Positions 1-64,000 of a stretch of DNA of 64,000 nucleotides are shown here, in pieces. Position 1 is the first letter of the stretch, and the number at the start of each line of letters is the position of its first letter. Source of the DNA: Clostridiales bacterium (GTDB taxonomy: Bacteria; Bacillota; Desulfotomaculia; Desulfotomaculales; VENG01); NCBI GenBank assembly GCA_016278505.1, contig JADQBQ010000021.1, positions 62,001 through 126,000 on the forward strand, given 5' to 3'. The notes beneath the pieces were generated by a model. It did no database searches and was not told the origin of the DNA. It saw only the letters and a list, made by a program, of their open reading frames with translations. The position numbers and the translations under genes are program-made.

Positions 1-2070
1 TCACAATTTCCCCCCCCCTGAAGATAGCACGTTGTCAACGCGTGTATTACCCCGCAAGCGCTCCAGCTCTTGTGTGATTTGCATCAAACGCGATATTAAA
101 CTAAAATCATCTAAAGAACATCGTGCTTTCCGTCTCCAATTAGGGTGCTCATCAAGTGTCCCAGGCACATTCTGCGACGCCGTTTCCAACCACAAGTCTT
201 CCATATTGACCATAAGAATACGACCGGAACTACTAGCCAGGAATTTAAGGCTTGCCTTTAAAATGTCCTCTGCTGCGAGACTGAAAGGCTCAAGCACTCC
301 CATGTCATTTAAAAAGCAGGCTAGGCACTTGCGTTCGTCTGGACTCTGCCCTGCCCAAAAGGAATTAAAGGGAGGCATGTCATGCGTATTTAAACTAACC
401 AGGGAGTCCCTGGGAACATGGTTAAGTCCTTGGTCTTGGCGTTGCTGAAACGGTAAAATGTACATTCTGTAAATATTGTGCTGTTCCATTTCGGTTCTTA
501 CTTGATCGGGAACGGTACCCAGATCTTCACCTACCAACGCTGTTTTGTGACGGTGAGATTCCAATGCCAGTACTGCATAAAACTCTTCAGCCCGGTACCG
601 AACATAAACCCCATTTTCTGCGCCATGACCTCTGGGGATCCAAAAAAGTCTGTGCAGCCCGGCAACATGGTCAAGGCGTAATATTCCTGCGTACTGCATG
701 TGGTTTCGTAGACAATCTACATAATACCGGTAACCTCGTTTACGAATTTTTTGGGGATGGAGAGGAGGAAAGCCCCAATCCTGGCCACTGGTAAAAAAGG
801 AATCTGGTGGCGCACCGGTACTGACATCCAGGGCAAATGATGCCTGCTCGCGCCATACATCATAACCACCGCCGTTTACACCCAGGGGCAAATCCAGATA
901 CAGTCCGGAGCCCTGCCGCCCTGGTTGGGTAGAAACAGACCGCAGTTGTTCACGCGCCACCCACTGTATGTATAAGTGATACCGCTCCACTTCCGGGTCA
1001 TAGTCACTCTGGCGCAACATACCTTCTTGCATTCTTTGCGGCCATGCAGGCCAACCAGCCAACTGCTTTTCCGCAGCAGCCCGGAACCGCGCGTAATCCC
1101 GGGCCCCAGGATACTCTTCAGTCCAACGCCGGATAGCTTCCTGTCTTACGCCATCACCTGCAAAACAACAGCGCCCCAGTTCTTCTAAAACCTTCCTTTT
1201 TACTGCCATACCCCGGCGGTAATTAACCAGAGGATCGCTTCTTAGGACCTCAATTTCCTTTTGCAAAGCAGATGAATTTAACAGACTTTGTGCCTGTGGA
1301 CAACGCTCTAACTCCGGAACTGCGGCAGCATTAATATAAAATTCATTCCAAAAAAGCCTACTTACCGGTGAATATGGACTGGGATCAAAGGGCTTATCCA
1401 TATATGTGGCCAGTAGAGGGAGCGTACCTACTACACTACCTCCCCGGTCTTGCAACCAATTTAACAAAGCTTTCAGATCCAAAAAGTCTCCCGATCCCCA
1501 GTTATTACGGGATTGAATGGAATAAAGAGGAAGAAACCCTCCCCAGATTCTGTCTACCCCGTAGGCTTGGCTCGGTGCACAAATAATCAATGTATCCCAG
1601 CTATTCGGCCCTTGCAATAATCTAAAGCGGTGGTATCCCCAGGGCAGTACGTAGGGCAATTCCAGTTGCTTAACCACATAACCCGTTCCTTCCACCGGCG
1701 CTGCCTGCAAAACTGGAAGCAAAGACAAATCGCTTTTCCAGTTGTAAACTTCACCGTACTCCAATTTTAATTCACATTCGGCCAAACTATCGGCACGGTC
1801 CGCCGGCAAATTAAACTCCAAGCACGCGCATTCCCTATCCCAAACTACTACCACAGGCTCAGAACATCTTCGCCACTGCTCCTGTTGATGCTCCCTGAGG
1901 GCACTCTCAATATCATGCATATCATTAACCGGGGCCCCTAACGCCATAAGCACCGCTAAAAGTGAATCTTCAGAGGCCCGCCTCAAACAGCCCCTCCCAT
2001 CGTAATATGATATTTCTATACCATATAGCCGGGCCAGCTGATGTAGCAGACTGACCTCTGTTTCTTCCAT
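1..2070 (-). CDS. malQ: 4-alpha-glucanotransferase (amylomaltase)
   Basis: Glycoside hydrolase family 77 enzyme that transfers alpha-1,4-glucan segments between maltodextrins in the cytoplasm. About 690 residues with the family landmarks: a nucleophile-type region RLDHVAGLHRLFWIP, VGEDLGTVP around the acid/base, and a late NTHDMP motif. An N-terminal extension of about 170 residues precedes the catalytic barrel, which starts near YGVDRIWGGFLPLYS. The reading frame opens with a TTG at 2085, but the ATG at 2070 has a G-rich Shine-Dalgarno-like run (GGGGG) about 8 bases upstream and is preferred. The stop codon is the first three bases of the window, so the gene is complete. No neighbour in view belongs to glycogen metabolism. 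Confidence 0.9.
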   Translation of the reverse strand: MEETEVSLLHQLARLYGIEISYYDGRGCLRRASEDSLLAVLMALGAPVNDMHDIESALREHQQEQWRRCSEPVVVVWDRECACLEFNLPADRADSLAECELKLEYGEVYNWKSDLSLLPVLQAAPVEGTGYVVKQLELPYVLPWGYHRFRLLQGPNSWDTLIICAPSQAYGVDRIWGGFLPLYSIQSRNNWGSGDFLDLKALLNWLQDRGGSVVGTLPLLATYMDKPFDPSPYSPVSRLFWNEFYINAAAVPELERCPQAQSLLNSSALQKEIEVLRSDPLVNYRRGMAVKRKVLEELGRCCFAGDGVRQEAIRRWTEEYPGARDYARFRAAAEKQLAGWPAWPQRMQEGMLRQSDYDPEVERYHLYIQWVAREQLRSVSTQPGRQGSGLYLDLPLGVNGGGYDVWREQASFALDVSTGAPPDSFFTSGQDWGFPPLHPQKIRKRGYRYYVDCLRNHMQYAGILRLDHVAGLHRLFWIPRGHGAENGVYVRYRAEEFYAVLALESHRHKTALVGEDLGTVPDQVRTEMEQHNIYRMYILPFQQRQDQGLNHVPRDSLVSLNTHDMPPFNSFWAGQSPDERKCLACFLNDMGVLEPFSLAAEDILKASLKFLASSSGRILMVNMEDLWLETASQNVPGTLDEHPNWRRKARCSLDDFSLISRLMQITQELERLRGNTRVDNVLSSGGGKL

Positions 2071-2567
2071 TAAGACAACCCCCAAACCCTATAAAAAATA
2101 CTTAACCCTATTGGAAACCCAAAGACTATCCTTAACTTTATGAATGGCATTAGATGAAATCAGCAATATTGTCCCCAATTAGCCGGTTTTGTATGAAGAT
2201 ATTATTTATTGAACCAATTTTTGCGCTCAGATTTCGGATGCTTCATTCATCTAATATCTAACCAACCATTTAATTAAATTATCAATACTCGGGTGAGAGT
2301 ACCTTACAATTAATTAGCACCTAAACATTATATAAATTAAAACCAAATTTAGATTTACACATAAGCAGCATAGAAATTTGTCTTTATATCCTTTTATAAT
2401 TGCAATTAATGTTGATACAGATCATCAAAAACATTTGCCAATATGATGTCATGAGAATATTTAATATTAACAACAATATTCAAGATTAATTATAGCCCTG
2501 TGGCTTGCTATTACCTTTACACTATGATAAATTAAATTTAAAATTCCACAGGAGGTGCAATGTTCGG
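2071..2567. other. AT-rich intergenic region
   Basis: About 500 bases between the divergent malQ and the small gene at 2568. It is strongly AT-rich. I see no convincing RNA gene, conserved reading frame or terminator. It presumably carries the promoters of both flanking genes, but no clean -35/-10 pair could be assigned. Confidence 0.4.
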
Positions 2568-2885
2568 ATGGCATTTATTGAGTATAATCCTACAAGAGGG
2601 GGGCTTAGGCCTAACTCAGCAAAACTAACTAAAACACATCTTATTTTAAGCCCCGATATGCAGGAAAAGTTAGGTGAATCCACTGTTGCTATTGCTTATG
2701 ATCCTGAAGAGAAGACAATTAGATTAAAACCAGTTGAAACCGGTGGTCTCAAGCTAACCGACGGAAAACTACAAAGTAAAGGGTTTACCAAACACTTTGG
2801 CATTAACACACGCGGGTTATTTAATGCCGAATGGGACGAAAATGACAAGGTTATTTTCATCAAGGTAAACCGTGCTACTACCTAA
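2568..2885 (+). CDS. Hypothetical protein, 105 aa
   Basis: Small protein with no family I recognise. The open frame extends upstream to 2505, but the ATG at 2568 follows GGAGGT (2551-2556) by 11 bases, so translation probably starts there with MAFIEYNPTRGG. The sequence is hydrophilic with no signal peptide or membrane segment. It contains LILSPDMQEKLG, IAYDPEEKTIRLKPVE and a C-terminal part with alternating strands. That pattern is loosely like short beta-rich DNA-binding or AbrB-like folds, but this is only an impression. It stands alone and is followed by a strong terminator at 2966-2991, so it is a monocistronic gene. Confidence 0.65.
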   Translation: MAFIEYNPTRGGLRPNSAKLTKTHLILSPDMQEKLGESTVAIAYDPEEKTIRLKPVETGGLKLTDGKLQSKGFTKHFGINTRGLFNAEWDENDKVIFIKVNRATT

Positions 2886-2965
2886 CGTATACTGTAATGA
2901 AAAGCGGGCTAAATCAATTCCTTTAACATTATAATAATTGGTCATGAATGTTACTAAAGTATTAA

Positions 2966-2991
2966 AAAGCCCAGGGCACAACCTGGGCTTT
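2966..2991 (+). terminator. Rho-independent terminator after the 105-aa gene
   Basis: Perfect 10-bp stem (AAAGCCCAGG with CCTGGGCTTT) around a 6-base loop, starting 80 bases after the stop codon. The T-run is only partial (TTTAATTGTC). Confidence 0.8.
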
Positions 2992-3121
2992 AATTGTCTT
3001 TATGCAATTACTTTAAAAGTCTAATTTTAATGAGATTTAATTTTCACTTTAGGTGTTGATTTATCACGACATAAAAGTTACGATTTATAGAGGTGGAGTT
3101 GTTTTATTAAGAAACACAAAA

Positions 3122-3150
3122 AAAGAGTCAGAATTATATTCTGACTCTTT
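3122..3150 (-). terminator. Terminator of the tRNA-Trp transcript
   Basis: Perfect 13-bp inverted repeat (AAAGAGTCAGAAT / ATTCTGACTCTTT) with a 3-base loop. On the minus strand it is followed by a run of T (AAAAAAA on plus, ending at 3121). It lies about 50 bases beyond the 3' end of the minus-strand tRNA. Confidence 0.8.
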
Positions 3151-3196
3151 CCAAGAAAGGTTTGATTTCAGCCACTCTTGTAGTGCTAAAATCTTT

Positions 3197-3272
3197 TGGC
3201 AGGGGAGACAGGAATTGAACCCGCAGCCCTCGGTTTTGGAGACCGATGCTCTGCCAATTGAGCTACTCCCCT
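3197..3272 (-). tRNA. tRNA-Trp (CCA anticodon)
   Basis: 76-base cloverleaf on the minus strand. The acceptor arm AGGGGAG pairs with CTCCCCT, followed by discriminator G and an encoded CCA end. The D arm reads AGCTCAATTGGCAGAGC. The anticodon stem TCGGT/ACCGA encloses loop CTCCAAA, giving anticodon CCA (tryptophan). The T arm carries GGTTCAATTCC. A consensus promoter lies upstream (3312-3340) and a strong terminator downstream. Confidence 0.95.
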
Positions 3273-3311
3273 TTACAAATCACATGTTTTCCTTTCGTAA
3301 ATGCAAATACT

Positions 3312-3340
3312 ATTATAACTGATTGCATATGCTTGGTCAA
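3312..3340 (-). promoter_or_regulatory. Sigma-A promoter of tRNA-Trp
   Basis: On the minus strand: -35 TTGACC (3335-3340), exactly 17 bases of spacer, -10 TATAAT (3312-3317). The predicted start is about 30 bases before the mature tRNA 5' end. Confidence 0.8.
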
Positions 3341-3420
3341 GAGAAATTGCTGGTCAGGAAAGGATTTTTATCCAACGATAAGAATAGTATATTATTATCA
3401 CATATTCTGGAGGTGATGTG

Positions 3421-4359
3421 GTGACCCCTAAAATAGGCATTTTAATGGGAGGACGATCCGCGGAAAGGGAAGTTTCATTACGCACCGGGGAAGCAATTTA
3501 CCAAGCGCTGGTGAGTAGTGGTTTTACCACGGAAAAGATTGATGTGGGTTTTGATATCGCAGAACAATTGAAAGACAAGGAAATTGAGTTGGCGTTTATA
3601 GCCCTGCACGGACGCTTCGGTGAAGACGGTACTATACAAGGGCTTTTGGAAATGTTGGATATTCCTTTTACCGGTTCCGGGGTTTTAGCCAGTGCCCTTG
3701 CCATTGACAAGATCGCCACTAAGAAAATACTTTCCCACGAAGGATTACCAACACCCATTTTCTCTGTTATCGAAAAGAAACGCTACCAAAAGGAAGGGCA
3801 GGAAAAGATAACCGGGCAAATACTGGCCAAACAAAAACTGCCACTGGTGGTCAAAGCTCCTACTCAAGGTTCCTCCATCGGCACGTCATTCGTCCGTGAC
3901 ACAAAAGAACTTAAGCCCGCTTTAGAGGAAGCCTTTAAATTTGACCCCGTTGCCTTGGTGGAAGACATGGTAGAGGGTATAGAAGTTACGGCCTCTGTCC
4001 TAGGCAATGAGGACCCTGTTGCTCTTCCCTTGATAGAAATATATTCCGCTTCAGGCGTATATGATTATGAAGCCAAATATACCGTAGGACTTAGCGACCA
4101 TATCATGCCACCGCGTATACCCGATAAGCAACAGGAAGCTATCAAAGAGATGGCGGTAAAGACCTTTAAAGCACTTGGTTGCCGTGACCTAGCCCGGGTA
4201 GATTTTATAGTTGACAGCCATGGGGAATCAACAATCTTAGAGGTTAATACCATCCCGGGAATGACGGAAACAAGTCTATACCCTGATGCTGCCAGGGCAG
4301 CGGGTATATCTTTTGAAGATTTAACTACAAAGCTTGTCAATCTTGCTATGGAGCGATAA
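3421..4359 (+). CDS. ddl: D-alanine--D-alanine ligase
   Basis: ATP-grasp ligase that joins two D-alanines for the peptidoglycan stem peptide. 312 residues, normal for the DdlB type. Landmarks: GILMGGRSAEREVSLRTG at the N terminus, ALHGRFGEDG, the ATP-binding segment LPLVVKAPTQGSSIG, and the metal/active-site tail ILEVNTIPGMTETSL. Two adjacent GTG codons (3418 and 3421) could start it. GGAGG at 3409-3413 gives ideal spacing of 7 to the second, so I choose 3421. deoC follows directly with 1 base between, so the two are very likely co-transcribed. Confidence 0.93.
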   Translation: MTPKIGILMGGRSAEREVSLRTGEAIYQALVSSGFTTEKIDVGFDIAEQLKDKEIELAFIALHGRFGEDGTIQGLLEMLDIPFTGSGVLASALAIDKIATKKILSHEGLPTPIFSVIEKKRYQKEGQEKITGQILAKQKLPLVVKAPTQGSSIGTSFVRDTKELKPALEEAFKFDPVALVEDMVEGIEVTASVLGNEDPVALPLIEIYSASGVYDYEAKYTVGLSDHIMPPRIPDKQQEAIKEMAVKTFKALGCRDLARVDFIVDSHGESTILEVNTIPGMTETSLYPDAARAAGISFEDLTTKLVNLAMER

Positions 4360-4360
4360 T

Positions 4361-5047
4361 ATGCACATCAACCATGAAAATTTAGCATTGGCCATTGACC
4401 ATACACTGCTAAAACCCGAAGCAACCCGGGCGCACATAACTGAATTGTGCGCCCAGGCCAAGCAATACAATTTTACGACTATATGCATAAACCCTTTTTA
4501 TGTACAGCACGCTTACCGGGAACTGTCCGGTTCGACCACCGGAGTCTGCACAGTTATAGGTTTTCCCCTCGGGGCAACCCTTAGCAGCATTAAGGCTGCC
4601 GAGGCAGCACAGGCAATACGGAACGGGGCATCGGAAATAGATTTTGTGATCAACATTGGGGCATTAAAAGACGGAGACCACAAAACAGTGGAAGCCGATA
4701 TGTTTGCAGTTGTAAAAACCGTTAGAGAACTTGCCCCTAAAACAGTAACCAAGGTTATCCTGGAGACCTGCCTTTTAAGCCGGTACGAAAAGATTGAGGC
4801 CTGCAAATTGGCCTTAAACGCCTCAGTTGATTTTGTAAAAACATCCACCGGTTTCTCCACCGCCGGCGCTAACGTGGAGGATATAAAACTGTTAAAAGAA
4901 ATTACCGGCTCTGATGTAGGGATAAAAGCCTCTGGTGGTATCAAGGACCTAGTTACTGCGCTAAAGATGCTTGAGGCAGGGGCGGACAGGCTGGGCACCA
5001 GTTCAGGAGTGGAAATAATAAGGGAGGCTATGCGAAATGACCATTGA
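4361..5047 (+). CDS. deoC: Deoxyribose-phosphate aldolase
   Basis: Class I aldolase that cleaves 2-deoxyribose-5-phosphate to glyceraldehyde-3-phosphate and acetaldehyde. 228 residues when started at ATG 4361, one base after the ddl stop; the frame itself opens at 4334. Family signatures: AIDHTLLKPEAT at the N terminus, EIDFVINIGALKDGD, the Schiff-base lysine region VDFVKTSTGFST, and VGIKASGGIKD. It overlaps the next gene by 11 bases, so ddl, deoC and the GalT-like gene form one unit. The metabolic link between the first two is not obvious. Confidence 0.93.
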   Translation: MHINHENLALAIDHTLLKPEATRAHITELCAQAKQYNFTTICINPFYVQHAYRELSGSTTGVCTVIGFPLGATLSSIKAAEAAQAIRNGASEIDFVINIGALKDGDHKTVEADMFAVVKTVRELAPKTVTKVILETCLLSRYEKIEACKLALNASVDFVKTSTGFSTAGANVEDIKLLKEITGSDVGIKASGGIKDLVTALKMLEAGADRLGTSSGVEIIREAMRNDH

Positions 5048-6062
5048 ATTTCGCCGTGATTTAAACAAAAGTTTCTTTATTGACCCTAAAAAGGGTGAGA
5101 AGTCTGTAACCAGTGAAGTTAGGTATGATCCTTTAACCGGCCACATATCAAGGGTGTTTCCCTTTCGGCGCCTGAACCTTCACCGCCACGACTGGGAGCC
5201 TTTCGTGGAAAAATCGCGCCAGCAGTTTTGCCCCTTCTGTCCGGAAAGCTTGGACAAGGCCACTCCGCGTTTTACACCAGACTTTTATCCACAGGGGCAT
5301 GTCCGAGTGGGTAATGCTGTAGCCGTACCTAACCTGCATCCCTATGAGAAATACGCATCTGTAGTGGTCATGTGCAAAGAACATTACGTGCCCATGAGTG
5401 ATATTTATACCTCTATGATTGTGGAAAGCTTTAAAGCAGCCCTTGACTATCTGCAGATTGCGCAAAAATACGATGCAGATGGTGCCAGCTATTCTTCGCT
5501 AAATTGGAATTACATGCCGTATGCCGGAGGCTCATTAATTCATCCCCACTTGCAAGTTCTGGCGGGGCCCAGGCCTGGCACTTACGATCAAGAAATGTAC
5601 ACAGCAGCTTGTAATTACTATAACCAGACCGGCAGTAATTACTTTAATCAACTGATACAGGCAGAACAGGAAGCAGGGGAGCGCTATCTGGGGCAAACCG
5701 GAAAGGTGCATTGGATGACCACCTATGCGCCGCGGCACGTCGCCGACGTCACAGGCATCTTTCCTGACAAAAGCAGCATTTGGGATCTAAATGAGGATGA
5801 TCTGGAGCAAATTGCACAGGGGATAGTCAAAATAACACATTATTATGACCGCATCAACATGCCCTCCTTTAACGGCGCACTATATTTCGGCACGCAAGGA
5901 GATAAAAGCTTTTCTTTAATGATACGCATGGTGGGACGCTTTACAATATTTCCCCTGGTCGGCAGTGATATTACTCACATGCAGGTACTTCACGATGACC
6001 CTTGGACTGTTATGCTGCCTGAAAACCTGGCAGAGGACATGAAAAAGGATTTTGCCGGCTGA
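5037..6062 (+). CDS. Galactose-1-phosphate uridylyltransferase-like HIT-superfamily protein
   Basis: 341-residue member of the GalT branch of the HIT superfamily, predicted to transfer or hydrolyse nucleoside monophosphates on sugar phosphates. A zinc site is formed by CPFC at residues 65-68. The nucleophilic histidine motif HPHLQ is at 169-173 (His171 the expected nucleophile). The start ATG overlaps the end of deoC and has GGGAGG 9 bases upstream. It lacks the HPQ form of classical GalT, so the substrate may be another sugar phosphate (some relatives are ADP-glucose phosphorylases). Its link to deoC suggests salvage of sugar phosphates, but that is inference. Confidence 0.75.
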   Translation: MTIEFRRDLNKSFFIDPKKGEKSVTSEVRYDPLTGHISRVFPFRRLNLHRHDWEPFVEKSRQQFCPFCPESLDKATPRFTPDFYPQGHVRVGNAVAVPNLHPYEKYASVVVMCKEHYVPMSDIYTSMIVESFKAALDYLQIAQKYDADGASYSSLNWNYMPYAGGSLIHPHLQVLAGPRPGTYDQEMYTAACNYYNQTGSNYFNQLIQAEQEAGERYLGQTGKVHWMTTYAPRHVADVTGIFPDKSSIWDLNEDDLEQIAQGIVKITHYYDRINMPSFNGALYFGTQGDKSFSLMIRMVGRFTIFPLVGSDITHMQVLHDDPWTVMLPENLAEDMKKDFAG

Positions 6063-6195
6063 TTAATTAAAAAACCTCTAGAAAATGCTGGGGCTTACAA
6101 CTTTAGTGAACTGTTAGTGCAGGAATTCACCAGTAAAAAGCGAAATATATAGATTACACAAAAATACTGCTTAGTATTTAACGGAGGTGTATCAA

Positions 6196-6366
6196 ATGGC
6201 AAATCGTTGCTTAATGTGCGGACGAATAATAGAAGAGCAGGAATGGAAGAATAAGGATGAAGAGGATGAGGATATCCCCCAAAAAGCGCCGTCATTCTGT
6301 CAGCGTTGCATGGCCAAAATAAGAAAAGAATCGGACGACGCGCAAAAACCTGCCAAGCCCATGTAA
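6196..6366 (+). CDS. Small zinc-ribbon-like protein, 56 aa
   Basis: Short reading frame starting ATG 6196 behind a clear Shine-Dalgarno (GGAGGT, 8 bases away). The protein begins MANRCLMCGRII and has a second CQRC pair about 30 residues later, so two CxxC knuckles probably bind one zinc. Between them is a very acidic linker (KNKDEEDEDIP). No signal peptide. Similar tiny CxxC proteins of unknown function occur in Firmicutes. It precedes the UPF0182 gene by 48 bases and could be co-transcribed with it. Confidence 0.75.
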   Translation: MANRCLMCGRIIEEQEWKNKDEEDEDIPQKAPSFCQRCMAKIRKESDDAQKPAKPM

Positions 6367-6414
6367 TTAACTCTGGCTTAGGTAGCTTTAGGGGCAATAG
6401 GAGGTATTTTTTAA

Positions 6415-9159
6415 TTGCAGAAAAACCCACGTAGAATATTTACCATTATTGCTATTCTAGCTGTTCTAGTTATTAGCTTTTTTAAATGGGGTGTGGGCCT
6501 GTATGTGGACTTGTTATGGTTCAAGTCCGTAGGCTACAGCTCAGTGTTTTACACAGTTTTACTGTCGGACCTGGGACTGCGGGTGGCAACAGCAACCTTT
6601 ATCTTTTTAGGATTACTGATCAACCTGCTCATGACCCGCAAACCTCTGCTGGAGGCAATCAATGCATCCAGGCAGCAGGAAGACGACGGAATAATTACAC
6701 TGCGCCCATCCCCACTGGGAGAATTTATTACGCCGAGGATTGTGACCTTAATTTTTATCCTTGGAAGTTTGATACTTGCGTTACTAATCAGCACTGCCGT
6801 TAAAGATAATTGGATTATTTTGCAGCAATACCTGAATGCAACTTCCTTTGGTATAGCGGATCCCATTTTCGGCAAGGATGCTGGTTTTTACAGCTTCAAA
6901 CTACCGTTTTACCAGTTTATTTACCAGATTTTAATGTGGGTAACTTTTTTGTCCGCAATCGCCGTAGCCGCTATTTACCTATTCAGTGATTCCACCCGGG
7001 GCGGGCTTACCAGAATTTTTAATTCAGTTGCGGCACGATATCACCTTTCAGCCTTGGCCGCCGTATTTTTCTTGATTAAAGCATGGGGCTACAAACTACA
7101 GCAATACAGCCTAATGTTTTCCAACGAAGGAGTGGCTTTCGGACCGGGTTATACCGATGTACATGCCCGGTTGCTAAGTCTGAAAATACTGATGGTCATT
7201 GCCCTTTTAACAGCCATTGTAATACTTGTAAATATTTTTATGCGCCGCTTTAAAATGGTTTTGTACAGCATAGGCGGTTTGATGGTTGTATCTATTTTAA
7301 TCGGTAGCGTCTATCCGGCAGCCATTCAGAATTTCATTGTTTCTCCCAATGAAATGGATAAAGAAAAGCCTTACATTGAAAATAGCATTGAGTTTACCCG
7401 CTATGCCTATGGCCTGGACAGAATCAAAGAAAAACCTTTCCCGGCCGGGGAAGTGCTTAGCAAAGAACAGGTTAACCAAAACCAAGAGGCCATCAACAAT
7501 ATACGCCTGTGGGATTGGCGACCACTTACCAACACCTACAGCCAGCTTCAGGAAATGCGACCTTATTATGAATTTAAAAATATAGATATTGACCGCTATA
7601 TAGTTGACGGTAAATACCGGCAGGTAATGCTGGCAGCAAGGGAAATGGATCAGAGCAAACTGCCGGCCAGGGCTCAGACATGGGTTAACCAGCGCCTCAA
7701 ATATACCCATGGTTACGGGCTGGCCATGAGCCCCGTCAACGAAGTTACCGGCGAGGGTTTACCTGAATTCTTTTTGAAAAACATTCCGCCGGTGGGTAAG
7801 ACAAACCTTCAGGTAGACAGGCCGGAGATTTATTACGGTGAATCCACCGACCAGTATGTTATTGTAAATGCTACTTCTCCCGAATTTGACTATCCCAGCG
7901 GGAATGAAAATGCAATGACCATGTACGAGGGGGAAAGCGGGGTTAAGGTTAATTCCTTTTTCCGAAAAGGAGTTTTCGCACTGGCCTTTGGGGATTACAG
8001 GCTATTACTGGCTTCAGACATACAGCCCGACAGTCAGATCTTATTCCGCCGTAATATAAGAGAAAGGGTTCCCCGTATTGCACCTTTTTTGAAGTATGAC
8101 GGCGATCCCTACATTGTTTTAAGTGAAGGCAAACAATACTGGATGTGGGACGCATACACCACCACGAATATGTTTCCTTATTCAGAACCGTTTAACGGCC
8201 GGGATAACTATATCCGCAATTCGGTCAAGGTTGTAGTTGATGCTTACAGCGGTGATGTCACCTTTTATGCAGCTGATGCATCAGAACCGGTTTTGCAAAC
8301 GTATCAAAACATCTTTAAAGACCTGTTCGAGCCATTATCTGAGATGCCGGAGGATCTACAAAATCATATTAGGTATCCGGTAGATATGTTTATGATACAG
8401 GCTGAAAAATTTTCTCTGTATCACATGACAAACCCGACGATGTTTTACAATAAGGAAGATAAATGGAATATGCCTACTGAGCAATACGGTAACGAAGAAC
8501 AACGAATGGAACCCTACTACACAATAACTAAGCTACCGGGGGAAGAGATGTCAGAGTACGTACTCATAATGCCTTTCACCCCCAAAGATAAGAAAAACAT
8601 GATTGCCTGGCTTGCCGCCCGGTCAGACGGAAAAAATTACGGTAACTTACTTGCTTACCAATTCCCTAAACAGGAGTTGGTCTACGGGCCCATGCAAATT
8701 GAGGCCAGGATTGATCAAGATACTACTATTTCTCAGAAACTATCTTTGTGGGACCAGAGGGGTTCTTCCGTAATCAGAGGAAACCTGTTGGTTATTCCAG
8801 TGGAGGATGCACTGCTTTATGTGGAGCCCCTTTATCTTCAGTCTGATCAAAGCAAAATGCCAGAATTGCGCCGCGTAATTGTGTCCCACGGTAATGAGGT
8901 GGTTATGGAGCCAACCCTTGACTTAGCACTGCAAAGGATATTCGGTGAAGATACCGGCACTCCAGAGCCGCCTCAGGAAGAGCAACCACCGGCAGATGGG
9001 ACCGTGGAAACAAACCGTGAATTAATCGATAAGGCCAACCGGCTTTATACCACAGCGCAAGACAGGCTTAAGAGCGGAGATTTTAGCGGTTACGGAGAAA
9101 CCATGGATGAACTTAAAGATGTATTGCAAAAACTTTCAACACAAGGTAGTATGGAGTAA
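6415..9159 (+). CDS. UPF0182 family large membrane protein
   Basis: 914-residue integral membrane protein of family UPF0182 (COG1615), function unknown. The first roughly 310 residues hold about seven hydrophobic segments. After IGSVYPAAIQNFIVSPNEM a large extracytoplasmic domain follows (roughly 320-860), with recognisable family stretches such as NIRLWDWRPL, YTHGYGLAMSPVN, EIYYGE and YVLIMPFTP. The C terminus is low-complexity (PEPPQEEQPPAD) and ends in a predicted helix. Translation starts at TTG 6415 with GGAGGT 9 bases upstream. A 51-residue membrane peptide follows after 32 bases. Confidence 0.88.
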   Translation: MQKNPRRIFTIIAILAVLVISFFKWGVGLYVDLLWFKSVGYSSVFYTVLLSDLGLRVATATFIFLGLLINLLMTRKPLLEAINASRQQEDDGIITLRPSPLGEFITPRIVTLIFILGSLILALLISTAVKDNWIILQQYLNATSFGIADPIFGKDAGFYSFKLPFYQFIYQILMWVTFLSAIAVAAIYLFSDSTRGGLTRIFNSVAARYHLSALAAVFFLIKAWGYKLQQYSLMFSNEGVAFGPGYTDVHARLLSLKILMVIALLTAIVILVNIFMRRFKMVLYSIGGLMVVSILIGSVYPAAIQNFIVSPNEMDKEKPYIENSIEFTRYAYGLDRIKEKPFPAGEVLSKEQVNQNQEAINNIRLWDWRPLTNTYSQLQEMRPYYEFKNIDIDRYIVDGKYRQVMLAAREMDQSKLPARAQTWVNQRLKYTHGYGLAMSPVNEVTGEGLPEFFLKNIPPVGKTNLQVDRPEIYYGESTDQYVIVNATSPEFDYPSGNENAMTMYEGESGVKVNSFFRKGVFALAFGDYRLLLASDIQPDSQILFRRNIRERVPRIAPFLKYDGDPYIVLSEGKQYWMWDAYTTTNMFPYSEPFNGRDNYIRNSVKVVVDAYSGDVTFYAADASEPVLQTYQNIFKDLFEPLSEMPEDLQNHIRYPVDMFMIQAEKFSLYHMTNPTMFYNKEDKWNMPTEQYGNEEQRMEPYYTITKLPGEEMSEYVLIMPFTPKDKKNMIAWLAARSDGKNYGNLLAYQFPKQELVYGPMQIEARIDQDTTISQKLSLWDQRGSSVIRGNLLVIPVEDALLYVEPLYLQSDQSKMPELRRVIVSHGNEVVMEPTLDLALQRIFGEDTGTPEPPQEEQPPADGTVETNRELIDKANRLYTTAQDRLKSGDFSGYGETMDELKDVLQKLSTQGSME

Positions 9160-9191
9160 TAAATAAAAAGAACATCAAGGAGGAAAAAGCT

Positions 9192-9347
9192 ATGTTCTTT
9201 GAGACCTGGTGGCAGGCAGTGGTGTTCGGAATCGTTACCACCACAGGTATGCTTGTGATAGCAAACTTTTTTCAAACCATGTGGAAAAAGTACGAGGATA
9301 AGCCGGATAAACCCGCTACTCAAAGTTGTGACGCTCATCATCATTAA
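9192..9347 (+). CDS. Small single-span membrane protein, 51 aa
   Basis: Reading frame starting MFFETWWQAVVFG with AGGAGG 9 bases upstream. One hydrophobic helix (about residues 6-28) is followed by a short basic and acidic tail ending CDAHHH, so it could bind metal. It sits 32 bases after the UPF0182 gene and directly before a terminator, which makes it the last gene of that transcript and a possible partner of the large membrane protein. No known family recognised. Confidence 0.7.
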   Translation: MFFETWWQAVVFGIVTTTGMLVIANFFQTMWKKYEDKPDKPATQSCDAHHH

Positions 9348-9359
9348 GACTCGATTAAA

Positions 9360-9389
9360 GAAACTACCGGCCTCATAACCGGTAGTTTC
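9360..9389 (+). terminator. Terminator after the UPF0182 unit
   Basis: GAAACTACCGG and CCGGTAGTTTC form an 11-bp perfect stem with an 8-base loop, followed by a T-rich tail (TTTTTC). Confidence 0.85.
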
Positions 9390-9414
9390 TTTTTCAAAAG
9401 GAGCAGATTCTATT

Positions 9415-10179
9415 ATGCCATTTATAGATATGCAACGAAAACGTTATTACTATGAGGCTAAATTGCCTGCGGATCAGGACCCCAAACATATCATTGTATT
9501 TATCCATGGTGCCGGCGGGAGCCATATGCACTGGACCTATCAATTGGAGAGCCTGGGGAAAGAGCACCTGGCTATAGCAGTGGACTTACCCGGACACGGC
9601 CAATCGCAAGGGAATTCCGCCGATATGATATCGGAATATGTGGATTTCCTGCACACTTTCTCTGAACACCTAATCGGCAGCCCCTTTATTCTAGCCGGAC
9701 ATTCTATGGGTGGTGCCATTGCCCAGGAATTTGCCCATAGCTTTCCGGAGAAATTATCAGGACTGGTTTTGGCAGGTACAGGCGCCCGCCTAAAGGTATT
9801 GCCGGCAATTATAAAGACATTTGCAGAGGGTAATGTATTTAGAGAGCTGGTTAATTATTTATACGGTAAAAATGCCCCGGAGCACCTGCTGGACATCACC
9901 CGTAAAGATATGGAAACTGTCTCACCAAAGGTGTTTTTTAATGACTTTACAGCATGCAATAAATTTGACATGCTGGATAAACTTACAGAAATTAAAACAA
10001 AAACCCTGATTATTTCGGCGGGAGAAGACTCGTTAACTCCTGTTAAATATGGAAAATACCTGGCAAACCGGATTCTATACTCAGAAATGCATATGATTAA
10101 ACAAGCCGGTCATATGATGATGTTGGAACAACCACAACAATTCAATAAATTGATTAGCAACTTTTTAGCAGGTATTTAA
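9415..10179 (+). CDS. Alpha/beta hydrolase
   Basis: 254-residue cytoplasmic alpha/beta hydrolase. It has the oxyanion region FIHGAGGSHMHW (about residues 28-39), the nucleophile elbow GHSMGG (Ser about 97), a putative acid Asp in SAGEDSLTP and a catalytic His in KQAGHMMMLEQP near the C terminus. The cap region is short. ATG 9415 has AAAGGAG 10 bases before it. Substrate cannot be told; relatives include esterases and C-C hydrolases. The phosphofructokinase gene starts 19 bases later. Confidence 0.88.
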   Translation: MPFIDMQRKRYYYEAKLPADQDPKHIIVFIHGAGGSHMHWTYQLESLGKEHLAIAVDLPGHGQSQGNSADMISEYVDFLHTFSEHLIGSPFILAGHSMGGAIAQEFAHSFPEKLSGLVLAGTGARLKVLPAIIKTFAEGNVFRELVNYLYGKNAPEHLLDITRKDMETVSPKVFFNDFTACNKFDMLDKLTEIKTKTLIISAGEDSLTPVKYGKYLANRILYSEMHMIKQAGHMMMLEQPQQFNKLISNFLAGI

Positions 10180-10198
10180 AGCTGCAGGGGGGATAAAA

Positions 10199-11284
10199 AT
10201 GGTTAAAAAAATAGGTATACTAACCGGTGGAGGGGATGCCCCCGGGTTAAATGCTGTTATTAGAGCTGTCACCAAAACTTGCTGTAGCGAATACGGGATG
10301 ACAGTAATGGGTATTGAAAACGGTTTTGGTGGTCTTATACAGAACCGGATAAGGGAATTAACAGCTGCAGACGTAACAGGTATTTTACCCCGCGGAGGTA
10401 CAATCCTCGGCACCACCAACCGCGATAATCCCTTTCACTACCCGGTGGTAAAAGGAGATAAAAAAGTATTTGCCGATGTATCAGACAGGGTATTCGAAAA
10501 TATGAGTATACATGACATGGAGGCTCTGGTTGTTATCGGTGGGGACGGCAGCCTGGCTATTGCCAGGCAACTGCACGACCTGGGTTTAAAGGTGGTGGGT
10601 GTACCTAAAACCATAGATAACGACCTTTCAGCCACTGATCAAACCTTCGGTTTTGACACAGCGCTGGCAACAGCCACGGAAGCAATAGACAAACTACACA
10701 CCACTGCGGAATCTCACCACCGGGTGATGGTACTTGAGGTGATGGGCAGGTATGCCGGGTGGATAGCCCTGGCCTCAGGCCTGGCAGGCGGGGCTGATGT
10801 AATTTTAATACCTGAGATTCCTTATCAACTGGAAAAAGTGATCGATAAGATAAACAAGCGGAGTCAGCAGCACAAAAAGTTTAGCATAGTGGTTGTGGCG
10901 GAGGGAGCTAAGCCTGAGGATGGAGAAATGGTTGTGCAAAAAACGGTCGAAGACAGTTTTGACCCTGTTCGCCTGGGCGGAATAGGTAATGTTATTGCTC
11001 AACAGGTTGAAAAACATACAGGAAAAGAAAGCCGGGTAACAGTTCTCGGTCATTTACAAAGGGGAGGTTCACCCACTGCCTTCGATAGAATCTTAGCCAC
11101 CAGATACGGTACCGAGGCGGCTAACCTTTTGGCCAGGGAAAAATTCGGCGCCATGGTGTGCTTGCAGGGCAACACAATTTCTTCCGTGTCACTGGCGGAA
11201 GCTACCGGGGAACTAAATCAGGTCAAACCGGATAATGATATGATTAAGTCCGCCCGCAAACTGGGAATTTGCATGGGGGATTAA
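10199..11284 (+). CDS. pfkA: 6-phosphofructokinase
   Basis: Phosphorylates fructose-6-phosphate to the 1,6-bisphosphate. 361 residues. The N terminus GILTGGGDAPGLNAVIRAV is the donor-binding loop. GGDGS at 114-118 has Gly at the position that separates ATP-users from PPi-users (Asp in the latter). The catalytic loop is PKTIDND (136-142), with Lys where the E. coli ATP enzyme has Gly. This Gly/Lys combination is typical of group III ATP-PFKs of actinobacteria and clostridia. ATG 10199 has a GGGGGG ribosome site 7 bases upstream. Confidence 0.9.
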   Translation: MVKKIGILTGGGDAPGLNAVIRAVTKTCCSEYGMTVMGIENGFGGLIQNRIRELTAADVTGILPRGGTILGTTNRDNPFHYPVVKGDKKVFADVSDRVFENMSIHDMEALVVIGGDGSLAIARQLHDLGLKVVGVPKTIDNDLSATDQTFGFDTALATATEAIDKLHTTAESHHRVMVLEVMGRYAGWIALASGLAGGADVILIPEIPYQLEKVIDKINKRSQQHKKFSIVVVAEGAKPEDGEMVVQKTVEDSFDPVRLGGIGNVIAQQVEKHTGKESRVTVLGHLQRGGSPTAFDRILATRYGTEAANLLAREKFGAMVCLQGNTISSVSLAEATGELNQVKPDNDMIKSARKLGICMGD

Positions 11285-11330
11285 TTAAAAACAACAAACA
11301 TGATCCTTACGAAGGAAGGTGCACTTACCC

Positions 11331-12206
11331 ATGAATTACGATATGCCTGTTTACCGCCCACCCAGTGAAGCTTCCAGTCTAATTTTACAGGTTACACTTG
11401 GATGTTCCCATAATGGGTGTACATTTTGCGGTATGTATAAAGGAAAACAGTTTCACATCAAGTCCTGGCAGGAAATAAAAATTAAAATCGAAACATGCGG
11501 CCGGCAGCCATATGGCATCAACCGTGTATTTCTTGCCGACGGAGACGCCCTTGCCGTAGATACAGGTACACTGCTCAAGACACTGAACCTTCTTTATAAA
11601 ACCTTTCCTAATCTAGAGAGAGTGGGCATATATGCCGGGCCAAAGGACATACAGGCCAAGTCAAAAGATGAACTTGTAGAGTTAGGCAAGGCAGGTTTGA
11701 AAATATTTTACCTGGGAATTGAAAGCGGCAGCGACAAAATTCTTAAGGCTGTCAATAAAGGCGTAAACAGCGAACAAATGATTGCAGCAGGGAAAAAAAT
11801 AATGGACTCAGGCCTTCAGCTATCAGCGACCATTATACTGGGGTTAGGAGGAAAAGATTTATGGCAGGAACACGCGCGCGAAACCGCCGCCGTGGTGAGC
11901 GCTGTAAACCCCACCTACCTGGGCGCCCTTACTTTAATGGTTGTACCTGACACTCCACTATATAAAAAGGTGCAGCGAGGGGACTTCGAGGTGCCCAACT
12001 CCAGCGAAATTCTAAAAGAAATTAAGCTACTTTTAACCAACGTTAACCTGTCTAATTGCACCTTTCGTTCCAATCATGCATCCAATTACTTGCCGCTGCG
12101 AGGCATTTTAAACCAGGACCGCGATAAGTTGGTTGAATTAATTGAGAATGCCCTGGAACAACCGGACAAGGTACCACTGCGACCGGAATATTTCCGGGGA
12201 CTGTAA
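11331..12206 (+). CDS. Radical SAM protein (COG1032-like)
   Basis: 291-residue radical SAM enzyme. The cluster motif near the N terminus reads CSHNGCTFC, i.e. C-x4-C-x2-C rather than the usual C-x3-C-x2-C. This variant is seen in a family of short uncharacterised radical SAM proteins beginning with MPVYRPPSEA-like text. Other landmarks are FLADGDAL, YAGPKDI, FYLGIESGSDKIL and TIILGLGG, all standard SAM-barrel strands. A GTG at 11319 is in frame, but ATG 11331 gives the conserved N terminus MNYDMPVYRPPSE and is chosen. Substrate unknown. Confidence 0.85.
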   Translation: MNYDMPVYRPPSEASSLILQVTLGCSHNGCTFCGMYKGKQFHIKSWQEIKIKIETCGRQPYGINRVFLADGDALAVDTGTLLKTLNLLYKTFPNLERVGIYAGPKDIQAKSKDELVELGKAGLKIFYLGIESGSDKILKAVNKGVNSEQMIAAGKKIMDSGLQLSATIILGLGGKDLWQEHARETAAVVSAVNPTYLGALTLMVVPDTPLYKKVQRGDFEVPNSSEILKEIKLLLTNVNLSNCTFRSNHASNYLPLRGILNQDRDKLVELIENALEQPDKVPLRPEYFRGL

Positions 12207-12295
12207 AAATAGTTAAATTTCCATACATTGGCAGGACTTACACCAGTTGGAGGATAATTACTAGTAACATACATTATTTTCCAGAGGTGTTGTAA

Positions 12296-12736
12296 GTGGT
12301 CAAATCTTTTTCAGTTCTGGGCCTTGCCCTTATGGTTACGTTTGTATTCAGCTTTCAGGCCGGCAGTCAGCAATACCAGAGTGATACTTCTGCCGTCAAA
12401 TCCATTGTACACGGCGCAGTGGAAGATACCGGCTGGATGCGGGCAGCGGATAAAAAAGAAGTACAAGTGTTTTTAAGCAGTTACTTTACCGGCGAACTCT
12501 TAAATGACCTGGTTGAACAAACATGGAAATTTGTTAAATCGGACACTGATTGGTATGGAACTGCGATGGTAGAAAAAATGCTGGTTAACTCCATTGACGG
12601 CGATACAGTGACAGTGCTAGCATACATTAAGGAAATAGATGTAACAAACAAAGGGAGCACCGGGGCAACAGGGGAATTTATCCTCAAAAAAACCTATTGT
12701 GGTTGGAGAATCAGTCAGATGATCATTAGGGAGTAG
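12296..12736 (+). CDS. Exported hypothetical protein, 146 aa
   Basis: Begins at GTG 12296 with an N-terminal signal-like segment (VLGLALMVTFVFSF, cleavage perhaps after FQAGS). The remaining 120 residues are polar, with alternating strands (DTVTVLAYIKEIDV, TGEFILKKTYCGWRIS) that recall SnoaL/NTF2-like or DUF4878-type small secreted domains. No recognised family. An AGAGGTG sequence lies just upstream of the start. Its neighbours are a radical SAM gene and a glycosyltransferase, neither of which indicates its role. Confidence 0.65.
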   Translation: MVKSFSVLGLALMVTFVFSFQAGSQQYQSDTSAVKSIVHGAVEDTGWMRAADKKEVQVFLSSYFTGELLNDLVEQTWKFVKSDTDWYGTAMVEKMLVNSIDGDTVTVLAYIKEIDVTNKGSTGATGEFILKKTYCGWRISQMIIRE

Positions 12737-12795
12737 TGTCTGCAAAATTGGTAAGAATATGATATAATTTATAAAAATTATAAGTGGGTGGTTTG

Positions 12796-13980
12796 GTGGA
12801 TAAACTTAAAGTCGGTGTTTTTACTGACAGTTACAAACCTTACACCAGTGGGGTAGTACGCTCCATTGATACATTTACAACAGAATTGGAAGCTATGGGA
12901 CACCAAATATTTATTTTTGCACCTAACTACCCCAATTGCGATAAAAGGGAAACGGGAGTATTTAGATTTCCATCTATCCCTGCACCTACACATCCAAATT
13001 ATGCTCTGGCTTTACCTTTTTCATTTCGAATGAGAAATATTGCTGAAAAACTTAATTTGGATATTATACACGTACATTCACCGTTTTTGTTGGGTAGGGT
13101 TGGGGCGCGCTATGCAAAACGTATGCAGATACCTTTAGTCTTTACATTTCACACCTTATACGAAGAATATGTACACTATATTCCCTTTGCTCATGGTATT
13201 ACCAGGGATTTAACCCAACGACTTTCCAGTGATTTTTGCAACCAGTGTGATTTAGTGATAACTCCCACTCAGATTGTCTCCGACTACATTAAATCCCTGG
13301 GTGTAAAAACAGGTGTAGTTAATGTCCCCACCGGAATCCAAGTACAAGATTACGGTTCAGGTGATAAAGAGTGGCTGCAAAAAAATTATAGTATTCCAGG
13401 CCATGAGAAAGTTCTGTTATGTGTTGGACGCTTAGGAAAAGAAAAGAACCTGCAGTGGCTTTTAGAATCAATTGCTCTGGTCGGGAAACAATATCCGCAT
13501 TTTCGCCTGGTACTGGTGGGAGAAGGACCGGAAGAAAATAATCTTAAAGATAAGACCGTAGAACTCGGAATTGAAAATAAGGTTACTTTCACCGGAGTAC
13601 TGCCAAAAGAAAAAGTAATTCATTGCTACAATAGTTCAGATATGTTTGTATTTGCTTCCGTTACAGAAACTCAAGGCCTTGTTATTGGAGAAGCTAAGGC
13701 TGCGGGACTGCCAGTAGTAGCTGTTGATGCAAACGGGGTATCTGAAATGGTCGAACATGAAAAAGACGGCTTTCTTACGGAACTAAACCAGGAGGAATTT
13801 GCCGGCCGGATTTTGACAATGCTTAAAGACGAAGGAATAAGAAAGCAAATGGCTGAACAGGCTGTAATCAACGTCGATCAAATATCATCTAAAAATTGTG
13901 CTTTAAAATTATTGCGCTGTTATAGTGACCTTATAGAAAAACATAATAAGCTCAGTCACAATATATCTAGTATTAATTAA
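12796..13980 (+). CDS. GT4 family glycosyltransferase
   Basis: About 394-residue GT-B glycosyltransferase, probably adding a sugar to a membrane lipid or polysaccharide precursor from a nucleotide sugar. It has the N-terminal fold VGVFTDSYKPYTSGVVRSI and HVHSPFLLGR, FTFHTLYEEYVHYIPF, and the C-terminal nucleotide-sugar region LCVGRLGKEKNLQWLL with the EX7E-type ETQGLVIGEAKAAGLP. The pattern resembles diacylglycerol glucosyltransferases and PimB-like enzymes. The frame opens at GTG 12784, but GGGTGG at 12785-12790 spaces well to GTG 12796. A TATAAT lies at about 12762. Confidence 0.87.
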   Translation: MDKLKVGVFTDSYKPYTSGVVRSIDTFTTELEAMGHQIFIFAPNYPNCDKRETGVFRFPSIPAPTHPNYALALPFSFRMRNIAEKLNLDIIHVHSPFLLGRVGARYAKRMQIPLVFTFHTLYEEYVHYIPFAHGITRDLTQRLSSDFCNQCDLVITPTQIVSDYIKSLGVKTGVVNVPTGIQVQDYGSGDKEWLQKNYSIPGHEKVLLCVGRLGKEKNLQWLLESIALVGKQYPHFRLVLVGEGPEENNLKDKTVELGIENKVTFTGVLPKEKVIHCYNSSDMFVFASVTETQGLVIGEAKAAGLPVVAVDANGVSEMVEHEKDGFLTELNQEEFAGRILTMLKDEGIRKQMAEQAVINVDQISSKNCALKLLRCYSDLIEKHNKLSHNISSIN

Positions 13981-14011
13981 AAGGAAACATCATTATTGAG
14001 AGGTGCAAAAA

Positions 14012-14512
14012 ATGACTGAAACAAAGCAAATAACCCTGCACGATATTTTAGGTGCAGCTTTAGTCAATGAAACCCTGGGAGCCAAATTTTACGCTGCTAT
14101 GGCAGGAAACGCTGAAGAGGATAATGTTAGAGATATTTTCCATAAGTTGGCTGAAGAAGAAAAGGAACACAGACACCTTTTTCAGACCCTAATAGAGCAG
14201 CATAAAAATGGTAGCGAGAACGAAACAATACCGGACAACAAATCAGCTTATTTTAAGTTCCTGGCTGATAGTAATATCTTTGCCACCATCATAGAGGCCT
14301 TTCAACAGCGTGACCAGGAGCTTTCCGATATCGGTCCCAAGGATGCCATTTCCATCGGTATACAAGCAGAAAAAGATTCCATTCTTTTATATCAAGAGCT
14401 TTTTTCCAGTACTGCCGATGACTCGGTAAAAGAGGCGATCAGCAGATTACTAGAGGAAGAAAAAATCCACCTATTGGAATTAAGGCAGCAATTGGAAGAG
14501 TTTAAGTCATAA
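14012..14512 (+). CDS. Ferritin-like (rubrerythrin-type) diiron protein
   Basis: 166-residue all-helical protein with two ferritin-like helix pairs. Metal-ligand candidates are NETLGAKFYAAM with EEEKEHRHLF (EXXH), and later QAEKDSILLYQEL with LLEEEKIHLLEL (EXXH). There is no C-terminal rubredoxin domain, so it is the short form, probably involved in peroxide or iron handling in an anaerobe. The start is ATG 14012 with AGAGGTG about 7 bases upstream; a GTG at 14003 is in frame but lies inside that ribosome site. It ends just before a long inverted repeat. Confidence 0.82.
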   Translation: MTETKQITLHDILGAALVNETLGAKFYAAMAGNAEEDNVRDIFHKLAEEEKEHRHLFQTLIEQHKNGSENETIPDNKSAYFKFLADSNIFATIIEAFQQRDQELSDIGPKDAISIGIQAEKDSILLYQELFSSTADDSVKEAISRLLEEEKIHLLELRQQLEEFKS

Positions 14513-14550
14513 ACATAATCAAGGAACACTAAAGTGTTCCTTGATTATGT
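14513..14550 (+). terminator. 18-bp perfect inverted repeat, probable terminator
   Basis: Arms 14513-14530 and 14533-14550 are perfectly complementary (core AAGGAACACT / AGTGTTCCTT). The right arm is T-containing but not followed by a T-run. It starts at the stop codon of the ferritin-like gene and ends 28 bases before the next start, so it may terminate transcription or protect an mRNA end. Confidence 0.6.
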
Positions 14551-14578
14551 TACTGTTTCAGGGAGGATAGTATAAAGA

Positions 14579-15115
14579 GTGGAAAACCTGGGAGTACTGC
14601 TGGGAGCGTATGCATTCATATTTGGAGCACGGGTTATCGATATGTCCTTGGACGTGCTGCGGATTTTGATGTTGATGCGAGATAAGAAGGTTCTGGCATC
14701 GGTGGTTGGTTTTTTTGAAGTTACGGTATTTGTTATAGCCCTTAACGAAGTGCTTAAGGGGGGCCTGGACGATACAGGCAAAGTACTGGCTTATGCAGGA
14801 GGCTTTGCCACGGGCAATTTTGTAGGAAGTATCATTGAAGGGAAATTGGCCATGGGCTATCTGTCCTTACAGGTATTTCCCCCGCCACAATTAGAACAGA
14901 GGTTTGTAACAGCTCTCCGCCAACATGGATTTGGCGTCACCACGGTATCCGGACAGGGGAGGGACGGTGAGAGGGTAATTCTTTTTGTTACCCTTAAGCG
15001 TAAAAACCTGAACCGGGCCATCACTTTATTGGATGATTTGCATCCCAACGTTTTCTTCACCATTTCCGACGCCAGGCACATAAAAGGGGGAGTATTCCCC
15101 GCCGCCAAAAGATAA
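14579..15115 (+). CDS. UPF0316 / DUF2179 membrane protein
   Basis: 178-residue membrane protein with about three N-terminal hydrophobic helices (LGVLLGAYAFIFGARVID, SVVGFFEVTVFVIAL, VLAYAGGFATGNFVGSII) and a C-terminal DUF2179 domain (roughly residues 105-172: FGVTTVSGQGRDGERVILFV and DDLHPNVFFTISDAR). The family is conserved in Firmicutes and its role is not known; DUF2179 domains are often found on transporters. GTG 14579 is the only sensible start, with GGGAGG 11 bases upstream. A strong terminator follows. Confidence 0.85.
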   Translation: MENLGVLLGAYAFIFGARVIDMSLDVLRILMLMRDKKVLASVVGFFEVTVFVIALNEVLKGGLDDTGKVLAYAGGFATGNFVGSIIEGKLAMGYLSLQVFPPPQLEQRFVTALRQHGFGVTTVSGQGRDGERVILFVTLKRKNLNRAITLLDDLHPNVFFTISDARHIKGGVFPAAKR

Positions 15116-15184
15116 AGGACTAAAAAGGAAAATCTGCCTCCAATCAGATGTTCGTAAAATTAAATATACAGAAACCAACCATCT

Positions 15185-15218
15185 GCCGCCGGCATATTTT
15201 TCTTTATATGCCGGCGGC
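15185..15218 (+). terminator. Terminator after the UPF0316 gene
   Basis: 13-bp perfect stem (GCCGCCGGCATAT / ATATGCCGGCGGC) with loop TTTTCTTT, followed by TTTATTAAA. Confidence 0.8.
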
Positions 15219-15257
15219 TTTATTAAATGCATAATCGGCCATCATAGGAGGGATTAT

Positions 15258-16649
15258 ATGAACCACCCCGCAACCAGAGACCTTTTAAATAGAGTTTTTG
15301 CTCTAGGAGTTCCGGCGGTTTTACGCATGACCTTACAATCAGTGGTAACCATCGCTGCTTTGATCATGGTCGGTCACCTTGGCCCTCAAGCTATAGCCGC
15401 AGTGGGACTGGGCACCCGCTTGTTATTAATTATGATTGCGGTTTTAATGGCCATCAGCGTAGGGGTAACAGCACTTGTAGCACGATACGTGGGAGCGGGT
15501 GATGAAGATCGTGTACAAGCAGCAATCCAGCATGCTCTGGTGCTGGGACTTGGCATCGGCATACTGATCGCTGTAGGTGGTTGGTTTTCAGCTCCCGTAA
15601 TCATGCGGGGGTTACTTTTTCTCCAACCGGACACTGATTTTAATCTAATATCTTTAGGAACCATGTACTTGCGTGCGGCATTGATTCCCATGGTGCTAGG
15701 ATATTTGCTATTCATAAGTAACGCCATTTTTCAAGGAGCAGGCAACATGAAAACTCCCTTGTACCTTATGGTAGGGGTGAACATAATAAACCTGTCCTTG
15801 ATGTATGTATTAATTAATGGAACCGGCCCTTTTCCCGGCATGGGCGTAGAAGGAGCGGGCTTGGCCCAGGGATTGTCCAGGGCCATAGGTGGAGTGGTAG
15901 CTTTATTTTTGTTGCTGCGGGGTAAAACACCGGTAAGATTAACATTCAAGAATATAAATTTGGACCTATCACTGTTAAAAAAATTGCTTTCCATTGGCCT
16001 GCCGGCCAGTGGCGAAAATTTTGTACGCCAGGGCTCTCAGGTGTTATACAGTATCATTATTGCATCATGGGGAACAACCACCCTGGCAGCAAACCAAATA
16101 GCGATGAGCATCTTCTCTTTAAGTTTCATGCCCGGCTTTGGCTTTGCATTGGCGGCAACGGCCTTAGTTGGGCAAAGCCTGGGAGCGAATAAACAAGAAA
16201 CAGCTGTAAAGTATGGCTATTTAGCAACCAAAGTTACATTAATATTTTCTGTCCTCACAGGAACAATATTTTTCTTTTTTGGCAGGACTATTGCCTCCTT
16301 TTACACTAATGATATACAAGTGATTAATATCTCATCCTCGTGCCTTCGCATAATCGCCTTAACCCAGCCTGCCTTAGCAGTGGTACAGGTGCTTGCAGGC
16401 GCCCTGCGCGGCGCAGGGGATACAAAGTGGGTATTATATATTACCACCATCGGCAATTGGGGCGTGCGTCTTGTATTGTCGCTGCTGCTGGGTTTTTATT
16501 TTAACCTTTACCTGGTGGGAGTTTGGTGGGCAATGGCCAGTGACCAATTCATACGTGCCATCCTGACGCTCTGGCGTTACCAGGGCAAAAGGTGGATAGA
16601 TGTATTTTGGCATCAGGAAAAACACCCCGGTGGGCTAAAGAAGAAATAG
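15258..16649 (+). CDS. MATE family efflux transporter
   Basis: 463-residue polytopic membrane protein with about 12 hydrophobic segments arranged as two halves, characteristic of MATE (NorM/DinF-like) exporters that expel drugs or metabolites using a Na+ or H+ gradient. Family text: MVGHLGPQAIAAVGLG in helix 1-2, VTALVARYVGAGDEDRV, YLLFISNAIFQGAGNMKTP, and in the second half SFMPGFGFALAATALVGQSLGA and LAGALRGAGDT. ATG 15258 has AGGAGGG 7 bases upstream. Preceded by a terminator, so it is transcribed from its own promoter. Substrate unknown. Confidence 0.92.
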   Translation: MNHPATRDLLNRVFALGVPAVLRMTLQSVVTIAALIMVGHLGPQAIAAVGLGTRLLLIMIAVLMAISVGVTALVARYVGAGDEDRVQAAIQHALVLGLGIGILIAVGGWFSAPVIMRGLLFLQPDTDFNLISLGTMYLRAALIPMVLGYLLFISNAIFQGAGNMKTPLYLMVGVNIINLSLMYVLINGTGPFPGMGVEGAGLAQGLSRAIGGVVALFLLLRGKTPVRLTFKNINLDLSLLKKLLSIGLPASGENFVRQGSQVLYSIIIASWGTTTLAANQIAMSIFSLSFMPGFGFALAATALVGQSLGANKQETAVKYGYLATKVTLIFSVLTGTIFFFFGRTIASFYTNDIQVINISSSCLRIIALTQPALAVVQVLAGALRGAGDTKWVLYITTIGNWGVRLVLSLLLGFYFNLYLVGVWWAMASDQFIRAILTLWRYQGKRWIDVFWHQEKHPGGLKKK

Positions 16650-16916
16650 TTTTAAGATTTAAGTTATCCTTTAAGTTATCATCTGGGAGATGCTAGTTTA
16701 CATAAAACATAGCTGAGAATAATCGAACCACATAGAACAAAGTTTCTACCGGCAAAGAAGGAATTCTAAACCATATATGGAATAAATCATTATTCAGAAT
16801 ATTCAAGCCGACATGATCGTGATTAACTGAAAGGAGGAAGATAATAAGGAACAAATTGTAATAAACCTGTAACAACTGAAATAGTTTAAGATCGAAAGGA
16901 GATAAGAATTTTATCT
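16650..16916. other. Intergenic region, no gene seen
   Basis: 267 AT-rich bases. An isolated AAGGAGGAAG (around 16832) resembles a ribosome site but has no ATG/GTG/TTG frame of useful length behind it. No RNA gene recognised. Confidence 0.4.
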
Positions 16917-17207
16917 ATGATAACAGTAATGGCCAGATTGAAAGCAAAACCAGGCAAAGAAAATATGCTGGCAGAAGAAATTGCCAAACTAACTAAAGTG
17001 GTAAAGGACGAAGAATCAGGCTGCATAATGTATATCTCTCACGTTTCAACTGAAAACCCTACTGAATTTATATTTTTTGAGAAATACACCGATCAAAACG
17101 CATTGGACATTCATCTTGAAACTCCACATTTTAAGGCACTTGCGCAAAAGTTTGATGACTTACTTGATGCTCCCCCGGTATTAGAGAAATTAAAAGAACT
17201 ACCTTAA
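16917..17207 (+). CDS. Antibiotic biosynthesis monooxygenase-domain (YgiN-like) protein
   Basis: 96-residue ABM-fold dimeric alpha-beta barrel protein. The N terminus MITVMARLKAKPGKENML, CIMYISHVSTENPTEFIFFEKY and the helix DQNALDIHLETPHFKALAQK are the usual family layout. Members are quinol monooxygenases or small-molecule binders; the family does not fix a substrate. A GAAAGGAG ribosome-like site lies 16 bases before the ATG, which is longer than ideal. The terminator at 17208-17240 makes it a single-gene unit. Confidence 0.85.
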   Translation: MITVMARLKAKPGKENMLAEEIAKLTKVVKDEESGCIMYISHVSTENPTEFIFFEKYTDQNALDIHLETPHFKALAQKFDDLLDAPPVLEKLKELP

Positions 17208-17240
17208 AAAGTGGGTTTTGCTTCTAGCGAAACCCACTTT
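17208..17240 (+). terminator. Terminator after the ABM-domain gene
   Basis: 11-bp stem AAAGTGGGTTT / AAACCCACTTT enclosing an 11-base loop, starting right at the stop codon and followed by AGTTTAGTT. Confidence 0.75.
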
Positions 17241-17324
17241 AGTTTAGTTCATACGCTTTATCAATTATGGGATTGTGTGATATGATGAAGTCTAATTTTA
17301 AGGTAACTGAGGGGAAGGTTAAAA

Positions 17325-18071
17325 ATGAACTATTTAAAAGAATTAAGTGAGGGCATAGAACATTTAATTACTGCATCGGGTTTTGCAACCAGCTTTCGGT
17401 CTCCGTTAATCGGCTGTGCTGCCGCGGATGACCAGGTTTTTACCGGTATCAAGTCCATCACTCACCAGGGGCATATGCTGCCGGAAGACTTGCTCCCGGG
17501 GGCCATGTCAGTAATAGCCTTTTTCTTACCATACAGTAAAGAAATTGTACAATCAAACCTGGAAGCAAAAAAGGTATCCAGAAAATGGGCGGTTGCTTAC
17601 GTTGAAACCAATAAATTAATCAACGATATATGCTTGGAAGCCAAGAAGATATTCGGAGAAGGAGGAATTAAGGTTGCCTGGGAAAAACCAACCCACAGCT
17701 TTGATAAACAAAAACTGATGTCTACATGGTCTCACAGGCACGCAGCTTATGCAGCGGGATTAGGTACATTTGGTTTAAACAATTTATTTATAACTGATGC
17801 AGGTTGCGCAGGGAGAGTAGGCAGTTTTGTTATCGACGCCTACGTTACCCCCACCCCTAAACCCGGTGGAGAGAAATGCTTACATAAAAAAAGCGGCAAA
17901 TGTGGGGAATGCGTCAACCTTTGCCCCACAGGGGCCTTAACCGAAGAAGGTTTTGACCGGCAGCGTTGCTACCAGTGGCTCCTTAAGTGGGACAATTATT
18001 ACTCTGATTTACCATTGACTGACGTTTGTGGAAAATGTTCATTGGGCAAATGCTCAACGACCGGGTACTAA
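17325..18071 (+). CDS. Epoxyqueuosine reductase-like Fe-S protein
   Basis: 248-residue protein of the QueG-related COG1600 group. The N-terminal half (SFRSPLIGCAAADDQ, AMSVIAFFLPYSKEIV) matches the cobalamin-binding fold of the family, and WSHRHAAYAAGLGTFGLNNLFIT is a highly conserved stretch. Cysteines for two 4Fe-4S clusters follow: CGECVNLCPTGAL, then a C-terminal CGKCSLGKC. It lacks the C-terminal HEAT extension of true QueG and is shorter, so it may be one of the anaerobe paralogues of unknown substrate. ATG 17325 has a weak GGGGAAGG site. Confidence 0.8.
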   Translation: MNYLKELSEGIEHLITASGFATSFRSPLIGCAAADDQVFTGIKSITHQGHMLPEDLLPGAMSVIAFFLPYSKEIVQSNLEAKKVSRKWAVAYVETNKLINDICLEAKKIFGEGGIKVAWEKPTHSFDKQKLMSTWSHRHAAYAAGLGTFGLNNLFITDAGCAGRVGSFVIDAYVTPTPKPGGEKCLHKKSGKCGECVNLCPTGALTEEGFDRQRCYQWLLKWDNYYSDLPLTDVCGKCSLGKCSTTGY

Positions 18072-18659
18072 GGGACATTACGACGTCACCATGAAGGTCA
18101 TAGGATAACATGATATGAAAACATCTAGGGTATTCCTTTTTGGAAAACATTTGGGGTATTTCTTTAAGGTCGTCTTTTTTACGAAAATAAAAGACCCAAA
18201 AGAAATGCCCAAAGCCTTAATCGTCTTTTATCCTGTAATCCTGTCTAGGGGTTAAGATTTAAAGATTTAAGACCTTTTTTGACAGGATTAATTACAGGAT
18301 TGCAGGATAGGTAAGTTAGTGGGGCTTTGGGTCAGTGGCTTGGCTGATTAAGGGGTGTTGTTCGGGGCTACTGTTTAATGATTAAGAGATTCAAGAATTA
18401 AGAGACTTTGACGGGATTTATGGGATTTGGGGTTGCTTGGGATTTCGATGGGAGACTTTTACTGTTTGGTACATAAGGAATTTGATGGATTTTTTTCCGG
18501 AAATAAATTTTCATTCTAGTTTGTGTATTTTTAAAGACCCAAAAGCAATGACCCCAAAGCATCCTGCAAATCCTGTAATCCTGTCAAAGAAAAAGACCCA
18601 TAAGCCAAGACCCAAACAATACTTTTAAGCAAGGAAGCAAGAGAACTCTTCCGGGACTA
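18072..18659. repeat. Intergenic patch of degenerate direct and inverted repeats
   Basis: About 590 bases without a gene. A composite unit (AAAGACCCAAAAG-AATG then ATCCTGTAATCCTGTC) appears in direct orientation at 18189-18246 and 18533-18589, and in inverted, diverged form at 18275-18336 (GACAGGATTAATTACAGGAT). A second short tandem duplication is at about 18116-18166 (GAAAACAT-T-GGGTATT twice). The copies are imperfect, consistent with decaying dispersed intergenic elements. Confidence 0.65.
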
Positions 18660-19316
18660 TCAAGCATTGTCTAAATCTTGTTTTCCGGGATGTTTCCTTT
18701 GCCTGTATTCGTTAAAGTTAATCACTTTATCAGATAAACCGCCTTCTTTTTCAAGATGATTAATGACTTTGGATATTTCCTTCCTTACCTTCCTGTAATC
18801 TACATCCATCCAGGCCTTTAAGAGCGGGATAAATTTCTTTTCCCCGGAATTTTTAATCTTATCCAACAACAGCAATATCATACCCCTGTTTCTATCCTTA
18901 AGCTCATTTACAAAGCTGTAATCCCCACCCGGAATTAGTGACCTGAGTTTTTCCAGCAGTTCATCCGAATATGTATCTCTTTCAATTTCCCAGCCCATCT
19001 TAGTATAAACAATTACAGGCAACCTGCCATAATATGTCACCTCTAGGTATCCTCTTTTAATAAGCCAATCCACCCTGGCTGTTATGTCCTCAATCTTTAA
19101 GTCCTTATAAAAACCGTACACAGGACTCTTATCCAGCTCATATTGAAGCAGTTTTTTATCTTTTGAACCCTTCAGTATTTTAGACAGTAGGTTCCTGCCT
19201 CCGGTGGCAATGAGATCGTCAGCACCACGTAAGATTGCTTTTATTTCTTCAAACGGTAAATCCATTATGCCCTTTGTATCAAGTTGGTATTTAACCCTTT
19301 GTTTCTTTTTACTCAT
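18660..19316 (-). CDS. RQC-minor-like DNA-binding protein
   Basis: 218-residue soluble protein. The first roughly 115 residues (LPFEEIKAILRGADDLIA, LLSKILKGSKDKKLL, YGFYKDLKIEDITARVDWLIKRGYLEV, RLPVIVYTKMGWEIE) form a winged helix of the type found in the RQC domain of RecQ helicases. Here it is detached from any helicase. The rest is helical and basic (RKVRKEISKVINHLEKEGGL). Stand-alone proteins of this sort are catalogued as the RQC-minor family, some in genome-conflict settings; that assignment rests on my recollection of the family. ATG 19316 is the start. The repeat patch lies immediately downstream. Confidence 0.7.
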   Translation of the reverse strand: MSKKKQRVKYQLDTKGIMDLPFEEIKAILRGADDLIATGGRNLLSKILKGSKDKKLLQYELDKSPVYGFYKDLKIEDITARVDWLIKRGYLEVTYYGRLPVIVYTKMGWEIERDTYSDELLEKLRSLIPGGDYSFVNELKDRNRGMILLLLDKIKNSGEKKFIPLLKAWMDVDYRKVRKEISKVINHLEKEGGLSDKVINFNEYRQRKHPGKQDLDNA

Positions 19317-19434
19317 AAATAAACACCCCCGAAAGAGAGTTCTTTTATTAACTTTTTACCACATGGCAGTTAATCCTTCAACTTTTTTTTAGTAAACTTA
19401 GGTACCCGGTACCTAGTGTCAAGTATTTGACGCT

Positions 19435-21189
19435 TCAATTCTGGTCTAACTTCAGTACCTTAATCCGATAATACAGTGTACTGCGTGGAATTCCCAAGGC
19501 ACGCGCAGCCTCTGCCTTATTCCCACCGGCCTGCCTAAGCGCTTCAATAATAAGTTCCCGCTCGGTATTCCGGGTTATATCTGTCATGGTGGATTTAGCC
19601 TTACCAGCAGATGCACGCAGAGCCCGGGCTCTCCTCTTCAAAGCTCTCGGCAAATGCTCAGCTGAAATGGTATCGGCCTCTGAGAGAATTACTAGTCGTT
19701 CCAGCACATTGCGCAGTTCCCTAATGTTTCCCGGCCATGAATAATCTAAAAGGAGTGACATTAATTCCGGATCTACCTGATTTACACCACGGTCATGCTG
19801 CTGGGAGAATTCCCGTATAAAGGTATAAACCAGTTCCGGAATGTCTTCTTTTCGCTCCCTCAGCGATGGAATTTCCAGAGATACCACATTCAACCGGTAG
19901 TAAAGGTCTTCACGGAATTGGCTATCAACAATCATTTCCTCCAGATTACGGTGGGTGGCGGCGATGATCCGCACATCCACCGTAACCGGTTTATTTCCCC
20001 CCACCCGGTAAAACACATTTCTTTGAATTACGCGCAAAAGTTTCACCTGCATCTGTGCGGGTAGCTCCCCTATCTCGTCCAGAAAAATAGTTCCCCCGTT
20101 AGCAAGCTCAAATTTACCACTTTTGCCTTTGCGGTCAGCACCGGTAAACGCTCCTTTCTCGTAGCCAAATACTTCACTTTCAAATAAGGTGGACGGTATC
20201 GCCCCGCAGTTGATTACAATAAAGGGTCTTTTATATCTGCCGCTGGCCTGGTGGATTGCTTCAGCAAACAAATCCTTGCCCGTGCCGCTCTCCCCGCGAA
20301 TCAGCACCGACGCTTTGGTATCCGCAACCCGCTTAGCAATGGCCACGGCTGCAGCCAGCAGCCGGCTGTGGCCCATAATTATTTGGAAGGGATCATTACG
20401 CCCGTTAATATTCTTAATTTCCTTTTCCAATAATCTTACTTGAGTGGTGGCTCTGGACAGATCCTGGTGTAGATGAACCAGCTCGGTGATATCACGTTCA
20501 GCGGAAATGCTGCCAATCAGTACATCACCCTCCAGGATGGGACCTGCATTAATTAGCACGTGAGTGCCGTCGCAGGGCTGGTGATATGAATTCCTGACCT
20601 CGTGTCTTTCTCTAAATACTCTGGTGGCGACCAAAGTCGTAAAAAAAGAATTAATGGAACAACCGGTTATTTCCTCAGCCGGTATGTTATAAAGCTCTTC
20701 CGCCCGCCGGTTCCAAACTGTCACCTTCTCCTCATGGTCAATGATGGTTATGGCCTCATTTACAGTATCCACCACTGATTGAAGCATGATTGCCGTAATA
20801 CTCAGTCGTTGCCAGAGAAAACGGGTCAGGTGCCCTGGTTCAATCAAGCCGGTAGGATCTCCGTTGGGCTCGCTAACCACAAAAGTAGGGGTAGGTTCCG
20901 TTACCAACATGGCAATTAATTGACCGAGATCAGTATCGGCAGAAACCACCTGAACACGCCGGCAATAATCCAAAGCAGAAAGGGGCGTATCCACCTCATT
21001 TGATATCATTGATAAGTAATGGCTTGGGCATGCTCCCATCACTCCTTGGGATTCCATAATAATAACACCCTTAAAATCCCCACCCGCTACCAATTCTCGT
21101 GCCCGGTCCACAGTGACATCCATTAGGACAGTGAGAACCGGACCCAGCATTATTTCACCGGCCGTAAAAGATCTACATCTATCAATCAC
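19435..21189 (-). CDS. Sigma-54-dependent transcriptional activator (CBS-PAS-AAA-Fis)
   Basis: 584-residue enhancer-binding protein, probable activator of the divergent proline/P5C dehydrogenase gene. Residues 1-130 look like a CBS pair (start [14 protein letters not shown]), then a PAS domain (about 135-240). The AAA+ sigma-54 domain has Walker A GESGTGKD (299-306), the sigma-54 contact loop GAFTGA (346-351), Walker [11 protein letters not shown] and the [10 protein letters not shown] motif. A Fis-type helix-turn-helix lies at 546-580 ([21 protein letters not shown]). Start GTG 21189 with AAGGAG about 10 bases upstream. The signal sensed by PAS/CBS is not visible; an imino acid or nucleotide is a guess. 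Confidence 0.9.
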
Positions 21190-21270
21190 CGAACCATCAC
21201 TCCTTCACACCTAACTATTTCGCGTGAGCCCGAACAACATCCTGTATATTTTCTCAAAGTGCAGCGAAAA

Positions 21271-21286
21271 TTTGACACCTGTCAAA
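21271..21286. promoter_or_regulatory. Palindrome, candidate activator-binding site
   Basis: TTTGACACCTGTCAAA: 7-bp perfect arms with a 2-base spacer, in the divergent region 64 bases upstream of the candidate -24 element of putA. A related half-site pair (GTCAA-N4-TTGAC) lies at 19418-19431, beyond the regulator's 3' end. Confidence 0.5.
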
Positions 21287-21347
21287 AACTAGACGCTCTT
21301 ATATACAAAAATTAAGGCTAAGAGGCCTAATAGTGCTGCTCGCCGGT

Positions 21348-21364
21348 GAGGAATGCTTTTTGCA
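21348..21364 (+). promoter_or_regulatory. Candidate -24/-12 (sigma-54) promoter of putA
   Basis: GG at 21350-21351 and GC at 21362-21363 are exactly 10 bases apart, the -12 part being TTTTGCA as in the consensus. The -24 part (GAGGAATG) is only a partial match to TGGCAC. It lies 104 bases before the ATG, and the neighbouring gene encodes a sigma-54 activator. Confidence 0.5.
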
Positions 21365-21467
21365 AATTTAAGTTAATAAGTAACGTTTAAAGCGACTTAT
21401 CAGAATCATCAAACAATAAAGGGTGTTAAATCTAAATGACATAAAAACTAACGCGAGGTGAAATTTG

Positions 21468-24464
21468 ATGTCCCAAGAATTTGAAAAGAAAGTAGTCCAA
21501 AGGGGACTCGAGCTCTACCAGAAGATTGAAGGGGAAACATCGTCTATTTTCAAGAAAGACTTTTGGACCGGGAAGATGATGGATTGGTGTATGAGCGACG
21601 AAGCCTTCAAGCTACAGATGTTCAGGTTTGTGGATGTTTTTCCTTATCTAAGCCACTCGGAATCTGTAGCCAAGCACCTACAGGAATATTTTTGCGCTCC
21701 CGACCAGGACTTTCCCGCCAGCCTGCAATGGGGGTTGAATAAGCTCTCCCCCAATTCCATGGCTGCTAAAATGGTGGCCAAAACAATCTCCTCGAATATT
21801 AGCGGTATGGCCCGGCAGTTCATAGCCGGTGTGGATGCCAAGGATGCTTTACCCGCACTTAAAAAGATACGTAAGGACGGCGTAGCTTTTACGGTGGACC
21901 TGCTGGGAGAGGCAGTTGTTTCGGAAAAGGAAGCCGGTCAGTATTATAACAGGTACATGGATTTGGTTACTATCATGGCCAAGGAGCAGCAAAAATGGCA
22001 GCCTCTTGGTGGAGGCAAAGGCGAATTTGACTGGGGACATGCACCAAAGATAAACATCTCCATCAAACCTTCGGCCATGTATTCCCAGATAGATCCTAAA
22101 AACACTTCTTTTTCCATAGCCAAAGCCAAGGAACGATTACGTCCCATTTTCCGTGCGGCCATGCATGCTGGCTCTTTCGTCATGCTGGACTTAGAGCATA
22201 CCATGCTCAAAAACTTAACCCTGGAACTATATAAAAGCCTTTTGGAGGAAGAAGAGTTTAACTCTTACCCGTATACCGGGGTAGTAATACAGGCCTATTT
22301 GCGGAACAGTGAACAAGACCTTTTGCATTTAATTGAGTGGGCCAAACAAAAAGGACAGCGCATTACCATACGCCTGGTAAAGGGCGCTTACTGGGACGCC
22401 GAAGTTATCCTGGCTAAACAAAAAAACTGGGAGATCCCCGTATTTACTAACAAATTTGAAACGGATGCCAATTTTGAGAACTTGTCCAGACTACTGTTGG
22501 AGAACCATGATTACGTATCCTTTGCATGTGCTTCCCATAATATCCGATCCTTAGCTTATGTGATGGAAAAAGCTCAAGAACTTGGAGTCCCCGAGGAGCA
22601 CCTGGAATACCAAGTACTTTATGGTATGGCGGAACCGGTACGTACAGCCCTGCGCAAGGCCGGGCTAAAGCTGCGCCTATATGCTCCCGTGGGGGAAATG
22701 ATTCCGGGCATGGCCTACCTGGTACGCCGGCTTTTAGAAAACACGGCTAACGAATCCTTCCTCCGGCAAAGTTTCGCCGAAGGTGCCTCTAAAGACTATC
22801 TCCTACGCAACCCGCTGGAACTGCTTAAGGAAAACCCAGCTGCTGAACAACCGGTGGTTGCCAAGCCGGAATACGATGATCAGGGAATCTTTAAAAATGA
22901 ACCCGTCTTGGATTGGACTATGGAAAAGAACAGGCAGAATTTCAAGCAGGCACTGCAAGCGGTTCGGAGTAAGTTGGGTAACCAAATACCCTTGTTTATT
23001 GGTGGCAATGAAGTGGCCACTAGAAAAGAAATTATATCTACTAACCCCAATAAACCGTCTGAAATAATAGGATCTGTTGCTTCTGCCGGTCAGGAGGAAG
23101 CAGAAAGTGCGATCATCGCCGCTCGGGAAGCATTCCCCGCTTGGCGTGACACTACCCCCCGGGAACGGGCGGAATACTTATTCAAAGCAGCTAAAATAGC
23201 GAAAAGCCGCCGCAGAGAACTGGCTGCCCTGGAAGTATTGGAAGTAGGCAGAAGTTGGAGTGAAGCAGACGCTGAGGTTTGTGAAGCAATCGATTTTCTG
23301 GAATACTACGGCAGGGAAATGATACGTTTATCCCCTGAACGTCGCATGGGTAGGGCACCTGGAGAGGTAAGCCGCATGTTTTACGAACCTCGTGGACTAG
23401 GCGTGGTGATCGCCCCGTGGAACTTCCCCTTTGCCATCTCGGTGGGTATGACTTCGGCCGCCCTCGTCACCGGCAATACCGTTATCTATAAACCAGCCTC
23501 CCAATCCCCCGTGGTGGGGGCCGAGGTATACCGCATATTTGCTGAATCCGGCCTACCAACCGGAGTGTTAAATTACCTGCCCGGCCCCGGGAATAAAATA
23601 GGTGATTACCTGGTCTGCCACCGGGACACATCCTTCGTAGCCTTTACCGGCTCCATGGATGTGGGGCTAAGAATTAACGAGCTGGCAGCAAAAACCCCTC
23701 AAGGCGCCATGGGTATTAAAAAAGTGATAGCAGAAATGGGTGGTAAAAATGCTATTATCATTGATTCCGACGCTGATATCGATGAAGCGGTAGTGCATAC
23801 AATTTATTCAGCCTTCGGCTACCAGGGGCAAAAGTGCTCTTCCTGTTCCAAGGCCATAGTGTTAGAAGAGAATTATGACAAATTTGTCAGCCGCCTGGTT
23901 GAGGCCGCAAAAAGCATTAACATCGGCCCGGCTGAGCAGCCCGAGTCCTATATGGGAGCAGTGATTGACAATGCCGCTCGGGAAAAAATACGGTCTTACA
24001 TTGAAATGGGTAAAAACGAAGGCCGCATGCTGCTCTGTAGGGAAATACCGGACATGGAAGGGCATTATGCACCGCTCACTGTATTCGACCAGATTAAAAC
24101 TGACAGTAGATTGGCCCAAGAAGAGATCTTCGGTCCCGTTCTGAGCGTAATTAAAGTCAATGACTTTGACGAGGCTTTACGAGTAGCCAATAACACCCAA
24201 TTCGCATTAACTGGTGGTGTATTCTCACGCAGCCCGGAGAATATTGAACGGGCCAAGCTGGAATATAGGGTAGGTAACTTGTATATCAACCGTGGTTGCA
24301 CTGCTGCCATCGTAGAAAGACATCCCTTTGGTGGCTTTAAGATGTCCGGCGTAGGCTCTAAAGCCGGTGGACCTGATTACCTGCAGCAATTCACAGTACC
24401 CCGTGTTGTAGTGGAAAACACCCTGCGCCGAGGCTTTGCCCCGGCGCAGGCAGGCGACGAATAA
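21468..24464 (+). CDS. putA: Bifunctional proline dehydrogenase / P5C dehydrogenase
   Basis: 998-residue enzyme that oxidises proline to pyrroline-5-carboxylate (FAD) and then P5C to glutamate (NAD). Residues about 1-450 are the PRODH barrel, with INISIKPSAMYSQIDP, RLVKGAYWDAEV and YAPVGEMIPGMAYLVRRLLENTANESF. Residues about 490-985 are the aldehyde dehydrogenase, with the Rossmann segment PWNFPFAISVG, the general-base Glu in KVIAEMGGKNAI and catalytic Cys790 in QGQKCSS. There is no N-terminal ribbon-helix-helix, so it does not autoregulate as the E. coli protein does. A TTG at 21465 abuts ATG 21468; GAGGTGAAA precedes both. A decayed copy exists at 43888-44012. Confidence 0.95.
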   Translation: MSQEFEKKVVQRGLELYQKIEGETSSIFKKDFWTGKMMDWCMSDEAFKLQMFRFVDVFPYLSHSESVAKHLQEYFCAPDQDFPASLQWGLNKLSPNSMAAKMVAKTISSNISGMARQFIAGVDAKDALPALKKIRKDGVAFTVDLLGEAVVSEKEAGQYYNRYMDLVTIMAKEQQKWQPLGGGKGEFDWGHAPKINISIKPSAMYSQIDPKNTSFSIAKAKERLRPIFRAAMHAGSFVMLDLEHTMLKNLTLELYKSLLEEEEFNSYPYTGVVIQAYLRNSEQDLLHLIEWAKQKGQRITIRLVKGAYWDAEVILAKQKNWEIPVFTNKFETDANFENLSRLLLENHDYVSFACASHNIRSLAYVMEKAQELGVPEEHLEYQVLYGMAEPVRTALRKAGLKLRLYAPVGEMIPGMAYLVRRLLENTANESFLRQSFAEGASKDYLLRNPLELLKENPAAEQPVVAKPEYDDQGIFKNEPVLDWTMEKNRQNFKQALQAVRSKLGNQIPLFIGGNEVATRKEIISTNPNKPSEIIGSVASAGQEEAESAIIAAREAFPAWRDTTPRERAEYLFKAAKIAKSRRRELAALEVLEVGRSWSEADAEVCEAIDFLEYYGREMIRLSPERRMGRAPGEVSRMFYEPRGLGVVIAPWNFPFAISVGMTSAALVTGNTVIYKPASQSPVVGAEVYRIFAESGLPTGVLNYLPGPGNKIGDYLVCHRDTSFVAFTGSMDVGLRINELAAKTPQGAMGIKKVIAEMGGKNAIIIDSDADIDEAVVHTIYSAFGYQGQKCSSCSKAIVLEENYDKFVSRLVEAAKSINIGPAEQPESYMGAVIDNAAREKIRSYIEMGKNEGRMLLCREIPDMEGHYAPLTVFDQIKTDSRLAQEEIFGPVLSVIKVNDFDEALRVANNTQFALTGGVFSRSPENIERAKLEYRVGNLYINRGCTAAIVERHPFGGFKMSGVGSKAGGPDYLQQFTVPRVVVENTLRRGFAPAQAGDE

Positions 24465-24482
24465 CGCCGGTAGCATCCCTGT

Positions 24483-24521
24483 AATTTGATTGTATTTTAC
24501 CAAAAACTACTGTAAAATAAG
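24483..24521 (+). repeat. Post-putA sequence duplicated at 44019-44057
   Basis: 39 bases (beginning AATTTGATTG) that recur 19.5 kb away with a single mismatch. Each copy follows the end of a putA sequence, intact here and decayed there. It contains a weak hairpin TATTTTAC / GTAAAATA around an 11-base loop. Confidence 0.85.
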
Positions 24522-24596
24522 ATTAGTAACAGATACCTAAATGATTCAAGAAGCTCCCGGCTTTCAGCATAGGGTAGACGGGATAAAGCTTCACTG

Positions 24597-24625
24597 TTGC
24601 CTTTTCTTACGTAGAAAGATATAAT
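24597..24625 (+). promoter_or_regulatory. Sigma-A promoter for the ABC transporter operon
   Basis: -35 TTGCCT (24597-24602), 17-base spacer, -10 TATAAT (24620-24625). Predicted start near 24632 gives a leader of about 340 bases ahead of the binding-protein gene, containing a hairpin with a T-rich tail. Confidence 0.6.
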
Positions 24626-24700
24626 ATTATATAGTTTTTTGACTATTTAGTAAGATTTGGCCTGGCAGCAAAATTTCTATCTAAACATAGACTGCGTGAG

Positions 24701-24740
24701 AGCCGGCATAAGAGCGGAAACAGTGGCTCTGATGCCGGCT
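24701..24740 (+). terminator. Leader hairpin (terminator or attenuator)
   Basis: AGCCGGCATAAGAGC and GCTCTGATGCCGGCT pair over 15 positions with one mismatch around a 10-base loop, followed by ATTAATTTTT. It either ends the putA transcript or, given the promoter at 24597-24625, attenuates the transporter operon. Confidence 0.6.
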
Positions 24741-24883
24741 ATTAATTTTTGCGCGGGACAAGCATAATTCAATTAGAATGTCGACGGATCTACCGTGGGG
24801 GAATTTGTTGGGCACCTTTTGCTTCTGCACAAAATGAATTTATTCCTGCAGGGTATCGTAGAACACAAGGGGAGGCAAGAAAA

Positions 24884-24925
24884 TTGTCAACCCAAAGGAG
24901 GTGCAGGTTCCGAAAAATAAAATAG
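24884..24925 (+). CDS. Possible 13-codon leader peptide
   Basis: TTG start at 24884 with GGGGAGG 8 bases upstream, encoding a basic peptide beginning MSTQRRCRFRK and ending at TAG 24923-24925. It lies 44 bases before the binding-protein start. No proline or branched-chain codon run is present, so classical attenuation on the transported substrate is not evident. Confidence 0.3.
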   Translation: MSTQRRCRFRKIK

Positions 24926-24969
24926 TCTTAAAAATGCTTGTCTTACAAAAGAAAACGGGAGGTTACATT

Positions 24970-26142
24970 ATGTCTAAAAAGTATTTTGGTCTTGTTGCAT
25001 TAGTATTACTGTTGTCTCTAACCCTTTTTGGCTGTGGGGGTCAACAGGCGGAAGAACAGCCCGGCGGTAATGAAGGACAGGCTGAAGAAATTAACTACGA
25101 TGGCGAAATAAAAATAGGTTTAATGATTCCACTAACCGGTTCTGAGGCTACCTATGGTAAGGACATGGAAAATGCCATGAAAATGGCGGCTGACGAAATT
25201 AATGCAGAAGGTGGCATTCTAGGCAAAAAATTAGTTACTATTTCAGGTGACACAGCAGCTGACCCACAACAATCGACATCAGCTGCCACAAAATTGGTAT
25301 CCTCAGGCGTAGTTAGCGTTGTGGGAGGGTACAGTTCGGGTGCTACACTGCCCACATTAAATGTATTTGCCGACGCTAATATCCCGCAGGTTATTCCAGT
25401 GGCAAACTCTACCAAGATCATTGACGAAAATCCTGGCAATGCCATACAGATTAACGGAACAGGATTCCACCAGGCTGAAAAAGCGCTTGAATTGTTCGAA
25501 GGTATCTGGGATGTTGAAAAACTGGCCATCGTTCACCAGGGTGACGGGTATTCGGAAGACCTGGCCAAGTTAACCAAAGAAGCATGGGAAGAAGCAGGAC
25601 ATGAAGTAGTTGCCTTTGAAGTAATCAATAAGGGCGAACAAGACTTTTCATCCCTGGTCACCAGCATAAAATCCAAAAACCCGGATGCAGTATACTGGAC
25701 TGCTTATTATGCTGACGGTGCCCTCCTAATCAAACAGCTCAGGCAGGGCGGCTTCCAGGGTGAAATTGCCGTTGGTGACGGGTCTAATTCACCCAAACTA
25801 ATGGAAATTGCAGGAAATGCAGCTGAGGGTGTTGTTTGTACTTCTAACCCCATGGTAGAGTATTTACCGGCAGCCAAAGAATTTATGGAGAACTACAAAG
25901 CCAATTATAACCAGGATCCGGGACCTTATTCTTCGTTGGCCTATGATGGAATGCATCTGATGAAAGATGCTATAGAAAGAGCCGGATCCACAGACGGAGA
26001 TGCTATTATTAAAGCCTTAAAAGAAACTGAAGGATTCCAGGGCATCTCAGGTGAAACCACTATTGCCGATAATAATGCTCTCGCCAATAGTAACTTTGTG
26101 CTCTTAGAAGCAAAAGGCGGACAGTGGAAGCTAATTGAGTAA
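24970..26142 (+). CDS. livJ: ABC transporter substrate-binding lipoprotein (LivJ family)
   Basis: 390-residue extracellular binding protein of the branched-chain amino acid/amide family. A lipoprotein signal (LVALVLLLSLTLFGCGG, Cys about 22) anchors it to the membrane. The periplasmic-binding fold begins IKIGLMIPLTGSEATYGKDMENAMKMAADEINAEGG and has the usual VVGGYSSGATLP and VYWTAYYADGALLIKQLRQ. The frame extends to 24901, but ATG 24970 after GGGAGG is the true start because it gives the signal peptide. The operon ends with a HypD-type dehydratase, so a hydroxyproline or proline ligand is likely; sequence alone cannot confirm it. Confidence 0.9.
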   Translation: MSKKYFGLVALVLLLSLTLFGCGGQQAEEQPGGNEGQAEEINYDGEIKIGLMIPLTGSEATYGKDMENAMKMAADEINAEGGILGKKLVTISGDTAADPQQSTSAATKLVSSGVVSVVGGYSSGATLPTLNVFADANIPQVIPVANSTKIIDENPGNAIQINGTGFHQAEKALELFEGIWDVEKLAIVHQGDGYSEDLAKLTKEAWEEAGHEVVAFEVINKGEQDFSSLVTSIKSKNPDAVYWTAYYADGALLIKQLRQGGFQGEIAVGDGSNSPKLMEIAGNAAEGVVCTSNPMVEYLPAAKEFMENYKANYNQDPGPYSSLAYDGMHLMKDAIERAGSTDGDAIIKALKETEGFQGISGETTIADNNALANSNFVLLEAKGGQWKLIE

Positions 26143-26180
26143 TATAGAATTTACAAGGTAACAAAATAATTAGTTATATC

Positions 26181-26221
26181 GGGAGTTATCCTTATGATAT
26201 TAATTTTAAAGGGTAACTCCC
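26181..26221 (+). terminator. Hairpin between livJ and livH
   Basis: 13-bp stem GGGAGTTATCCTT / AAGGGTAACTCCC (one G-T pair) with a 15-base loop, then CCCTTTCCT. Its place between binding-protein and permease genes fits partial termination or 3'-end protection that keeps the binding protein in excess. Confidence 0.65.
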
Positions 26222-26266
26222 CCTTTCCTATAATCACACACTTAGCCAAATTGGAAGGATGAGGGT

Positions 26267-27181
26267 ATGTCAACATTTGATATTTTTTTGCAACAGCTTG
26301 TAAACGGGCTGTTACTGGGTTCTTTTTACAGCCTGATAGCCCTGGGTTATTCGATGGTGTACGGTATTATTAAGTTGTTAAACTTTGCCCATGGGGATAT
26401 TTATATGGCAGGGGCTTTCGTGGGATTAATAGCACTGTCATTTGTATCGGGTATAGTTGGTGCCGGCTGGCTAGGAATTTTAATATCAATGGTTTTCAGC
26501 ATGATTGCGGTGGGCCTCCTGGGGGTATTAATTCAGCGTGCAGCCTACCGCCCTCTTCTAAATGCTCCTCGGTTATCCATTTTAATCACAGCCATCGGCG
26601 TCTCCCTGGTGTTATATAATTCGGTAATGGTACTCACAGACGGTGAATTTAAGGCCTTTACTACTGACCTCGGTTTTGCAGGAGTAGGTTTGGGTAATGT
26701 ACATATCACATATACACAAATTATACTTGTTTTAGCTACTGCAGCCTTAATGATTTCTTTAAACCTTTTTATTTCTAAAACTAAATATGGCAAAGCGATG
26801 CGGGCTATTGCACTTGATAAAGATGCCTGCCGGCTTATGGGAATTAACGTAAATAAAATAATTGCAATCACCTTTTTTATAGGCTCAGCCCTGGCTGCGG
26901 CGGCTGGTATTATGGCAGGTGTTTATTATGGCAGTATTCACTTTTTTATGGGTTTTGTGCTTGGTCTAAAAGCATTTACAGCTGCCGTTATCGGTGGTAT
27001 CGGAAGCATTCCGGGAGCAATGATCGGAGGATTGGTACTGGGACTTTTAGAAGCCGCAGGAACTCAACTGCCCTTTATCGGTTCTGAATGGAAGGATGTT
27101 TTTGCTTTTAGCATTTTAATTCTATTACTTGTGTTCAAGCCCACCGGCATATTAGGTAAAACCGAGACTGAGAGGATGTAG
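26267..27181 (+). CDS. livH: Branched-chain amino acid-type ABC permease LivH
   Basis: 304-residue inner-membrane permease with about eight hydrophobic helices. Family signature near the N terminus: QQLVNGLLLGSFYSLIALGYSMVYGIIKLLNFAHGDIYM. The EAA-like coupling region is SKTKYGKAMRAIALDKDACRLMGINVNKII, and the C-terminal GLKAFTAAVIGGIGSIPGAMIGGLVLG is standard. It pairs with LivM, 5 bases downstream, to form the channel. ATG 26267 is preceded by GGATGAGGG. Confidence 0.93.
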   Translation: MSTFDIFLQQLVNGLLLGSFYSLIALGYSMVYGIIKLLNFAHGDIYMAGAFVGLIALSFVSGIVGAGWLGILISMVFSMIAVGLLGVLIQRAAYRPLLNAPRLSILITAIGVSLVLYNSVMVLTDGEFKAFTTDLGFAGVGLGNVHITYTQIILVLATAALMISLNLFISKTKYGKAMRAIALDKDACRLMGINVNKIIAITFFIGSALAAAAGIMAGVYYGSIHFFMGFVLGLKAFTAAVIGGIGSIPGAMIGGLVLGLLEAAGTQLPFIGSEWKDVFAFSILILLLVFKPTGILGKTETERM

Positions 27182-27186
27182 CGCAA

Positions 27187-28191
27187 ATGAGTGCAGAGAA
27201 CCCAAAAGTAATGGAAAAAGAAATACAAAAACCGCTTTCTCCTGGCCGGTTTACTGATATGCTCTATGAATTGCTAGGTAACAAAAGAATCCGTTACAGT
27301 GTTTATGCCGCCCTGGTGATTACTGCACTGGTTATACCCTCCTTTGCCGATAATTACGTGTTGGAAGTTTTTACTAATGCCTATTTTTACATAATATTAT
27401 GTTTGGGGTTAAATATAGTTGTCGGTTATGCAGGTTTACTAGACCTTGGATACGCAGCTTTTTTTGCAGTTGGTGCGTACACAACCGGCATTCTTACATC
27501 TCAGTTTGGATTCAACTTTTGGCTGACCATTCCTTTCAGTATACTGTTTTCAGTTATAGCCGGTGTCATCATCGGCGGACCCACACTAAGATTGCGTAGT
27601 GATTATTTAGCTATTGTAACCCTGGGATTTGGTGAAATCACACGAATTGCGGCAAGGAATCTGGAGATAACCGGTGGAGCCAGTGGCCTTATCGGGATAG
27701 ACAGGCCAATGTTGTTCGGCATGAGGCTCTACCAAATACACCATTTTTATTTCCTATTTTTTGTCTTAGTTATACTGGCCATTTTCATTTCACACCGGCT
27801 GTACAATTCCAGGCTGGGCAGAGCCTGGGAATACATTCGTGAAGACGAGGACGCAGCCGAAGCAATGGGAATTGATCGCGTAAGATATAAACTCTACGCA
27901 TACGTAATGGGTGCAGTTTTCGGTGGAGTAGCAGGCTCTTTCTTTGCTGTAAAAATGACTGCCATTTCGCCTCAAACGTTCTTATTTACCCAGTCAGCTA
28001 TGATATTACTGGCTGTAGTGCTCGGTGGCATGGGCAAAATCCAGGGCGTTATCGTTGGAGCATTGCTTCTTGTCTTTTTCCCAGAGATATTTAGAGGTAT
28101 CGGCGATATGAGGATGCTGGTTTTCGGTATTGTACTGCTTATCATCATGGTTTTCCGACCGCAAGGAATATGGCCTACAAGGCGTAGTTGA
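27187..28191 (+). CDS. livM: Branched-chain amino acid-type ABC permease LivM
   Basis: 334-residue partner permease. A cytoplasmic N-terminal tail of about 35 residues precedes roughly nine hydrophobic helices. Family stretches: LGLNIVVGYAGLLDLGYAAFFAVGAYTTG, LRLRSDYLAIVTLGFGEITRI, the coupling helix SRLGRAWEYIREDEDAAEAMGI, and ILLAVVLGGMGKIQGVIVGA. The start ATG lies 5 bases past the livH stop and the gene runs to the livG start region. Confidence 0.93.
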   Translation: MSAENPKVMEKEIQKPLSPGRFTDMLYELLGNKRIRYSVYAALVITALVIPSFADNYVLEVFTNAYFYIILCLGLNIVVGYAGLLDLGYAAFFAVGAYTTGILTSQFGFNFWLTIPFSILFSVIAGVIIGGPTLRLRSDYLAIVTLGFGEITRIAARNLEITGGASGLIGIDRPMLFGMRLYQIHHFYFLFFVLVILAIFISHRLYNSRLGRAWEYIREDEDAAEAMGIDRVRYKLYAYVMGAVFGGVAGSFFAVKMTAISPQTFLFTQSAMILLAVVLGGMGKIQGVIVGALLLVFFPEIFRGIGDMRMLVFGIVLLIIMVFRPQGIWPTRRS

Positions 28192-28217
28192 AAAACAACA
28201 CAAGGAAGAGGGTTGGT

Positions 28218-28994
28218 ATGGCAATTTTAGACGTTAGAAATCTAACTTTAAGATTTGGTGGCTTAACGGCTATTAATAACCTGAGCTTTGCAATTGAAGA
28301 CAATTCAATCACCGCACTTATCGGTCCGAACGGTGCAGGTAAAACTTCGGCTTTCAACTGTTTAACCGGTTTTTATAAGGCTAACGAGGGAGAAATATTG
28401 TTTTGCGGCAAAAACTTGATGAGAAAAAGGCCGTTTAAAATAACTGAATCAGGCATGGCCAGAACCTTCCAGAACTTAAGATTATTTAAAAATAAGACAG
28501 TTTTAGAAAACGTAATGTCAGGCATGCACTGTCGTTGTTCTGCAGGAATTATCAGCTCCATTCTGCGCTTACCAGCCCAGCGTGCTGAGGAAAAAAAGAC
28601 TAGAGAATTCAGTGAAGAATGTCTTGAATTTGTTGGCATACTTGATCAGAAAGATCGTTTAGCCCAAAACCTTCCTTACGGGGATCAAAGGCGATTAGAA
28701 TGGGCGAGGGCCCTTGCCACGCAACCAAAATTACTGCTGCTTGATGAACCGGGTGCCGGTTTGAATTACGATGAGAAAAAAGAATTAATAGACTTAATAA
28801 AGAGGATAAGGCGGGAATTGGGGATTACCATTCTTTTAATCGAGCACGATATGGGATTGGTGATGAATGTTTCAGAAAAGATTATTGTAATTGATTACGG
28901 ACAAATGATTGCTGAAGGCACTGCGGACGAAATTAAAAATAACCCACGGGTTATTGAGGCTTATCTCGGCAAAGATGAGGAGGAGGCTGTATGA
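28218..28994 (+). CDS. livG: ABC transporter ATP-binding protein LivG
   Basis: 258-residue ATPase subunit. Walker A GPNGAGKTS, a LivG-type signature LPYGDQRRLEWARAL (replacing the common LSGGQ), Walker B LLLLDEPGAGLN and switch histidine EHDMGLVM. The frame opens upstream at TTG 28188 overlapping livM, but ATG 28218, with AAGGAAGAGGG ahead of it, gives the conserved N terminus MAILDVRNLTLRFGG. It overlaps livF by 4 bases (ATGA), indicating translational coupling. Confidence 0.93.
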   Translation: MAILDVRNLTLRFGGLTAINNLSFAIEDNSITALIGPNGAGKTSAFNCLTGFYKANEGEILFCGKNLMRKRPFKITESGMARTFQNLRLFKNKTVLENVMSGMHCRCSAGIISSILRLPAQRAEEKKTREFSEECLEFVGILDQKDRLAQNLPYGDQRRLEWARALATQPKLLLLDEPGAGLNYDEKKELIDLIKRIRRELGITILLIEHDMGLVMNVSEKIIVIDYGQMIAEGTADEIKNNPRVIEAYLGKDEEEAV

Positions 28995-29707
28995 GTGATG
29001 TCATCCTCAGACTTCAAAATTTGGAGACCCATTATGGTAAGATTCATGCTTTGCGTGGAATCAACCTGATAGTTAATGAAGGTCAAATAGTCACCATTTT
29101 AGGAAGTAACGGGGCCGGTAAAAGCACCGCTTTAAAAACCATATCGGGTTTAGTACAGGCGTCCGCCGGAACAGTTGAATTTATGGGCCAAGATATTACT
29201 AAAGAATTACCACATAACATTGTGGAAACAGGACTAATTCATGTTCCTGAAGGAAGACGCATTTTTAGGGATTTGACTGTACAGGAAAATTTGGACTTGG
29301 GAGCCTATACTTTGAATGACGACGTTGAGCGTCGTAAGAGAATGCACCATGTATTTGACATGTTTCCCATCTTAAAAGAGCGCAGAAAACAAGACGGAGG
29401 AACTTTATCCGGCGGTGAGCAGCAAATGCTGGCCATTGGCAGGGCAATGATGGTGGAACCTAAACTTCTGCTCTTGGATGAGCCCTCCATGGGCTTAGCA
29501 CCGATTATTGTGCAAGAAATAATGAAAATCATCAGGACCTTAAACAAAGAAGGAACCACAATACTTCTTGTCGAGCAGAACGCCAAAATGGCTCTTAAAC
29601 TGGCGGACTATGGATACGTTTTGGAAACGGGTGAGCTGGTTATGGAAGGTTACGGTACGGAATTAAAAGAGGACGAAAGTATTGTTAAAGCTTATCTAGG
29701 TGCTTAA
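28991..29707 (+). CDS. livF: ABC transporter ATP-binding protein LivF
   Basis: 238-residue second ATPase of the transporter. Walker A GSNGAGKSTALKTISG, signature TLSGGEQQMLAIGRAMM, Walker B LLLLDEPSMGLAP, switch histidine position occupied by EQNAKMALKLADYGYVLETG as in true LivF proteins. Starts within the livG stop. It is followed after 36 bases by the glycyl-radical activase, so transporter and enzyme appear to be one operon. Confidence 0.94.
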   Translation: MSDVILRLQNLETHYGKIHALRGINLIVNEGQIVTILGSNGAGKSTALKTISGLVQASAGTVEFMGQDITKELPHNIVETGLIHVPEGRRIFRDLTVQENLDLGAYTLNDDVERRKRMHHVFDMFPILKERRKQDGGTLSGGEQQMLAIGRAMMVEPKLLLLDEPSMGLAPIIVQEIMKIIRTLNKEGTTILLVEQNAKMALKLADYGYVLETGELVMEGYGTELKEDESIVKAYLGA

Positions 29708-29743
29708 ATCAGGCTCGAATACGGCATAGATGAGGTGTATTTG

Positions 29744-30625
29744 TTGAAAACCGGCATTATATTTGACATTATAAAGTATTCAATTCATGATGGGCCTGGA
29801 ATCCGTACCACGGTTTTTTTTAAAGGTTGTCCACTTTCTTGCCTATGGTGCCACAACCCGGAAAGCCAATCTTCTAACCGGGAAATATTTTTTTGGGAAG
29901 ACAGGTGTATTGGTTGTGGTGACTGTATCGAAGTTTGTCCCACAGGAGCCATAAATTCCGCAGCAAGGTGTATCCTCTGCCGGAAGTGTGTGGATGTATG
30001 CTGTACGGGGGCACGAGAGACGGTTGGAAAAACGGTAACCAGAGATAACCTACTGGCGGAAATCGAAAAAGATGTTGTCTTTTATGACCAATCCGGCGGA
30101 GGTGTCACCTTTTCCGGCGGAGAGCCTCTTTTACAAGGGGACTTTTTACTAGATCTTCTCAGATGCTGCCGGGAGAGAGAAATTCATATCGCAGTGGACA
30201 CCACAGGCTTTGGTGACACTAAAAGCTTACTTCAAATTGCTTCTCATGTGGACTTATTCTTATATGACTTAAAAATGATGGACGAAGAAAAACATAAAAT
30301 GTATACCGGCGTTTCAAATTATATTATTCTAAAAAACTTACAAGAACTGTCACAAATACATAACCACATCATAGTAAGACTTCCTTTAATTCCAAAGATA
30401 AACGATGATGAAAATAACATAAAAAGAACTGGAGAATATTTAGCATCGCTTAAAAACATAAAGAAGGTACATATACTTCCGTATCATAACACAGGCCTTG
30501 ATAAATATAAAAGATTACATAAGGAATACAAACTACGCGAAACAAAAACTCCTTCCAATGAAAAAATTACAACAGTAAAAAAGCAATTAGTGGATTTCGG
30601 TTTACAAGTACAAATAGGAGGTTAG
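29744..30625 (+). CDS. hypE: Glycyl-radical enzyme activating protein (HypE-type)
   Basis: Radical SAM activase, about 293 residues, which installs the glycyl radical on the enzyme encoded next. N-terminal YSIHDGPGIRTTVFFKGCPL leads into the SAM cluster CPLSCLWC. It is followed by a ferredoxin-like insert with two 4Fe-4S motifs (CIGCGDCIEVCPTG and CILCRKCVDVCCTG), as in the longer activases of non-PFL glycyl radical enzymes. FSGGEPLLQ is the SAM-binding GGEP motif. GTG 29735 and TTG 29741 are in frame, but GAGGTG (29732-29737) spaces best to TTG 29744. The dehydratase starts 4 bases after the stop. The hyp name follows the partner enzyme. Confidence 0.88.
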   Translation: MKTGIIFDIIKYSIHDGPGIRTTVFFKGCPLSCLWCHNPESQSSNREIFFWEDRCIGCGDCIEVCPTGAINSAARCILCRKCVDVCCTGARETVGKTVTRDNLLAEIEKDVVFYDQSGGGVTFSGGEPLLQGDFLLDLLRCCREREIHIAVDTTGFGDTKSLLQIASHVDLFLYDLKMMDEEKHKMYTGVSNYIILKNLQELSQIHNHIIVRLPLIPKINDDENNIKRTGEYLASLKNIKKVHILPYHNTGLDKYKRLHKEYKLRETKTPSNEKITTVKKQLVDFGLQVQIGG

Positions 30626-30629
30626 CGGT

Positions 30630-32996
30630 ATGAATGCCAGGGTAGAAAAGCTGCGGCAGGAAAGCATTGATGCCCAAGCTCGTATTTCCAGCGAAAGAGC
30701 AAAACTGATGACAGATTTCTATCAAGAAGTCAAGGATAAAGGACCCCTTTCTATACCCATACAGCGAGCAATGTCTTTTAAGTATTTACTGGAACATAAA
30801 TACATTTTTATAGGAAAAGATGAACTTATCGCTGGCGAAAGAGGCCCTGCCCCCAAAGCAACACCCACTTACCCCGAGTTATGCTGCCACAGCCTCCGGG
30901 ATCTGGACATACTCAACGAGAGAGAAAAGATTTCCTTTACTGTAGATGACGAAACCAAACAGATTTATGGCCAAGAGATTATACCCTTTTGGCAGGGTAA
31001 CTCAATGCGTGATATTATTTTTGCGGAAATGTCGGATGAGTGGAACGAAGCTTATGCAGCGGGCATATTCACTGAATTTATGGAGCAAAGGGCGCCGGGA
31101 CACACAGTCCTGGATGATAAGATATACCGTAAGGGCTTTCTTCAATTCAGGAAAGATATTGAGTTAAGTTTAGAGAGAATCGATTTCCTTAATGACCCCC
31201 AAGCTTACGATAAAAAGCAAGAGCTACAAGCTATGCATATCTGCGCCCAAGCAATAATCACATTTGCTGAGCGCCATGCTGAAAAGGCAAAGGAAATGGC
31301 GCAAGCAGAAGAGAATCCGCAGAGAAAAGAGGAACTATTAAAAATTGCAAATATATGCAGCCATGTTCCCGCTAATCCCCCCCGCAATTTTTGGGAGGCA
31401 CTGCAGTCCTACTGGTTCGTTCACTTGGGCGTAATTTCCGAGCTCAACACCTGGGATGCTTTTTGCCCGGGTAGGCTTGACCAGCATCTCTATCCTTTTT
31501 ATAAAAAAGAGTTGGAAGAGGGGACTCTGACCAAAGAAAAGGCAAGGGAACTATTGCAATGTTTTTGGATTAAATTTAATAACCATCCGGCACCCCCCAA
31601 GGTCGGTGTCACGGCGGAAGAAAGCGGTACTTATACCGACTTTGCCAACATTAACAGTGGGGGTTTAAGGGCAGACGGTTCTGACGGAGTTAATGATGTA
31701 ACATACTTGATTCTAGATGTTATTGACGAAATGAGATTAGTGCAGCCGGGCAGTAACATTCAGCTGAGCAAAAAAAATCCTGACCGTTTCTTGAAGAGGG
31801 CTTGCAGAGTAATCCGCCAGGGGTGGGGTCAGCCTTCGATATTTAATGCCGACACCATTGTAGAAGAACAGCTTTTTTACGGTAAGTCCATAGAGGATGC
31901 CAGAACCGGTGGTACAAGTGGATGTGTAGAAACAGGTGCTTTCGGTAAAGAGAGTTACATATTAACCGGATATTTTAATATGCCCAAAATATTGGAACTC
32001 ACTTTAAACAACGGGATCGATCCCCGAACAGGAAAGGTATTAGGCCTAAAGACTGGGGACCCGGCACAATTTGAATTCTTCGAAGAACTAATGACTGCTT
32101 ATAAAAAACAATTAAAACACTTTATTGAAATAAAGATCAAAGGAAATAACCTTATCGAAAAGTTATATGCCGCCTATATGCCGGCACCGTTCCTATCTAT
32201 TTTAGTAGACGATTGTATAACCAAAGGAGTAGATTACAATGCTGGAGGTGCCAGATACGATACTTCTTATATCCAAGGAGTGGGCATAGGCAGTATTACG
32301 GATGCCATGACGGCCATAAAGTACCATGTGTTTGACCGGCAAAAATTACCTATGCCGGAGCTTTTAGAGGCACTGGAGAATAATTTTACTGGATACGAGA
32401 AAACACGCCGGCTGTTAATTAATAAAACTCCTAAGTACGGCAATGACGATGAGTATGCCGATGCAGTAATGAACACTTTGTTTACCGCATTCTGGCGGGA
32501 AGTAAACGGCAGAAAAAACACCAGGGGGGGTAACTACAGGATTAACCTGCTTCCCACAACCTGCCATGTTTACTTTGGCTCAGTTATAGGCGCTCTACCG
32601 GATGGAAGAAAAGCAGGTGAAACCCTTTCGGAAGGTATTTCACCTGTACAGGGTGCAGATAGAAATGGGCCCACTGCAGTGGTAAAATCTGCAGCAAAAA
32701 TGGATCATGTGCGCACCGGGGGAACACTTCTTAACCAAAAATTCACGCCACAAGTATTAGAAGGTGATGAAGGAATAAATAATTTGAGCGATTTAGTAAG
32801 GTCTTATTTTAAACTGGGTGGTCACCACATTCAATTCAATATTGTGAATGCTGATACCCTCAGAAGCGCACAAGAACACCCTGAAAAATATAGGGATTTA
32901 ATTGTACGCGTGGCAGGCTATAGCGACTATTTCTGCGACCTCAGCCCGTCTTTACAGGATGAGATAATCGCCAGAACTGAACACAAGTCCTTTTAA
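30630..32996 (+). CDS. hypD: Glycyl-radical enzyme, trans-4-hydroxy-L-proline dehydratase (HypD)
   Basis: 788-residue glycyl-radical enzyme predicted to dehydrate trans-4-hydroxy-L-proline to pyrroline-5-carboxylate. Radical glycine G763 sits in RVAGYSD near the C terminus and the thiyl cysteine C432 in GGTSGCVETG. Residues reported as important in Clostridioides difficile HypD recur at a constant offset of two: H158, D276 (WDAF), S332, D337, F338, C432, E434, Y448 and T643; F150 also fits. This collinearity is read from the sequence against the published residue list as I remember it. ATG 30630 has AGGAGG 9 bases upstream. It ends the transporter operon and lies 6 kb from putA, whose aldehyde dehydrogenase half uses the product. 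Confidence 0.88.
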   Translation: MNARVEKLRQESIDAQARISSERAKLMTDFYQEVKDKGPLSIPIQRAMSFKYLLEHKYIFIGKDELIAGERGPAPKATPTYPELCCHSLRDLDILNEREKISFTVDDETKQIYGQEIIPFWQGNSMRDIIFAEMSDEWNEAYAAGIFTEFMEQRAPGHTVLDDKIYRKGFLQFRKDIELSLERIDFLNDPQAYDKKQELQAMHICAQAIITFAERHAEKAKEMAQAEENPQRKEELLKIANICSHVPANPPRNFWEALQSYWFVHLGVISELNTWDAFCPGRLDQHLYPFYKKELEEGTLTKEKARELLQCFWIKFNNHPAPPKVGVTAEESGTYTDFANINSGGLRADGSDGVNDVTYLILDVIDEMRLVQPGSNIQLSKKNPDRFLKRACRVIRQGWGQPSIFNADTIVEEQLFYGKSIEDARTGGTSGCVETGAFGKESYILTGYFNMPKILELTLNNGIDPRTGKVLGLKTGDPAQFEFFEELMTAYKKQLKHFIEIKIKGNNLIEKLYAAYMPAPFLSILVDDCITKGVDYNAGGARYDTSYIQGVGIGSITDAMTAIKYHVFDRQKLPMPELLEALENNFTGYEKTRRLLINKTPKYGNDDEYADAVMNTLFTAFWREVNGRKNTRGGNYRINLLPTTCHVYFGSVIGALPDGRKAGETLSEGISPVQGADRNGPTAVVKSAAKMDHVRTGGTLLNQKFTPQVLEGDEGINNLSDLVRSYFKLGGHHIQFNIVNADTLRSAQEHPEKYRDLIVRVAGYSDYFCDLSPSLQDEIIARTEHKSF

Positions 32997-33021
32997 ATTA
33001 AATTGCATAGCCTTACTATGA

Positions 33022-34152
33022 TTACAAATATTTACGAGGATTTACCGGCTGACCGTTTTCACGCACTTCTAAGTGCATATGGGGTCCAGTGGACCAGCCA
33101 GTACTACCTACTTTGCCGACAGTTTGACCCGCTGTGACCCACTCACCGTTATTGACAAGTTGAGCGGAAAGGTGGGGGTAAAGTGTTGTCAAGCTGCCAC
33201 CATGGTCAATCATTACTACCTTACCATAACCTTTCATAGTGGTAACGCTGATTACTCTGCCACTTTGGACAGCTACTACCGTCGCCCCCCATGGCGCTGC
33301 TATATCCATACCCGTATGTAGTTTCCTAACCTTTAAAATAGGATGTACGCGATATCCAAAGGGTGATGTAATACTGGTATACCCAGGAGTGGGCCAAAGA
33401 AACTCTCCTGATACTCGGGGCATATTCCCCCCGTTTTGCCGGGCCATACGCTGTACAATTGATTCTTCCTCTTCCTCTAACCAGCTTAATTCAGCCTGAA
33501 GACGATTCATGTCGCTCCGGGCAGAGTTTAGCAGTTGAAGCCTAGCTCTACTTCGAGATGCCAATTCACTTTGGACAGTTCTCTGACGCTGCAGCATGGC
33601 AGCAATACTATCACGTTTTTCCTCCAGATTTTTCTTTTTGCCCTCCAGCTCATCCCGCTGCTTCTGAATCTCGTCAATAAGCTCTGCATCCTGTTCAACG
33701 ATTCGTTTCACCATTTCATATCTGTTCAAAAAATCGCTGAAGTCTTCAGATGCTAGCAGAACCTCCAAATAACTTACCGGTCCGTTCTCATACATAGCCC
33801 GAACCCTTTTGCGAAGTATCTTATCATTTCTATCAAGCTCAGCCTCGCTTTTTTGCAATTCTTTTTCTGTAACACGCAAGGCAACCAGTGCTTTATCCAT
33901 GCGAGCACTAAGTTCCGTTATTTCCCGTCCTTTTTGGTTAATAACTTTATTTATAGCCGCAATCTGGGCCGTATAACCGCTTACGGTTTCCTCTTGCCGG
34001 TCAATGTCCTGACGCTTTTGGTCGAGTTCACTGCGTTTTTGTTGCAATAGCTCGTCCAGGTTATCGCCGTACGCTAATTCCCAGGTACCACCCATAATTA
34101 AAAAGACCAGCCCCAGGATGAAAATATTCTTTATCAAACGGTAGACCAACAT
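33022..34152 (-). CDS. M23 family murein hydrolase with coiled coil (EnvC/PcsB-like)
   Basis: 376-residue exported protein next to ftsX. An N-terminal hydrophobic segment (about 8-22) is a signal peptide or anchor. A long coiled coil (about 30-245, rich in [16 protein letters not shown]-like heptads) follows, then a LytM/M23 zinc endopeptidase domain (about 255-376). The zinc ligand motif [11 protein letters not shown] is near residue 280 and the HMHLEVREN motif near 358. Such proteins cut or activate cutting of septal peptidoglycan under control of FtsEX. ATG 34152, 21 bases after ftsX. Convergent with hypD, 25 bases between stops. Confidence 0.9.
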
Positions 34153-34173
34153 GTCTATTCTCCCCTTAGCAAG

Positions 34174-35064
34174 CTAAACTTTTAGGAAACGTCTAACCGA
34201 AATTGCACTGCCCATGATCCCCAAAGATAAGCCCATTGCCACCAGGCCAAGCAAAGTATAATTAATCATTGTCTGTGACTGGCTAATTAGTTTCAAAAAG
34301 GGTAAAGTATTACTTACCTTTACTACTAGAGTATGGTATCCCCAATAAACCATTCCGGCCGCAATGAGCCCTCCTAGAATGCCCAACACCATTCCCTCCA
34401 AAATAAAGGGCATACGTATGAACCAGTTTGTTGCCCCCAGTATTTTCATGATACCTATTTCCTGCCGACGGGCATATACCGACAAGCGAATGGTAGTGGC
34501 GATAAGGAAAATAGCCGCAATACCGAGAAGTACCACTATTGCCAAGCCGGAAATACGTACCCAGCGAGAGATAATCATTAATTTTTCTACCACCTCACGG
34601 CCATAACGTACTTTCTCCACACCTTCCAAGCCTTCAATTTTTCTGGCTATATTGGACACCATATTAGTTGACAATGCTTTAATTCTATATGAATTGGGCA
34701 GAGTATTATTCTCTTCCAGACCATCAAGCACTTCACGCTCGGTGCCAAAACTATCTTTAAGCTCCCCAAGAGCCCGGTAACGTGATATAAAATTAACACT
34801 TTGCACTCCGCCCAAGTATTTTATTCGCTCGCCAATACTTTCCAACTCATCTCCGGACAAATCATCTTCCAAAAACACACTTATTTCAACACCTGATTCA
34901 ACCTGATCTGTCAATTGGTTTACATTAAGCACTAACAATAGGGCACTACCTAAAATTAAAAAGGATATAATCATGGTACAGACAGCAGCCAGGCAAAGTA
35001 AGCTGTTTCTATATAATGATTTAAAAGCTTCTATCCAATAGTAAGTAAAGTTATGGAGGTTCAA
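34174..35064 (-). CDS. ftsX: Cell-division ABC permease-like protein FtsX
   Basis: 296-residue membrane protein with four hydrophobic helices: one at about 22-45 before a large extracytoplasmic loop (about 46-165, VEISVFLEDDLSGDELESI), and three at the C-terminal side (about 170-295). The cytoplasmic loop ARRQEIGIMKILGATNWFIR is the FtsX hallmark. Starts at TTG 35064, overlapping the TGA of the ftsE remnant by 4 bases, with GGAGG of that gene's end as ribosome site. It appears intact, but its usual ATPase partner next door is truncated. Confidence 0.9.
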   Translation of the reverse strand: MNLHNFTYYWIEAFKSLYRNSLLCLAAVCTMIISFLILGSALLLVLNVNQLTDQVESGVEISVFLEDDLSGDELESIGERIKYLGGVQSVNFISRYRALGELKDSFGTEREVLDGLEENNTLPNSYRIKALSTNMVSNIARKIEGLEGVEKVRYGREVVEKLMIISRWVRISGLAIVVLLGIAAIFLIATTIRLSVYARRQEIGIMKILGATNWFIRMPFILEGMVLGILGGLIAAGMVYWGYHTLVVKVSNTLPFLKLISQSQTMINYTLLGLVAMGLSLGIMGSAISVRRFLKV

Positions 35065-35210
35065 TGGATACTGGCCTCCTTTTCGGTATTTTTTACAAGC
35101 CGGCCACCCGAAAGGGTGACAACCCGCTGCTTCATAAGATCAACAATATCCCAAGCATGGGTGGCTACTATAACTGTGGTGCCTCTATGATTAATTTCCT
35201 GAAAGTAGTT
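35061..35210 (-). pseudogene. ftsE: Truncated ftsE (C-terminal ~50 codons only)
   Basis: On the minus strand the frame ending at TGA 35061-35063 reads EINHRGTTVIVATHAWDIV followed by DLMKQRVVTLSGGRLVKN, clearly the H-loop and C terminus of the cell-division ATPase FtsE. Upstream of about 35205 the frame runs into AT-rich sequence unlike FtsE. Walker A, signature motif and Walker B (about 170 residues, 520 bases) are absent, and the remaining gap to the next gene is too short and unrelated to hold them. The stop overlaps the ftsX start, the normal ftsEX junction. A second full ftsE would have to exist elsewhere for FtsX to work. Confidence 0.85.
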
Positions 35211-35470
35211 CGAATTAATATTTATATTTTAGGTAGGTTCAAAAAAAAATCCCGCGAGATTATTTACATTTAAGCGTTTATGAAGTAATTAGTTTCCCCT
35301 TCCATTACGCCAGTCAATAAGATTTGATAAGTAAAATAGTTTTTACATAAATGCTTCAAGGGGTTCAAAAAAATAATACATTTTATTGAAGATATAGTTG
35401 AACGCCCTATCAAAACTACCAGAAAAGATGTTTGAGGGTTAGTTTACACTGATCGGCATATATCAACTTT
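35211..35470. other. AT-rich region beside the ftsE break
   Basis: About 260 bases between the ftsE remnant and the repeat at 35471. A poly-A run (AAAAAAAAA, about 35241) and no recognisable gene. It is probably unrelated sequence brought in by the event that removed the 5' part of ftsE. Confidence 0.4.
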
Positions 35471-35561
35471 TAATCTTAACAATTTCGTTATATATACGAA
35501 ATTGTTTTGTAATTTGGAGGTCTTAAAATAATGATTAATACCTAGGATTATTTTTCCTAGG
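35471..35561 (+). repeat. Intergenic repeat, copy A
   Basis: About 91 bases matching copy B at 41181-41271 at roughly 70 percent by eye, including GTTTTGTAA-TTGGAGGT-TTAAAATAAT and GGATTATTTTTCCT. This copy has two hairpins: CAATTTCGT/ACGAAATTG (35480-35504) and ACCTAGG/CCTAGGT just after. The GGAGG looks like a ribosome site but leads only to a 4-codon frame (ATG ATT AAT ACC TAG). It ends about 80 bases before the penicillin-binding protein. Confidence 0.7.
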
Positions 35562-35639
35562 TTTATCTATTTAGCATGTTACTTAAGATTCTTCAGATTC
35601 AACGGTAATTATTACTATATTATTGAGGGAATAATAGTT

Positions 35640-37337
35640 GTGCAGAAACAAAACAATCCGTCGCCCAGGAGAATTGCTTGGGTTTTCTTAATATTTTGCT
35701 TGGCTTTCACATTACTAATTGGTCATTTGTTCTGGATACAGCTTATTCAAGGAAGGGATTGGCAGCAAAAAGCATCTCAAATGCGCACGAAAAGCAAAGT
35801 TCTAACATCACGCCGCGGTCTAATAATGGACCGTAATGGAAACAAGCTGGCCACAAATATTAAGGTGAACTCTATTTATGCCGATCCTCATATGATTGAC
35901 AGTACTGAACAAGCAGTCAAAGATTTAAGCTTAATACTTGGGGTGAATAAGAAAGAGTTATATGAAAAATTAAATAAGAATACATCTTTTGTTTGGATTA
36001 AGCGCAAAGTTGACTATGAAACATCCCAAAAGATCAGAGAATTACAGATTAAAGGTCTGGGGTTTATTGAGGAAAATAAACGTCTGTACCCAGATGGGCA
36101 AACAGCCTCTCATGTGCTGGGTTTTACCGGCATGGACTACCATGGATTGCAAGGAATCGAAAAGAGTTTAGATGAGGAACTCCAGGGAGAGGCCGGTGAC
36201 ATGTTAGCCGAATACGGGGCAAAAGGGAGAAAGATACCGGGAAGTACGTCCCGGTACAAGGAACCGGTCCCGGGAAATAACATTGTACTTACTTTGGATA
36301 AGCATATACAGTACTTTGTTGAACGAGAACTAAACAGCATTGTCAAGACTTACAATCCCAAACTAGCAGTGGCACTGGTCATGGATCCTAAAACAGGCGA
36401 AATACTGGCAATGGGGAATCAACCTACATTTAATCCTAATCGATGGAATGATTCGCCGGAAGAGATTTGGGACAATAATCCTGCTATATGGTACAACTAT
36501 GAACCTGGCTCCATTTTTAAAATCATTACGGCCGCCGCAGCGTTAGAAGAAGGATCGGCTAACTTAGAAAGCAAATTTTTTGATCCTGGTTATGTAGACG
36601 TGGATGGTCAAAAAATTAAATCCTGGAAACAAGGAGGACACGGCAGTCAAACCTTCCTAGAAATAATGCTTAACTCATGCAATCCAGGGTTTGTGAAAGT
36701 TGGTTTAACTCTTGGTAGAGAACGCTTTTATAAGTATATTGAAGGTTTTGGTTTTGGAAATGTTACTGGGGTTAAGTTGCCGGGGGAGGCTGGCGGAATA
36801 TTGATTCCTGAAAGTCAGGCCACCGACTTAAATATCGCTACCCAGGCTATAGGCCAATCCATAGCTGTAACTCCACTTCAGCTCATTAAAGCGGTTTCAG
36901 CAGTGGCAAATGGTGGAAAGCTCATGAAACCTCAGCTGGTTAAAAAGATTGTTACTTCGAGTGGGGAAATAATTCACGAATATCAACCAAAGGTAGAACG
37001 CCAGGTGATATCAGCCAAAACGTCTCAGGAAATGAGAAGTATTTTGGAAAAAGTTGTGACTGACGGAACAGGGAAGCAAGCTTATTTGGATGGGTACAGG
37101 GTAGCCGGGAAAACTGGAACAGCCGAAGTAGCGGGGGACAATGGCTATGTAAATGGGCAATACATATCTTCATTTGTAGGCTTTGCACCGGCCAATAACC
37201 CCCGCGTTACCATTCTTATCATGATAGCGGAACCTAAAGGTGATACATACCACGGCGGTCTGATTGCAGCCCCCTCCTTTAAAGCCATAGCTAGTGATAC
37301 TTTAAGATACTTAAAGATACATAGAAATTATAATTGA
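35640..37337 (+). CDS. Penicillin-binding protein (FtsI/SpoVD-type transpeptidase)
   Basis: 565-residue class B penicillin-binding protein that cross-links peptidoglycan outside the membrane. One N-terminal membrane helix (about 12-35), a dimerisation domain (60-210), then the transpeptidase. The catalytic motifs are SIFK (Ser291-Lys294), SCN (346-348) and KTG (491-493). No C-terminal PASTA domain, so it is closer to FtsI than to full SpoVD. Starts at GTG 35640 with GAGGG about 12 bases upstream. It is not in the usual mraZ-mraW-fts cluster but beside a broken ftsE and a copper module, suggesting an extra, acquired or specialised copy. Confidence 0.9.
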   Translation: MQKQNNPSPRRIAWVFLIFCLAFTLLIGHLFWIQLIQGRDWQQKASQMRTKSKVLTSRRGLIMDRNGNKLATNIKVNSIYADPHMIDSTEQAVKDLSLILGVNKKELYEKLNKNTSFVWIKRKVDYETSQKIRELQIKGLGFIEENKRLYPDGQTASHVLGFTGMDYHGLQGIEKSLDEELQGEAGDMLAEYGAKGRKIPGSTSRYKEPVPGNNIVLTLDKHIQYFVERELNSIVKTYNPKLAVALVMDPKTGEILAMGNQPTFNPNRWNDSPEEIWDNNPAIWYNYEPGSIFKIITAAAALEEGSANLESKFFDPGYVDVDGQKIKSWKQGGHGSQTFLEIMLNSCNPGFVKVGLTLGRERFYKYIEGFGFGNVTGVKLPGEAGGILIPESQATDLNIATQAIGQSIAVTPLQLIKAVSAVANGGKLMKPQLVKKIVTSSGEIIHEYQPKVERQVISAKTSQEMRSILEKVVTDGTGKQAYLDGYRVAGKTGTAEVAGDNGYVNGQYISSFVGFAPANNPRVTILIMIAEPKGDTYHGGLIAAPSFKAIASDTLRYLKIHRNYN

Positions 37338-37498
37338 TTGTTTTCAATATGTTAAATATTTGTAATGATTCTGTTTTTATAATGTAACTTTAGTTCTATA
37401 TAATCGGCCTAGAGAGTCAATAATAACTGAGGAAAAGGAGGAGTGAGTACTAAAGTCATATTTAATTTTTATCTATCATAATCCAAGGAGGTATGAAC

Positions 37499-37927
37499 AT
37501 GAAGGGTAAAGTATGGGTATTACTTTTGGGAGTGTCGCTTGTTGCAGCACTCATTGCACCAACCGCTTTTGCATCTTGGCAAAGTGCACAATTGGGTACA
37601 CCTGATTATCAGGACATGATGAATAATAACAACCAGGACATAATGGTTAGACACGTAGATGTTGAAACAAATGATACTGCAGAAGAAACTAACCAACAAT
37701 CTGACCCCGTAGATGGGGCTAAAAATAATTATTCTCCCCCACAAACACCGACAAATGATCAATTCACCCAAAATCAAGCACAAGCTTGGCAAGATCATTA
37801 TTCATACATGAATAACATGATGGGCGGGATGATGGGTGGCTACGGATCTGGTAACGGCAGTTACGGAATGATGGGCGGCTATGGATCTGGCAACGGCGGC
37901 TACGGAATGAATGGATCATCATATTAA
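37499..37927 (+). CDS. Exported Met/Gly/Asn-rich protein, 142 aa
   Basis: Signal peptide at the N terminus (MKGKVWVLLLGVSLVAALIAP, cleavage probably after AFA). The mature part is polar and Asn/Gln-rich, with the tail YMNNMMGGMMGGYGSGNG followed by a second MMGGYGSG repeat. Two ATGs compete; the second (37499) is 7 bases from AAGGAGG and is chosen. No known family recognised. Methionine clusters of this kind bind Cu(I) in several unrelated proteins. The genes that follow are csoR and copA, and a second Met-rich exported protein lies after copA, so a role in copper handling outside the cell is plausible but inferred. Confidence 0.75.
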   Translation: MKGKVWVLLLGVSLVAALIAPTAFASWQSAQLGTPDYQDMMNNNNQDIMVRHVDVETNDTAEETNQQSDPVDGAKNNYSPPQTPTNDQFTQNQAQAWQDHYSYMNNMMGGMMGGYGSGNGSYGMMGGYGSGNGGYGMNGSSY

Positions 37928-37981
37928 AAGAATAAAACAGGATATATAGACTTCACAAGCAGCGTAAACCGGTCAACTCCT

Positions 37982-38012
37982 AAATAAGATCCCGTTTAAC
38001 GGGATCTTATTT
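37982..38012 (+). terminator. Terminator after the Met-rich protein gene
   Basis: 13-bp perfect stem AAATAAGATCCCG / CGGGATCTTATTT with a 5-base loop, followed by TATATC. It separates this gene from the csoR-copA operon. Confidence 0.85.
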
Positions 38013-38183
38013 TATATCATAAAACTATAATGTAACACTTACAACTTAATGGATATGCATTGAACATTTCTTTACGAAAAACCTGTTATTTTTAAATCAT
38101 AACAGCGTTATCAACCTTCTACATATTTTACCTTAAAGTGTAAATAGCTCACGACAAATACTGATATTTTTTTCTTTAAGGTG

Positions 38184-38210
38184 TTGACAATTAAACAGCG
38201 ATAATATAAA
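38184..38210 (+). promoter_or_regulatory. Candidate sigma-A promoter of csoR-copA
   Basis: -35 TTGACA (38184-38189) and -10 TATAAA (38205-38210) with a short 15-base spacer. Short or off-length spacing is common in metal-regulated promoters. The CsoR-type palindrome begins 17 bases downstream. Confidence 0.5.
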
Positions 38211-38226
38211 GTTACTTAATAATACT

Positions 38227-38244
38227 ATACCCCCTGTAGGGTAT
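38227..38244. promoter_or_regulatory. CsoR-type operator
   Basis: ATACCCCCTGTAGGGTAT, inverted repeat ATACCC / GGGTAT with a 6-base centre. It matches the G/C-tract palindromes bound by CsoR repressors, directly ahead of the csoR start. Expected to be bound without copper and released when Cu(I) loads CsoR. Confidence 0.8.
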
Positions 38245-38267
38245 GCAAAGTTAAAGGCGGTTATCTG

Positions 38268-38531
38268 ATGCAAGGGAACAAAAAAGAGCTTATGGACAGG
38301 CTTAAGAGAGTAGAGGGGCAAATTCGAGGCATTCAAAAAATGATAGAGGAAGACCGTTATTGTATTGATGTTTTATACCAGGTCAGTGCCAGCCGTGCAG
38401 CCTTGAAAAAGTTAGGGATGCAAATGGTGAGAAATCATACCCGGGCATGTGTTGCCAATGCAATCAGACAGGAACACGGCGATGAAGCAATTGACGAATT
38501 AATGCAGTTTTTGGACAAGTTTGTAGACTGA
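38268..38531 (+). CDS. csoR: Copper-sensing transcriptional repressor CsoR
   Basis: 87-residue all-helical DUF156 repressor. The Cu(I) ligand set Cys-His-Cys is present at C32 (RYCIDVL), H57 and C61 (NHTRAC), which separates CsoR from nickel-sensing RcnR and formaldehyde-sensing FrmR. The N terminus LMDRLKRVEGQIRGIQKMIEE is the family signature. It represses the operon it leads, with copA starting 21 bases after its stop. ATG 38268 has a weak ribosome site (AAAGGCGG about 10 bases before). Confidence 0.93.
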   Translation: MQGNKKELMDRLKRVEGQIRGIQKMIEEDRYCIDVLYQVSASRAALKKLGMQMVRNHTRACVANAIRQEHGDEAIDELMQFLDKFVD

Positions 38532-38552
38532 CATTCAAAGGGAGTTGGTAGA

Positions 38553-40973
38553 ATGGCAACGGAAGGTACGTTAAAAAAAGCTGAGTTTAAAGTAACCGGT
38601 ATGAGCTGTGCTGCCTGCGCAGCCCGGATAGAGAAAAACTTAGCCGGGGAGAAGGGCGTGCATGACGCCACGGTTAACTTTGCCACCAGTAAGGCTACCG
38701 TAAATTATGACTCTGGCCAAGTTGAGCCTGAATACCTTTCAGAAGTTATTAAACAGGTGGGTTTCGGAGTGGTAACGGAAAATGTAGAACTGCGTATTAC
38801 CGGGATGACTTGTGCAGCGTGCTCTGCAAGGGTGGAGAAAAAGTTGAATTCCCTCCCCGGAGTGCAGGCTAGTGTCAACATAGCCACGGAAAAGGCAGTG
38901 GCGGACTATAACCCGGGCCTTACCGATCTGGGGGAAATAAAAAAGGCCATAGTTGGCATCGGCTACGGGGCGGAAGTAGCTGACACCGGGGGCGCGGATG
39001 CTGAAAAAGAAGCACGGGAAAAGGAAATCCGCCGTTTCAAAAACCTGTTCGTATTCTCAGCGGTACTTTCCTTACCGCTGTTGGCATATATGTTTGGCAT
39101 GCTGTTCAAACTTAACTTGCCGGATATTGTTTATAATCATTACTTCCAGTTAATCCTTGCTACCCCTATCCAATTTATTGCGGGATGGCACTTTTACCGG
39201 GACGCTTACCTGGTCTTAAAAAATAAGGGAGCGAATATGTCTGTGCTGGTGGTCCTCGGTACCACCGCGGCCTACCTATATAGTGTAGTGGTGACCTTTT
39301 GGGGTGCATCTATCGGCGCAGACGAAGTATACTTTGAAACCAGTGCCCTGATCATTACACTTATATTACTGGGTCGCTTACTGGAAGCAGTGGCCAAGGG
39401 GAAAACTTCCGAGGCCATTAAAAAATTAATGGGCCTGCAGGCCAAAACAGCCCGCGTAATCAGGGACGGGCAGGAAATGGAAATCCCGGTTGAACAGGTA
39501 ATGGTAGATGATATTATTGCTGTACGGCCCGGAGAAAAACTTCCCGTGGACGGTGAAATAGTCGAAGGTTATTCCAGTGTTGATGAGTCCATGCTTACCG
39601 GTGAAAGCCTGCCGGTGGATAAAAATGTGGGAGACACCGTGATCGGTGCCACTATCAATAAACTGGGAACCTTTAAGTTTAAAGCCACCAAAGTAGGCAA
39701 GGATACAGCTCTGGCGCAAATTGTACGTATAGTGGAGGACGCACAAGGTTCCAAGGCCCCTATTCAGCGCATGGCGGATATTATTTCCGGTTATTTTGTC
39801 CCGGTGGTAGTTGGCATTTCACTGATTACCTTCGCCTTATGGTATTTCTTCGGCGACCCCGGCAACTTTACATGGGCCCTCATCAATTTCACCGCAGTAT
39901 TGGTAATCGCCTGCCCGTGCGCCCTGGGCTTAGCCACACCCACATCAATTATGGTGGGAACAGGACGGGGAGCAGAAAACGGCATTTTGATCAAGGGTGG
40001 TGAATTCCTGGAGCGGGCGCAGAAGATCAATGCCCTGGTATTGGACAAGACGGGTACCATCACCCGGGGTGCGCCGGCTCTGACCGATTTGCTCGTATTG
40101 GATTCAGTAGCAGGAAGCGAGAAAGAATTGCTGGCCCTAGCAGGCGGAGCAGAAAAGGGCTCGGAACACCCTCTGGCCCAGGCCATAGTGCAAAAGGCTG
40201 AAGAAGAAGGCCTGGAATTACCGGTGCCACATCAATTCGAAGCTATTCCAGGACATGGTGTGCTGGCCCAAATGAAAGACCACAAATTATTGCTGGGTAC
40301 TCGCAAGTTAATGAGTGAAAATGATGTGGAATGGGAGAGCCATGAGAAAAAGATTGAAAAACTGGAACGTGAAGGAAAGACCGTAATGATCATGGCGGCA
40401 GCCGGAAAGGCTGTGGCCTTGCTAGGAGTTGCCGATACAATTAAGGATAACTCAACAGAAGCTATACATGCCCTTAAAGAAATGGGTATAGAGGTTTGGA
40501 TGATTACTGGTGATAACAAGCGTACCGCAGATGCCATTGCCGTCCAGGTGGGCATTGAGAATGTACTTGCCGAAGTACTGCCCGAAGATAAAGCCAGAGA
40601 AGTACAAAAGTTACAGGAGAGCGGCAAGGTGACCGGCATGGTGGGGGACGGCATCAACGATGCCCCGGCCCTGGCTACTGCTGAGGTGGGATTTGCAGTG
40701 GGTACCGGAACTGATGTGGCCATGGAAGCTGCAGATATTACTTTGATGAGCGGGGACCTGAGAGGAGTCGTTAACAGCATCAGGTTAAGTCGGGCCACCA
40801 TGCGTAACATCAAACAAAACCTGTTTTGGGCCCTTATTTACAATACAGTGGGCGTACCGGTAGCTGCCTTAGGCTTTTTAAATCCGGTCCTTGCCGGTGC
40901 TGCCATGGCGTTCAGTTCCGTTTCCGTGGTAACCAATGCATTACGTTTAAAGAGAGTTAAACTGAAAAGCTAG
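38553..40973 (+). CDS. copA: Copper-exporting P1B-type ATPase CopA
   Basis: 806-residue Cu(I) efflux ATPase. Two N-terminal heavy-metal-associated domains with CxxC at C19/C22 (GMSCAAC) and C87/C90 (GMTCAAC). Eight predicted membrane helices, the ion-path motif CPC (454-456), phosphorylation motif DKTGT (498-502), actuator TGES, nucleotide-binding HP in SEHPLAQA and hinge [12 protein letters not shown]. The layout is typical of Gram-positive CopA. It lies behind csoR in one operon. AGGGAG precedes the ATG. There is no separate CopZ chaperone gene. Confidence 0.96.
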
Positions 40974-41004
40974 TAGATATAAATAAGCTAAGGAGGTGAT
41001 AATT

Positions 41005-41079
41005 ATGATGAGGAAGCGTTTTATGCTTCGCCGCGTGGCAAACTGCGACGGTGGACACCGAATAAAGTCCCGGGCATGA
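41005..41079 (+). CDS. Possible 24-residue basic peptide after copA
   Basis: ATG 41005 behind a near-perfect ribosome site (AAGGAGGTGAT, spacing 6). The frame encodes MMRKRFMLRRVANCDGGHRI and four more residues, ending TGA 41077-41079. Strongly basic, with one Cys and one His. It falls between copA and the operon terminator. The strong initiation signal is the main support; the peptide matches nothing I know. It could be a small protein or a translation-dependent regulator. Confidence 0.5.
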   Translation: MMRKRFMLRRVANCDGGHRIKSRA

Positions 41080-41105
41080 CACAAAACTGCCTATAATATA
41101 CACTG

Positions 41106-41139
41106 AAGGGCCGTGTGGATATTAATCTGCACGGCCCTT
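41106..41139 (+). terminator. Terminator of the csoR-copA operon
   Basis: AAGGGCCGTG / CACGGCCCTT, 10-bp stem with a 14-base loop, then TATTTAAA. Confidence 0.8.
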
Positions 41140-41180
41140 TATTTAAACACTTGATAACCCATACATAGAATTCAATGTAT

Positions 41181-41271
41181 AATCTTTATATTTTTGTTAT
41201 GAATACGAGATCGTTTTGTAAATTGGAGGTTTTAAAATAATAATTGACGCTTGGATTATTTTTCCTTGGGG
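41181..41271 (+). repeat. Intergenic repeat, copy B
   Basis: Second copy of the element at 35471-35561. Shared blocks are GTTTTGTAA-TTGGAGG, TTAAAATAAT and GGATTATTTTTCCT. The hairpin arms have diverged in this copy, and the 4-codon ATG has become ATA, so it does not encode a conserved peptide. It ends about 80 bases before the second Met-rich gene, the same distance as copy A to its gene. Confidence 0.7.
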
Positions 41272-41353
41272 GGAGGGATAGCTCTGGAATAACTTTATCA
41301 TATTAACCCAAGCATGGTTTGACATTCATTATAATTAAACGGGGGTGTAAGTT

Positions 41354-41890
41354 GTGGGTAAGAATAAAACATTCGTGCTGCTTTTTGCATTTGTCCTTCT
41401 ATTTTCTTTAGTAGGTATAGCAAATGCTGCTGAAATTGACACGGACCAAATGAAAATGAACAATTCCGCCGCAGTTTCAGAAACTAATGATGAACAAGCA
41501 GGGATGATGGACGATAGGGACGGAAATAGCACAGTAGACGGCAATGGCAATATGATGAACAGTGAGAATGAAATTGATACAACTGACGAAGAAAACAGTG
41601 ATATGATAGGCAATGAAGATACCACAGTGGACATGAAAAATGACAACATGATGGACAGCGGAAAAGACGATATGATGAACAACGAAGATACGAACGATTC
41701 AATTGACGGAAACAACAGAGATGATGAGAATGACAGGGTGGACAGGGAAGAAAATAATGATCAAATTAGAGACTTCCCCGGATATAGAATGGTCCCTTAT
41801 AACGCCAACAACTCATATTTCAACTGTTCTTGGAATAACCGCCCCCAAAGATATAACGGTATGATGGGAATGATGGGTGGTTACAGATAG
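41354..41890 (+). CDS. Exported Met/Asp/Asn-rich protein, 178 aa
   Basis: Begins at GTG 41354 with GGGGGTG about 8 bases upstream. The signal peptide is about 1-25 (FVLLFAFVLLFSLVGIANA, cleavage after NAA). The mature protein is extremely acidic and low-complexity, built of repeated blocks such as DGNGNMMNSENE, NDNMMDSGKDDMMNNED and DRVDREENNDQ. It ends in RYNGMMGMMGGYR, sharing the MMGG-Y tail with the protein at 37499. Paired methionines recur throughout. No known family. Likely a secreted or wall-associated metal-binding protein given the copper operon next door; the acidic blocks could equally bind calcium. Confidence 0.75.
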   Translation: MGKNKTFVLLFAFVLLFSLVGIANAAEIDTDQMKMNNSAAVSETNDEQAGMMDDRDGNSTVDGNGNMMNSENEIDTTDEENSDMIGNEDTTVDMKNDNMMDSGKDDMMNNEDTNDSIDGNNRDDENDRVDREENNDQIRDFPGYRMVPYNANNSYFNCSWNNRPQRYNGMMGMMGGYR

Positions 41891-41917
41891 GCTTTGGCTG
41901 ATACTCATTAAACAAGC

Positions 41918-41951
41918 AAAAAGGCCGGAAATACCAATACCCGGCCTTTTT
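41918..41951. terminator. Bidirectional terminator
   Basis: AAAAAGGCCGG / CCGGCCTTTTT, 11-bp stem with A-run on one side and T-run on the other, between two convergent genes. Confidence 0.85.
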
Positions 41952-41956
41952 TAATT

Positions 41957-43606
41957 TTAAATAAGCATTGGCACTACTACAAACAGTAGCGCTGCCGCCG
42001 CTCCGGCAGTCAAATTATACGGTGTCATAGCACGAACATAACTCATGTGTTCCGCCTCGGCTACACCTGACGACATGGCAGTCATGCCTGACAGGGGAGA
42101 AGTTACATCTCCAAAAGTTCCACCCGAAAACACAGCTGCCGCGGCGAGAGGAATAGAAGCACCCGAAGCGGCGGCCAGGGGAATGGCAAGAGGCATCATA
42201 AGGGCCCAAGATCCCCAGGAAGAACCGATAAAGTACGTCACCGCTGCCGTGATTACAAATGCTGCCGCCGGTACCCAAACAGCGGGAAGGGTGGCCCCCA
42301 GAGTGGTTTCAATTAACTTTGGCAGACCCAGATCGCGTGAAACCGTTGCAATTGGCCAGGCCACCACAAGAATTACAATGGTGACCATTAATTTATTACC
42401 ACCCTTTATAAACCCGTTAGTGAGGTCTTTAAGTGATAACCGCTGCAGGAGATATAACAGAGCCGTTATCACCGTAGTCAAAAAGAGTGCTTGAAACATA
42501 GCACGCGATGCGTTGGCCTGAGAGAATATTTCCAAAAGGGTGTCTCCCTTGGCACGGCCGTCCAGCCAGACCATAAGGAAACTCAAGGGAATTAGGATTC
42601 CAATAGGTATTAGCAAATTCAAAGCCCGTGGAGGCAACTTACTTTTTATTTCCATGTCATGATCATGCTCCATGTTCACAGGGGCATTTGGTCCTTCTCC
42701 GTTGCTCTTTTTCATCTCGTTTTCATTGTGCTTCGAAGATGTCACATTAATATCTTTTCCAGCTGCCGTACCCATTTGATCCCGAGCTGTATCCAACCTT
42801 CGTGCTTCACCGGGTGTCAGATCTTCAGCCGCCTCGTGACCGAATGCAGGAACACCTCTAACACCGCGCACATTGTTTTTAATACCTTTCGGCGCCGGTT
42901 TATGCCTTTCTCCGTCTTCCAGAGCTGCTTTCTTGTCGGCTTCGGCCATCTCCCGGAATTGCCACGGGCTAAAAATTGACAAAAGAGCTGTCAAAATAGC
43001 GGTGAAGCTGAAAAAGTTAAAGGGTATAGTTTGCAAAAAAATGATGAAAGGTGAACCCGCAACCCCTGCAGATCTTAACCCCACAGCCAACACTCCCAGC
43101 ATATAACCCACATACGTAGTAGCAATGGGAATAAGACTGATCAATGGACTGGCAGTGTTATTCAGAGTAAAGGCAAGTCGCTCCGGAGAAACCTTAAACT
43201 CTTTAGCCAGGGGTTTAGTAACAGCCCCGGCTGCCACCACCCGAAAGCCGCAGTCTATAAAGGTTATAGGCGCCAGAGCCGCGACTGAGAGAAGTGCCCC
43301 ACGAGCGCTCTGAACTACACGCTCCATAAGATGCGTAAAGCCGCTTACTCCGCCCGCCAGTTGGATCATGGTTACCAGACCGCTAAACACGTAAAGGAAA
43401 AGCAGTACATCCAGGTTTCCCGTATCGGATAACATAGCCAATATATAGGAAATGGTCCCGGAAAGAGACGAAAGAAACCCCGGAGATTTTATAAATGCTC
43501 CCAACCAAAGGCCCGCCAGCAGCGAGGGAATTACCTGCCTGGTTATCATCGCCAAAAGGATGGCGAAAACGGAAGGTAAGATAGAGACCCAAAGCCCTAA
43601 TTCCAT
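41957..43606 (-). CDS. NhaC-type Na+/H+ antiporter family protein
   Basis: 549-residue polytopic membrane protein of the NhaC superfamily (Na+/H+ or organic-ion antiport). About 11-12 hydrophobic segments. Conserved text: TFIDCGFRVVAAGAVTKPLA, LNNTASPLISLIPIATTYVGY, SSWGSWALMMPLAIPLA, FSGGTFGDVTSPLSGMT. An unusual hydrophilic, charged insertion of about 110 residues (216-328) splits the two halves and contains a His/Asp-rich NMEHDHDMEI. ATG 43606 with GAGG 8 bases upstream. Transported ion not determined; amino acid antiporters also belong here. Confidence 0.85.
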   Translation of the reverse strand: MELGLWVSILPSVFAILLAMITRQVIPSLLAGLWLGAFIKSPGFLSSLSGTISYILAMLSDTGNLDVLLFLYVFSGLVTMIQLAGGVSGFTHLMERVVQSARGALLSVAALAPITFIDCGFRVVAAGAVTKPLAKEFKVSPERLAFTLNNTASPLISLIPIATTYVGYMLGVLAVGLRSAGVAGSPFIIFLQTIPFNFFSFTAILTALLSIFSPWQFREMAEADKKAALEDGERHKPAPKGIKNNVRGVRGVPAFGHEAAEDLTPGEARRLDTARDQMGTAAGKDINVTSSKHNENEMKKSNGEGPNAPVNMEHDHDMEIKSKLPPRALNLLIPIGILIPLSFLMVWLDGRAKGDTLLEIFSQANASRAMFQALFLTTVITALLYLLQRLSLKDLTNGFIKGGNKLMVTIVILVVAWPIATVSRDLGLPKLIETTLGATLPAVWVPAAAFVITAAVTYFIGSSWGSWALMMPLAIPLAAASGASIPLAAAAVFSGGTFGDVTSPLSGMTAMSSGVAEAEHMSYVRAMTPYNLTAGAAAALLFVVVPMLI

Positions 43607-43887
43607 AGTAGAACCTCATTTCTCGGATGCTTTATCGACTTTAATTAATCCTTTCTTAATTTCTCCTCTTCACAAGGTGAAAACTTTTGCTTCTGCTGCA
43701 ATGTCAATCAACTTATCAGCCCCAGCAAATTCCACTCCGTATTGCTCCTTTATCATCATTATTTCAGGCTGATTTTTTATTTTCCCGTAAAAAGTGATAT
43801 AATATACTGATTTGGGAAAAGGGGCTAGAAACCTTGTAATACAAGGCTTTTTGCCCTTCTCATTTTTTGATGGCCTGATTTATTAGC
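43607..43887. other. Region upstream of the antiporter
   Basis: About 280 bases. On the minus strand a 29-codon frame (43670-43759, ending KLIDIAAEAKVFTL) reads like the end of an enzyme but has no ribosome site. It may be a remnant of a lost gene or chance. The plus strand contains the structured element listed separately at 43798-43868. Confidence 0.35.
43798..43868 (+). ncRNA. Possible short structured transcript
   Basis: A perfect TATAAT (43798-43803; no good -35) is followed within 15 bases by nested complementary segments. The outer pair is AAGGGGC with GCCCTT and the inner hairpin CCTTG-TAATA-CAAGG, then CATTTTTTG. The arrangement resembles a small terminator-ended RNA. No known RNA family recognised. 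Confidence 0.3.
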
Positions 43888-44012
43888 AATATTTGCTGAA
43901 TCCGACCTGCCGTCCGGAGTGGTAAATTACCTGCAAACTTTATAGTATCCCGTGATGTTGTGCAAAACACCCTGCACCGCGGGTTTGCCCCGGGGAAGAA
44001 GGCGACGAATAA
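43888..44012 (+). pseudogene. putA: Decayed putA (P5C dehydrogenase) fragment
   Basis: Two separated stretches of the intact putA at 21468-24464 are fused here. 43888-43934 matches 23534-23580 (encoding IFAESDLPSGVVNYL against IFAESGLPTGVLNYL). 43935-44012 matches 24385-24463, the very end of the gene including GGCGACGAATAA. The junction is the 9-mer ATTACCTGC, which occurs at both deletion ends in the intact gene (23572-23580 and 24376-24384, 804 bases apart, in frame). After the junction there is a one-base loss and a TAG, so it cannot be translated through. The non-coding sequence after the stop is also conserved. Confidence 0.85.
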
Positions 44013-44018
44013 TGTATA

Positions 44019-44057
44019 AATTTGATTGTATTTTACCAAAAACTACTATAAAATAAG
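44019..44057 (+). repeat. Duplicate of the post-putA sequence
   Basis: 39 bases matching 24483-24521 with one mismatch, directly after the putA remnant. The better preservation of this non-coding part than of the coding part is notable. Confidence 0.85.
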
Positions 44058-44166
44058 TAACTACAGGATAAACATGCTTCCGTGCTTTGCCGGATGAAAG
44101 AAAGGCCGGTGTAGACCCTTTCTGATGGTATTTTACCGGTCCGGGGTGCAGATAGTTAACTTGAAA

Positions 44167-44202
44167 TAAACAGCGAGAAGGGCCTACCCTTCTCGCTGTT
44201 TA
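44167..44202 (+). terminator. 16-bp perfect hairpin upstream of the second regulator
   Basis: TAAACAGCGAGAAGGG / CCCTTCTCGCTGTTTA with loop CCTA. No long T-run follows, so it could be a terminator of upstream transcription or a regulatory hairpin; the regulator starts 47 bases later. Confidence 0.6.
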
Positions 44203-44249
44203 CATAATACATATAGCCCTGGAAATATAAAGATTAAGGTGGAGTTGTA

Positions 44250-46292
44250 ATGAAAGTCTATCAATTTATGACCCCAATGCCAGTAACCTTAAAAGAAACT
44301 TACAGCATCAAACAGGCCGCTAAGCTATTTCAAAAGCACTCTATAGACGGGGCACCTGTTTTGGGGGAAAGTGGCAAAATTACAGGCATCTTTACAAAAA
44401 CCCACCTGTATAAAGCAATTGTAAATGAATACGATTACGACACTCCCGTCAATGTCTTAATGAAAAGCAATATTAAAACAATTAACGCTAACCGGCCTGC
44501 CAGCGAAGCATGGCAGACCGCACAGAATCATCATATCGGAAGACTGCCTGTAGTTGATGACAACGACAACCTTTTGGGAATGATGACCCGTACAAACCTT
44601 GTACGGGCATTTGAGAAAGGTATGCTGGAAAATATAAACCAGCTTAATGCTATTTTGGATTCAGCCCACAACGGGATTTATGCCATTAATAAGGACAAAA
44701 TTATAATTACCTTTAATAAAGCAGCTGAACACCTTACAGGTCTCAAACCATCTGAAGTTTTGGGTAGGAAACTAAGCGAGTTTACTTTTGACCTGGAGAT
44801 TCCAGGTATTTTAGAAGGTGGTCAACCGCAGTACGGAAAAAAAGTAGCTCTTAACGGAAACCTGGTTATAGTAAACCGCACCCCTATTATATCCGGTAAT
44901 TTTGTTATTGGCGCAGTGGCAATTATGCAAGACATATCAGAATTAGAATCCATCTCGAAGGAACTTAGTGAAACTACCGAGCTTTATGAGGAACTTAACG
45001 CGGTTTTGAATTCATCTTATGACGGTATGCTTGTGGTTGATAAAAGAGGGCAAGTTATTCAGCATAATAGTGCGTACGAAAAAATGGGATTACGGATAGA
45101 TAAAACCATTAGCGACATTAGCCTGGAGGCAACAAAAAAAAGTGAACCGGTAACTCTGGTGCATAGCTTAGAGGATGACAGACAATTTCTGCTTACTGCT
45201 AATCCTGTTCATAAGAGAGACCGCGGTAAGATAAGCAGGGTAGTTGTTAATTGCAGGGATATAAGCGAATTGAATAATTTACGTCGCCAACTGGAGACCA
45301 ACAAAGAATTATCCCAAATTTATCACTTGGAATTAGAATCATTGCGCACCAAGTATTTGGGTCACACCATGGTATGCAACAGCCAGGCCATGCGAAATAT
45401 TTTGGATTTGGCAGTTAGGGTGGCCAGAGTGGACACTTCCATTCTCATTCTGGGGGAATCCGGTGTCGGTAAAGATGTAGTCACTTCTATAATTCACAAG
45501 GCCAGTAAGCGATCACAGGGTCCCTTTATAAGGATAAACTGCGGAGCCATACCGGAAAACTTACTGGAATCGGAATTGTTTGGCTATGAACCCGGGGCCT
45601 TCACCGGGGCCAGTAAGGAGGGAAAACCAGGGCTGTTAGAATTAGCTCATGGCGGCACTCTTTTCTTTGATGAAGTGGCAGAGTTAACTTTGCCTTTACA
45701 AGTGAAACTACTTACAGTGCTTCAAGAGCGTGAGGTCACACGTTTGGGCAGCACAAAACCAACCAGCGTAGACATTAGGGTGATCGCTGCTACCAATAAG
45801 AATTTAGAAACTCTCGTCAGAAAAGGGCAATTTAGACCCGATCTTTACTACCGGTTGAATGTTGTTCCAATAACCATACCGCCGCTACGCAAACGGCAAA
45901 ATGACATTCCTTTTTTAATTATTCATTTCTTGAGAAAGTTTAACGAAAGATATAATTTAAATAAGAGCATATCAGCAGATGCAATGGATTACCTGATTAG
46001 CTATGATTGGCCGGGCAATGTGCGGGAGTTGGAAAACCTCATAGAAAGGTTAGCAGTAATAACTGCGTACGATACTATTAATAGCAAAGATTTGCCCACA
46101 GTATTCCTACAACAGAACCGCAAACTAAAGCCCCAAAATTACCACGGAGAATTGGGAAATGAAAAGGAACTCATTGAGGAATTGTACCAAAGGTTGAAAA
46201 GCACCAGGAAAGTAGCAGAAGCTCTAGGCATCCACCAATCCACCGTGGTACGCAAAATGAAAAAATATAAGATAAAAACGTCAGCACATTAA
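44250..46292 (+). CDS. Sigma-54-dependent activator (CBS-PAS-PAS-AAA-HTH)
   Basis: 680-residue enhancer-binding protein, probable activator of the beta-oxidation operon that follows. A CBS pair lies at about 1-125 (VYQFMTPMPVTL, VNVLMKSNIKTI). Two PAS domains follow (about 128-235 and 245-345, e.g. ILDSAHNGIYAINKDKI). The AAA+ domain has Walker A GESGVGKD (402-409), GAFTGA (449-454), Walker B LFFDEVAEL and WPGNVRELEN. The helix-turn-helix at about 651-672 (STRKVAEALGIHQSTVVRKM) is of the TyrR/HTH-8 kind. ATG 44250 after AAGGTGGAG. A terminator separates it from the operon. CBS domains suggest sensing of adenine nucleotides or acyl-CoA; unproven. Confidence 0.92.
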   Translation: MKVYQFMTPMPVTLKETYSIKQAAKLFQKHSIDGAPVLGESGKITGIFTKTHLYKAIVNEYDYDTPVNVLMKSNIKTINANRPASEAWQTAQNHHIGRLPVVDDNDNLLGMMTRTNLVRAFEKGMLENINQLNAILDSAHNGIYAINKDKIIITFNKAAEHLTGLKPSEVLGRKLSEFTFDLEIPGILEGGQPQYGKKVALNGNLVIVNRTPIISGNFVIGAVAIMQDISELESISKELSETTELYEELNAVLNSSYDGMLVVDKRGQVIQHNSAYEKMGLRIDKTISDISLEATKKSEPVTLVHSLEDDRQFLLTANPVHKRDRGKISRVVVNCRDISELNNLRRQLETNKELSQIYHLELESLRTKYLGHTMVCNSQAMRNILDLAVRVARVDTSILILGESGVGKDVVTSIIHKASKRSQGPFIRINCGAIPENLLESELFGYEPGAFTGASKEGKPGLLELAHGGTLFFDEVAELTLPLQVKLLTVLQEREVTRLGSTKPTSVDIRVIAATNKNLETLVRKGQFRPDLYYRLNVVPITIPPLRKRQNDIPFLIIHFLRKFNERYNLNKSISADAMDYLISYDWPGNVRELENLIERLAVITAYDTINSKDLPTVFLQQNRKLKPQNYHGELGNEKELIEELYQRLKSTRKVAEALGIHQSTVVRKMKKYKIKTSAH

Positions 46293-46337
46293 AGAACCCG
46301 ATTCATCTAGCATAGCGCGCGAGATGGATTTAACCCA

Positions 46338-46364
46338 AACCCGCCCCAATTGGCGGGTTTTTTA
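46338..46364 (+). terminator. Terminator of the second sigma-54 regulator gene
   Basis: AACCCGCC / GGCGGGTT 8-bp stem with a 6-base loop and a TTTTTTA tail, 46 bases after the stop codon. Confidence 0.9.
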
Positions 46365-46463
46365 TTGATGCGATGCAGATGATGCGTGATCGATGCATTT
46401 CTACTAAATTGCTAGTGCCAGCAAAACAAAAGCTTAATTTTTCTCGCCTGTAGTCACGCATCA
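46365..46463. promoter_or_regulatory. Clustered activator sites upstream of the beta-oxidation operon
   Basis: TGATGCGTGA (46380-46389) and its exact inverted copy TCACGCATCA (46454-46463) flank the region. More GATGC/GCATC half-sites occur at 46366-46377 and 46389-46398. The right-hand copy sits 5 bases before the -24 element. Likely enhancer sites for the regulator encoded just upstream. Confidence 0.65.
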
Positions 46464-46467
46464 GAAC

Positions 46468-46483
46468 TGGCACCTCTTTTGCA
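46468..46483 (+). promoter_or_regulatory. Sigma-54 (-24/-12) promoter of the beta-oxidation operon
   Basis: TGGCACCTCTTTTGCA: exact -24 box TGGCAC, 5-base spacer, exact -12 TTGCA, GG-to-GC spacing of 10. It lies about 140-170 bases before the candidate thiolase starts and directly after a sigma-54 activator gene. Confidence 0.92.
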
Positions 46484-46619
46484 TCATAATACTTTAAACA
46501 TTTTTAATATTGACTCTAGTGGCAATTGCAAAAGCTTTCATTCCCCTACTACACTCATCACGCGGCGGTTACTTAGTAACTCACTTACCCAATTCGAACA
46601 ACTTGCATGATGCACATTG

Positions 46620-47831
46620 ATGCATCTTATAAAACTCAAAGGAGTGATACTTATCAAAGAGGTTGTTATTGTAGCAGGAGCCAGAACAGCTATAGGTGAT
46701 TTTGGTGGTGCCTTCAGAAACTTAATTTCCTACCAACTGGCGGTACCGGTTATAAGGGAGGTCATTAAAAGGGCGGGTATCGACGGAGAAACCATTGACG
46801 ACGTCATCTTAGGTAACTGCATCCAAAGGTCTGATGAACCCAACGTAGGCCGGACTGCAGCCCTGATGGCGGGACTACCGGATACCGTTACCGGTATGAC
46901 TATTCAACGCCAGTGTTCATCCGGCATGCAGGCCATAGTATGTGGGTACCAGCAGATAATCACCGGCGATTCAGACATTGTGCTGGCGGGGGGTACCGAA
47001 TGTATGAGTTCTGTGCCGTACGCCTTAAAAGGTGCCCGTTGGGGACAGAGACTGCAAAACGGCGAGATGACGGACATGCTGTGGGAAACCTTAACAGATC
47101 CTATACACAAGATTCTGATGGGAGAAACTGCAGAAAGACTGGCGGACAAATACGGCATCACTAGAGAAGAACAGGATGAAGTTGCTTTGCGCAGTCACAA
47201 AAATGCTGCCAGAGCATCTGAAGACGGAACATTTGCAGAAGAAATTGTTCCGGTAAAAGTGCCACAGCGCAAGGGCCAGGTGACAGCTATCGATAAAGAT
47301 GAGCATCCCCGGGCTGACATTACAATGGAGAAGTTGGCCACATTAAGGCCCGGTTTCCGCCCCAACGGTACAGTGACTGCGGGCAATTCTTCCGGTCTCA
47401 ACGATGCTGCAGCAGCGGTAATTCTCATGTCTGCAGAAAAGGCCAGGGAATTAGATATAACACCCTTAGCGCGCATTGTTAGTTTTGCTCGAGCCGGGGT
47501 AGAGCCCGACTTAATGGGATATGGTCCTGTCCCTGCCATCCGCAAAGTATTGGAAAGGGCCAACATGGCGCTGGCTGACATGGAATTAATTGAACTAAAT
47601 GAGGCCTTCGCAGCGCAATACTTGGCCTGTGAGAAACTGCTGGAATTAAACAGGGAAATCACTAATGTCAACGGTAGCGGCGTTGGTATGGGGCACCCAG
47701 TAGGGTGTACAGGAACTAGAATTGTAGTAAGTTTGCTGCATGAAATGAGGCGCCGAAATTTAGCCAAAGGATTGGCCTCTCTTTGTGTTGGCGGCGGCAT
47801 GGGAATGGCCATGATCATTGAAGCAATATGA
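46620..47831 (+). CDS. Acetyl-CoA acetyltransferase (thiolase)
   Basis: About 400-residue thiolase that cleaves 3-ketoacyl-CoA with CoA (last beta-oxidation step) or condenses acetyl-CoA. Nucleophile Cys in QRQCSSGMQA, then NEAFAAQYLA, the His of GMGHPVGCTGTR and the second catalytic Cys of SLCVGGGMGMAM. The start is unclear. Family N termini begin right before KEVVIVAGARTA; the ribosome-like AAAGGAG (46638-46644) spaces to an ATC at 46653, while ATG 46620 and GTG 46644 are in frame without good sites. I report the ATG form. First gene of the operon; the next gene overlaps its stop region. Confidence 0.92.
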   Translation: MHLIKLKGVILIKEVVIVAGARTAIGDFGGAFRNLISYQLAVPVIREVIKRAGIDGETIDDVILGNCIQRSDEPNVGRTAALMAGLPDTVTGMTIQRQCSSGMQAIVCGYQQIITGDSDIVLAGGTECMSSVPYALKGARWGQRLQNGEMTDMLWETLTDPIHKILMGETAERLADKYGITREEQDEVALRSHKNAARASEDGTFAEEIVPVKVPQRKGQVTAIDKDEHPRADITMEKLATLRPGFRPNGTVTAGNSSGLNDAAAAVILMSAEKARELDITPLARIVSFARAGVEPDLMGYGPVPAIRKVLERANMALADMELIELNEAFAAQYLACEKLLELNREITNVNGSGVGMGHPVGCTGTRIVVSLLHEMRRRNLAKGLASLCVGGGMGMAMIIEAI

Positions 47832-47848
47832 GAGCTGGAGGTGATGAG

Positions 47849-48700
47849 ATGAATATCCGTAAAATTGGTGTAATTGGTGCCGGAATCATGGGTTCAGGTA
47901 TTGCACAGGTGGCAGCGCAGGCTGGGTTCAAGGTCATCCTCCGGGATATCAATCAAGATTTGGTCGATCACGGCTTAGCCAAGATAAGGAATAACCTTGA
48001 GAAAGATAAAAGCAAAGGAAAACGCACAGAAGAAGGAATAAAGAGCATTTTAAACAACCTGGAAGGCACAGTAAATATTTCTGATTTAACTTCATGCCAT
48101 TATGCCATCGAGGCTGCAGTTGAGAAAATAAGCATCAAGAAGGAAATCTTCCGCGAACTGGACAAGGCATGTGGACCAGAAACATTCTTTGCCACAAATA
48201 CATCAGGACTCAGTGTTACCGAAATAGCTGGCGTGACTGGTCGTCCCCATAAATTTATAGGTATGCATTTTTTCAACCCTGTCCCGGTAATGAAGCTGGT
48301 AGAACTGGTTAAAGGTGCCAAAACCGATGCCAATACGGTGAAGACTACTACTACACTGATAAAGGACTTTGGGAAGGAGGCTATTTTTGTAGAAGAGGCA
48401 CCGCTGTTTGCTGTCAATAGAATTCTGGTCCCAATGTTAAATGAAGCCATGTTTGTTCTGATGGAAGGTATTGCTTCTGCGGAAGATATAGATAAGGGGA
48501 TGCACCTGGGTGCCAATCATCCCATTGGTCCACTGGCACTGTCAGACATGGTGGGTTTAGATACTCTCCTTTTTGTTATGGACACTTTATACGAAGAAAC
48601 CCGGGACTCAAAATATCGTCCCTGCCCACTTTTGCGCAAGATGGTTCGGGCCGGAAACCTGGGCAAAAAAACCGGACAGGGCTTTTACAACTATAGCTGA
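47849..48700 (+). CDS. hbd: 3-hydroxybutyryl-CoA dehydrogenase
   Basis: 283-residue NAD-dependent 3-hydroxyacyl-CoA dehydrogenase. The dinucleotide fold starts IGVIGAGIMGSGIAQVAAQAG. FFATNTSGLSVTEIA and GMHFFNPVPVMKLVELV (catalytic His) follow, with the C-terminal helical domain NHPIGPLALSDMVGLDTLL. The frame opens at 47828 overlapping the thiolase stop, but ATG 47849 follows GGAGGTGATGAG and gives the conserved N terminus. Converts 3-hydroxyacyl-CoA to 3-ketoacyl-CoA for the thiolase upstream. Confidence 0.94.
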   Translation: MNIRKIGVIGAGIMGSGIAQVAAQAGFKVILRDINQDLVDHGLAKIRNNLEKDKSKGKRTEEGIKSILNNLEGTVNISDLTSCHYAIEAAVEKISIKKEIFRELDKACGPETFFATNTSGLSVTEIAGVTGRPHKFIGMHFFNPVPVMKLVELVKGAKTDANTVKTTTTLIKDFGKEAIFVEEAPLFAVNRILVPMLNEAMFVLMEGIASAEDIDKGMHLGANHPIGPLALSDMVGLDTLLFVMDTLYEETRDSKYRPCPLLRKMVRAGNLGKKTGQGFYNYS

Positions 48701-48702
48701 CG

Positions 48703-50259
48703 ATGTATAACCTAGGCAATATACTGAAAATGACGTCTGAAAAGCACCCTCACCGACCAGCGTTGATTGTACCGGGTAATAAGTTAGATTGGACTTTCTT
48801 GGAATGGAATAACCAGGTAAACAGGCTGGCAAACAAACTTCTTAAATTAGGCATAACAAAAGGGGACCGGGTATCCACCTTTTTACCTAATTCGGCTGAG
48901 TTAGTGACTGTGCTATTTGCCGTGGCAAAAATAGGAGCGGTGTTTAACCCCGTCAACTGTAATTTAAGCGGTGGGGAGCTGGCCTTTATCTTGAACGATA
49001 TCGAATCAAGAGTTTTAGTATACGGTGAGCCTGAGAAAAAACGGGTGGAGAGAGCCTATGCCAAAATAAGAAATGTTGAATACTACCTTTATGTCGGTGA
49101 AAATTCACCTGAATATGCTTATTTATACTCATCTTTGCTGGAGAACTCCTTGGGTAAGGAGCCCTCTATCTCGGTATCCGAAAACGATTGGTACGCAATC
49201 ATGCATACCAGCGGTACAACCGGCAAACCCAAAGGAGTTATTCACCGGCACCGGGATATTATGGATCACAGCATGTGCATGATTAATTCACAAAATCTTA
49301 CGCTCAAGGATAAGGGACTCTCGGTAGCTCCTCTTTACCACAGTGCTGAACTGCATTGCTTTTTTATCCCCAGGGTTCATGTAGGGGCAGCAAATGTAAT
49401 TTTAGACAATCAAGATTCTTCTAATATAATACAAACCTTAAGCAACAAAAAAATTACTGTTTTTTTTGCCGACCCTCCGAAACTAAAGACTGTTTTACAA
49501 GATGTTCCAGGCCCTTTTCAATTGCCCAGTTTGCGCCTTCTAGCTCACGGCGGTGCTCCAATGGAACATGCATTTGCCTTAAATTGCCGAAAGTACTTTA
49601 GCGTGGATATCATTCACTATTACGGCATGACTGAGATGGGACCAGCAATATCAGCTTTATGCCCGGAGGACCAACAGCAAAAGCCCGGTTCTGCTGGTAA
49701 GGCCATTTTAAACCATGATATTAGGGTAGTTGAACTAAACGGTGACCTACCGTCGGAACCGGATAATACGGTCAAGCCCGGTTTTAAAGGAGAAATCATT
49801 GTTCGCGGCACCAGCATGATGCAGGGTTACTATAATCGTCCTGAAAGTACCGCACAGGCCCTTTATGGCGGGTGGTATCACACAGGAGATATCGGCCGTT
49901 TTGATCAGGAGGGGCATTTATGGATTTTTGACCGAGTGGACGACGCCATAATCATAGGAGTTGAAAATGTATATCCACGAGAAATCGAAGAGGTTTTACT
50001 TGAATGCCCGGGTGTGCAGGAAGTTGCTGTGGTTGGAATAGAAACCAATACCGGTGCAAAAGAAATCACCGCATTCATCGTCCGTGAAGATAAAAATCTT
50101 ACACCCACAGAAATTAATGATTACTTGCAACAAGCTGACAAGCTAGCGAGCTTCAAAATACCTACACAGTATAAGTTTATTGACCTGTTACCTAAACTGA
50201 CGACAGGCAAGATATCGAGGCACCATCTGGTTAAACAGTGTCGGTTACAATTTAATTAA
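48703..50259 (+). CDS. AMP-forming acyl-CoA ligase 1
   Basis: 518-residue adenylate-forming enzyme that activates a carboxylic acid to its CoA ester. ATP motif MHTSGTTGKPKGV, YYGMTEMGP, the GWYHTGDIGRFD region and the C-terminal LTTGKISR lysine motif. It starts 2 bases after the hbd stop without its own ribosome site, so translation is probably coupled. Substrate chain length is not readable. A DRVDDAIIIGVENVYPREIEE motif replaces the more usual DRKKDMI. Confidence 0.88.
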   Translation: MYNLGNILKMTSEKHPHRPALIVPGNKLDWTFLEWNNQVNRLANKLLKLGITKGDRVSTFLPNSAELVTVLFAVAKIGAVFNPVNCNLSGGELAFILNDIESRVLVYGEPEKKRVERAYAKIRNVEYYLYVGENSPEYAYLYSSLLENSLGKEPSISVSENDWYAIMHTSGTTGKPKGVIHRHRDIMDHSMCMINSQNLTLKDKGLSVAPLYHSAELHCFFIPRVHVGAANVILDNQDSSNIIQTLSNKKITVFFADPPKLKTVLQDVPGPFQLPSLRLLAHGGAPMEHAFALNCRKYFSVDIIHYYGMTEMGPAISALCPEDQQQKPGSAGKAILNHDIRVVELNGDLPSEPDNTVKPGFKGEIIVRGTSMMQGYYNRPESTAQALYGGWYHTGDIGRFDQEGHLWIFDRVDDAIIIGVENVYPREIEEVLLECPGVQEVAVVGIETNTGAKEITAFIVREDKNLTPTEINDYLQQADKLASFKIPTQYKFIDLLPKLTTGKISRHHLVKQCRLQFN

Positions 50260-50302
50260 AACGATTTTCAGCCTATTAAAAATTTTATAAGGAGGTCTCT
50301 CC

Positions 50303-51952
50303 ATGTCCTTTTTACTTCCTTTAAATGAAAAGGAAAAGGAAAATTTTAATGCACTTAATAAGGAAAACCTTGATTTTATTCGTCGCCGCTATAATAAGGT
50401 AAACCGGTGGGTAATTGCTGACATGGTTCGCCGTAGTGCTTACAGGTACCCCAACAAACCGGCCTTAATCTTTAATGATGAAACTTTAACCTTCTCTCAA
50501 TTGGAAGCGGAAGCTAATCGCTTTTCCAACTCCCTTTTGGCTGCAGGAATTAAAAAATATGACCGAGTAGCAATATTGGCTCACAATACCATTCACCATG
50601 TAATTACCTGGTTGGGCACCGCGAAAGCGGGCGGAGTCTATTTGGCGGTAAACTACCTGTTAAGGGGAAAAGATATTAGTTTCTGCATCAACCATTCGGA
50701 AAGTAAGGTTTTCATTGTAGAAGATACCCTATATGACTTAGTTAAGGACGTTTTAGATGATATGCCTACAGTAAAGACCCTCGTTTGGTCCAATCCGGGT
50801 AATGGAATACAGGCTCAGGATGGATTTTATGACTTTGATACCTGGTATAAGGAGCATCCGGCAACTGAACCTGATGTAGAGTTAAACATTGAAGATCCTG
50901 TTCAAATGACTTACACAAGTGGTACCGAGACACTACCCAAGGGGGTTATACTTAATAACCAATCGTTGATTTCAGAATATACGGGCTGCATAATCGACGG
51001 AGAATATTCCCCTGATGACATTTGCTTAAATGCTCTGCCTATATTTCACTGCGCTCAGAGAGATTGTTTTCTCAACCCCTGTCTGATGCTTGGCGCTACC
51101 AATATATTGCTGGAGGCAAATCCAAAGCAAATAATGCAATACATTGAAAAATACAAGGCAACTATGTTTTTTGCTCCGCCTACTGTGTGGATAGGTTTGT
51201 TAAGACACCCGGACTTCGATAAATATGACCTTAGTTCTGTGACCAAAGGCTACTACGGAGCATCAATAATGCCTGTAGAAGTATTGAAGGAATTACAAAA
51301 AAGATTCCCTAATTGTCAGCGATTTTATAATTATTACGGCCAGACAGAGCTCAGTCCTTACCATACCATTCTCAAGCCTGAGTTTCAGATATCAAAGGCA
51401 GGGTCGGCAGGTATGGGCGGGCTTAACATGGAATCACGCATAGAAAATATTGAGCACGAGCCTATTAGCGTAGCAGGAGAGCCCGGTGAAATATGCGGTC
51501 GCGGACCACATAGTCTGATGCTTTACTTCAAGGAAGCTGATAAGACTGAGCAAACTCTTGCCCACGGCTGGTTCCATAGTGGTGACATTGGAGTTTTGGA
51601 CGAAGATAACTATATCACGGTTGTTGACCGCAAGAAAGATATGGTTAAGACGGGCGGCGAAAATGTTCCCAGCCGTGAGGTGGAAGAAGTAATCTACCAA
51701 GATTCCCGTGTTTCCGAAGTAGCTGTAATTGGTTTGCCACACGAGACGTGGGTGGAGGGAGTTACAGCGGCTATAGTACCCAAGGCCGGACAAATAATCA
51801 AGGAAGAAGAAATCATAAATCTTTGCCAAGAAAACCTGGCCAGATTTAAGGTTCCCAAGGGAATTGTATTTATAGACGAGCTGCCCAAAACCCCCAGCGG
51901 GAAAATTCTAAAACGTGATTTACGCCAAAAATATTCTGATTTTTATAAATAG
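50303..51952 (+). CDS. AMP-forming acyl-CoA ligase 2
   Basis: 549-residue second acyl-CoA ligase, clearly different from its neighbour. ATP motif MTYTSGTETLPKGV, in which E replaces the usual TG of the loop, YYGQTELSP, HGWFHSGDIGVLDED, DRKKDMVKTGGENV and the C-terminal TPSGKILKRDL with the catalytic lysine. ATG 50303 has AGGAGG 9 bases upstream. Two ligases in one operon imply two acid substrates or a medium- and long-chain split. Confidence 0.88.
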   Translation: MSFLLPLNEKEKENFNALNKENLDFIRRRYNKVNRWVIADMVRRSAYRYPNKPALIFNDETLTFSQLEAEANRFSNSLLAAGIKKYDRVAILAHNTIHHVITWLGTAKAGGVYLAVNYLLRGKDISFCINHSESKVFIVEDTLYDLVKDVLDDMPTVKTLVWSNPGNGIQAQDGFYDFDTWYKEHPATEPDVELNIEDPVQMTYTSGTETLPKGVILNNQSLISEYTGCIIDGEYSPDDICLNALPIFHCAQRDCFLNPCLMLGATNILLEANPKQIMQYIEKYKATMFFAPPTVWIGLLRHPDFDKYDLSSVTKGYYGASIMPVEVLKELQKRFPNCQRFYNYYGQTELSPYHTILKPEFQISKAGSAGMGGLNMESRIENIEHEPISVAGEPGEICGRGPHSLMLYFKEADKTEQTLAHGWFHSGDIGVLDEDNYITVVDRKKDMVKTGGENVPSREVEEVIYQDSRVSEVAVIGLPHETWVEGVTAAIVPKAGQIIKEEEIINLCQENLARFKVPKGIVFIDELPKTPSGKILKRDLRQKYSDFYK

Positions 51953-52010
51953 TCTAACATTTACTTTTGTTATATTAACTGCTTACTAATAAAGGGAGGA
52001 ATCTAGACAT

Positions 52011-53147
52011 ATGGACTTTGAGCTAACCGATGAACAAACATTAATGCAAAGCATGGCTTATAAATTTGCTCAGAAAGAATTTGAACCCATTGCCCAGGAA
52101 TGTGACAGACAGGAGAAGTACCCCAGGGATATTTTTAAGAAGGCTTGTCAAACCGGTTTGGTGGGGGTAATGATCCCGGAGGAATACGGAGGTCCCGGAG
52201 CCGGTTTTTTTGAAAACGCCCTGATCACTGAACAGCTCTCTAGAATAGACCTGGGACTGGGGCTTGTGGTGGTGGCGGCTACCTTTGGAGCAGAGAATAT
52301 ATTATTCTTCGGTTCTGAACAGCAAAAACAAAAATACTTACCTCCACTGGTAAACGGTAAAGCTATATGTGCCGGGGCTTATACAGAACCCAATGCAGGT
52401 ACCGACGTAGCCGGTACAAAAACCAGGGCCGTGAAAGACGGTGACCAGTATGTCATTAATGGAAGCAAAATGTTTATTACTAATGGTACCGTTTGCGACT
52501 TTATGGTAGTTTTGTGCGTCACAAATCCCCAGGCAGAAAAAAGACACAGGCAGCACAGCTTGATCTTGGTGGAGGCCGACAGGGACGGAATCACCCGCAA
52601 CAAAATTAGTGGAAAAATGGGTATACGGGCCAGTGATACAGCAGAAATAATATTTGAGGATGTAAGAGTTCCCAGGGAGAACCTAATTGGAGTGGAAGGA
52701 AAGGGTTTTCACCAACTGATGCATTTCTTTGATGTTACCAGAATCATGGTTACCGCCCAGGGTGTGGGTTTAGCCCAGGGGGCTTTGGACAAAACACTAC
52801 AGTATGTTCAGGAAAGAAAAACATTTGGTAAGCCTCTGGGTTCCAATCAGGGCATACAATTCCAACTGGCGGAAATGGCTACCCGAATAGAAATGGCACG
52901 AAATACTGCCTACAAAGCCGCATGGAAAGTAGATAACAATCAAATCGATCCTGCCCTTAATGCCATGGCCAAATATTATGCCGGAGAAACAGCCGTATGG
53001 GTTTGTGACAAGGCAGTACAGCTCCATGGAGGATACGGATATATCGATGAGTACGACGTACAGCGGTTTTACAGGGATGCCAAGATTCTAGAGATATACG
53101 AGGGCGCCAAGGAAGCGGAAAAGTTAACCATTGCCCGTAGACTTTAA
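52011..53147 (+). CDS. Acyl-CoA dehydrogenase
   Basis: 378-residue FAD enzyme making the trans-2-enoyl-CoA. N-terminal helical domain MDFELTDEQTLMQSMAYKFA, the FAD/substrate strand ICAGAYTEPNAGTDVAG and MFITNGTVCDFMVV, and a C-terminal domain with ERKTFGKPLGSNQGIQFQLAEMA. The catalytic glutamate is in the ILEIYEGAKEAEKL segment near the C terminus. ATG 52011 with GGGAGG upstream. No electron-transfer flavoprotein genes are in the operon, so electrons must pass to an ETF encoded elsewhere. Confidence 0.94.
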   Translation: MDFELTDEQTLMQSMAYKFAQKEFEPIAQECDRQEKYPRDIFKKACQTGLVGVMIPEEYGGPGAGFFENALITEQLSRIDLGLGLVVVAATFGAENILFFGSEQQKQKYLPPLVNGKAICAGAYTEPNAGTDVAGTKTRAVKDGDQYVINGSKMFITNGTVCDFMVVLCVTNPQAEKRHRQHSLILVEADRDGITRNKISGKMGIRASDTAEIIFEDVRVPRENLIGVEGKGFHQLMHFFDVTRIMVTAQGVGLAQGALDKTLQYVQERKTFGKPLGSNQGIQFQLAEMATRIEMARNTAYKAAWKVDNNQIDPALNAMAKYYAGETAVWVCDKAVQLHGGYGYIDEYDVQRFYRDAKILEIYEGAKEAEKLTIARRL

Positions 53148-53228
53148 ACAAAAAAACGAAAAGGTTAAGATTCTCCTGCTAGGATATTATTGCAAAAATG
53201 CTTGCCATTATACAAAGGAGGTGCTGGA

Positions 53229-54017
53229 TTGTCTGGTAGTAACTGGGTAACATGGTATAAAGAAGATTCTATCGGCGTAATAACAATTAATAACCCACCG
53301 GTAAATACAATCGGCACGAAACAATTAAAGGAAATGGTATCATGTCTAGATGAAATAAGCGGAAACCCAGAAGTTAGAGCCATTGTTATTACAGGTGCCG
53401 GGGATAAAACTTTTGTTGGTGGAGCAGACATTAATGAATTTGTATCTTTAATGGGCAACAAAGGGGAAGCCACCAAATTTGTCCAATATTATCATTACGT
53501 TTTCAATACCATTAGCTATTTTCCCAGGCCTATAATTGCAGCCATTAACGGTATTTCATTAGGAGGCGGTTGCGAATTAGCTTTAGCTTGTGACTTAAGA
53601 TTAATGTCGGAAAAAGCTAAAATAGGATTGCCCGAAATTAATTTAGGCCTTTTTCCTGGCGCAGGTGGTACCCAGCGCTTACCAAGATTGATTGGTGAAA
53701 CAAAGGCAAAGGAATTACTATATCTTGGGACGCCAATATCTGCCGAGGAAGCTTACCGGATTGGACTAGTTAACCATATAGTACCTCACGGAGAGATTCT
53801 GCAATCTTCCAAGGCGTTAGCAAAAGATATTGCTCGTAGACCAGGGGCAGCCATTAAACTCTTAAAACAGAGCATTAACCAAGGATTGCAACTTCCTTTA
53901 CAAGAAGGTATGCAAGTAGAAATTAATAATTTTGACAGGGTGTTTCTAACCAGTGACGTTAAAGAAGGTGTAGAAGCGTTTTTTGAAAACAGGGATCCTG
54001 AGTTCAAACACGAATAA
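53229..54017 (+). CDS. Enoyl-CoA hydratase
   Basis: 262-residue crotonase hydrating enoyl-CoA to 3-hydroxyacyl-CoA. Oxyanion-hole segments VGGADINEFV and AINGISLGGGCELALACDLRLM, and the catalytic glutamates in GLPEINLGLFPGAGGTQRL. The frame opens at 53190, but TTG 53229 lies 7-8 bases after AAAGGAGGTGC and gives the family N terminus. Last gene of the operon; a terminator follows at 54073. Confidence 0.93.
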   Translation: MSGSNWVTWYKEDSIGVITINNPPVNTIGTKQLKEMVSCLDEISGNPEVRAIVITGAGDKTFVGGADINEFVSLMGNKGEATKFVQYYHYVFNTISYFPRPIIAAINGISLGGGCELALACDLRLMSEKAKIGLPEINLGLFPGAGGTQRLPRLIGETKAKELLYLGTPISAEEAYRIGLVNHIVPHGEILQSSKALAKDIARRPGAAIKLLKQSINQGLQLPLQEGMQVEINNFDRVFLTSDVKEGVEAFFENRDPEFKHE

Positions 54018-54072
54018 AAGTAATACTATCCGGCAAAAGGCTAAAAATCACCCAAGGCGGCTAGTTCCTTGT

Positions 54073-54107
54073 ACGGCAGGCAGTTTGCACGCCTGCCGTT
54101 AATTTTT
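54073..54107 (+). terminator. Terminator of the beta-oxidation operon
   Basis: ACGGCAGGC / GCCTGCCGT 9-bp stem, 9-base loop, tail TAATTTTT. Confidence 0.85.
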
Positions 54108-54656
54108 GCGGAAGTTCAGAAAAAAACCAAGAAAGAGCCAAGTATAAAAGAGTGTGAAAGAAGAGAATGAAAGACGAATCAGATGGGGGATATAAATAGA
54201 GGGTATAATCATTACAAACAGACAAATATTATGTAAACATTTTTAAGTTTACATAATATTTATTATCGGTAGCAAATTTTAAAAAAAGATAGCTATCACA
54301 CAACTTTTATTATCCATATCCATTATTAATCCGTTCTTATTTGGATCTAAATCAATAAACAACCTTGGTGCCATTACACATTACTTTACTTTTAACATTA
54401 TTCTATGAAAAAAATTCTGTGAAACATGGCTTTCCGCTAAACAGCAAAAATTAAAGTTTAAAGGCTGATTTACTCGCCTGAGCTACAAAGGTGCCCACAG
54501 TTCCCTGTATGCCGCAAATTCATCCTTGATTGGAGATCATCCTCTTCGAATGAGATCATTTTCAATTGTATCCCACCTCTCTCTTACCATCCCTTACTGT
54601 TTTATGTAAACTAGATCAATGTACAGCTTGAATTGTTTACAAGTAGTTAATAAAAC
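54108..54656. other. Intergenic region between convergent operons
   Basis: About 550 AT-rich bases. It contains the long inverted repeat at 54224-54261 (listed separately) and a third GTAAAC-type half-site at about 54604. No gene or RNA family recognised. Confidence 0.4.
54224..54261. repeat. 15-bp inverted repeat with ATGTAAAC arms
   Basis: AAATATTATGTAAAC (54224-54238) and GTTTACATAATATTT (54247-54261) are perfectly complementary across an 8-base spacer. It looks like a dyad operator but has no gene start nearby. Confidence 0.6.
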
Positions 54657-54693
54657 AAAAAAGCCTGTGGTTTATTAAACCACAGGCTTTTTT
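54657..54693. terminator. Bidirectional terminator at the end of the methylmalonyl-CoA cluster
   Basis: AAAAAAGCCTGTGGTTTA / TAAACCACAGGCTTTTTT, essentially an 18-bp stem with A-run and T-run flanks, 22 bases past the stop of the minus-strand cluster. Confidence 0.92.
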
Positions 54694-54714
54694 TACAAAT
54701 AAAAAGCTATTTTC

Positions 54715-56109
54715 TTATACAGGATAAAACTCAGTGCTTTGTTTAGCCAGCTCAACGTCAATCTTGAGCTTTTTAGCCATTCTTTCTTCCAGGAACTTAG
54801 CTGCTACCTGGGGATATAATGCGACAGAAATAATGTCTTCCTCTTTCTCCATAATTGGTGCAGCCAATTCCTTGGCCTGCGGCAATTCAGGATCAATCAG
54901 ATCAGCAGGGCGACAGCCAATGGGCTGCTCGTCTTTAATAATCTGCTTGCGTGCCTCCTCGTTGATCGGGGCAGGCGGTCTTCCATAATAGCCGCGCATA
55001 TATTGCTTAACTTCGTTAGTACACATTTTATAACGACCGGCAAGAACGTTCATAACTGCCTGAGTACCGACAATCTGGCTGGACGGGGTAACCAGTGGCG
55101 GCCACCCAAAGTCTTCTTGTACACGTGGCATTTCTTCAAACACTTCCGGCAGGCGGTCAAGAGCATTGGCCTGCTGCAGCTGCGAAAGGAAGTTGGACAT
55201 CATACCACCTGGGCACTGGTAAACAAGAACTCTTGCATCAGGCCACTTGTTCGACACATCAAATTCAGCATACTCTGCACGAACATCTTTCCAGTAATCA
55301 GCCATCTCTGCACAGAGCTCTATATTAATCTCAGGATCATGCGGGGTGTCAGCAAATGCTGCTGCCATTGTTTCCACTGCAGGCTGTGAAGTCTGATTGC
55401 TCATTGTTGAGATTGCACAGTCAATGATGTCAGCTCCTGCTTCCACGGCCTTCATGTAAGCCATAGAGGCCATTCCACTGGTATAGTGGCAATGAATCTG
55501 AATCGGAATCTTAATTCCGGCATCTTTCATACCCTTTACGATTTCATAAACCATGTACGGCGCTATAATACCGGCCATATCCTTAAGGCAGATGGAGTGA
55601 CAACCCATACTTTGCAGTTCCTTAGCCATATTTACGTAATATTCAACGGTGTGCACCGGGCTGATGGCATAACAAACGGTACCTTGGGCATGGCCACCTT
55701 CAGCAATGGTGGTCTTGATTGATTGCTCCATATTTCTCAGATCGTTCAAAGCATCAAAAATACGGAAAATATCCATACCGTTAGCAACGGATTTTTTAAT
55801 AAACTCATCCAGCACATCGTCTGAATAGTGCTTGTAACCAACCACGTTCTGAGCACGAAGCAGCATTTGTGTAGGGGTCTTTTTCAGGTGACGTTTGATT
55901 ACCTTGAGACGTTCCCAGGGATCGTCCCCACAAAAACGCATACATGTATCAAAAGTAGCTCCACCCCATACTTCCAGGGAGTGGAAACCTATCTCATCAT
56001 GCCGCTCAAGTGCCGGTATAATATGCTCTGTTCTCATCCTGGTGGCCAACAGTGACTGGTGGCCATCACGCATAGTAGTATCGGTTATTTTAACCTTATT
56101 CGCACTCAT
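54715..56109 (-). CDS. Carboxyltransferase 5S / oxaloacetate decarboxylase alpha-type subunit
   Basis: 464-residue biotin-dependent carboxyltransferase domain that moves CO2 between carboxybiotin and pyruvate/oxaloacetate. The N terminus VKITDTTMRDGHQSLLATRMRT and GGATFDTCMRF are the substrate/metal site, with metal ligands in HCHYTSGMA and the carbamylated-lysine motif CLKDMAG. The C terminus stops at the post-barrel domain, so biotin is on a separate carrier (57125). This matches the transcarboxylase 5S or pyruvate carboxylase B form. Last gene of the cluster; ATG 56109 with AGGAGG. It would join methylmalonyl-CoA decarboxylation to oxaloacetate formation or use. Confidence 0.9.
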   Translation of the reverse strand: MSANKVKITDTTMRDGHQSLLATRMRTEHIIPALERHDEIGFHSLEVWGGATFDTCMRFCGDDPWERLKVIKRHLKKTPTQMLLRAQNVVGYKHYSDDVLDEFIKKSVANGMDIFRIFDALNDLRNMEQSIKTTIAEGGHAQGTVCYAISPVHTVEYYVNMAKELQSMGCHSICLKDMAGIIAPYMVYEIVKGMKDAGIKIPIQIHCHYTSGMASMAYMKAVEAGADIIDCAISTMSNQTSQPAVETMAAAFADTPHDPEINIELCAEMADYWKDVRAEYAEFDVSNKWPDARVLVYQCPGGMMSNFLSQLQQANALDRLPEVFEEMPRVQEDFGWPPLVTPSSQIVGTQAVMNVLAGRYKMCTNEVKQYMRGYYGRPPAPINEEARKQIIKDEQPIGCRPADLIDPELPQAKELAAPIMEKEEDIISVALYPQVAAKFLEERMAKKLKIDVELAKQSTEFYPV

Positions 56110-56143
56110 TCGTTAAGCCTCCTATCCTCACGTCCTATGAAAT

Positions 56144-57082
<939 letters not shown>

Positions 57083-57124
57083 TCATTTATTCCATATATT
57101 TCCGTAATTAGCAATAGGTCTATC

Positions 57125-57541
57125 CTAGCCAATCTCTACAAGCAAAGCATCTTTGGATACAGCCTGGCCTTCTTCCACACCAATTTTCTTCACTGTACCG
57201 GCGCAGGGAGCACCGATCTCATTTTCCATCTTCATAGCTTCAAGAATTATAAGTGCATCGCCTTCGTTGACCTGATCACCTTCGCTGACCAGGACTTTCC
57301 AGACGTTACCCGGCATCGGGGCAATAACAGTCCCGGCACCGGCCGGCGCTGCAGCCTTTGGTGCAGGTGCTGCTTCCTTCTTGGGCTCTACCTTGGGCTC
57401 CTCAGCCACCTGCTGTGCTGCTGCCGGCGGAGGTGCAGACGCAGCACTGCTGGGTGCTGCTACCGCAGGTTGACCGGGAGAAAGGTCTTCAACTTCTACT
57501 TCAAAGGCTTCACCATTAACCGTAACATTAAATTTCTTCAC
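57125..57541 (-). CDS. Biotin carboxyl carrier protein (1.3S-type)
   Basis: 138-residue carrier. A short N-terminal beta segment ([18 protein letters not shown]), a flexible Ala/Pro-rich linker (about 22-68) and a C-terminal biotinyl domain with EAMKMEN, biotin on Lys104. It would shuttle the carboxyl group between the 12S and 5S subunits encoded on either side. GTG 57541 start, AGGAGG 8 bases upstream. Confidence 0.93.
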
Positions 57542-57573
57542 TGTACAACCTCCTTAGTCCTTATCAACCAATT

Positions 57574-57789
57574 TTACAGACTATTGGGATCTATACTGAG
57601 ATCTCTTCCCAGCATGTGTTTTACTAACCCCGACTTCTTCCACGGGCTCATGCCGCCCTTACGACGAATCCCGGCGATTCTTTGACCCTCCCCGAGATAA
57701 CCACCTACTGCCAGGGCAGCCGTAATGGCAGCAACTGTAGACATCTTTACGCCACTATTAATTTTGACGGCTTCTGAACTTTCACCCAT
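57574..57789 (-). CDS. Small protein of the carboxyltransferase cluster, 71 aa
   Basis: 71 residues with one moderately hydrophobic stretch (about 16-32, MSTVAAITAALAVGGYLG) and a basic C-terminal part (IRRKGGMSPWKKSGLVK). Strong ribosome site (GGGAGG) at ATG 57789. Its position between the biotin carrier and the 12S subunit is where Na+-pump decarboxylases encode their small gamma/delta subunit. It could be a diverged analogue that anchors or assembles the complex. I do not recognise a clear family match, so function is open. Confidence 0.7.
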   Translation of the reverse strand: MGESSEAVKINSGVKMSTVAAITAALAVGGYLGEGQRIAGIRRKGGMSPWKKSGLVKHMLGRDLSIDPNSL

Positions 57790-57831
57790 TTTTGAATACC
57801 TCCCTCCACCACTGGTGGTTGGGTAATTCTA

Positions 57832-59367
57832 TTAAACCGGAATATTTCCGTGCTTTTTCCGCGGATTGTCAACACGCTTACCCTCGCAGGCTTTAAATCC
57901 TGCTATGATCTTATCCCTTGTCTCTCTGGGATCAATAACATCATCAATATAACCTTTACCTGCAGCTACATACGGGTTGGCAAAATTATCACGATACTCT
58001 TGAACCAGTTCTTTTCTTCTCTCCACTGGGTTTTCAGCTTCTTTAAGTTCATTACGGAAAACAATATTAACAGCACCTTCGGGTCCCATGACAGCAATTT
58101 CACCTGACGGCCAGGAATAAACAAAGTCGGCCCTCATAGAGCTACTACACATGGCCAGGTATGCACCACCGTAAGCTTTCCGTAAAATAACGGTGATCTT
58201 GGGGACAGTTGCCTCAGAATATGCATACAGCATCTTGGCACCGTGACGGATAATGCCACCGTACTCTTGGTAGGTACCGGGCAAGAACCCTGGGACATCC
58301 ATAAAGGTTACGATAGGAATATTAAAGCAGTCGCAGAAACGGATAAACCGTGCAATCTTGTCAGATACATTAATATCCAGGCAACCGGCAAGAACCTTAG
58401 GCTGGTTTGCAATAATACCTACTGATTTACCTTCTATCCTACCAAACCCAATCACTCCGTTAGCAGCGAACATAGGCTGTACTTCGAAGAAGGAATCCTT
58501 ATCAACAACAGTTCTAATTACGTCTTTTACGTCATAAGACATATTTGGGCTGTCCGGGATAATACTCATTAATTGCTCTCTGTCGCCACCAGGCTCGCCA
58601 GGTTCGAACGACGGAGCCTCTTCCAAATTATTGGAAGGCACATAACTGAGCAATTGTTTTATCATTGCTATGCAATGTTCTTCGTTTTCAGCTGCAAAAT
58701 GTGCTACTCCACTGGTCTGGTTGTGAGTGGTTGCACCACCCAATTGTTCCATACTGACCTCTTCACCGGTTACAGTTTTAATAACCTGCGGGCCGGTAAT
58801 GAACATTTGACTTGTGTTCTTGACCATGAAGATAAAGTCAGTAAGCGCAGGAGAATATACGGCACCGCCTGCACAGGGTCCCATTATAACAGAGATCTGC
58901 GGAACTACCCCCGAAGCTATGGTATTGCGGTAGAAAATCTCACCGTAACCCTTTAGAGCATCCACACCTTCTTGTATCCTGGCACCGCCGGAATCGTTAA
59001 AACCTACAACGGGTGCTCCCGTTTGCATGGAAAGATCTAACACTCTGCATATTTTTTCAGCATGCACTAAACCTAAGGATCCACCGGCAACGGTAAAGTC
59101 CTGGGCGAAAGAATATACATTGCGGCCGTTCACTTTACCATAACCGATAACAACACCTTCACCCGGGAACTTTTGCTCTTTCCCTGATGTGCTGCTGGCA
59201 AAAACATTAAGCTCATTAAATGTGCCGGGATCAAAAAACTGTTCCAGACGTTCTCTGGCTGTCAATTTGCCGGCCTTATGCTGCTTATCGACGCGCTTTT
59301 CTCCACCGCCTGCTTCGACGGTCTCTCTTAATTGCTTAAGCTGGTCAAATTTTTCCTGCATACTCAT
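57832..59367 (-). CDS. mmdA: Methylmalonyl-CoA carboxyltransferase 12S / decarboxylase alpha subunit
   Basis: 511-residue acyl-CoA carboxyltransferase that transfers CO2 between methylmalonyl-CoA and biotin. Two crotonase-like halves are visible: SFAQDFTVAGGSLG with GARIQEGVDALKGYGEIF, and IVTFMDVPGFLPGTYQEYGGIIRHGAKMLYAYSEATVP with RKAYGGAYLAMCSS. Length is normal for 12S/MmdA. ATG 59367 after AGGAGG. In propionate oxidisers this enzyme works in the direction propionyl-CoA to methylmalonyl-CoA. Confidence 0.94.
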   Translation of the reverse strand: MSMQEKFDQLKQLRETVEAGGGEKRVDKQHKAGKLTARERLEQFFDPGTFNELNVFASSTSGKEQKFPGEGVVIGYGKVNGRNVYSFAQDFTVAGGSLGLVHAEKICRVLDLSMQTGAPVVGFNDSGGARIQEGVDALKGYGEIFYRNTIASGVVPQISVIMGPCAGGAVYSPALTDFIFMVKNTSQMFITGPQVIKTVTGEEVSMEQLGGATTHNQTSGVAHFAAENEEHCIAMIKQLLSYVPSNNLEEAPSFEPGEPGGDREQLMSIIPDSPNMSYDVKDVIRTVVDKDSFFEVQPMFAANGVIGFGRIEGKSVGIIANQPKVLAGCLDINVSDKIARFIRFCDCFNIPIVTFMDVPGFLPGTYQEYGGIIRHGAKMLYAYSEATVPKITVILRKAYGGAYLAMCSSSMRADFVYSWPSGEIAVMGPEGAVNIVFRNELKEAENPVERRKELVQEYRDNFANPYVAAGKGYIDDVIDPRETRDKIIAGFKACEGKRVDNPRKKHGNIPV

Positions 59368-59388
59368 TGTCTTCCAGACCTCCTATCA

Positions 59389-59790
59389 TTAATCGCGTTC
59401 ACACAGCTCCACCAGCGTGCCAAATGTTGCCTTAGGATGGAGGAACGCAATTTTAGCTCCACCAGCTCCCCTGCGGGGCTTTTCATCAATGAGTTTTACG
59501 CCCTTAGCTTTTAGCTCTTCAAGGGCCTTCTCAATATCGTCTACCCTGTAAGCTATGTGCTGAATACCCTCGCCCTTTTTCTCGATGTATTTTGCAATGG
59601 GGCCGTCGGGAGAGGTACTCTCAAGCAATTCCACTTCACTTTCGCCAGTAGGAATAAATGCCGTCTTTACTTTCTGCTCTTCTACAACTTCTGTACCTTC
59701 CGCCTTCATTCCCAGTACGTCCTCGTAGAACTTTAAAGCTGCATCCATATCCTTTACTGCGATGCCAATGTGGTCAATTTTCTTGATCAT
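59389..59790 (-). CDS. mce: Methylmalonyl-CoA epimerase
   Basis: 133-residue glyoxalase-fold epimerase interconverting (S)- and (R)-methylmalonyl-CoA. Metal ligands are expected at His in [19 protein letters not shown], in [16 protein letters not shown] and at the C-terminal GTLVELCE glutamate. Length normal. Lies 21 bases upstream of mmdA and supplies the isomer needed by the mutase. Confidence 0.94.
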
Positions 59791-59923
59791 TGTCTTCCCC
59801 CCTTATCTAATTCTGCACAAGAAAACACTTTTTCATATATCATTCATGATCATTATTATTCCCTATCATTATTTAAACCCCGCGGCAGGTATCATAACCT
59901 CCCGCGGGATTAAACATCTAAGC

Positions 59924-60322
59924 TTAACTAACTTTGGCTTTCTCCTTAATGTAGTCAATAATGACAGTGGTGGTGGTCCCGGGGCCGAAAACTGCATCAA
60001 CACCGGATTCCTTTAATGCCGGAATATCATCGTCCGGAATAATGCCCCCACCAAGTACCAATATATCTGAAGCATTTTGTACTTTCAGGCCATCTACGAC
60101 CTCGGGGAAAAGGTCCAGGTGGGCACCTGAAAGGCAACTTAGGGCGACAACCTGAACGTCTTCCTGTAAGGCTGCCTCAACTATTTGCTGGGGTGTTTGC
60201 CTTAACCCAGTATAAATGACTTCCATTCCTGCGTCACGCAGAGCCTGAGCAATAACTTTTGCTCCCCTGTCATGACCGTCTAACCCGGGTTTGGCCACCA
60301 GCACGCGAAGCTTTTCGCTCAT
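59924..60322 (-). CDS. Methylmalonyl-CoA mutase, cobalamin-binding subunit
   Basis: 132-residue B12-binding subunit. The signature DxHxxG is in [18 protein letters not shown], with the lower-ligand His, SxL in [11 protein letters not shown] and the GG of [12 protein letters not shown]. It is encoded apart from the catalytic subunit, the two-subunit form usual in archaea and Firmicutes of this group. ATG 60322 with GGAGGAG. A 133-base gap separates it from the epimerase. Confidence 0.94.
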
Positions 60323-60346
60323 TTACTTCTCCTCCTTAAGGCAAAG

Positions 60347-62017
60347 CTAGAAAACAATTTGCTGCTGGTATTCTCCAAACTCTTCCCGCAAAACGCCACA
60401 AATTTCGCCTAAAGTAGCGTACGCTTTCACAGCTTCAACGAAGTACGGCAAGAGGTTATCAGTGGTATGAGCAGCTTTACGTATATCCTCAAGCAATGTT
60501 TTAACTTTATCATTATCACGCTCACTGCGAAGCTTCTCCAACTTTTCTTTCTGACGCTTACCGACCTCAGGGTCGACTTTCAGCAGTCCCTCAGGCGGCG
60601 GGCTTTCCATCTGGAACTTATTAACGCCGATAACCACTTTTTCGCCGCTCTCTACTTCCTTCTGGAATTTATAAGCACTCTGATGAATTTCTTTTTGCAT
60701 GAATTCAATGGCTTCCGGAGCTCCACCCATGTCGTCAATCTTTTTAATATACTCCAAAGCCTTTTCTTCAATATCATTGGTGAGCTTTTCAATAAAGAAG
60801 GAACCACCCAACGGGTCAACGGTATCAGTAACACCAATCTCGTATCCAATAACCTGCTGTGTCCGCAGAGCAATCAGTACAGACTCCTCACTTGGCAACG
60901 CCAATGCCTCATCCCTAGAATTGGTGTGTAGGGAGTTGGTACCGCCTAGTACAGCGGAAAGGGCCTCATATGCAGTACGCATAATATTAACATCAGGCTG
61001 TTGGGCGGTCAGTGAAACACCCGCTGTCTGGGTATGGAAGCGCAGCATCAAGGATTTAGGATTCTTAGCGCCGAAACGCTCTTTCATTAATTTAGCCCAA
61101 ATGCGTCGAGCAGCACGAAACTTGGCAACTTCTTCAAAGAAATTGAGATGGGCGTTAAAGAAGAAACTAAGGCGTGGGGCAAATTTATCCACATCCAGCC
61201 CTACATCAATAGCAGCCTTAACATATGCCAAACCATCAGCAATAGTAAAAGCTATTTCCTGTACCGCAGTGGAGCCAGCCTCACGAATGTGATAACCGCT
61301 AATGCTGATAGTATTCCAATTAGGAACATTTTCAGCACAATAGGCAAAAATATCAGTAATCAAGCGCATTGACGGATCAGGCGGCAATATATATGTACCG
61401 CGCGCCATGTACTCCTTGATAACGTCATTTTGGATAGTACCACGGATTTGATCCTGACTTACACCCTGCTTTTCAGCAACCGCAATATACATGGCCAATA
61501 AAATAGCTGCGGGAGCATTAATGGTCATGGATGTACTGACCTTATCAAGGGGGATCTTGTCTAACAGAATTTCCATGTCCAACAATGAATCAATGGCAAC
61601 CCCCACTTTACCAACTTCGCCCTTAGCCAACTGATGATCAGAGTCATAACCAATCTGGGTGGGCAGGTCAAAAGCAGTACTTAATCCCGTTTGTCCTTGA
61701 TCCAACAGATAACGGAAACGGTTATTAGTTTCTTCCGCCGAACCAAACCCGGCATACTGCCGCATGGTCCAATGCTTCCCTCGGTACATATTGGGCTGAA
61801 CACCGCGTGTATAGGGGTAACTTCCAGGGAAATTCAGCTTATCCTCAAAGTCAAAATTAGCAATATCGCTGGGGCTATAGACAGGCTTAATAACAATTTC
61901 CGAATCAGTTTTAAACTCAGGCTTACGCTCAGGGCGTTTTTGAGTCAACTTATCCAGCTTTTCTTTATATGCCTTCTCGCCAGCCTGGATTTTTTCCAGC
62001 TTGTCATTCTCGAACAA
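60347..62017 (-). CDS. Methylmalonyl-CoA mutase, catalytic (large) subunit
   Basis: 556-residue TIM-barrel subunit that rearranges (R)-methylmalonyl-CoA to succinyl-CoA with adenosylcobalamin. Conserved stretches: [72 protein letters not shown] and [15 protein letters not shown]. Starts at TTG 62017 with AAGGAGG 7 bases upstream. Works with the separate B12 subunit encoded 25 bases downstream. Confidence 0.95.
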
Positions 62018-62036
62018 GGCTGTTCCTCCTTTCTTT

Positions 62037-62903
62037 TTACAGTACCTTTTTCAATAGTCCAGGTACTTCAAAGGGTAATGCAGCGACTTGTACACCAACT
62101 TCCTGCAAAGCTTCTACTTTGCCGTCGAATGTTCCTTTGCCGCGCTCAATAATAGCACCGGCATGTCCCATTCTCTTTCCAGGGGGCGCACTCTTACCGG
62201 CAATATAAGCAACAACCGGCTTGGTCATATTGGCTTTAATAAATTCAGCTGCCTGCTCTTCAGCATTGCCGCCAATTTCACCGACCATCACAATAGCTTT
62301 GGTCTGAGGATCATGTTCGAATTTCTCTAATACGTCCACAAATGACAGACCTACTGCGCGGTCACCACCTAGACCAACGACGGTACTTTGACCCAAACCG
62401 TTCATAGCCAGGTTTCCTACTATTTCATAAGTAAGGGTCCCGCTGCGGGCAACAACCCCAACTTGGCCTTCTGTAAAGAATTGGTTGGGCGGTATACCAA
62501 TTTTACACTTGCCGGAAGATACAATACCGAAACTATTAGGTCCAACAACTATGACACCCTTACTTTTAGCATAGTTGACGATTTCCATCTCATCATGGAC
62601 GGGAATATGCTCGGGAACGCCAACAAGAACTTTGGCTCCAGCATCAATTGCTTCAAATGCAGCATCTTTAGCAAAAGGTGCGGGAATAAACAATACCGAA
62701 GCATCAATACGGTTATCTTGTGCGGCAGCTGTCATGGTATCATAAATCGGTACCCCTTCCACTTCTTGGCCGCCTTTTCCGGGGGATATTCCGGCAACTA
62801 TTTTTGTTCCATAGGCAAGCATCTGCTTAGCATGGAATCTACCCTGGTTTCCGGTCATTCCTTGTACAGCAACTTGAGTATTCTCATCAATAATAATGGC
62901 CAC
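62037..62903 (-). CDS. sucD: Succinyl-CoA ligase, alpha subunit
   Basis: 288-residue CoA-binding subunit. [18 protein letters not shown] is the CoA-binding N terminus, then [15 protein letters not shown], and the phosphohistidine is in [12 protein letters not shown]. Forms ATP or GTP from succinyl-CoA, giving the only substrate-level phosphorylation step in this cluster. GTG 62903 with GGAGGTT upstream. The beta subunit gene lies 28 bases upstream. Confidence 0.95.
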
Positions 62904-62931
62904 TGGTCAATAACCTCCTTTTCTAAGTTTT

Positions 62932-64000
62932 TTAAGCTTTAGCCAGTTCTACAACTTTTTGCGCTGCTTCATGCATTACTTTATAGGCCTCAACGCCATT
63001 CTCACTTAAAATCTTAAGAGCTTCTTCTTCGTTGGTGCCGACCATGCGTATCACTACCGGGACAGGAATTTCCCTGGATTTTTTAACCTGGATAAACGCG
63101 TTGGCAACGTCATCGCACCTGGTAATGCCCCCAAAAATGTTAATAAAAACAGCCTTAGGTTTGTTTGCCAGGAGCAGCTCAAGTGCTTGCGCGGTTTCTT
63201 CCATACCGGTACCGCCGCCAGCGTCTAAAAAGTTTGCCGGGGAACCTCCGTAGTAAGAAATGGTATCCAATGTCCCCATCGCCATGCCAGCACCGTTGGC
63301 CATAATGGCAATGTCTCCACCCAATTCCACAAATGCTAATCCTAGTTCGTGCGCCTTCTTTTCAGTTTCTGTGCGCTCTTCAACCACAGGTGCTTCCTTT
63401 TGCCTAAATAAAGCATCATCGTCAATGGTCACTTTGGAGTCGGCGGCAATCAATCTCTCACCACTGATTACCAACGGGTTAATCTCTACCAGCTCGGCAT
63501 CCTTTTCGTGGAACATCTTAACCAAGCCGGCCATAAGTTTATTAGCTTCTTTAGCCAATGCCCCGGTAAGTCCCAAGCGGCGGGCAGTTTCCCTGCCTAA
63601 ATATGGACTAAAGCCTACCAGCGGGTCAATATGCTTCTTCATTATTTTTTCTTCAGCAACATCTTCAATCTCCATGCCGCCATCAGCTGAAGCAATAATT
63701 ACCGGCATTTTAGCAGCAGTGTCTACAGTTATCGACAGATATAATTCCTTGTCAATTTGAATTTTCTCTTCTACCAATAAAGCATCAACTTTATAACCCT
63801 GAACTGTCATGCCCAAGATTTCTTTAGCGGCAGCACTGGCCTCTTCAGCATTGTCGGCAAACTTAATACCGCCACCTTTACCCCTTTTACCTGATAAAAC
63901 CTGGGACTTAACAACCACTGTACTTCCGATTTCTTGGGCAACCTTGGCAGCTTCTTCCGGAGAAGTCACAACTCTACCTTTGGGTACCGTGACGCCATAC
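62932..64000 (-). CDS. sucC: Succinyl-CoA ligase, beta subunit (5' end outside the window)
   Basis: At least 355 codons of the ATP-grasp subunit; the frame runs off the window at 64000. The first visible residues, YGVTVPKGRVVTSPEEAAKVAQ, correspond to about residue 15 of the usual protein, so only some 14 residues are missing. Other landmarks: VVKSQVLSGKRGKGGGIKFA, VEINPLVISGERLIAADSKV, and GGDIAIMANGAGMAMGTLD, LDAGGGTGMEETAQAL. A GTG at 63969 is an internal Val, not the start. First visible gene of the cluster; its promoter lies outside. Confidence 0.94.
   Translation of the reverse strand, partial: YGVTVPKGRVVTSPEEAAKVAQEIGSTVVVKSQVLSGKRGKGGGIKFADNAEEASAAAKEILGMTVQGYKVDALLVEEKIQIDKELYLSITVDTAAKMPVIIASADGGMEIEDVAEEKIMKKHIDPLVGFSPYLGRETARRLGLTGALAKEANKLMAGLVKMFHEKDAELVEINPLVISGERLIAADSKVTIDDDALFRQKEAPVVEERTETEKKAHELGLAFVELGGDIAIMANGAGMAMGTLDTISYYGGSPANFLDAGGGTGMEETAQALELLLANKPKAVFINIFGGITRCDDVANAFIQVKKSREIPVPVVIRMVGTNEEEALKILSENGVEAYKVMHEAAQKVVELAKA

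Follow-up and report, generated by a model that had tools for sequence, protein, structure and literature searches.

What do two small, exported, methionine-rich proteins do when their genes stand on either side of a copper-efflux operon, and do they belong to that operon? The question is raised by a 64,000-nucleotide stretch of DNA from a Clostridiales bacterium, a spore-forming anaerobe (GCA_016278505.1, JADQBQ010000021.1:62001-126000; hereafter the window), in which two such genes, here called P1 and P2, flank csoR and copA. To our knowledge, little has been described of how Gram-positive anaerobes deal with copper outside the membrane, and most known systems end at CsoR or CopY, CopZ and CopA. 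The original prediction for this locus was that the two proteins form an extracellular copper sink working with the efflux ATPase. Our analysis makes it probable that the Met-rich exported proteins P1 and P2 belong to a small copper-responsive two-component regulon, where they would serve as sinks or chaperones for Cu(I) in parallel with CsoR-CopA.

P1 and P2 carry export signals and paired methionines

P1 (37499..37927, plus strand; 142 amino acids), recognized from its open reading frame and from a family profile (A1), is rich in Met, Gly, Tyr and Asn. There are two candidate ATG start codons, at 37493 and 37499, and the AGGAGGT at 37486-37492 favors the second. A Lys-rich n-region and a hydrophobic core lead to an AxA cleavage site between AFA and SW, a lipobox is absent, and the mature protein of 117 residues holds 11 Met. 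The signal peptide is followed by a putatively disordered linker, a single predicted helix (QAQAWQDHYSYMNNMM) and the tail GSGNG-Y-MMGGY. The structure model has one long helix in the mature protein, residues 91-112, and low pLDDT elsewhere, which is compatible with disorder and says no more than that. P2 (41354..41890, plus strand; 178 amino acids), recognized from its reading frame and composition, is an acidic Asp/Asn/Met-rich protein that starts at a GTG codon (41354) and ends in GMMGMMGGYR. Its signal peptide is built like that of P1, from a Lys-rich n-region and hydrophobic core to an AxA site, here between ANA and AE, and a lipobox is again absent; its mature form of 153 residues contains 17 Met and 37 Asp/Glu. 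Both signal peptides are type-I-like.

The Met contents of P1 (9.6%) and P2 (11.5%) are the top two among the 49 non-overlapping open reading frames of at least 100 amino acids in the window, the median of which is 2.5%. The methionines are also paired: P1 has four Met-Met pairs against 0.9 in composition-preserving shuffles (P = 0.006), and P2 has six against 1.8 (P = 0.003). Terminator-like hairpins were read directly on the plus strand after P1 (AAGATCCCG-TTTAA-CGGGATCTT, 37986..38008), copA (41106..41139) and P2 (41920..41949); they were called by eye, and some fall outside the 3-8 loop range of the automated search. The signal peptides, paired methionines and MMGGY tails that the original prediction had ascribed to both proteins are therefore present, and its picture of two genes that flank csoR-copA and are terminated separately from it agrees with what we read.

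Neither protein gave a credible match in Pfam or NCBIfam. DUF305, the domain that with its HH motif is a trait of CopM, did not match P1 or P2 up to E = 1, nor did DUF2680 (PF10925) match P1 up to the same threshold. For P2, support from homologues is confined to the signal peptide and the body is an orphan. Homology of P2 to an exported, acidic, Met-containing P2-like paralogue in the same genome is not supported past the signal peptide, the 45% identity extending over residues 1-33 only. P2-like exported proteins occur in loci of the same kind in Desulfoscipio geothermicus and BRH_c8a. The window locus is itself flanked by genes for an M23 peptidase (33022-34152) and an NhaC-type antiporter (41957-43606). 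This pair recurs in BRH_c8a, where an exported protein next to NhaC has a signal peptide like that of P2.

The csoR-copA operon is ordinary and separate

The two genes between P1 and P2 are ordinary members of a CsoR-CopA system. The product of csoR (38268..38531, plus strand) matches PF02583 with 107 bits and has the ligand set of a Cu-sensing repressor, Cys32-His57-Cys61, in a spacing (25, 4) that we take to be that of Cu-type CsoR proteins. It is 83% identical to the copA-adjacent CsoR of D. geothermicus. The copA gene (38553..40973, plus strand) encodes a Cu(I) P1B-ATPase; its two HMA domains bear GMxCAAC, a CPC motif is present, and the score against TIGR01511 is 623 bits (cut-off 397). 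A CsoR-type operator, TACCCCCTGTAGGGTA, is present in the csoR promoter (38228..38243, plus strand). Since this is the sole exact match in the window, control of P1 and P2 by CsoR was rejected; both lie outside the csoR-copA transcription units and lack the operator. Between copA and its terminator we also noted a 24-codon open reading frame (MMRKRFMLRRVANCDGGHRIKSRA, 41005-41079, plus strand) with a perfect ribosome-binding site (AAGGAGGTGA). A regular-expression search for Shine-Dalgarno-led small reading frames after other copA genes returned only an unrelated one.

P1 belongs, in degenerate form, to a wider family

The host genome of 3.92 Mb holds four paralogues of P1, five copies in all, and the profile built from these five copies (A1) found relatives in 50 of 113 Desulfotomaculales genomes. 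P1 is itself one of the five sequences in that profile, so its membership needs independent support, which comes from a pairwise identity of 44-56% with the paralogue P1b. Carriers include D. geothermicus, Desulfotruncus alcoholivorax, D. arcticus, Desulforadius tongensis and Sporotomaculum syntrophicum. A collection scan with a tighter family alignment gave 16 loci; these belong to named species of the Desulfotomaculales type and to metagenome-assembled genomes (MAGs) labeled Bacillota, Peptococcaceae or Deltaproteobacteria, the last label belonging to two loci of one MAG.

A typical member consists of a signal peptide, the segment WFxQMFxWHxxWxDxAxxxGQITPEQAxAWxxHFxYMxxFHxxNG and an MMGG-rich tail. 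AlphaFold2 predicts a helical hairpin, with helices at pLDDT 80-88, over which Met36, His40, His64, Met68 and His72 are set at i, i+4 (i+8) spacing. The W, H, M and H positions are kept across diverged members. A fold search of the PDB with the family hairpin model, which is of modest confidence, returned nothing at E <= 0.001. P1 has the signal peptide, the QAxAW-x2-HF-x-YM helix and the MMGG-rich tail that define the family in profiles A1 and A3. The first helix, with QMFxWH, is absent from P1 and from P1b, its closest paralogue, and with it half of the proposed metal site is gone. Judged by these alignments, P1 is a degenerate family member that has lost its first helix, not an orphan.

The family bears a weak similarity to DUF2680 that suggests a distant relationship for its typical members: 9 of 24 members match PF10925 at E < 0.01 (best 8.3e-6), and one host paralogue (L004) scores 18.5 bits against a cut-off of 25. 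DUF2680 proteins are likewise exported and have a helical G-x-[IL]-T-x-E-Q segment like that of P1-family members. We take Bacillus subtilis YckD to be a member of DUF2680, and the Met-rich tail and His/Met ladders presumably lie outside the Pfam description. In the literature searched, no function is described for DUF2680, DUF2680-like proteins are scarcely named, and nothing was found that links YckD with copper. That neither protein belongs to a described family, as had been proposed, thus holds for P2 and fails for P1, with its four paralogues, relatives in half of the class and weakly DUF2680-like kin.

Two variants of the family deserve mention. A subgroup at five loci (L082, L086, L089, L093 and L100) has the tail NGYxCPGG and a conserved non-copper neighborhood (amidase, MBL-fold lipoprotein), and several of its genes still bear the promoter box described below. 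One MAG (MES5, genome G038; loci L065/L066) has four closely similar P1-family genes inside a 20-kb stretch; unrelated genes lie between them, and every one of the four has a box to itself.

P1 and P2 share a promoter box

Upstream of P1, at 37361..37404 (plus strand), three 11-bp repeats precede a -10 element, TGTAATGATTC-TGTTTTTATAA-TGTAACTTTAG-TTCTA-TATAAT, as promoter comparison revealed. Pattern search and promoter comparison placed an equivalent box, TGTTATGAATACGAGATCGTTTTGTAAATTGGAGGTTTTAAAAT, upstream of P2 (41195..41238, plus strand), and pattern search placed a third (35486..35529, plus strand) upstream of a SpoVD/PBP-type transpeptidase gene (35640..37337, plus strand), the latter assigned by reading its sequence and not by a family search. 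In the units of P1, P2 and the paralogues, TGTWA is followed by TGTAA exactly 22 bp on and by the -10 element 16 bp further. Tandem direct repeats of 11 bp next to the -10 element, the phoA geometry, are the arrangement of PhoB/OmpR-family activators, and the repeats here overlap the -35 region as in promoters of that type.

The box was first spotted by eye in a noisy listing of k-mers shared by promoters and was tested afterwards. With up to two mismatches, the 3.92-Mb genome has exactly six sites, those of P1, P2, PBP, P1b, SHOCT-P1d and P1d. Because the pattern was derived from the P1, P2, P1b and SHOCT-P1d promoters, what it adds independently is the sites at PBP and P1d and the lack of any others. 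With up to three mismatches there were 10 and 7 sites, against 4 and 4 for reversed-pattern controls. At this tolerance the box precedes, in relatives, 27 of the 46 family members with 300 bases of upstream DNA and 42 of 779 other reading frames (Fisher P = 5e-20; counts read from tables). A weight matrix scanned over 61 loci (0.9 Mb) gave about 130 sites, and none in shuffled DNA; its training set was P1-family, SHOCT and SigI promoters, which makes matches at these partly circular. The non-circular targets are copA in four genomes (G017, G018, G099 and G038), His/Met-rich exported proteins and, in two genomes, the response-regulator gene. In 16 further whole genomes the box gave 44 sites against 2 control matches, and those examined were mostly at P1-family, SHOCT, SigI or Met-rich loci.

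P1 and P2 belong together, since they share this regulatory box. Their separate boxes, with the CsoR operator confined to csoR, indicate that in this genome they are not co-regulated with csoR-copA.

Some further features of these promoters were observed. The PBP and P2 promoter regions are almost duplicates, alike at 68 of 101 bases, and in both an inverted repeat around GGATTATTTTTCC follows the box; it looks as if the promoter was duplicated inside the locus. The sigI gene, with rsgI following it, often bears the same box, which suggests a sigma-factor cascade. The two genes recur at these islands (for example L045:12014-13856).

Family members lie near copper genes more often than expected

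Of 80 family members, at least 10 have a TIGR01511 copper ATPase gene no more than 3 kb away, against 0.35 expected (Poisson P = 6e-12); two of these ten cases are in the host genome, which prompted the test, and eight stand without them. Seventy of the 80 are more than 3 kb from any such ATPase among the matches listed. Five of 18 genes for DUF326 proteins (Csp-like copper storage) are within 6.5 kb of a family member, with 0.18 expected (P = 1e-6), and this statistic, like that for the ATPase, ignores kinship among the genomes. Clustering of the neighbors within 6 kb returned P-type ATPases (14 loci in 12 genomes), response regulators (14 in 11), histidine kinases (14 in 11), SHOCT membrane proteins (12 in 9), DUF326 proteins (5 in 4), and SigI and RsgI. 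On one contig of D. geothermicus, about 14 kb hold genes for DUF326, a P2-like exported protein, the kinase, the regulator, a P1-family fragment, csoR and copA; a similar set in the host genome is split between the window locus and contig C48. A lack of association with copper genes in other species had been named beforehand as something that would count against the original prediction; the association was found, and the prediction survived this test. Taken together, the sequence comparisons partly support the copper reading and strengthen it well past adjacency.

One neighbor is of separate interest. Between P1 and P2 paralogues (L045:8472-8657, minus strand) lies a gene for a 61-residue membrane protein with a CCGGHDH...CC...HQHGKG tail, which looks like a small metal-binding protein.

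The neighboring kinases have a putative metal-sensing loop

Among the 22 aligned kinases labeled at these loci, the extracytoplasmic loop of 18 contains a Cys...His-His pair, mostly in the form C-x-G-M-G...(M-x-M)...HH (ECRGMGMDMSPGTDVDVFGHHG in the host genome). Cys, Met and His are soft-metal ligands, and nothing else hints as strongly as this motif that the kinases respond to copper or a metal like it, not to phosphate or wall damage. Two histidine kinases with this loop are encoded on contig C48 (L045:9728-11176 and L045:2046-3479) and apparently represent an undescribed group of metal-sensing kinases; one of them is convergent, not co-directional, with the adjoining response-regulator gene. 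Among curated families, kinase and regulator come closest to generic ones (WalK, PnpS, RpaB, YycF and PhoB), with all listed matches below cut-off. The CopS/CopR-type models also score below theirs, TIGR01386 at 179-215 bits (292.6) and TIGR01387 at 172-232 bits (279.2). From the position of the genes we infer that this regulator acts on the box.

Alternative explanations

A different account would place P1 and P2 in an envelope-stress regulon, where they protect wall or membrane with a logic like that of Spy and CpxP and are induced by wall damage through a WalRK- or PhoB-like system, the copper genes adjoining them since copper harms the envelope. Such a regulon would explain the box upstream of the SpoVD/PBP-type gene and of sigI, the M23 peptidases near several loci, the [IL]TxEQ motif of the helical hairpin, which recalls Spy/CpxP, and the affinity of kinase and regulator, below cut-off, for WalK/YycF-type models. 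It is at odds, however, with the conserved Cys/Met/His-His motif of the sensor, with the association with DUF326 and copper ATPase genes, and with a box that, by its position, directly governs copA and His/Met-rich proteins in relatives; nor did any of 24 family members match the LTXXQ or Metal_resist Pfam models at E < 0.01. We regard this account as unlikely.

The ligands could instead hold another soft metal (silver, mercury, cadmium or an arsenic-linked one) or iron or sulfide products, the copper ATPases then reflecting general metal islands. Met, Cys and His are not specific for copper, and some family members are near feoAB or ArsR genes, but the ATPases nearby fall under the Cu-type model TIGR01511, the genes csoR, copA and DUF326 are likewise of the copper type, and Met-rich motifs favor Cu(I) and Ag(I), which leaves this possibility very improbable. 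Hardly any credence attaches to a Pho regulon, in which the 11-bp TGTNA repeats would be PhoP/PhoB boxes and P1 and P2 phosphate-starvation exoproteins: the repeat unit and its position are as in PhoB-type promoters (half-site TGTCA(T/C), PMC3264566) and the kinase resembles PnpS/PhoR, below cut-off, but there are no phosphate genes among the six best genome sites, and the sites examined in the 16 further genomes mostly belong to the loci named above. That P1 and P2 are fortuitous low-complexity filler of the wall or exopolysaccharide kind, with no metal role, would suit their poorly conserved bodies and a P2 homology that ends with the signal peptide, but is scarcely tenable given the conserved W, H, M and H positions, the rare box common to both and the non-random genomic context.

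Discussion

In the copper-responsive regulon that we favor, a membrane histidine kinase with the conserved Cys-x-Gly-Met-Gly...His-His sensor loop would detect extracytoplasmic copper and activate a PhoB/OmpR-type regulator, which would bind the tandem 11-bp TGTNA repeats by the -10 element and turn on secretion of the Met-rich proteins. The typical hairpin, with its Met-x3-His and His-x3-Met-x3-His ladders and Met/Gly/Tyr tail, would hold Cu(I) outside the membrane; P1 would retain one helix and the tail, and P2 would be an acidic, mostly disordered sponge. Together, as an extracellular sink, they may keep free Cu(I) low where wall and membrane meet and offer protection there, cytosolic copper being left to the separately regulated CsoR-CopA. 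The weak points of this mechanism are that PBP and SigI in the regulon fit envelope stress too, that P1 has lost its first helix, and that regulator and box are connected by position.

Copper sinks of this sort, Met-rich, exported and controlled by a two-component system, are already known; the family and the regulon would be new. CopM of Synechocystis PCC 6803 (DUF305; 23 Met, 8 His) binds Cu(I), is partly extracellular and cuts copper accumulation (PMC4335983). With CopRS it offers an exported Met-rich protein under a copper two-component system, as we propose for P1 and P2, but differs in its DUF305 fold, an HME-RND efflux partner in place of CopA, a Gram-negative envelope and a single copMRS operon. 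SilE is a disordered metal sponge (PMC5008109), and SilE/PcoE resemble P1 and P2 in having a signal peptide, a Met/His-containing body, which in P1 and P2 may be disordered too, and a proposed uptake of Ag(I) or Cu(I) beside an efflux ATPase, but have other His/Met motifs and belong to proteobacterial sil/pco operons. The Pfam and NCBIfam results for P1 and P2 include no SilE/PcoE match, as far as these libraries model such proteins. By analogy, P1 and P2 would act like CopM or SilE, outside the family of CopM and probably outside that of SilE. On the regulatory side, CopRS of Corynebacterium glutamicum is a Gram-positive extracytoplasmic copper two-component system that controls secreted proteins and a P-type ATPase (PMC3140484), comparable with the control proposed here; it differs in its single site between divergent operons and in the multicopper oxidase CopO, and P1-family, SHOCT or SigI targets are not reported for it.

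More broadly, and with slightly less belief than doubt, we suggest an undescribed copper-and-envelope regulon of the Desulfotomaculales. Its Cys-x-Gly-Met-Gly...His-His kinase would act through a PhoB-like regulator, independently of CsoR-CopA, on new secreted Cu(I)-binding hairpins (M-x3-H/H-x3-M-x3-H ladders, MMGG tail), disordered Met-rich sponges, SHOCT membrane proteins, SigI/RsgI and a cell-wall transpeptidase. If this is true, DUF2680-like proteins gain a role. The regulon box, the metal-ligand motif of the kinase and the secreted Met/His hairpin family make the system directly testable, and the box at the PBP gene and at sigI suggests that copper defense and wall maintenance are coupled.

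Follow-up and report, generated by a model that had tools for sequence, protein, structure and literature searches.

The intact putA-hypD cluster

The window analysed here, i.e. the whole stretch of 64,000 nucleotides of DNA from a Clostridiales bacterium, carries on its forward strand a cluster of genes that begins with putA and ends with hypD:

21465-24464, + strand: intact putA (999 aa) with PutA_N, proline dehydrogenase and P5C dehydrogenase domains (Pfam PF18083, PF01619 and PF00171)
24901-26142, + strand: substrate-binding protein of the branched-chain amino-acid transporter type (Pfam PF13458 on 24901-26139)
part of 24901-29707, + strand: four open reading frames termed livHMGF, between putA and the hypD activase gene
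29735-30625, + strand: glycyl-radical activase of the HypD type (best NCBIfam match NF043069 with 401.8 bits, just below the cut-off of 425)
30630-32996, + strand: intact hypD, encoding trans-4-hydroxy-L-proline dehydratase (NF043068 with 1373.6 bits; cut-off 1100)

The names livHMGF were assigned from position and from tblastn matches to like-ordered genes in relatives, and not from a family search. Protein searches of the organism's own genome, for which the relic described below is too short, returned one match each for putA and hypD; the putA gene at 21465-24464 is the sole full copy in this genome, and hypD is single-copy. A second gene for a sigma-54 activator (19435-21189, - strand) lies divergently beside the intact putA, and similar activator genes adjoin putA in genomes G045, G036, G030 and G061.

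A remnant of two genes in one intergenic region

About 20 kb from the intact putA, between the gene of a Na+/H+ antiporter (41957-43606) and that of a CBS-PAS sigma-54 activator (from 44250), lies a scrap of 267 bases (43889-44155) whose parts match the cluster:

43889-43934, + strand: putA piece 1 (codons about 691-706), 41/46 identical to 23535-23580, ungapped, ending with ATTACCTGC
43926-43934, + strand: joint of an 804-bp deletion, a 9-bp direct repeat (ATTACCTGC) found at 23572 and 24376 in the intact putA
43935-44014, + strand: putA piece 2 (3' end of the gene up to the stop), aligned with 24385-24465, with two frameshifting gaps
44020-44057, + strand: putA 3' flank block, 37/38 identical to 24484-24521
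44057-44081, + strand: hypD piece 1 (around NYRINLLP), 23/25 identical to 32530-32554
44084-44155, + strand: hypD piece 2 (around ALPDGRKAGETLSEGISPVQGAD), 82% identical over 72 positions to 32592-32662

Comparison of 43700-44260 with the window by blastn yields four pieces, namely 43926-44057 against 24376-24521 (114 bits), 44084-44155 against 32592-32662 (68.9 bits), 43889-43934 against 23535-23580 (61.7 bits) and 44057-44081 against 32530-32554 (37.4 bits), all of them collinear, in one orientation and in the order of the intact cluster. This similarity exceeds chance: when 79 segments of the window (650 bp each) were compared with 21465-32996, matches above 31.9 bits came solely from the segment that begins at 43500, which recovered all four pieces, one of them trimmed by the segment edge to 58.1 bits; likewise, none of 1000 mononucleotide shuffles of 43600-44250 reached 37.4 bits, the best scoring 33.7.

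The preliminary description of this DNA had recognized a decayed second putA at 43888-44057, and the alignments agree with that (41/46 positions for piece 1; 65 identities, 13 mismatches and 5 gap positions for piece 2 against 24385-24465; a tblastn match, IFAESDLPSGVVNYL, at 80% for piece 1). It had, however, taken the remnant to be putA only and to end at 44057, which does not hold: the adjoining 98 bases (44057-44155) correspond to two hypD pieces, both of them within the gene at 30630-32996, 9 kb further along the cluster. Both ends of the putA-transporter-activase-hypD cluster are thus represented in the relic, where 267 bp take the place of 9.1 kb, and the presence of two hypD pieces suggests that a longer putA-liv-act-hypD stretch, or putA and hypD at the minimum, once existed at this place. 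Among the translated matches listed for 43600-44260, none above noise was to liv or activase genes, so that in the copy putA and hypD may have been less far apart.

An alternative is that putA and hypD each contributed short segments, copied to this spot separately by templated insertion or as repair filler, and that a full copy never existed here. The pieces are indeed very short, the missing transporter and activase traces would fit, and homology at the joint between flank and hypD amounts to at most about 1 bp; yet four pieces inserted independently would fall into one order and one orientation with a chance of 1 in 192 (4! x 2^3), and the joint within putA is shaped like a direct-repeat deletion. 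We consider such a patchwork origin very unlikely, and erosion of a former gene copy is the reading pursued here.

Extending the blastn comparison to 36000-54000 against 17000-34000 added only weak opposite-strand matches in the interval that separates the two sigma-54 regulator genes (45522-45610 and 45840-45865), along with a single match of 15 bases. Neither Rfam, for which 43500-44400 gave no match above the gathering score and two sub-threshold hits that both lie outside the relic, nor a search of 43600-44260 in distant mode against 72,556 plasmid records, which gave no match, provided a further assignment. A perfect inverted repeat of 16 bp with a 4-base loop (44167-44202; -27.4 kcal/mol, z -9.9), devoid of a long T tract, directly follows the relic and lies just upstream of the CBS-PAS gene.

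The deletion joint within putA

The sequence ATTACCTGC starts at 23572, 24376 and 43926, and the two positions in the intact gene are spaced by exactly 804 bases, i.e. 268 codons. One repeat is thus kept at the joint, while the intact gene has two, one at either side of the DNA that is missing here, as is expected of a deletion between short direct repeats, and the proposal of an 804-bp loss between 9-bp repeats stands; we infer from the repeat that slipped-strand mispairing or a similar short-repeat process made the gap. The further proposal that one-base losses and a TAG followed is likewise in accord with the alignment, since the frame of the first piece runs into TAG at the fourth codon past the CTG of the joint, and since tblastn places the protein matches of the two putA pieces in different frames. 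To call the deletion 'in-frame', as had been done, is correct insofar as 804 is a multiple of 3; the frame is lost, however, immediately past the joint, and that of the deletion is therefore uninformative with respect to function.

Taken as a whole, the remnant is devoid of an open frame, owing to stops and frame changes between the pieces. Its breaks comprise (i) the 804-bp deletion, (ii) a junction with about 8 kb left out, (iii) a deletion of roughly 35 bp in hypD, and (iv) frameshifts. Frame disruption, internal deletions and the absence of most of putA and hypD are all marks of a pseudogene.

The putA 3' flank block

It had been noted that 39 non-coding bases after the stop are kept with one mismatch, better than the coding part. 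The single mismatch is correct, but the block is one of 38 bases (44020-44057, 37/38). It differs from the intact locus at 1 of 38 positions, compared with 18 of 124 for the coding pieces (two-sided Fisher P 0.047), where the block was chosen post hoc for its similarity and leaves out the neighbouring 13 gap positions of the alignment. This slightly better conservation speaks against plain decay.

Two explanations had been offered, and neither fared well. The first, function of the 3' segment, would imply that the relic was co-opted, with the flank acting as a putative regulator binding site or RNA element for the CBS-PAS sigma-54 gene. Apart from the identity of 37/38 versus 106/124 in the coding pieces, one may adduce in its favor that the intact block contains the inverted repeat TTTTAC-N11-GTAAAA and that the gene downstream encodes a sigma-54 activator. 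However, (i) P is just 0.047 after the block had been chosen, (ii) allowing up to 3 mismatches, the block occurs at two places in the genome, namely here and at the intact locus, (iii) the remnant has a break in one arm of the inverted repeat and no longer forms the RNA hairpin (-6.3 kcal/mol with z -1.2 for the weakly folding intact block; -1.1 for the remnant block), (iv) reading upstream of the orthologues of the CBS-PAS gene in genomes G036 and G017 did not reveal the block, which was also not seen by eye in 260 bases after putA in each of seven relatives, and (v) the sole perfect -24/-12 site in the window (see below) is downstream of the regulator gene. Hence, we regard co-option as highly improbable, and likewise its specific form in which the flank was kept as a putative binding site through which the gene of the CBS-PAS sigma-54 regulator is tied to the cluster for proline and hydroxyproline; if that were true, a dead gene would have supplied a regulatory element to the regulator gene.

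The second explanation, namely that the decaying copy recently underwent gene conversion at its flank, with the intact locus as donor, would likewise account for an identity of 37/38. The 38-base tract is short, though, with diverged and gapped sequence immediately alongside, and the excess of identity is weakly significant, so that conversion, too, appears highly unlikely.

As regards other candidates, a conserved regulatory motif was rejected on account of the broken inverted repeat, the two genomic occurrences, the reading in G036 and G017 and the folding, and a conserved UTR hairpin on account of the folding. Flank-like matches in G103 and G104 (28 bases, 89%) proved on reading to be AT-rich and to occupy the interval of two divergent genes rather than a place behind putA.

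The CBS-PAS sigma-54 regulator gene

The closest orthologues of the CBS-PAS gene, in G036 and G017, are distant (66-70% identical) and keep genes of acyl-CoA ligases downstream. Since relatives with an intact putA upstream of such orthologues might have revealed the former copy, their surroundings were read, and no putA was found within the 20 kb read. The window contains only one mismatch-free match (46468-46483) to TGGCAC-N5-TTGCA, the sigma-54 -24/-12 consensus. This predicted site lies in the stretch from the CBS-PAS activator gene to the thiolase/acyl-CoA ligase genes, and its position suggests that the activator may drive the latter genes through it.

Relatives and the direction of changes

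A search of 40 genomes found none of the same genus, and the one genome of the same family (G001) is devoid of both putA and hypD, so that no intermediate was seen and an ancestral second copy is not demonstrated. Among 113 genomes of the order, six encode a putA near full length on one contig (G000, G045, G036, G061, G030 and G011, the organism's own among them), and in G048 the gene is split over two contigs. DNA matches of any kind were found in 11 of the 113 genomes, none of them closer than the own genome; a DNA search at class level covered the same number of genomes, 113.

The differences between the two putA copies were polarized by comparison with five relatives (G045, G036, G030, G011 and G048). 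Four changes seen only in the remnant (at 23551, 24399, 24414 and 24427) fall on first or second codon positions, with all five relatives agreeing with the intact gene. Although the sample is small, the remnant has apparently changed without regard to the protein, as is expected without constraint, and this pattern corresponds to the loss of purifying selection that marks a pseudogene. Close to the stop, at 24447, 24449 and 24451, it is the remnant that has the majority base of the relatives (4/4, 3/4 and 4/4) and the intact gene that changed, which indicates that the copies parted before those changes; remnant and intact copy were thus both altered after parting. For hypD, a single relative (G050) agrees at the 12 differing sites with the intact gene in 5 cases, with the remnant in 2 and with neither in 5.

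Decay of the same pathway in other genomes of the order

Broken putA or activase-hypD genes in other genomes of the order indicate that decay of this pathway recurs, where all cases come from assemblies of many contigs and may involve misassembly. In G047, putA matches only codons 107-610 and 870-999: the locus L086 (contig C42, about 9044-10916) is devoid of the first ~320 bases and of ~800 internal bases, and at the internal joint about 800 bases are skipped relative to G045 of the same genus, with a shift in frame. This gap is nearly as long as the 804-bp deletion described here, but is located at another place. In G010 (L090, contig C1, about 8351-8913, - strand), activase codons 27-50 are joined in frame to hypD from codon 625, followed by a frameshift, and the fusion keeps the C-terminal part of hypD, the site of the glycyl-radical domain.

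Genome G068 has no full putA but contains two fragments from the 3' end of the gene, each about 150 codons long (L085, 3530-3979; L089, 3992-4441). The fragments are 88% alike over 463 bases, and 39 of 51 coding differences are at third positions, implying divergence mostly under constraint, so that they may perhaps have diverged as intact genes. A small extra piece of putA lies 2 kb from the L089 fragment, and about 1.6 kb upstream of the L085 fragment there is an open reading frame that is presumably tyrosine-recombinase-like, as judged by eye from its HDLRHT motif.

Proposed history

Based on its sequence, the remnant is very probably a non-functional relic of a second putA...hypD copy worn down by deletions. 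Such a copy would have been a duplicate of the cluster or have been acquired from a close relative with the same 3' flank, and would have been located upstream of the present CBS-PAS sigma-54 regulator gene before losing selection. Thereafter, 804 bp would have been lost within putA between the 9-bp repeats; the DNA immediately behind putA would have become fused to hypD at about codon 634, a jump of 8,008 bases provided that the genes of the copy were ordered as they are in the cluster today; and a net loss of about 35 bp in hypD, along with single-base losses and missense changes, would have completed the decay. The repeat, the sizes and the collinearity are read directly from the sequence, whereas the pathway of deletion, the order in which these events are given and the original extent of the copy are our reconstruction.

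As it stands, the remnant is of little importance in itself. It may serve as a clear worked example of the erosion of a catabolic cluster copy, of which an intergenic scrap is left that still shows a legible deletion joint and the remains of two genes joined together. It also adds to the signs of repeated decay of putA and hypD in this order, and cautions that more than one gene may be present in a scrap of intergenic DNA that bears the name of one.

Comparison with known systems

The intact genes matched by the relic belong with the HypD/PutA genes of hydroxyproline and proline catabolism, as defined by NF043068 and the PutA set of Pfam domains; the relic, unlike such genes, encodes nothing. 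What it appears to represent is ordinary pseudogene erosion by a standard deletion mechanism, the latter judged from the repeat. An account of Rickettsia (PMC2374718) describes gene remnants and independent small deletions, and the relic resembles those pseudogene remnants in being a short non-coding scrap that matches an intact gene, with indels and stops; it differs from them in belonging to a genome of 3.9 Mb, in deriving from a second copy of a catabolic cluster, and in having the intact copy 20 kb away. Similarly, a study of perfect deletions between direct repeats in mycobacteria (PMC3519483) provides a parallel to the joint within putA, as one repeat and the intervening DNA are lost and one repeat is left, where that work used designed repeats in mycobacteria and E. 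coli, whereas the deletion proposed here would have occurred at a natural repeat of 9 bp.
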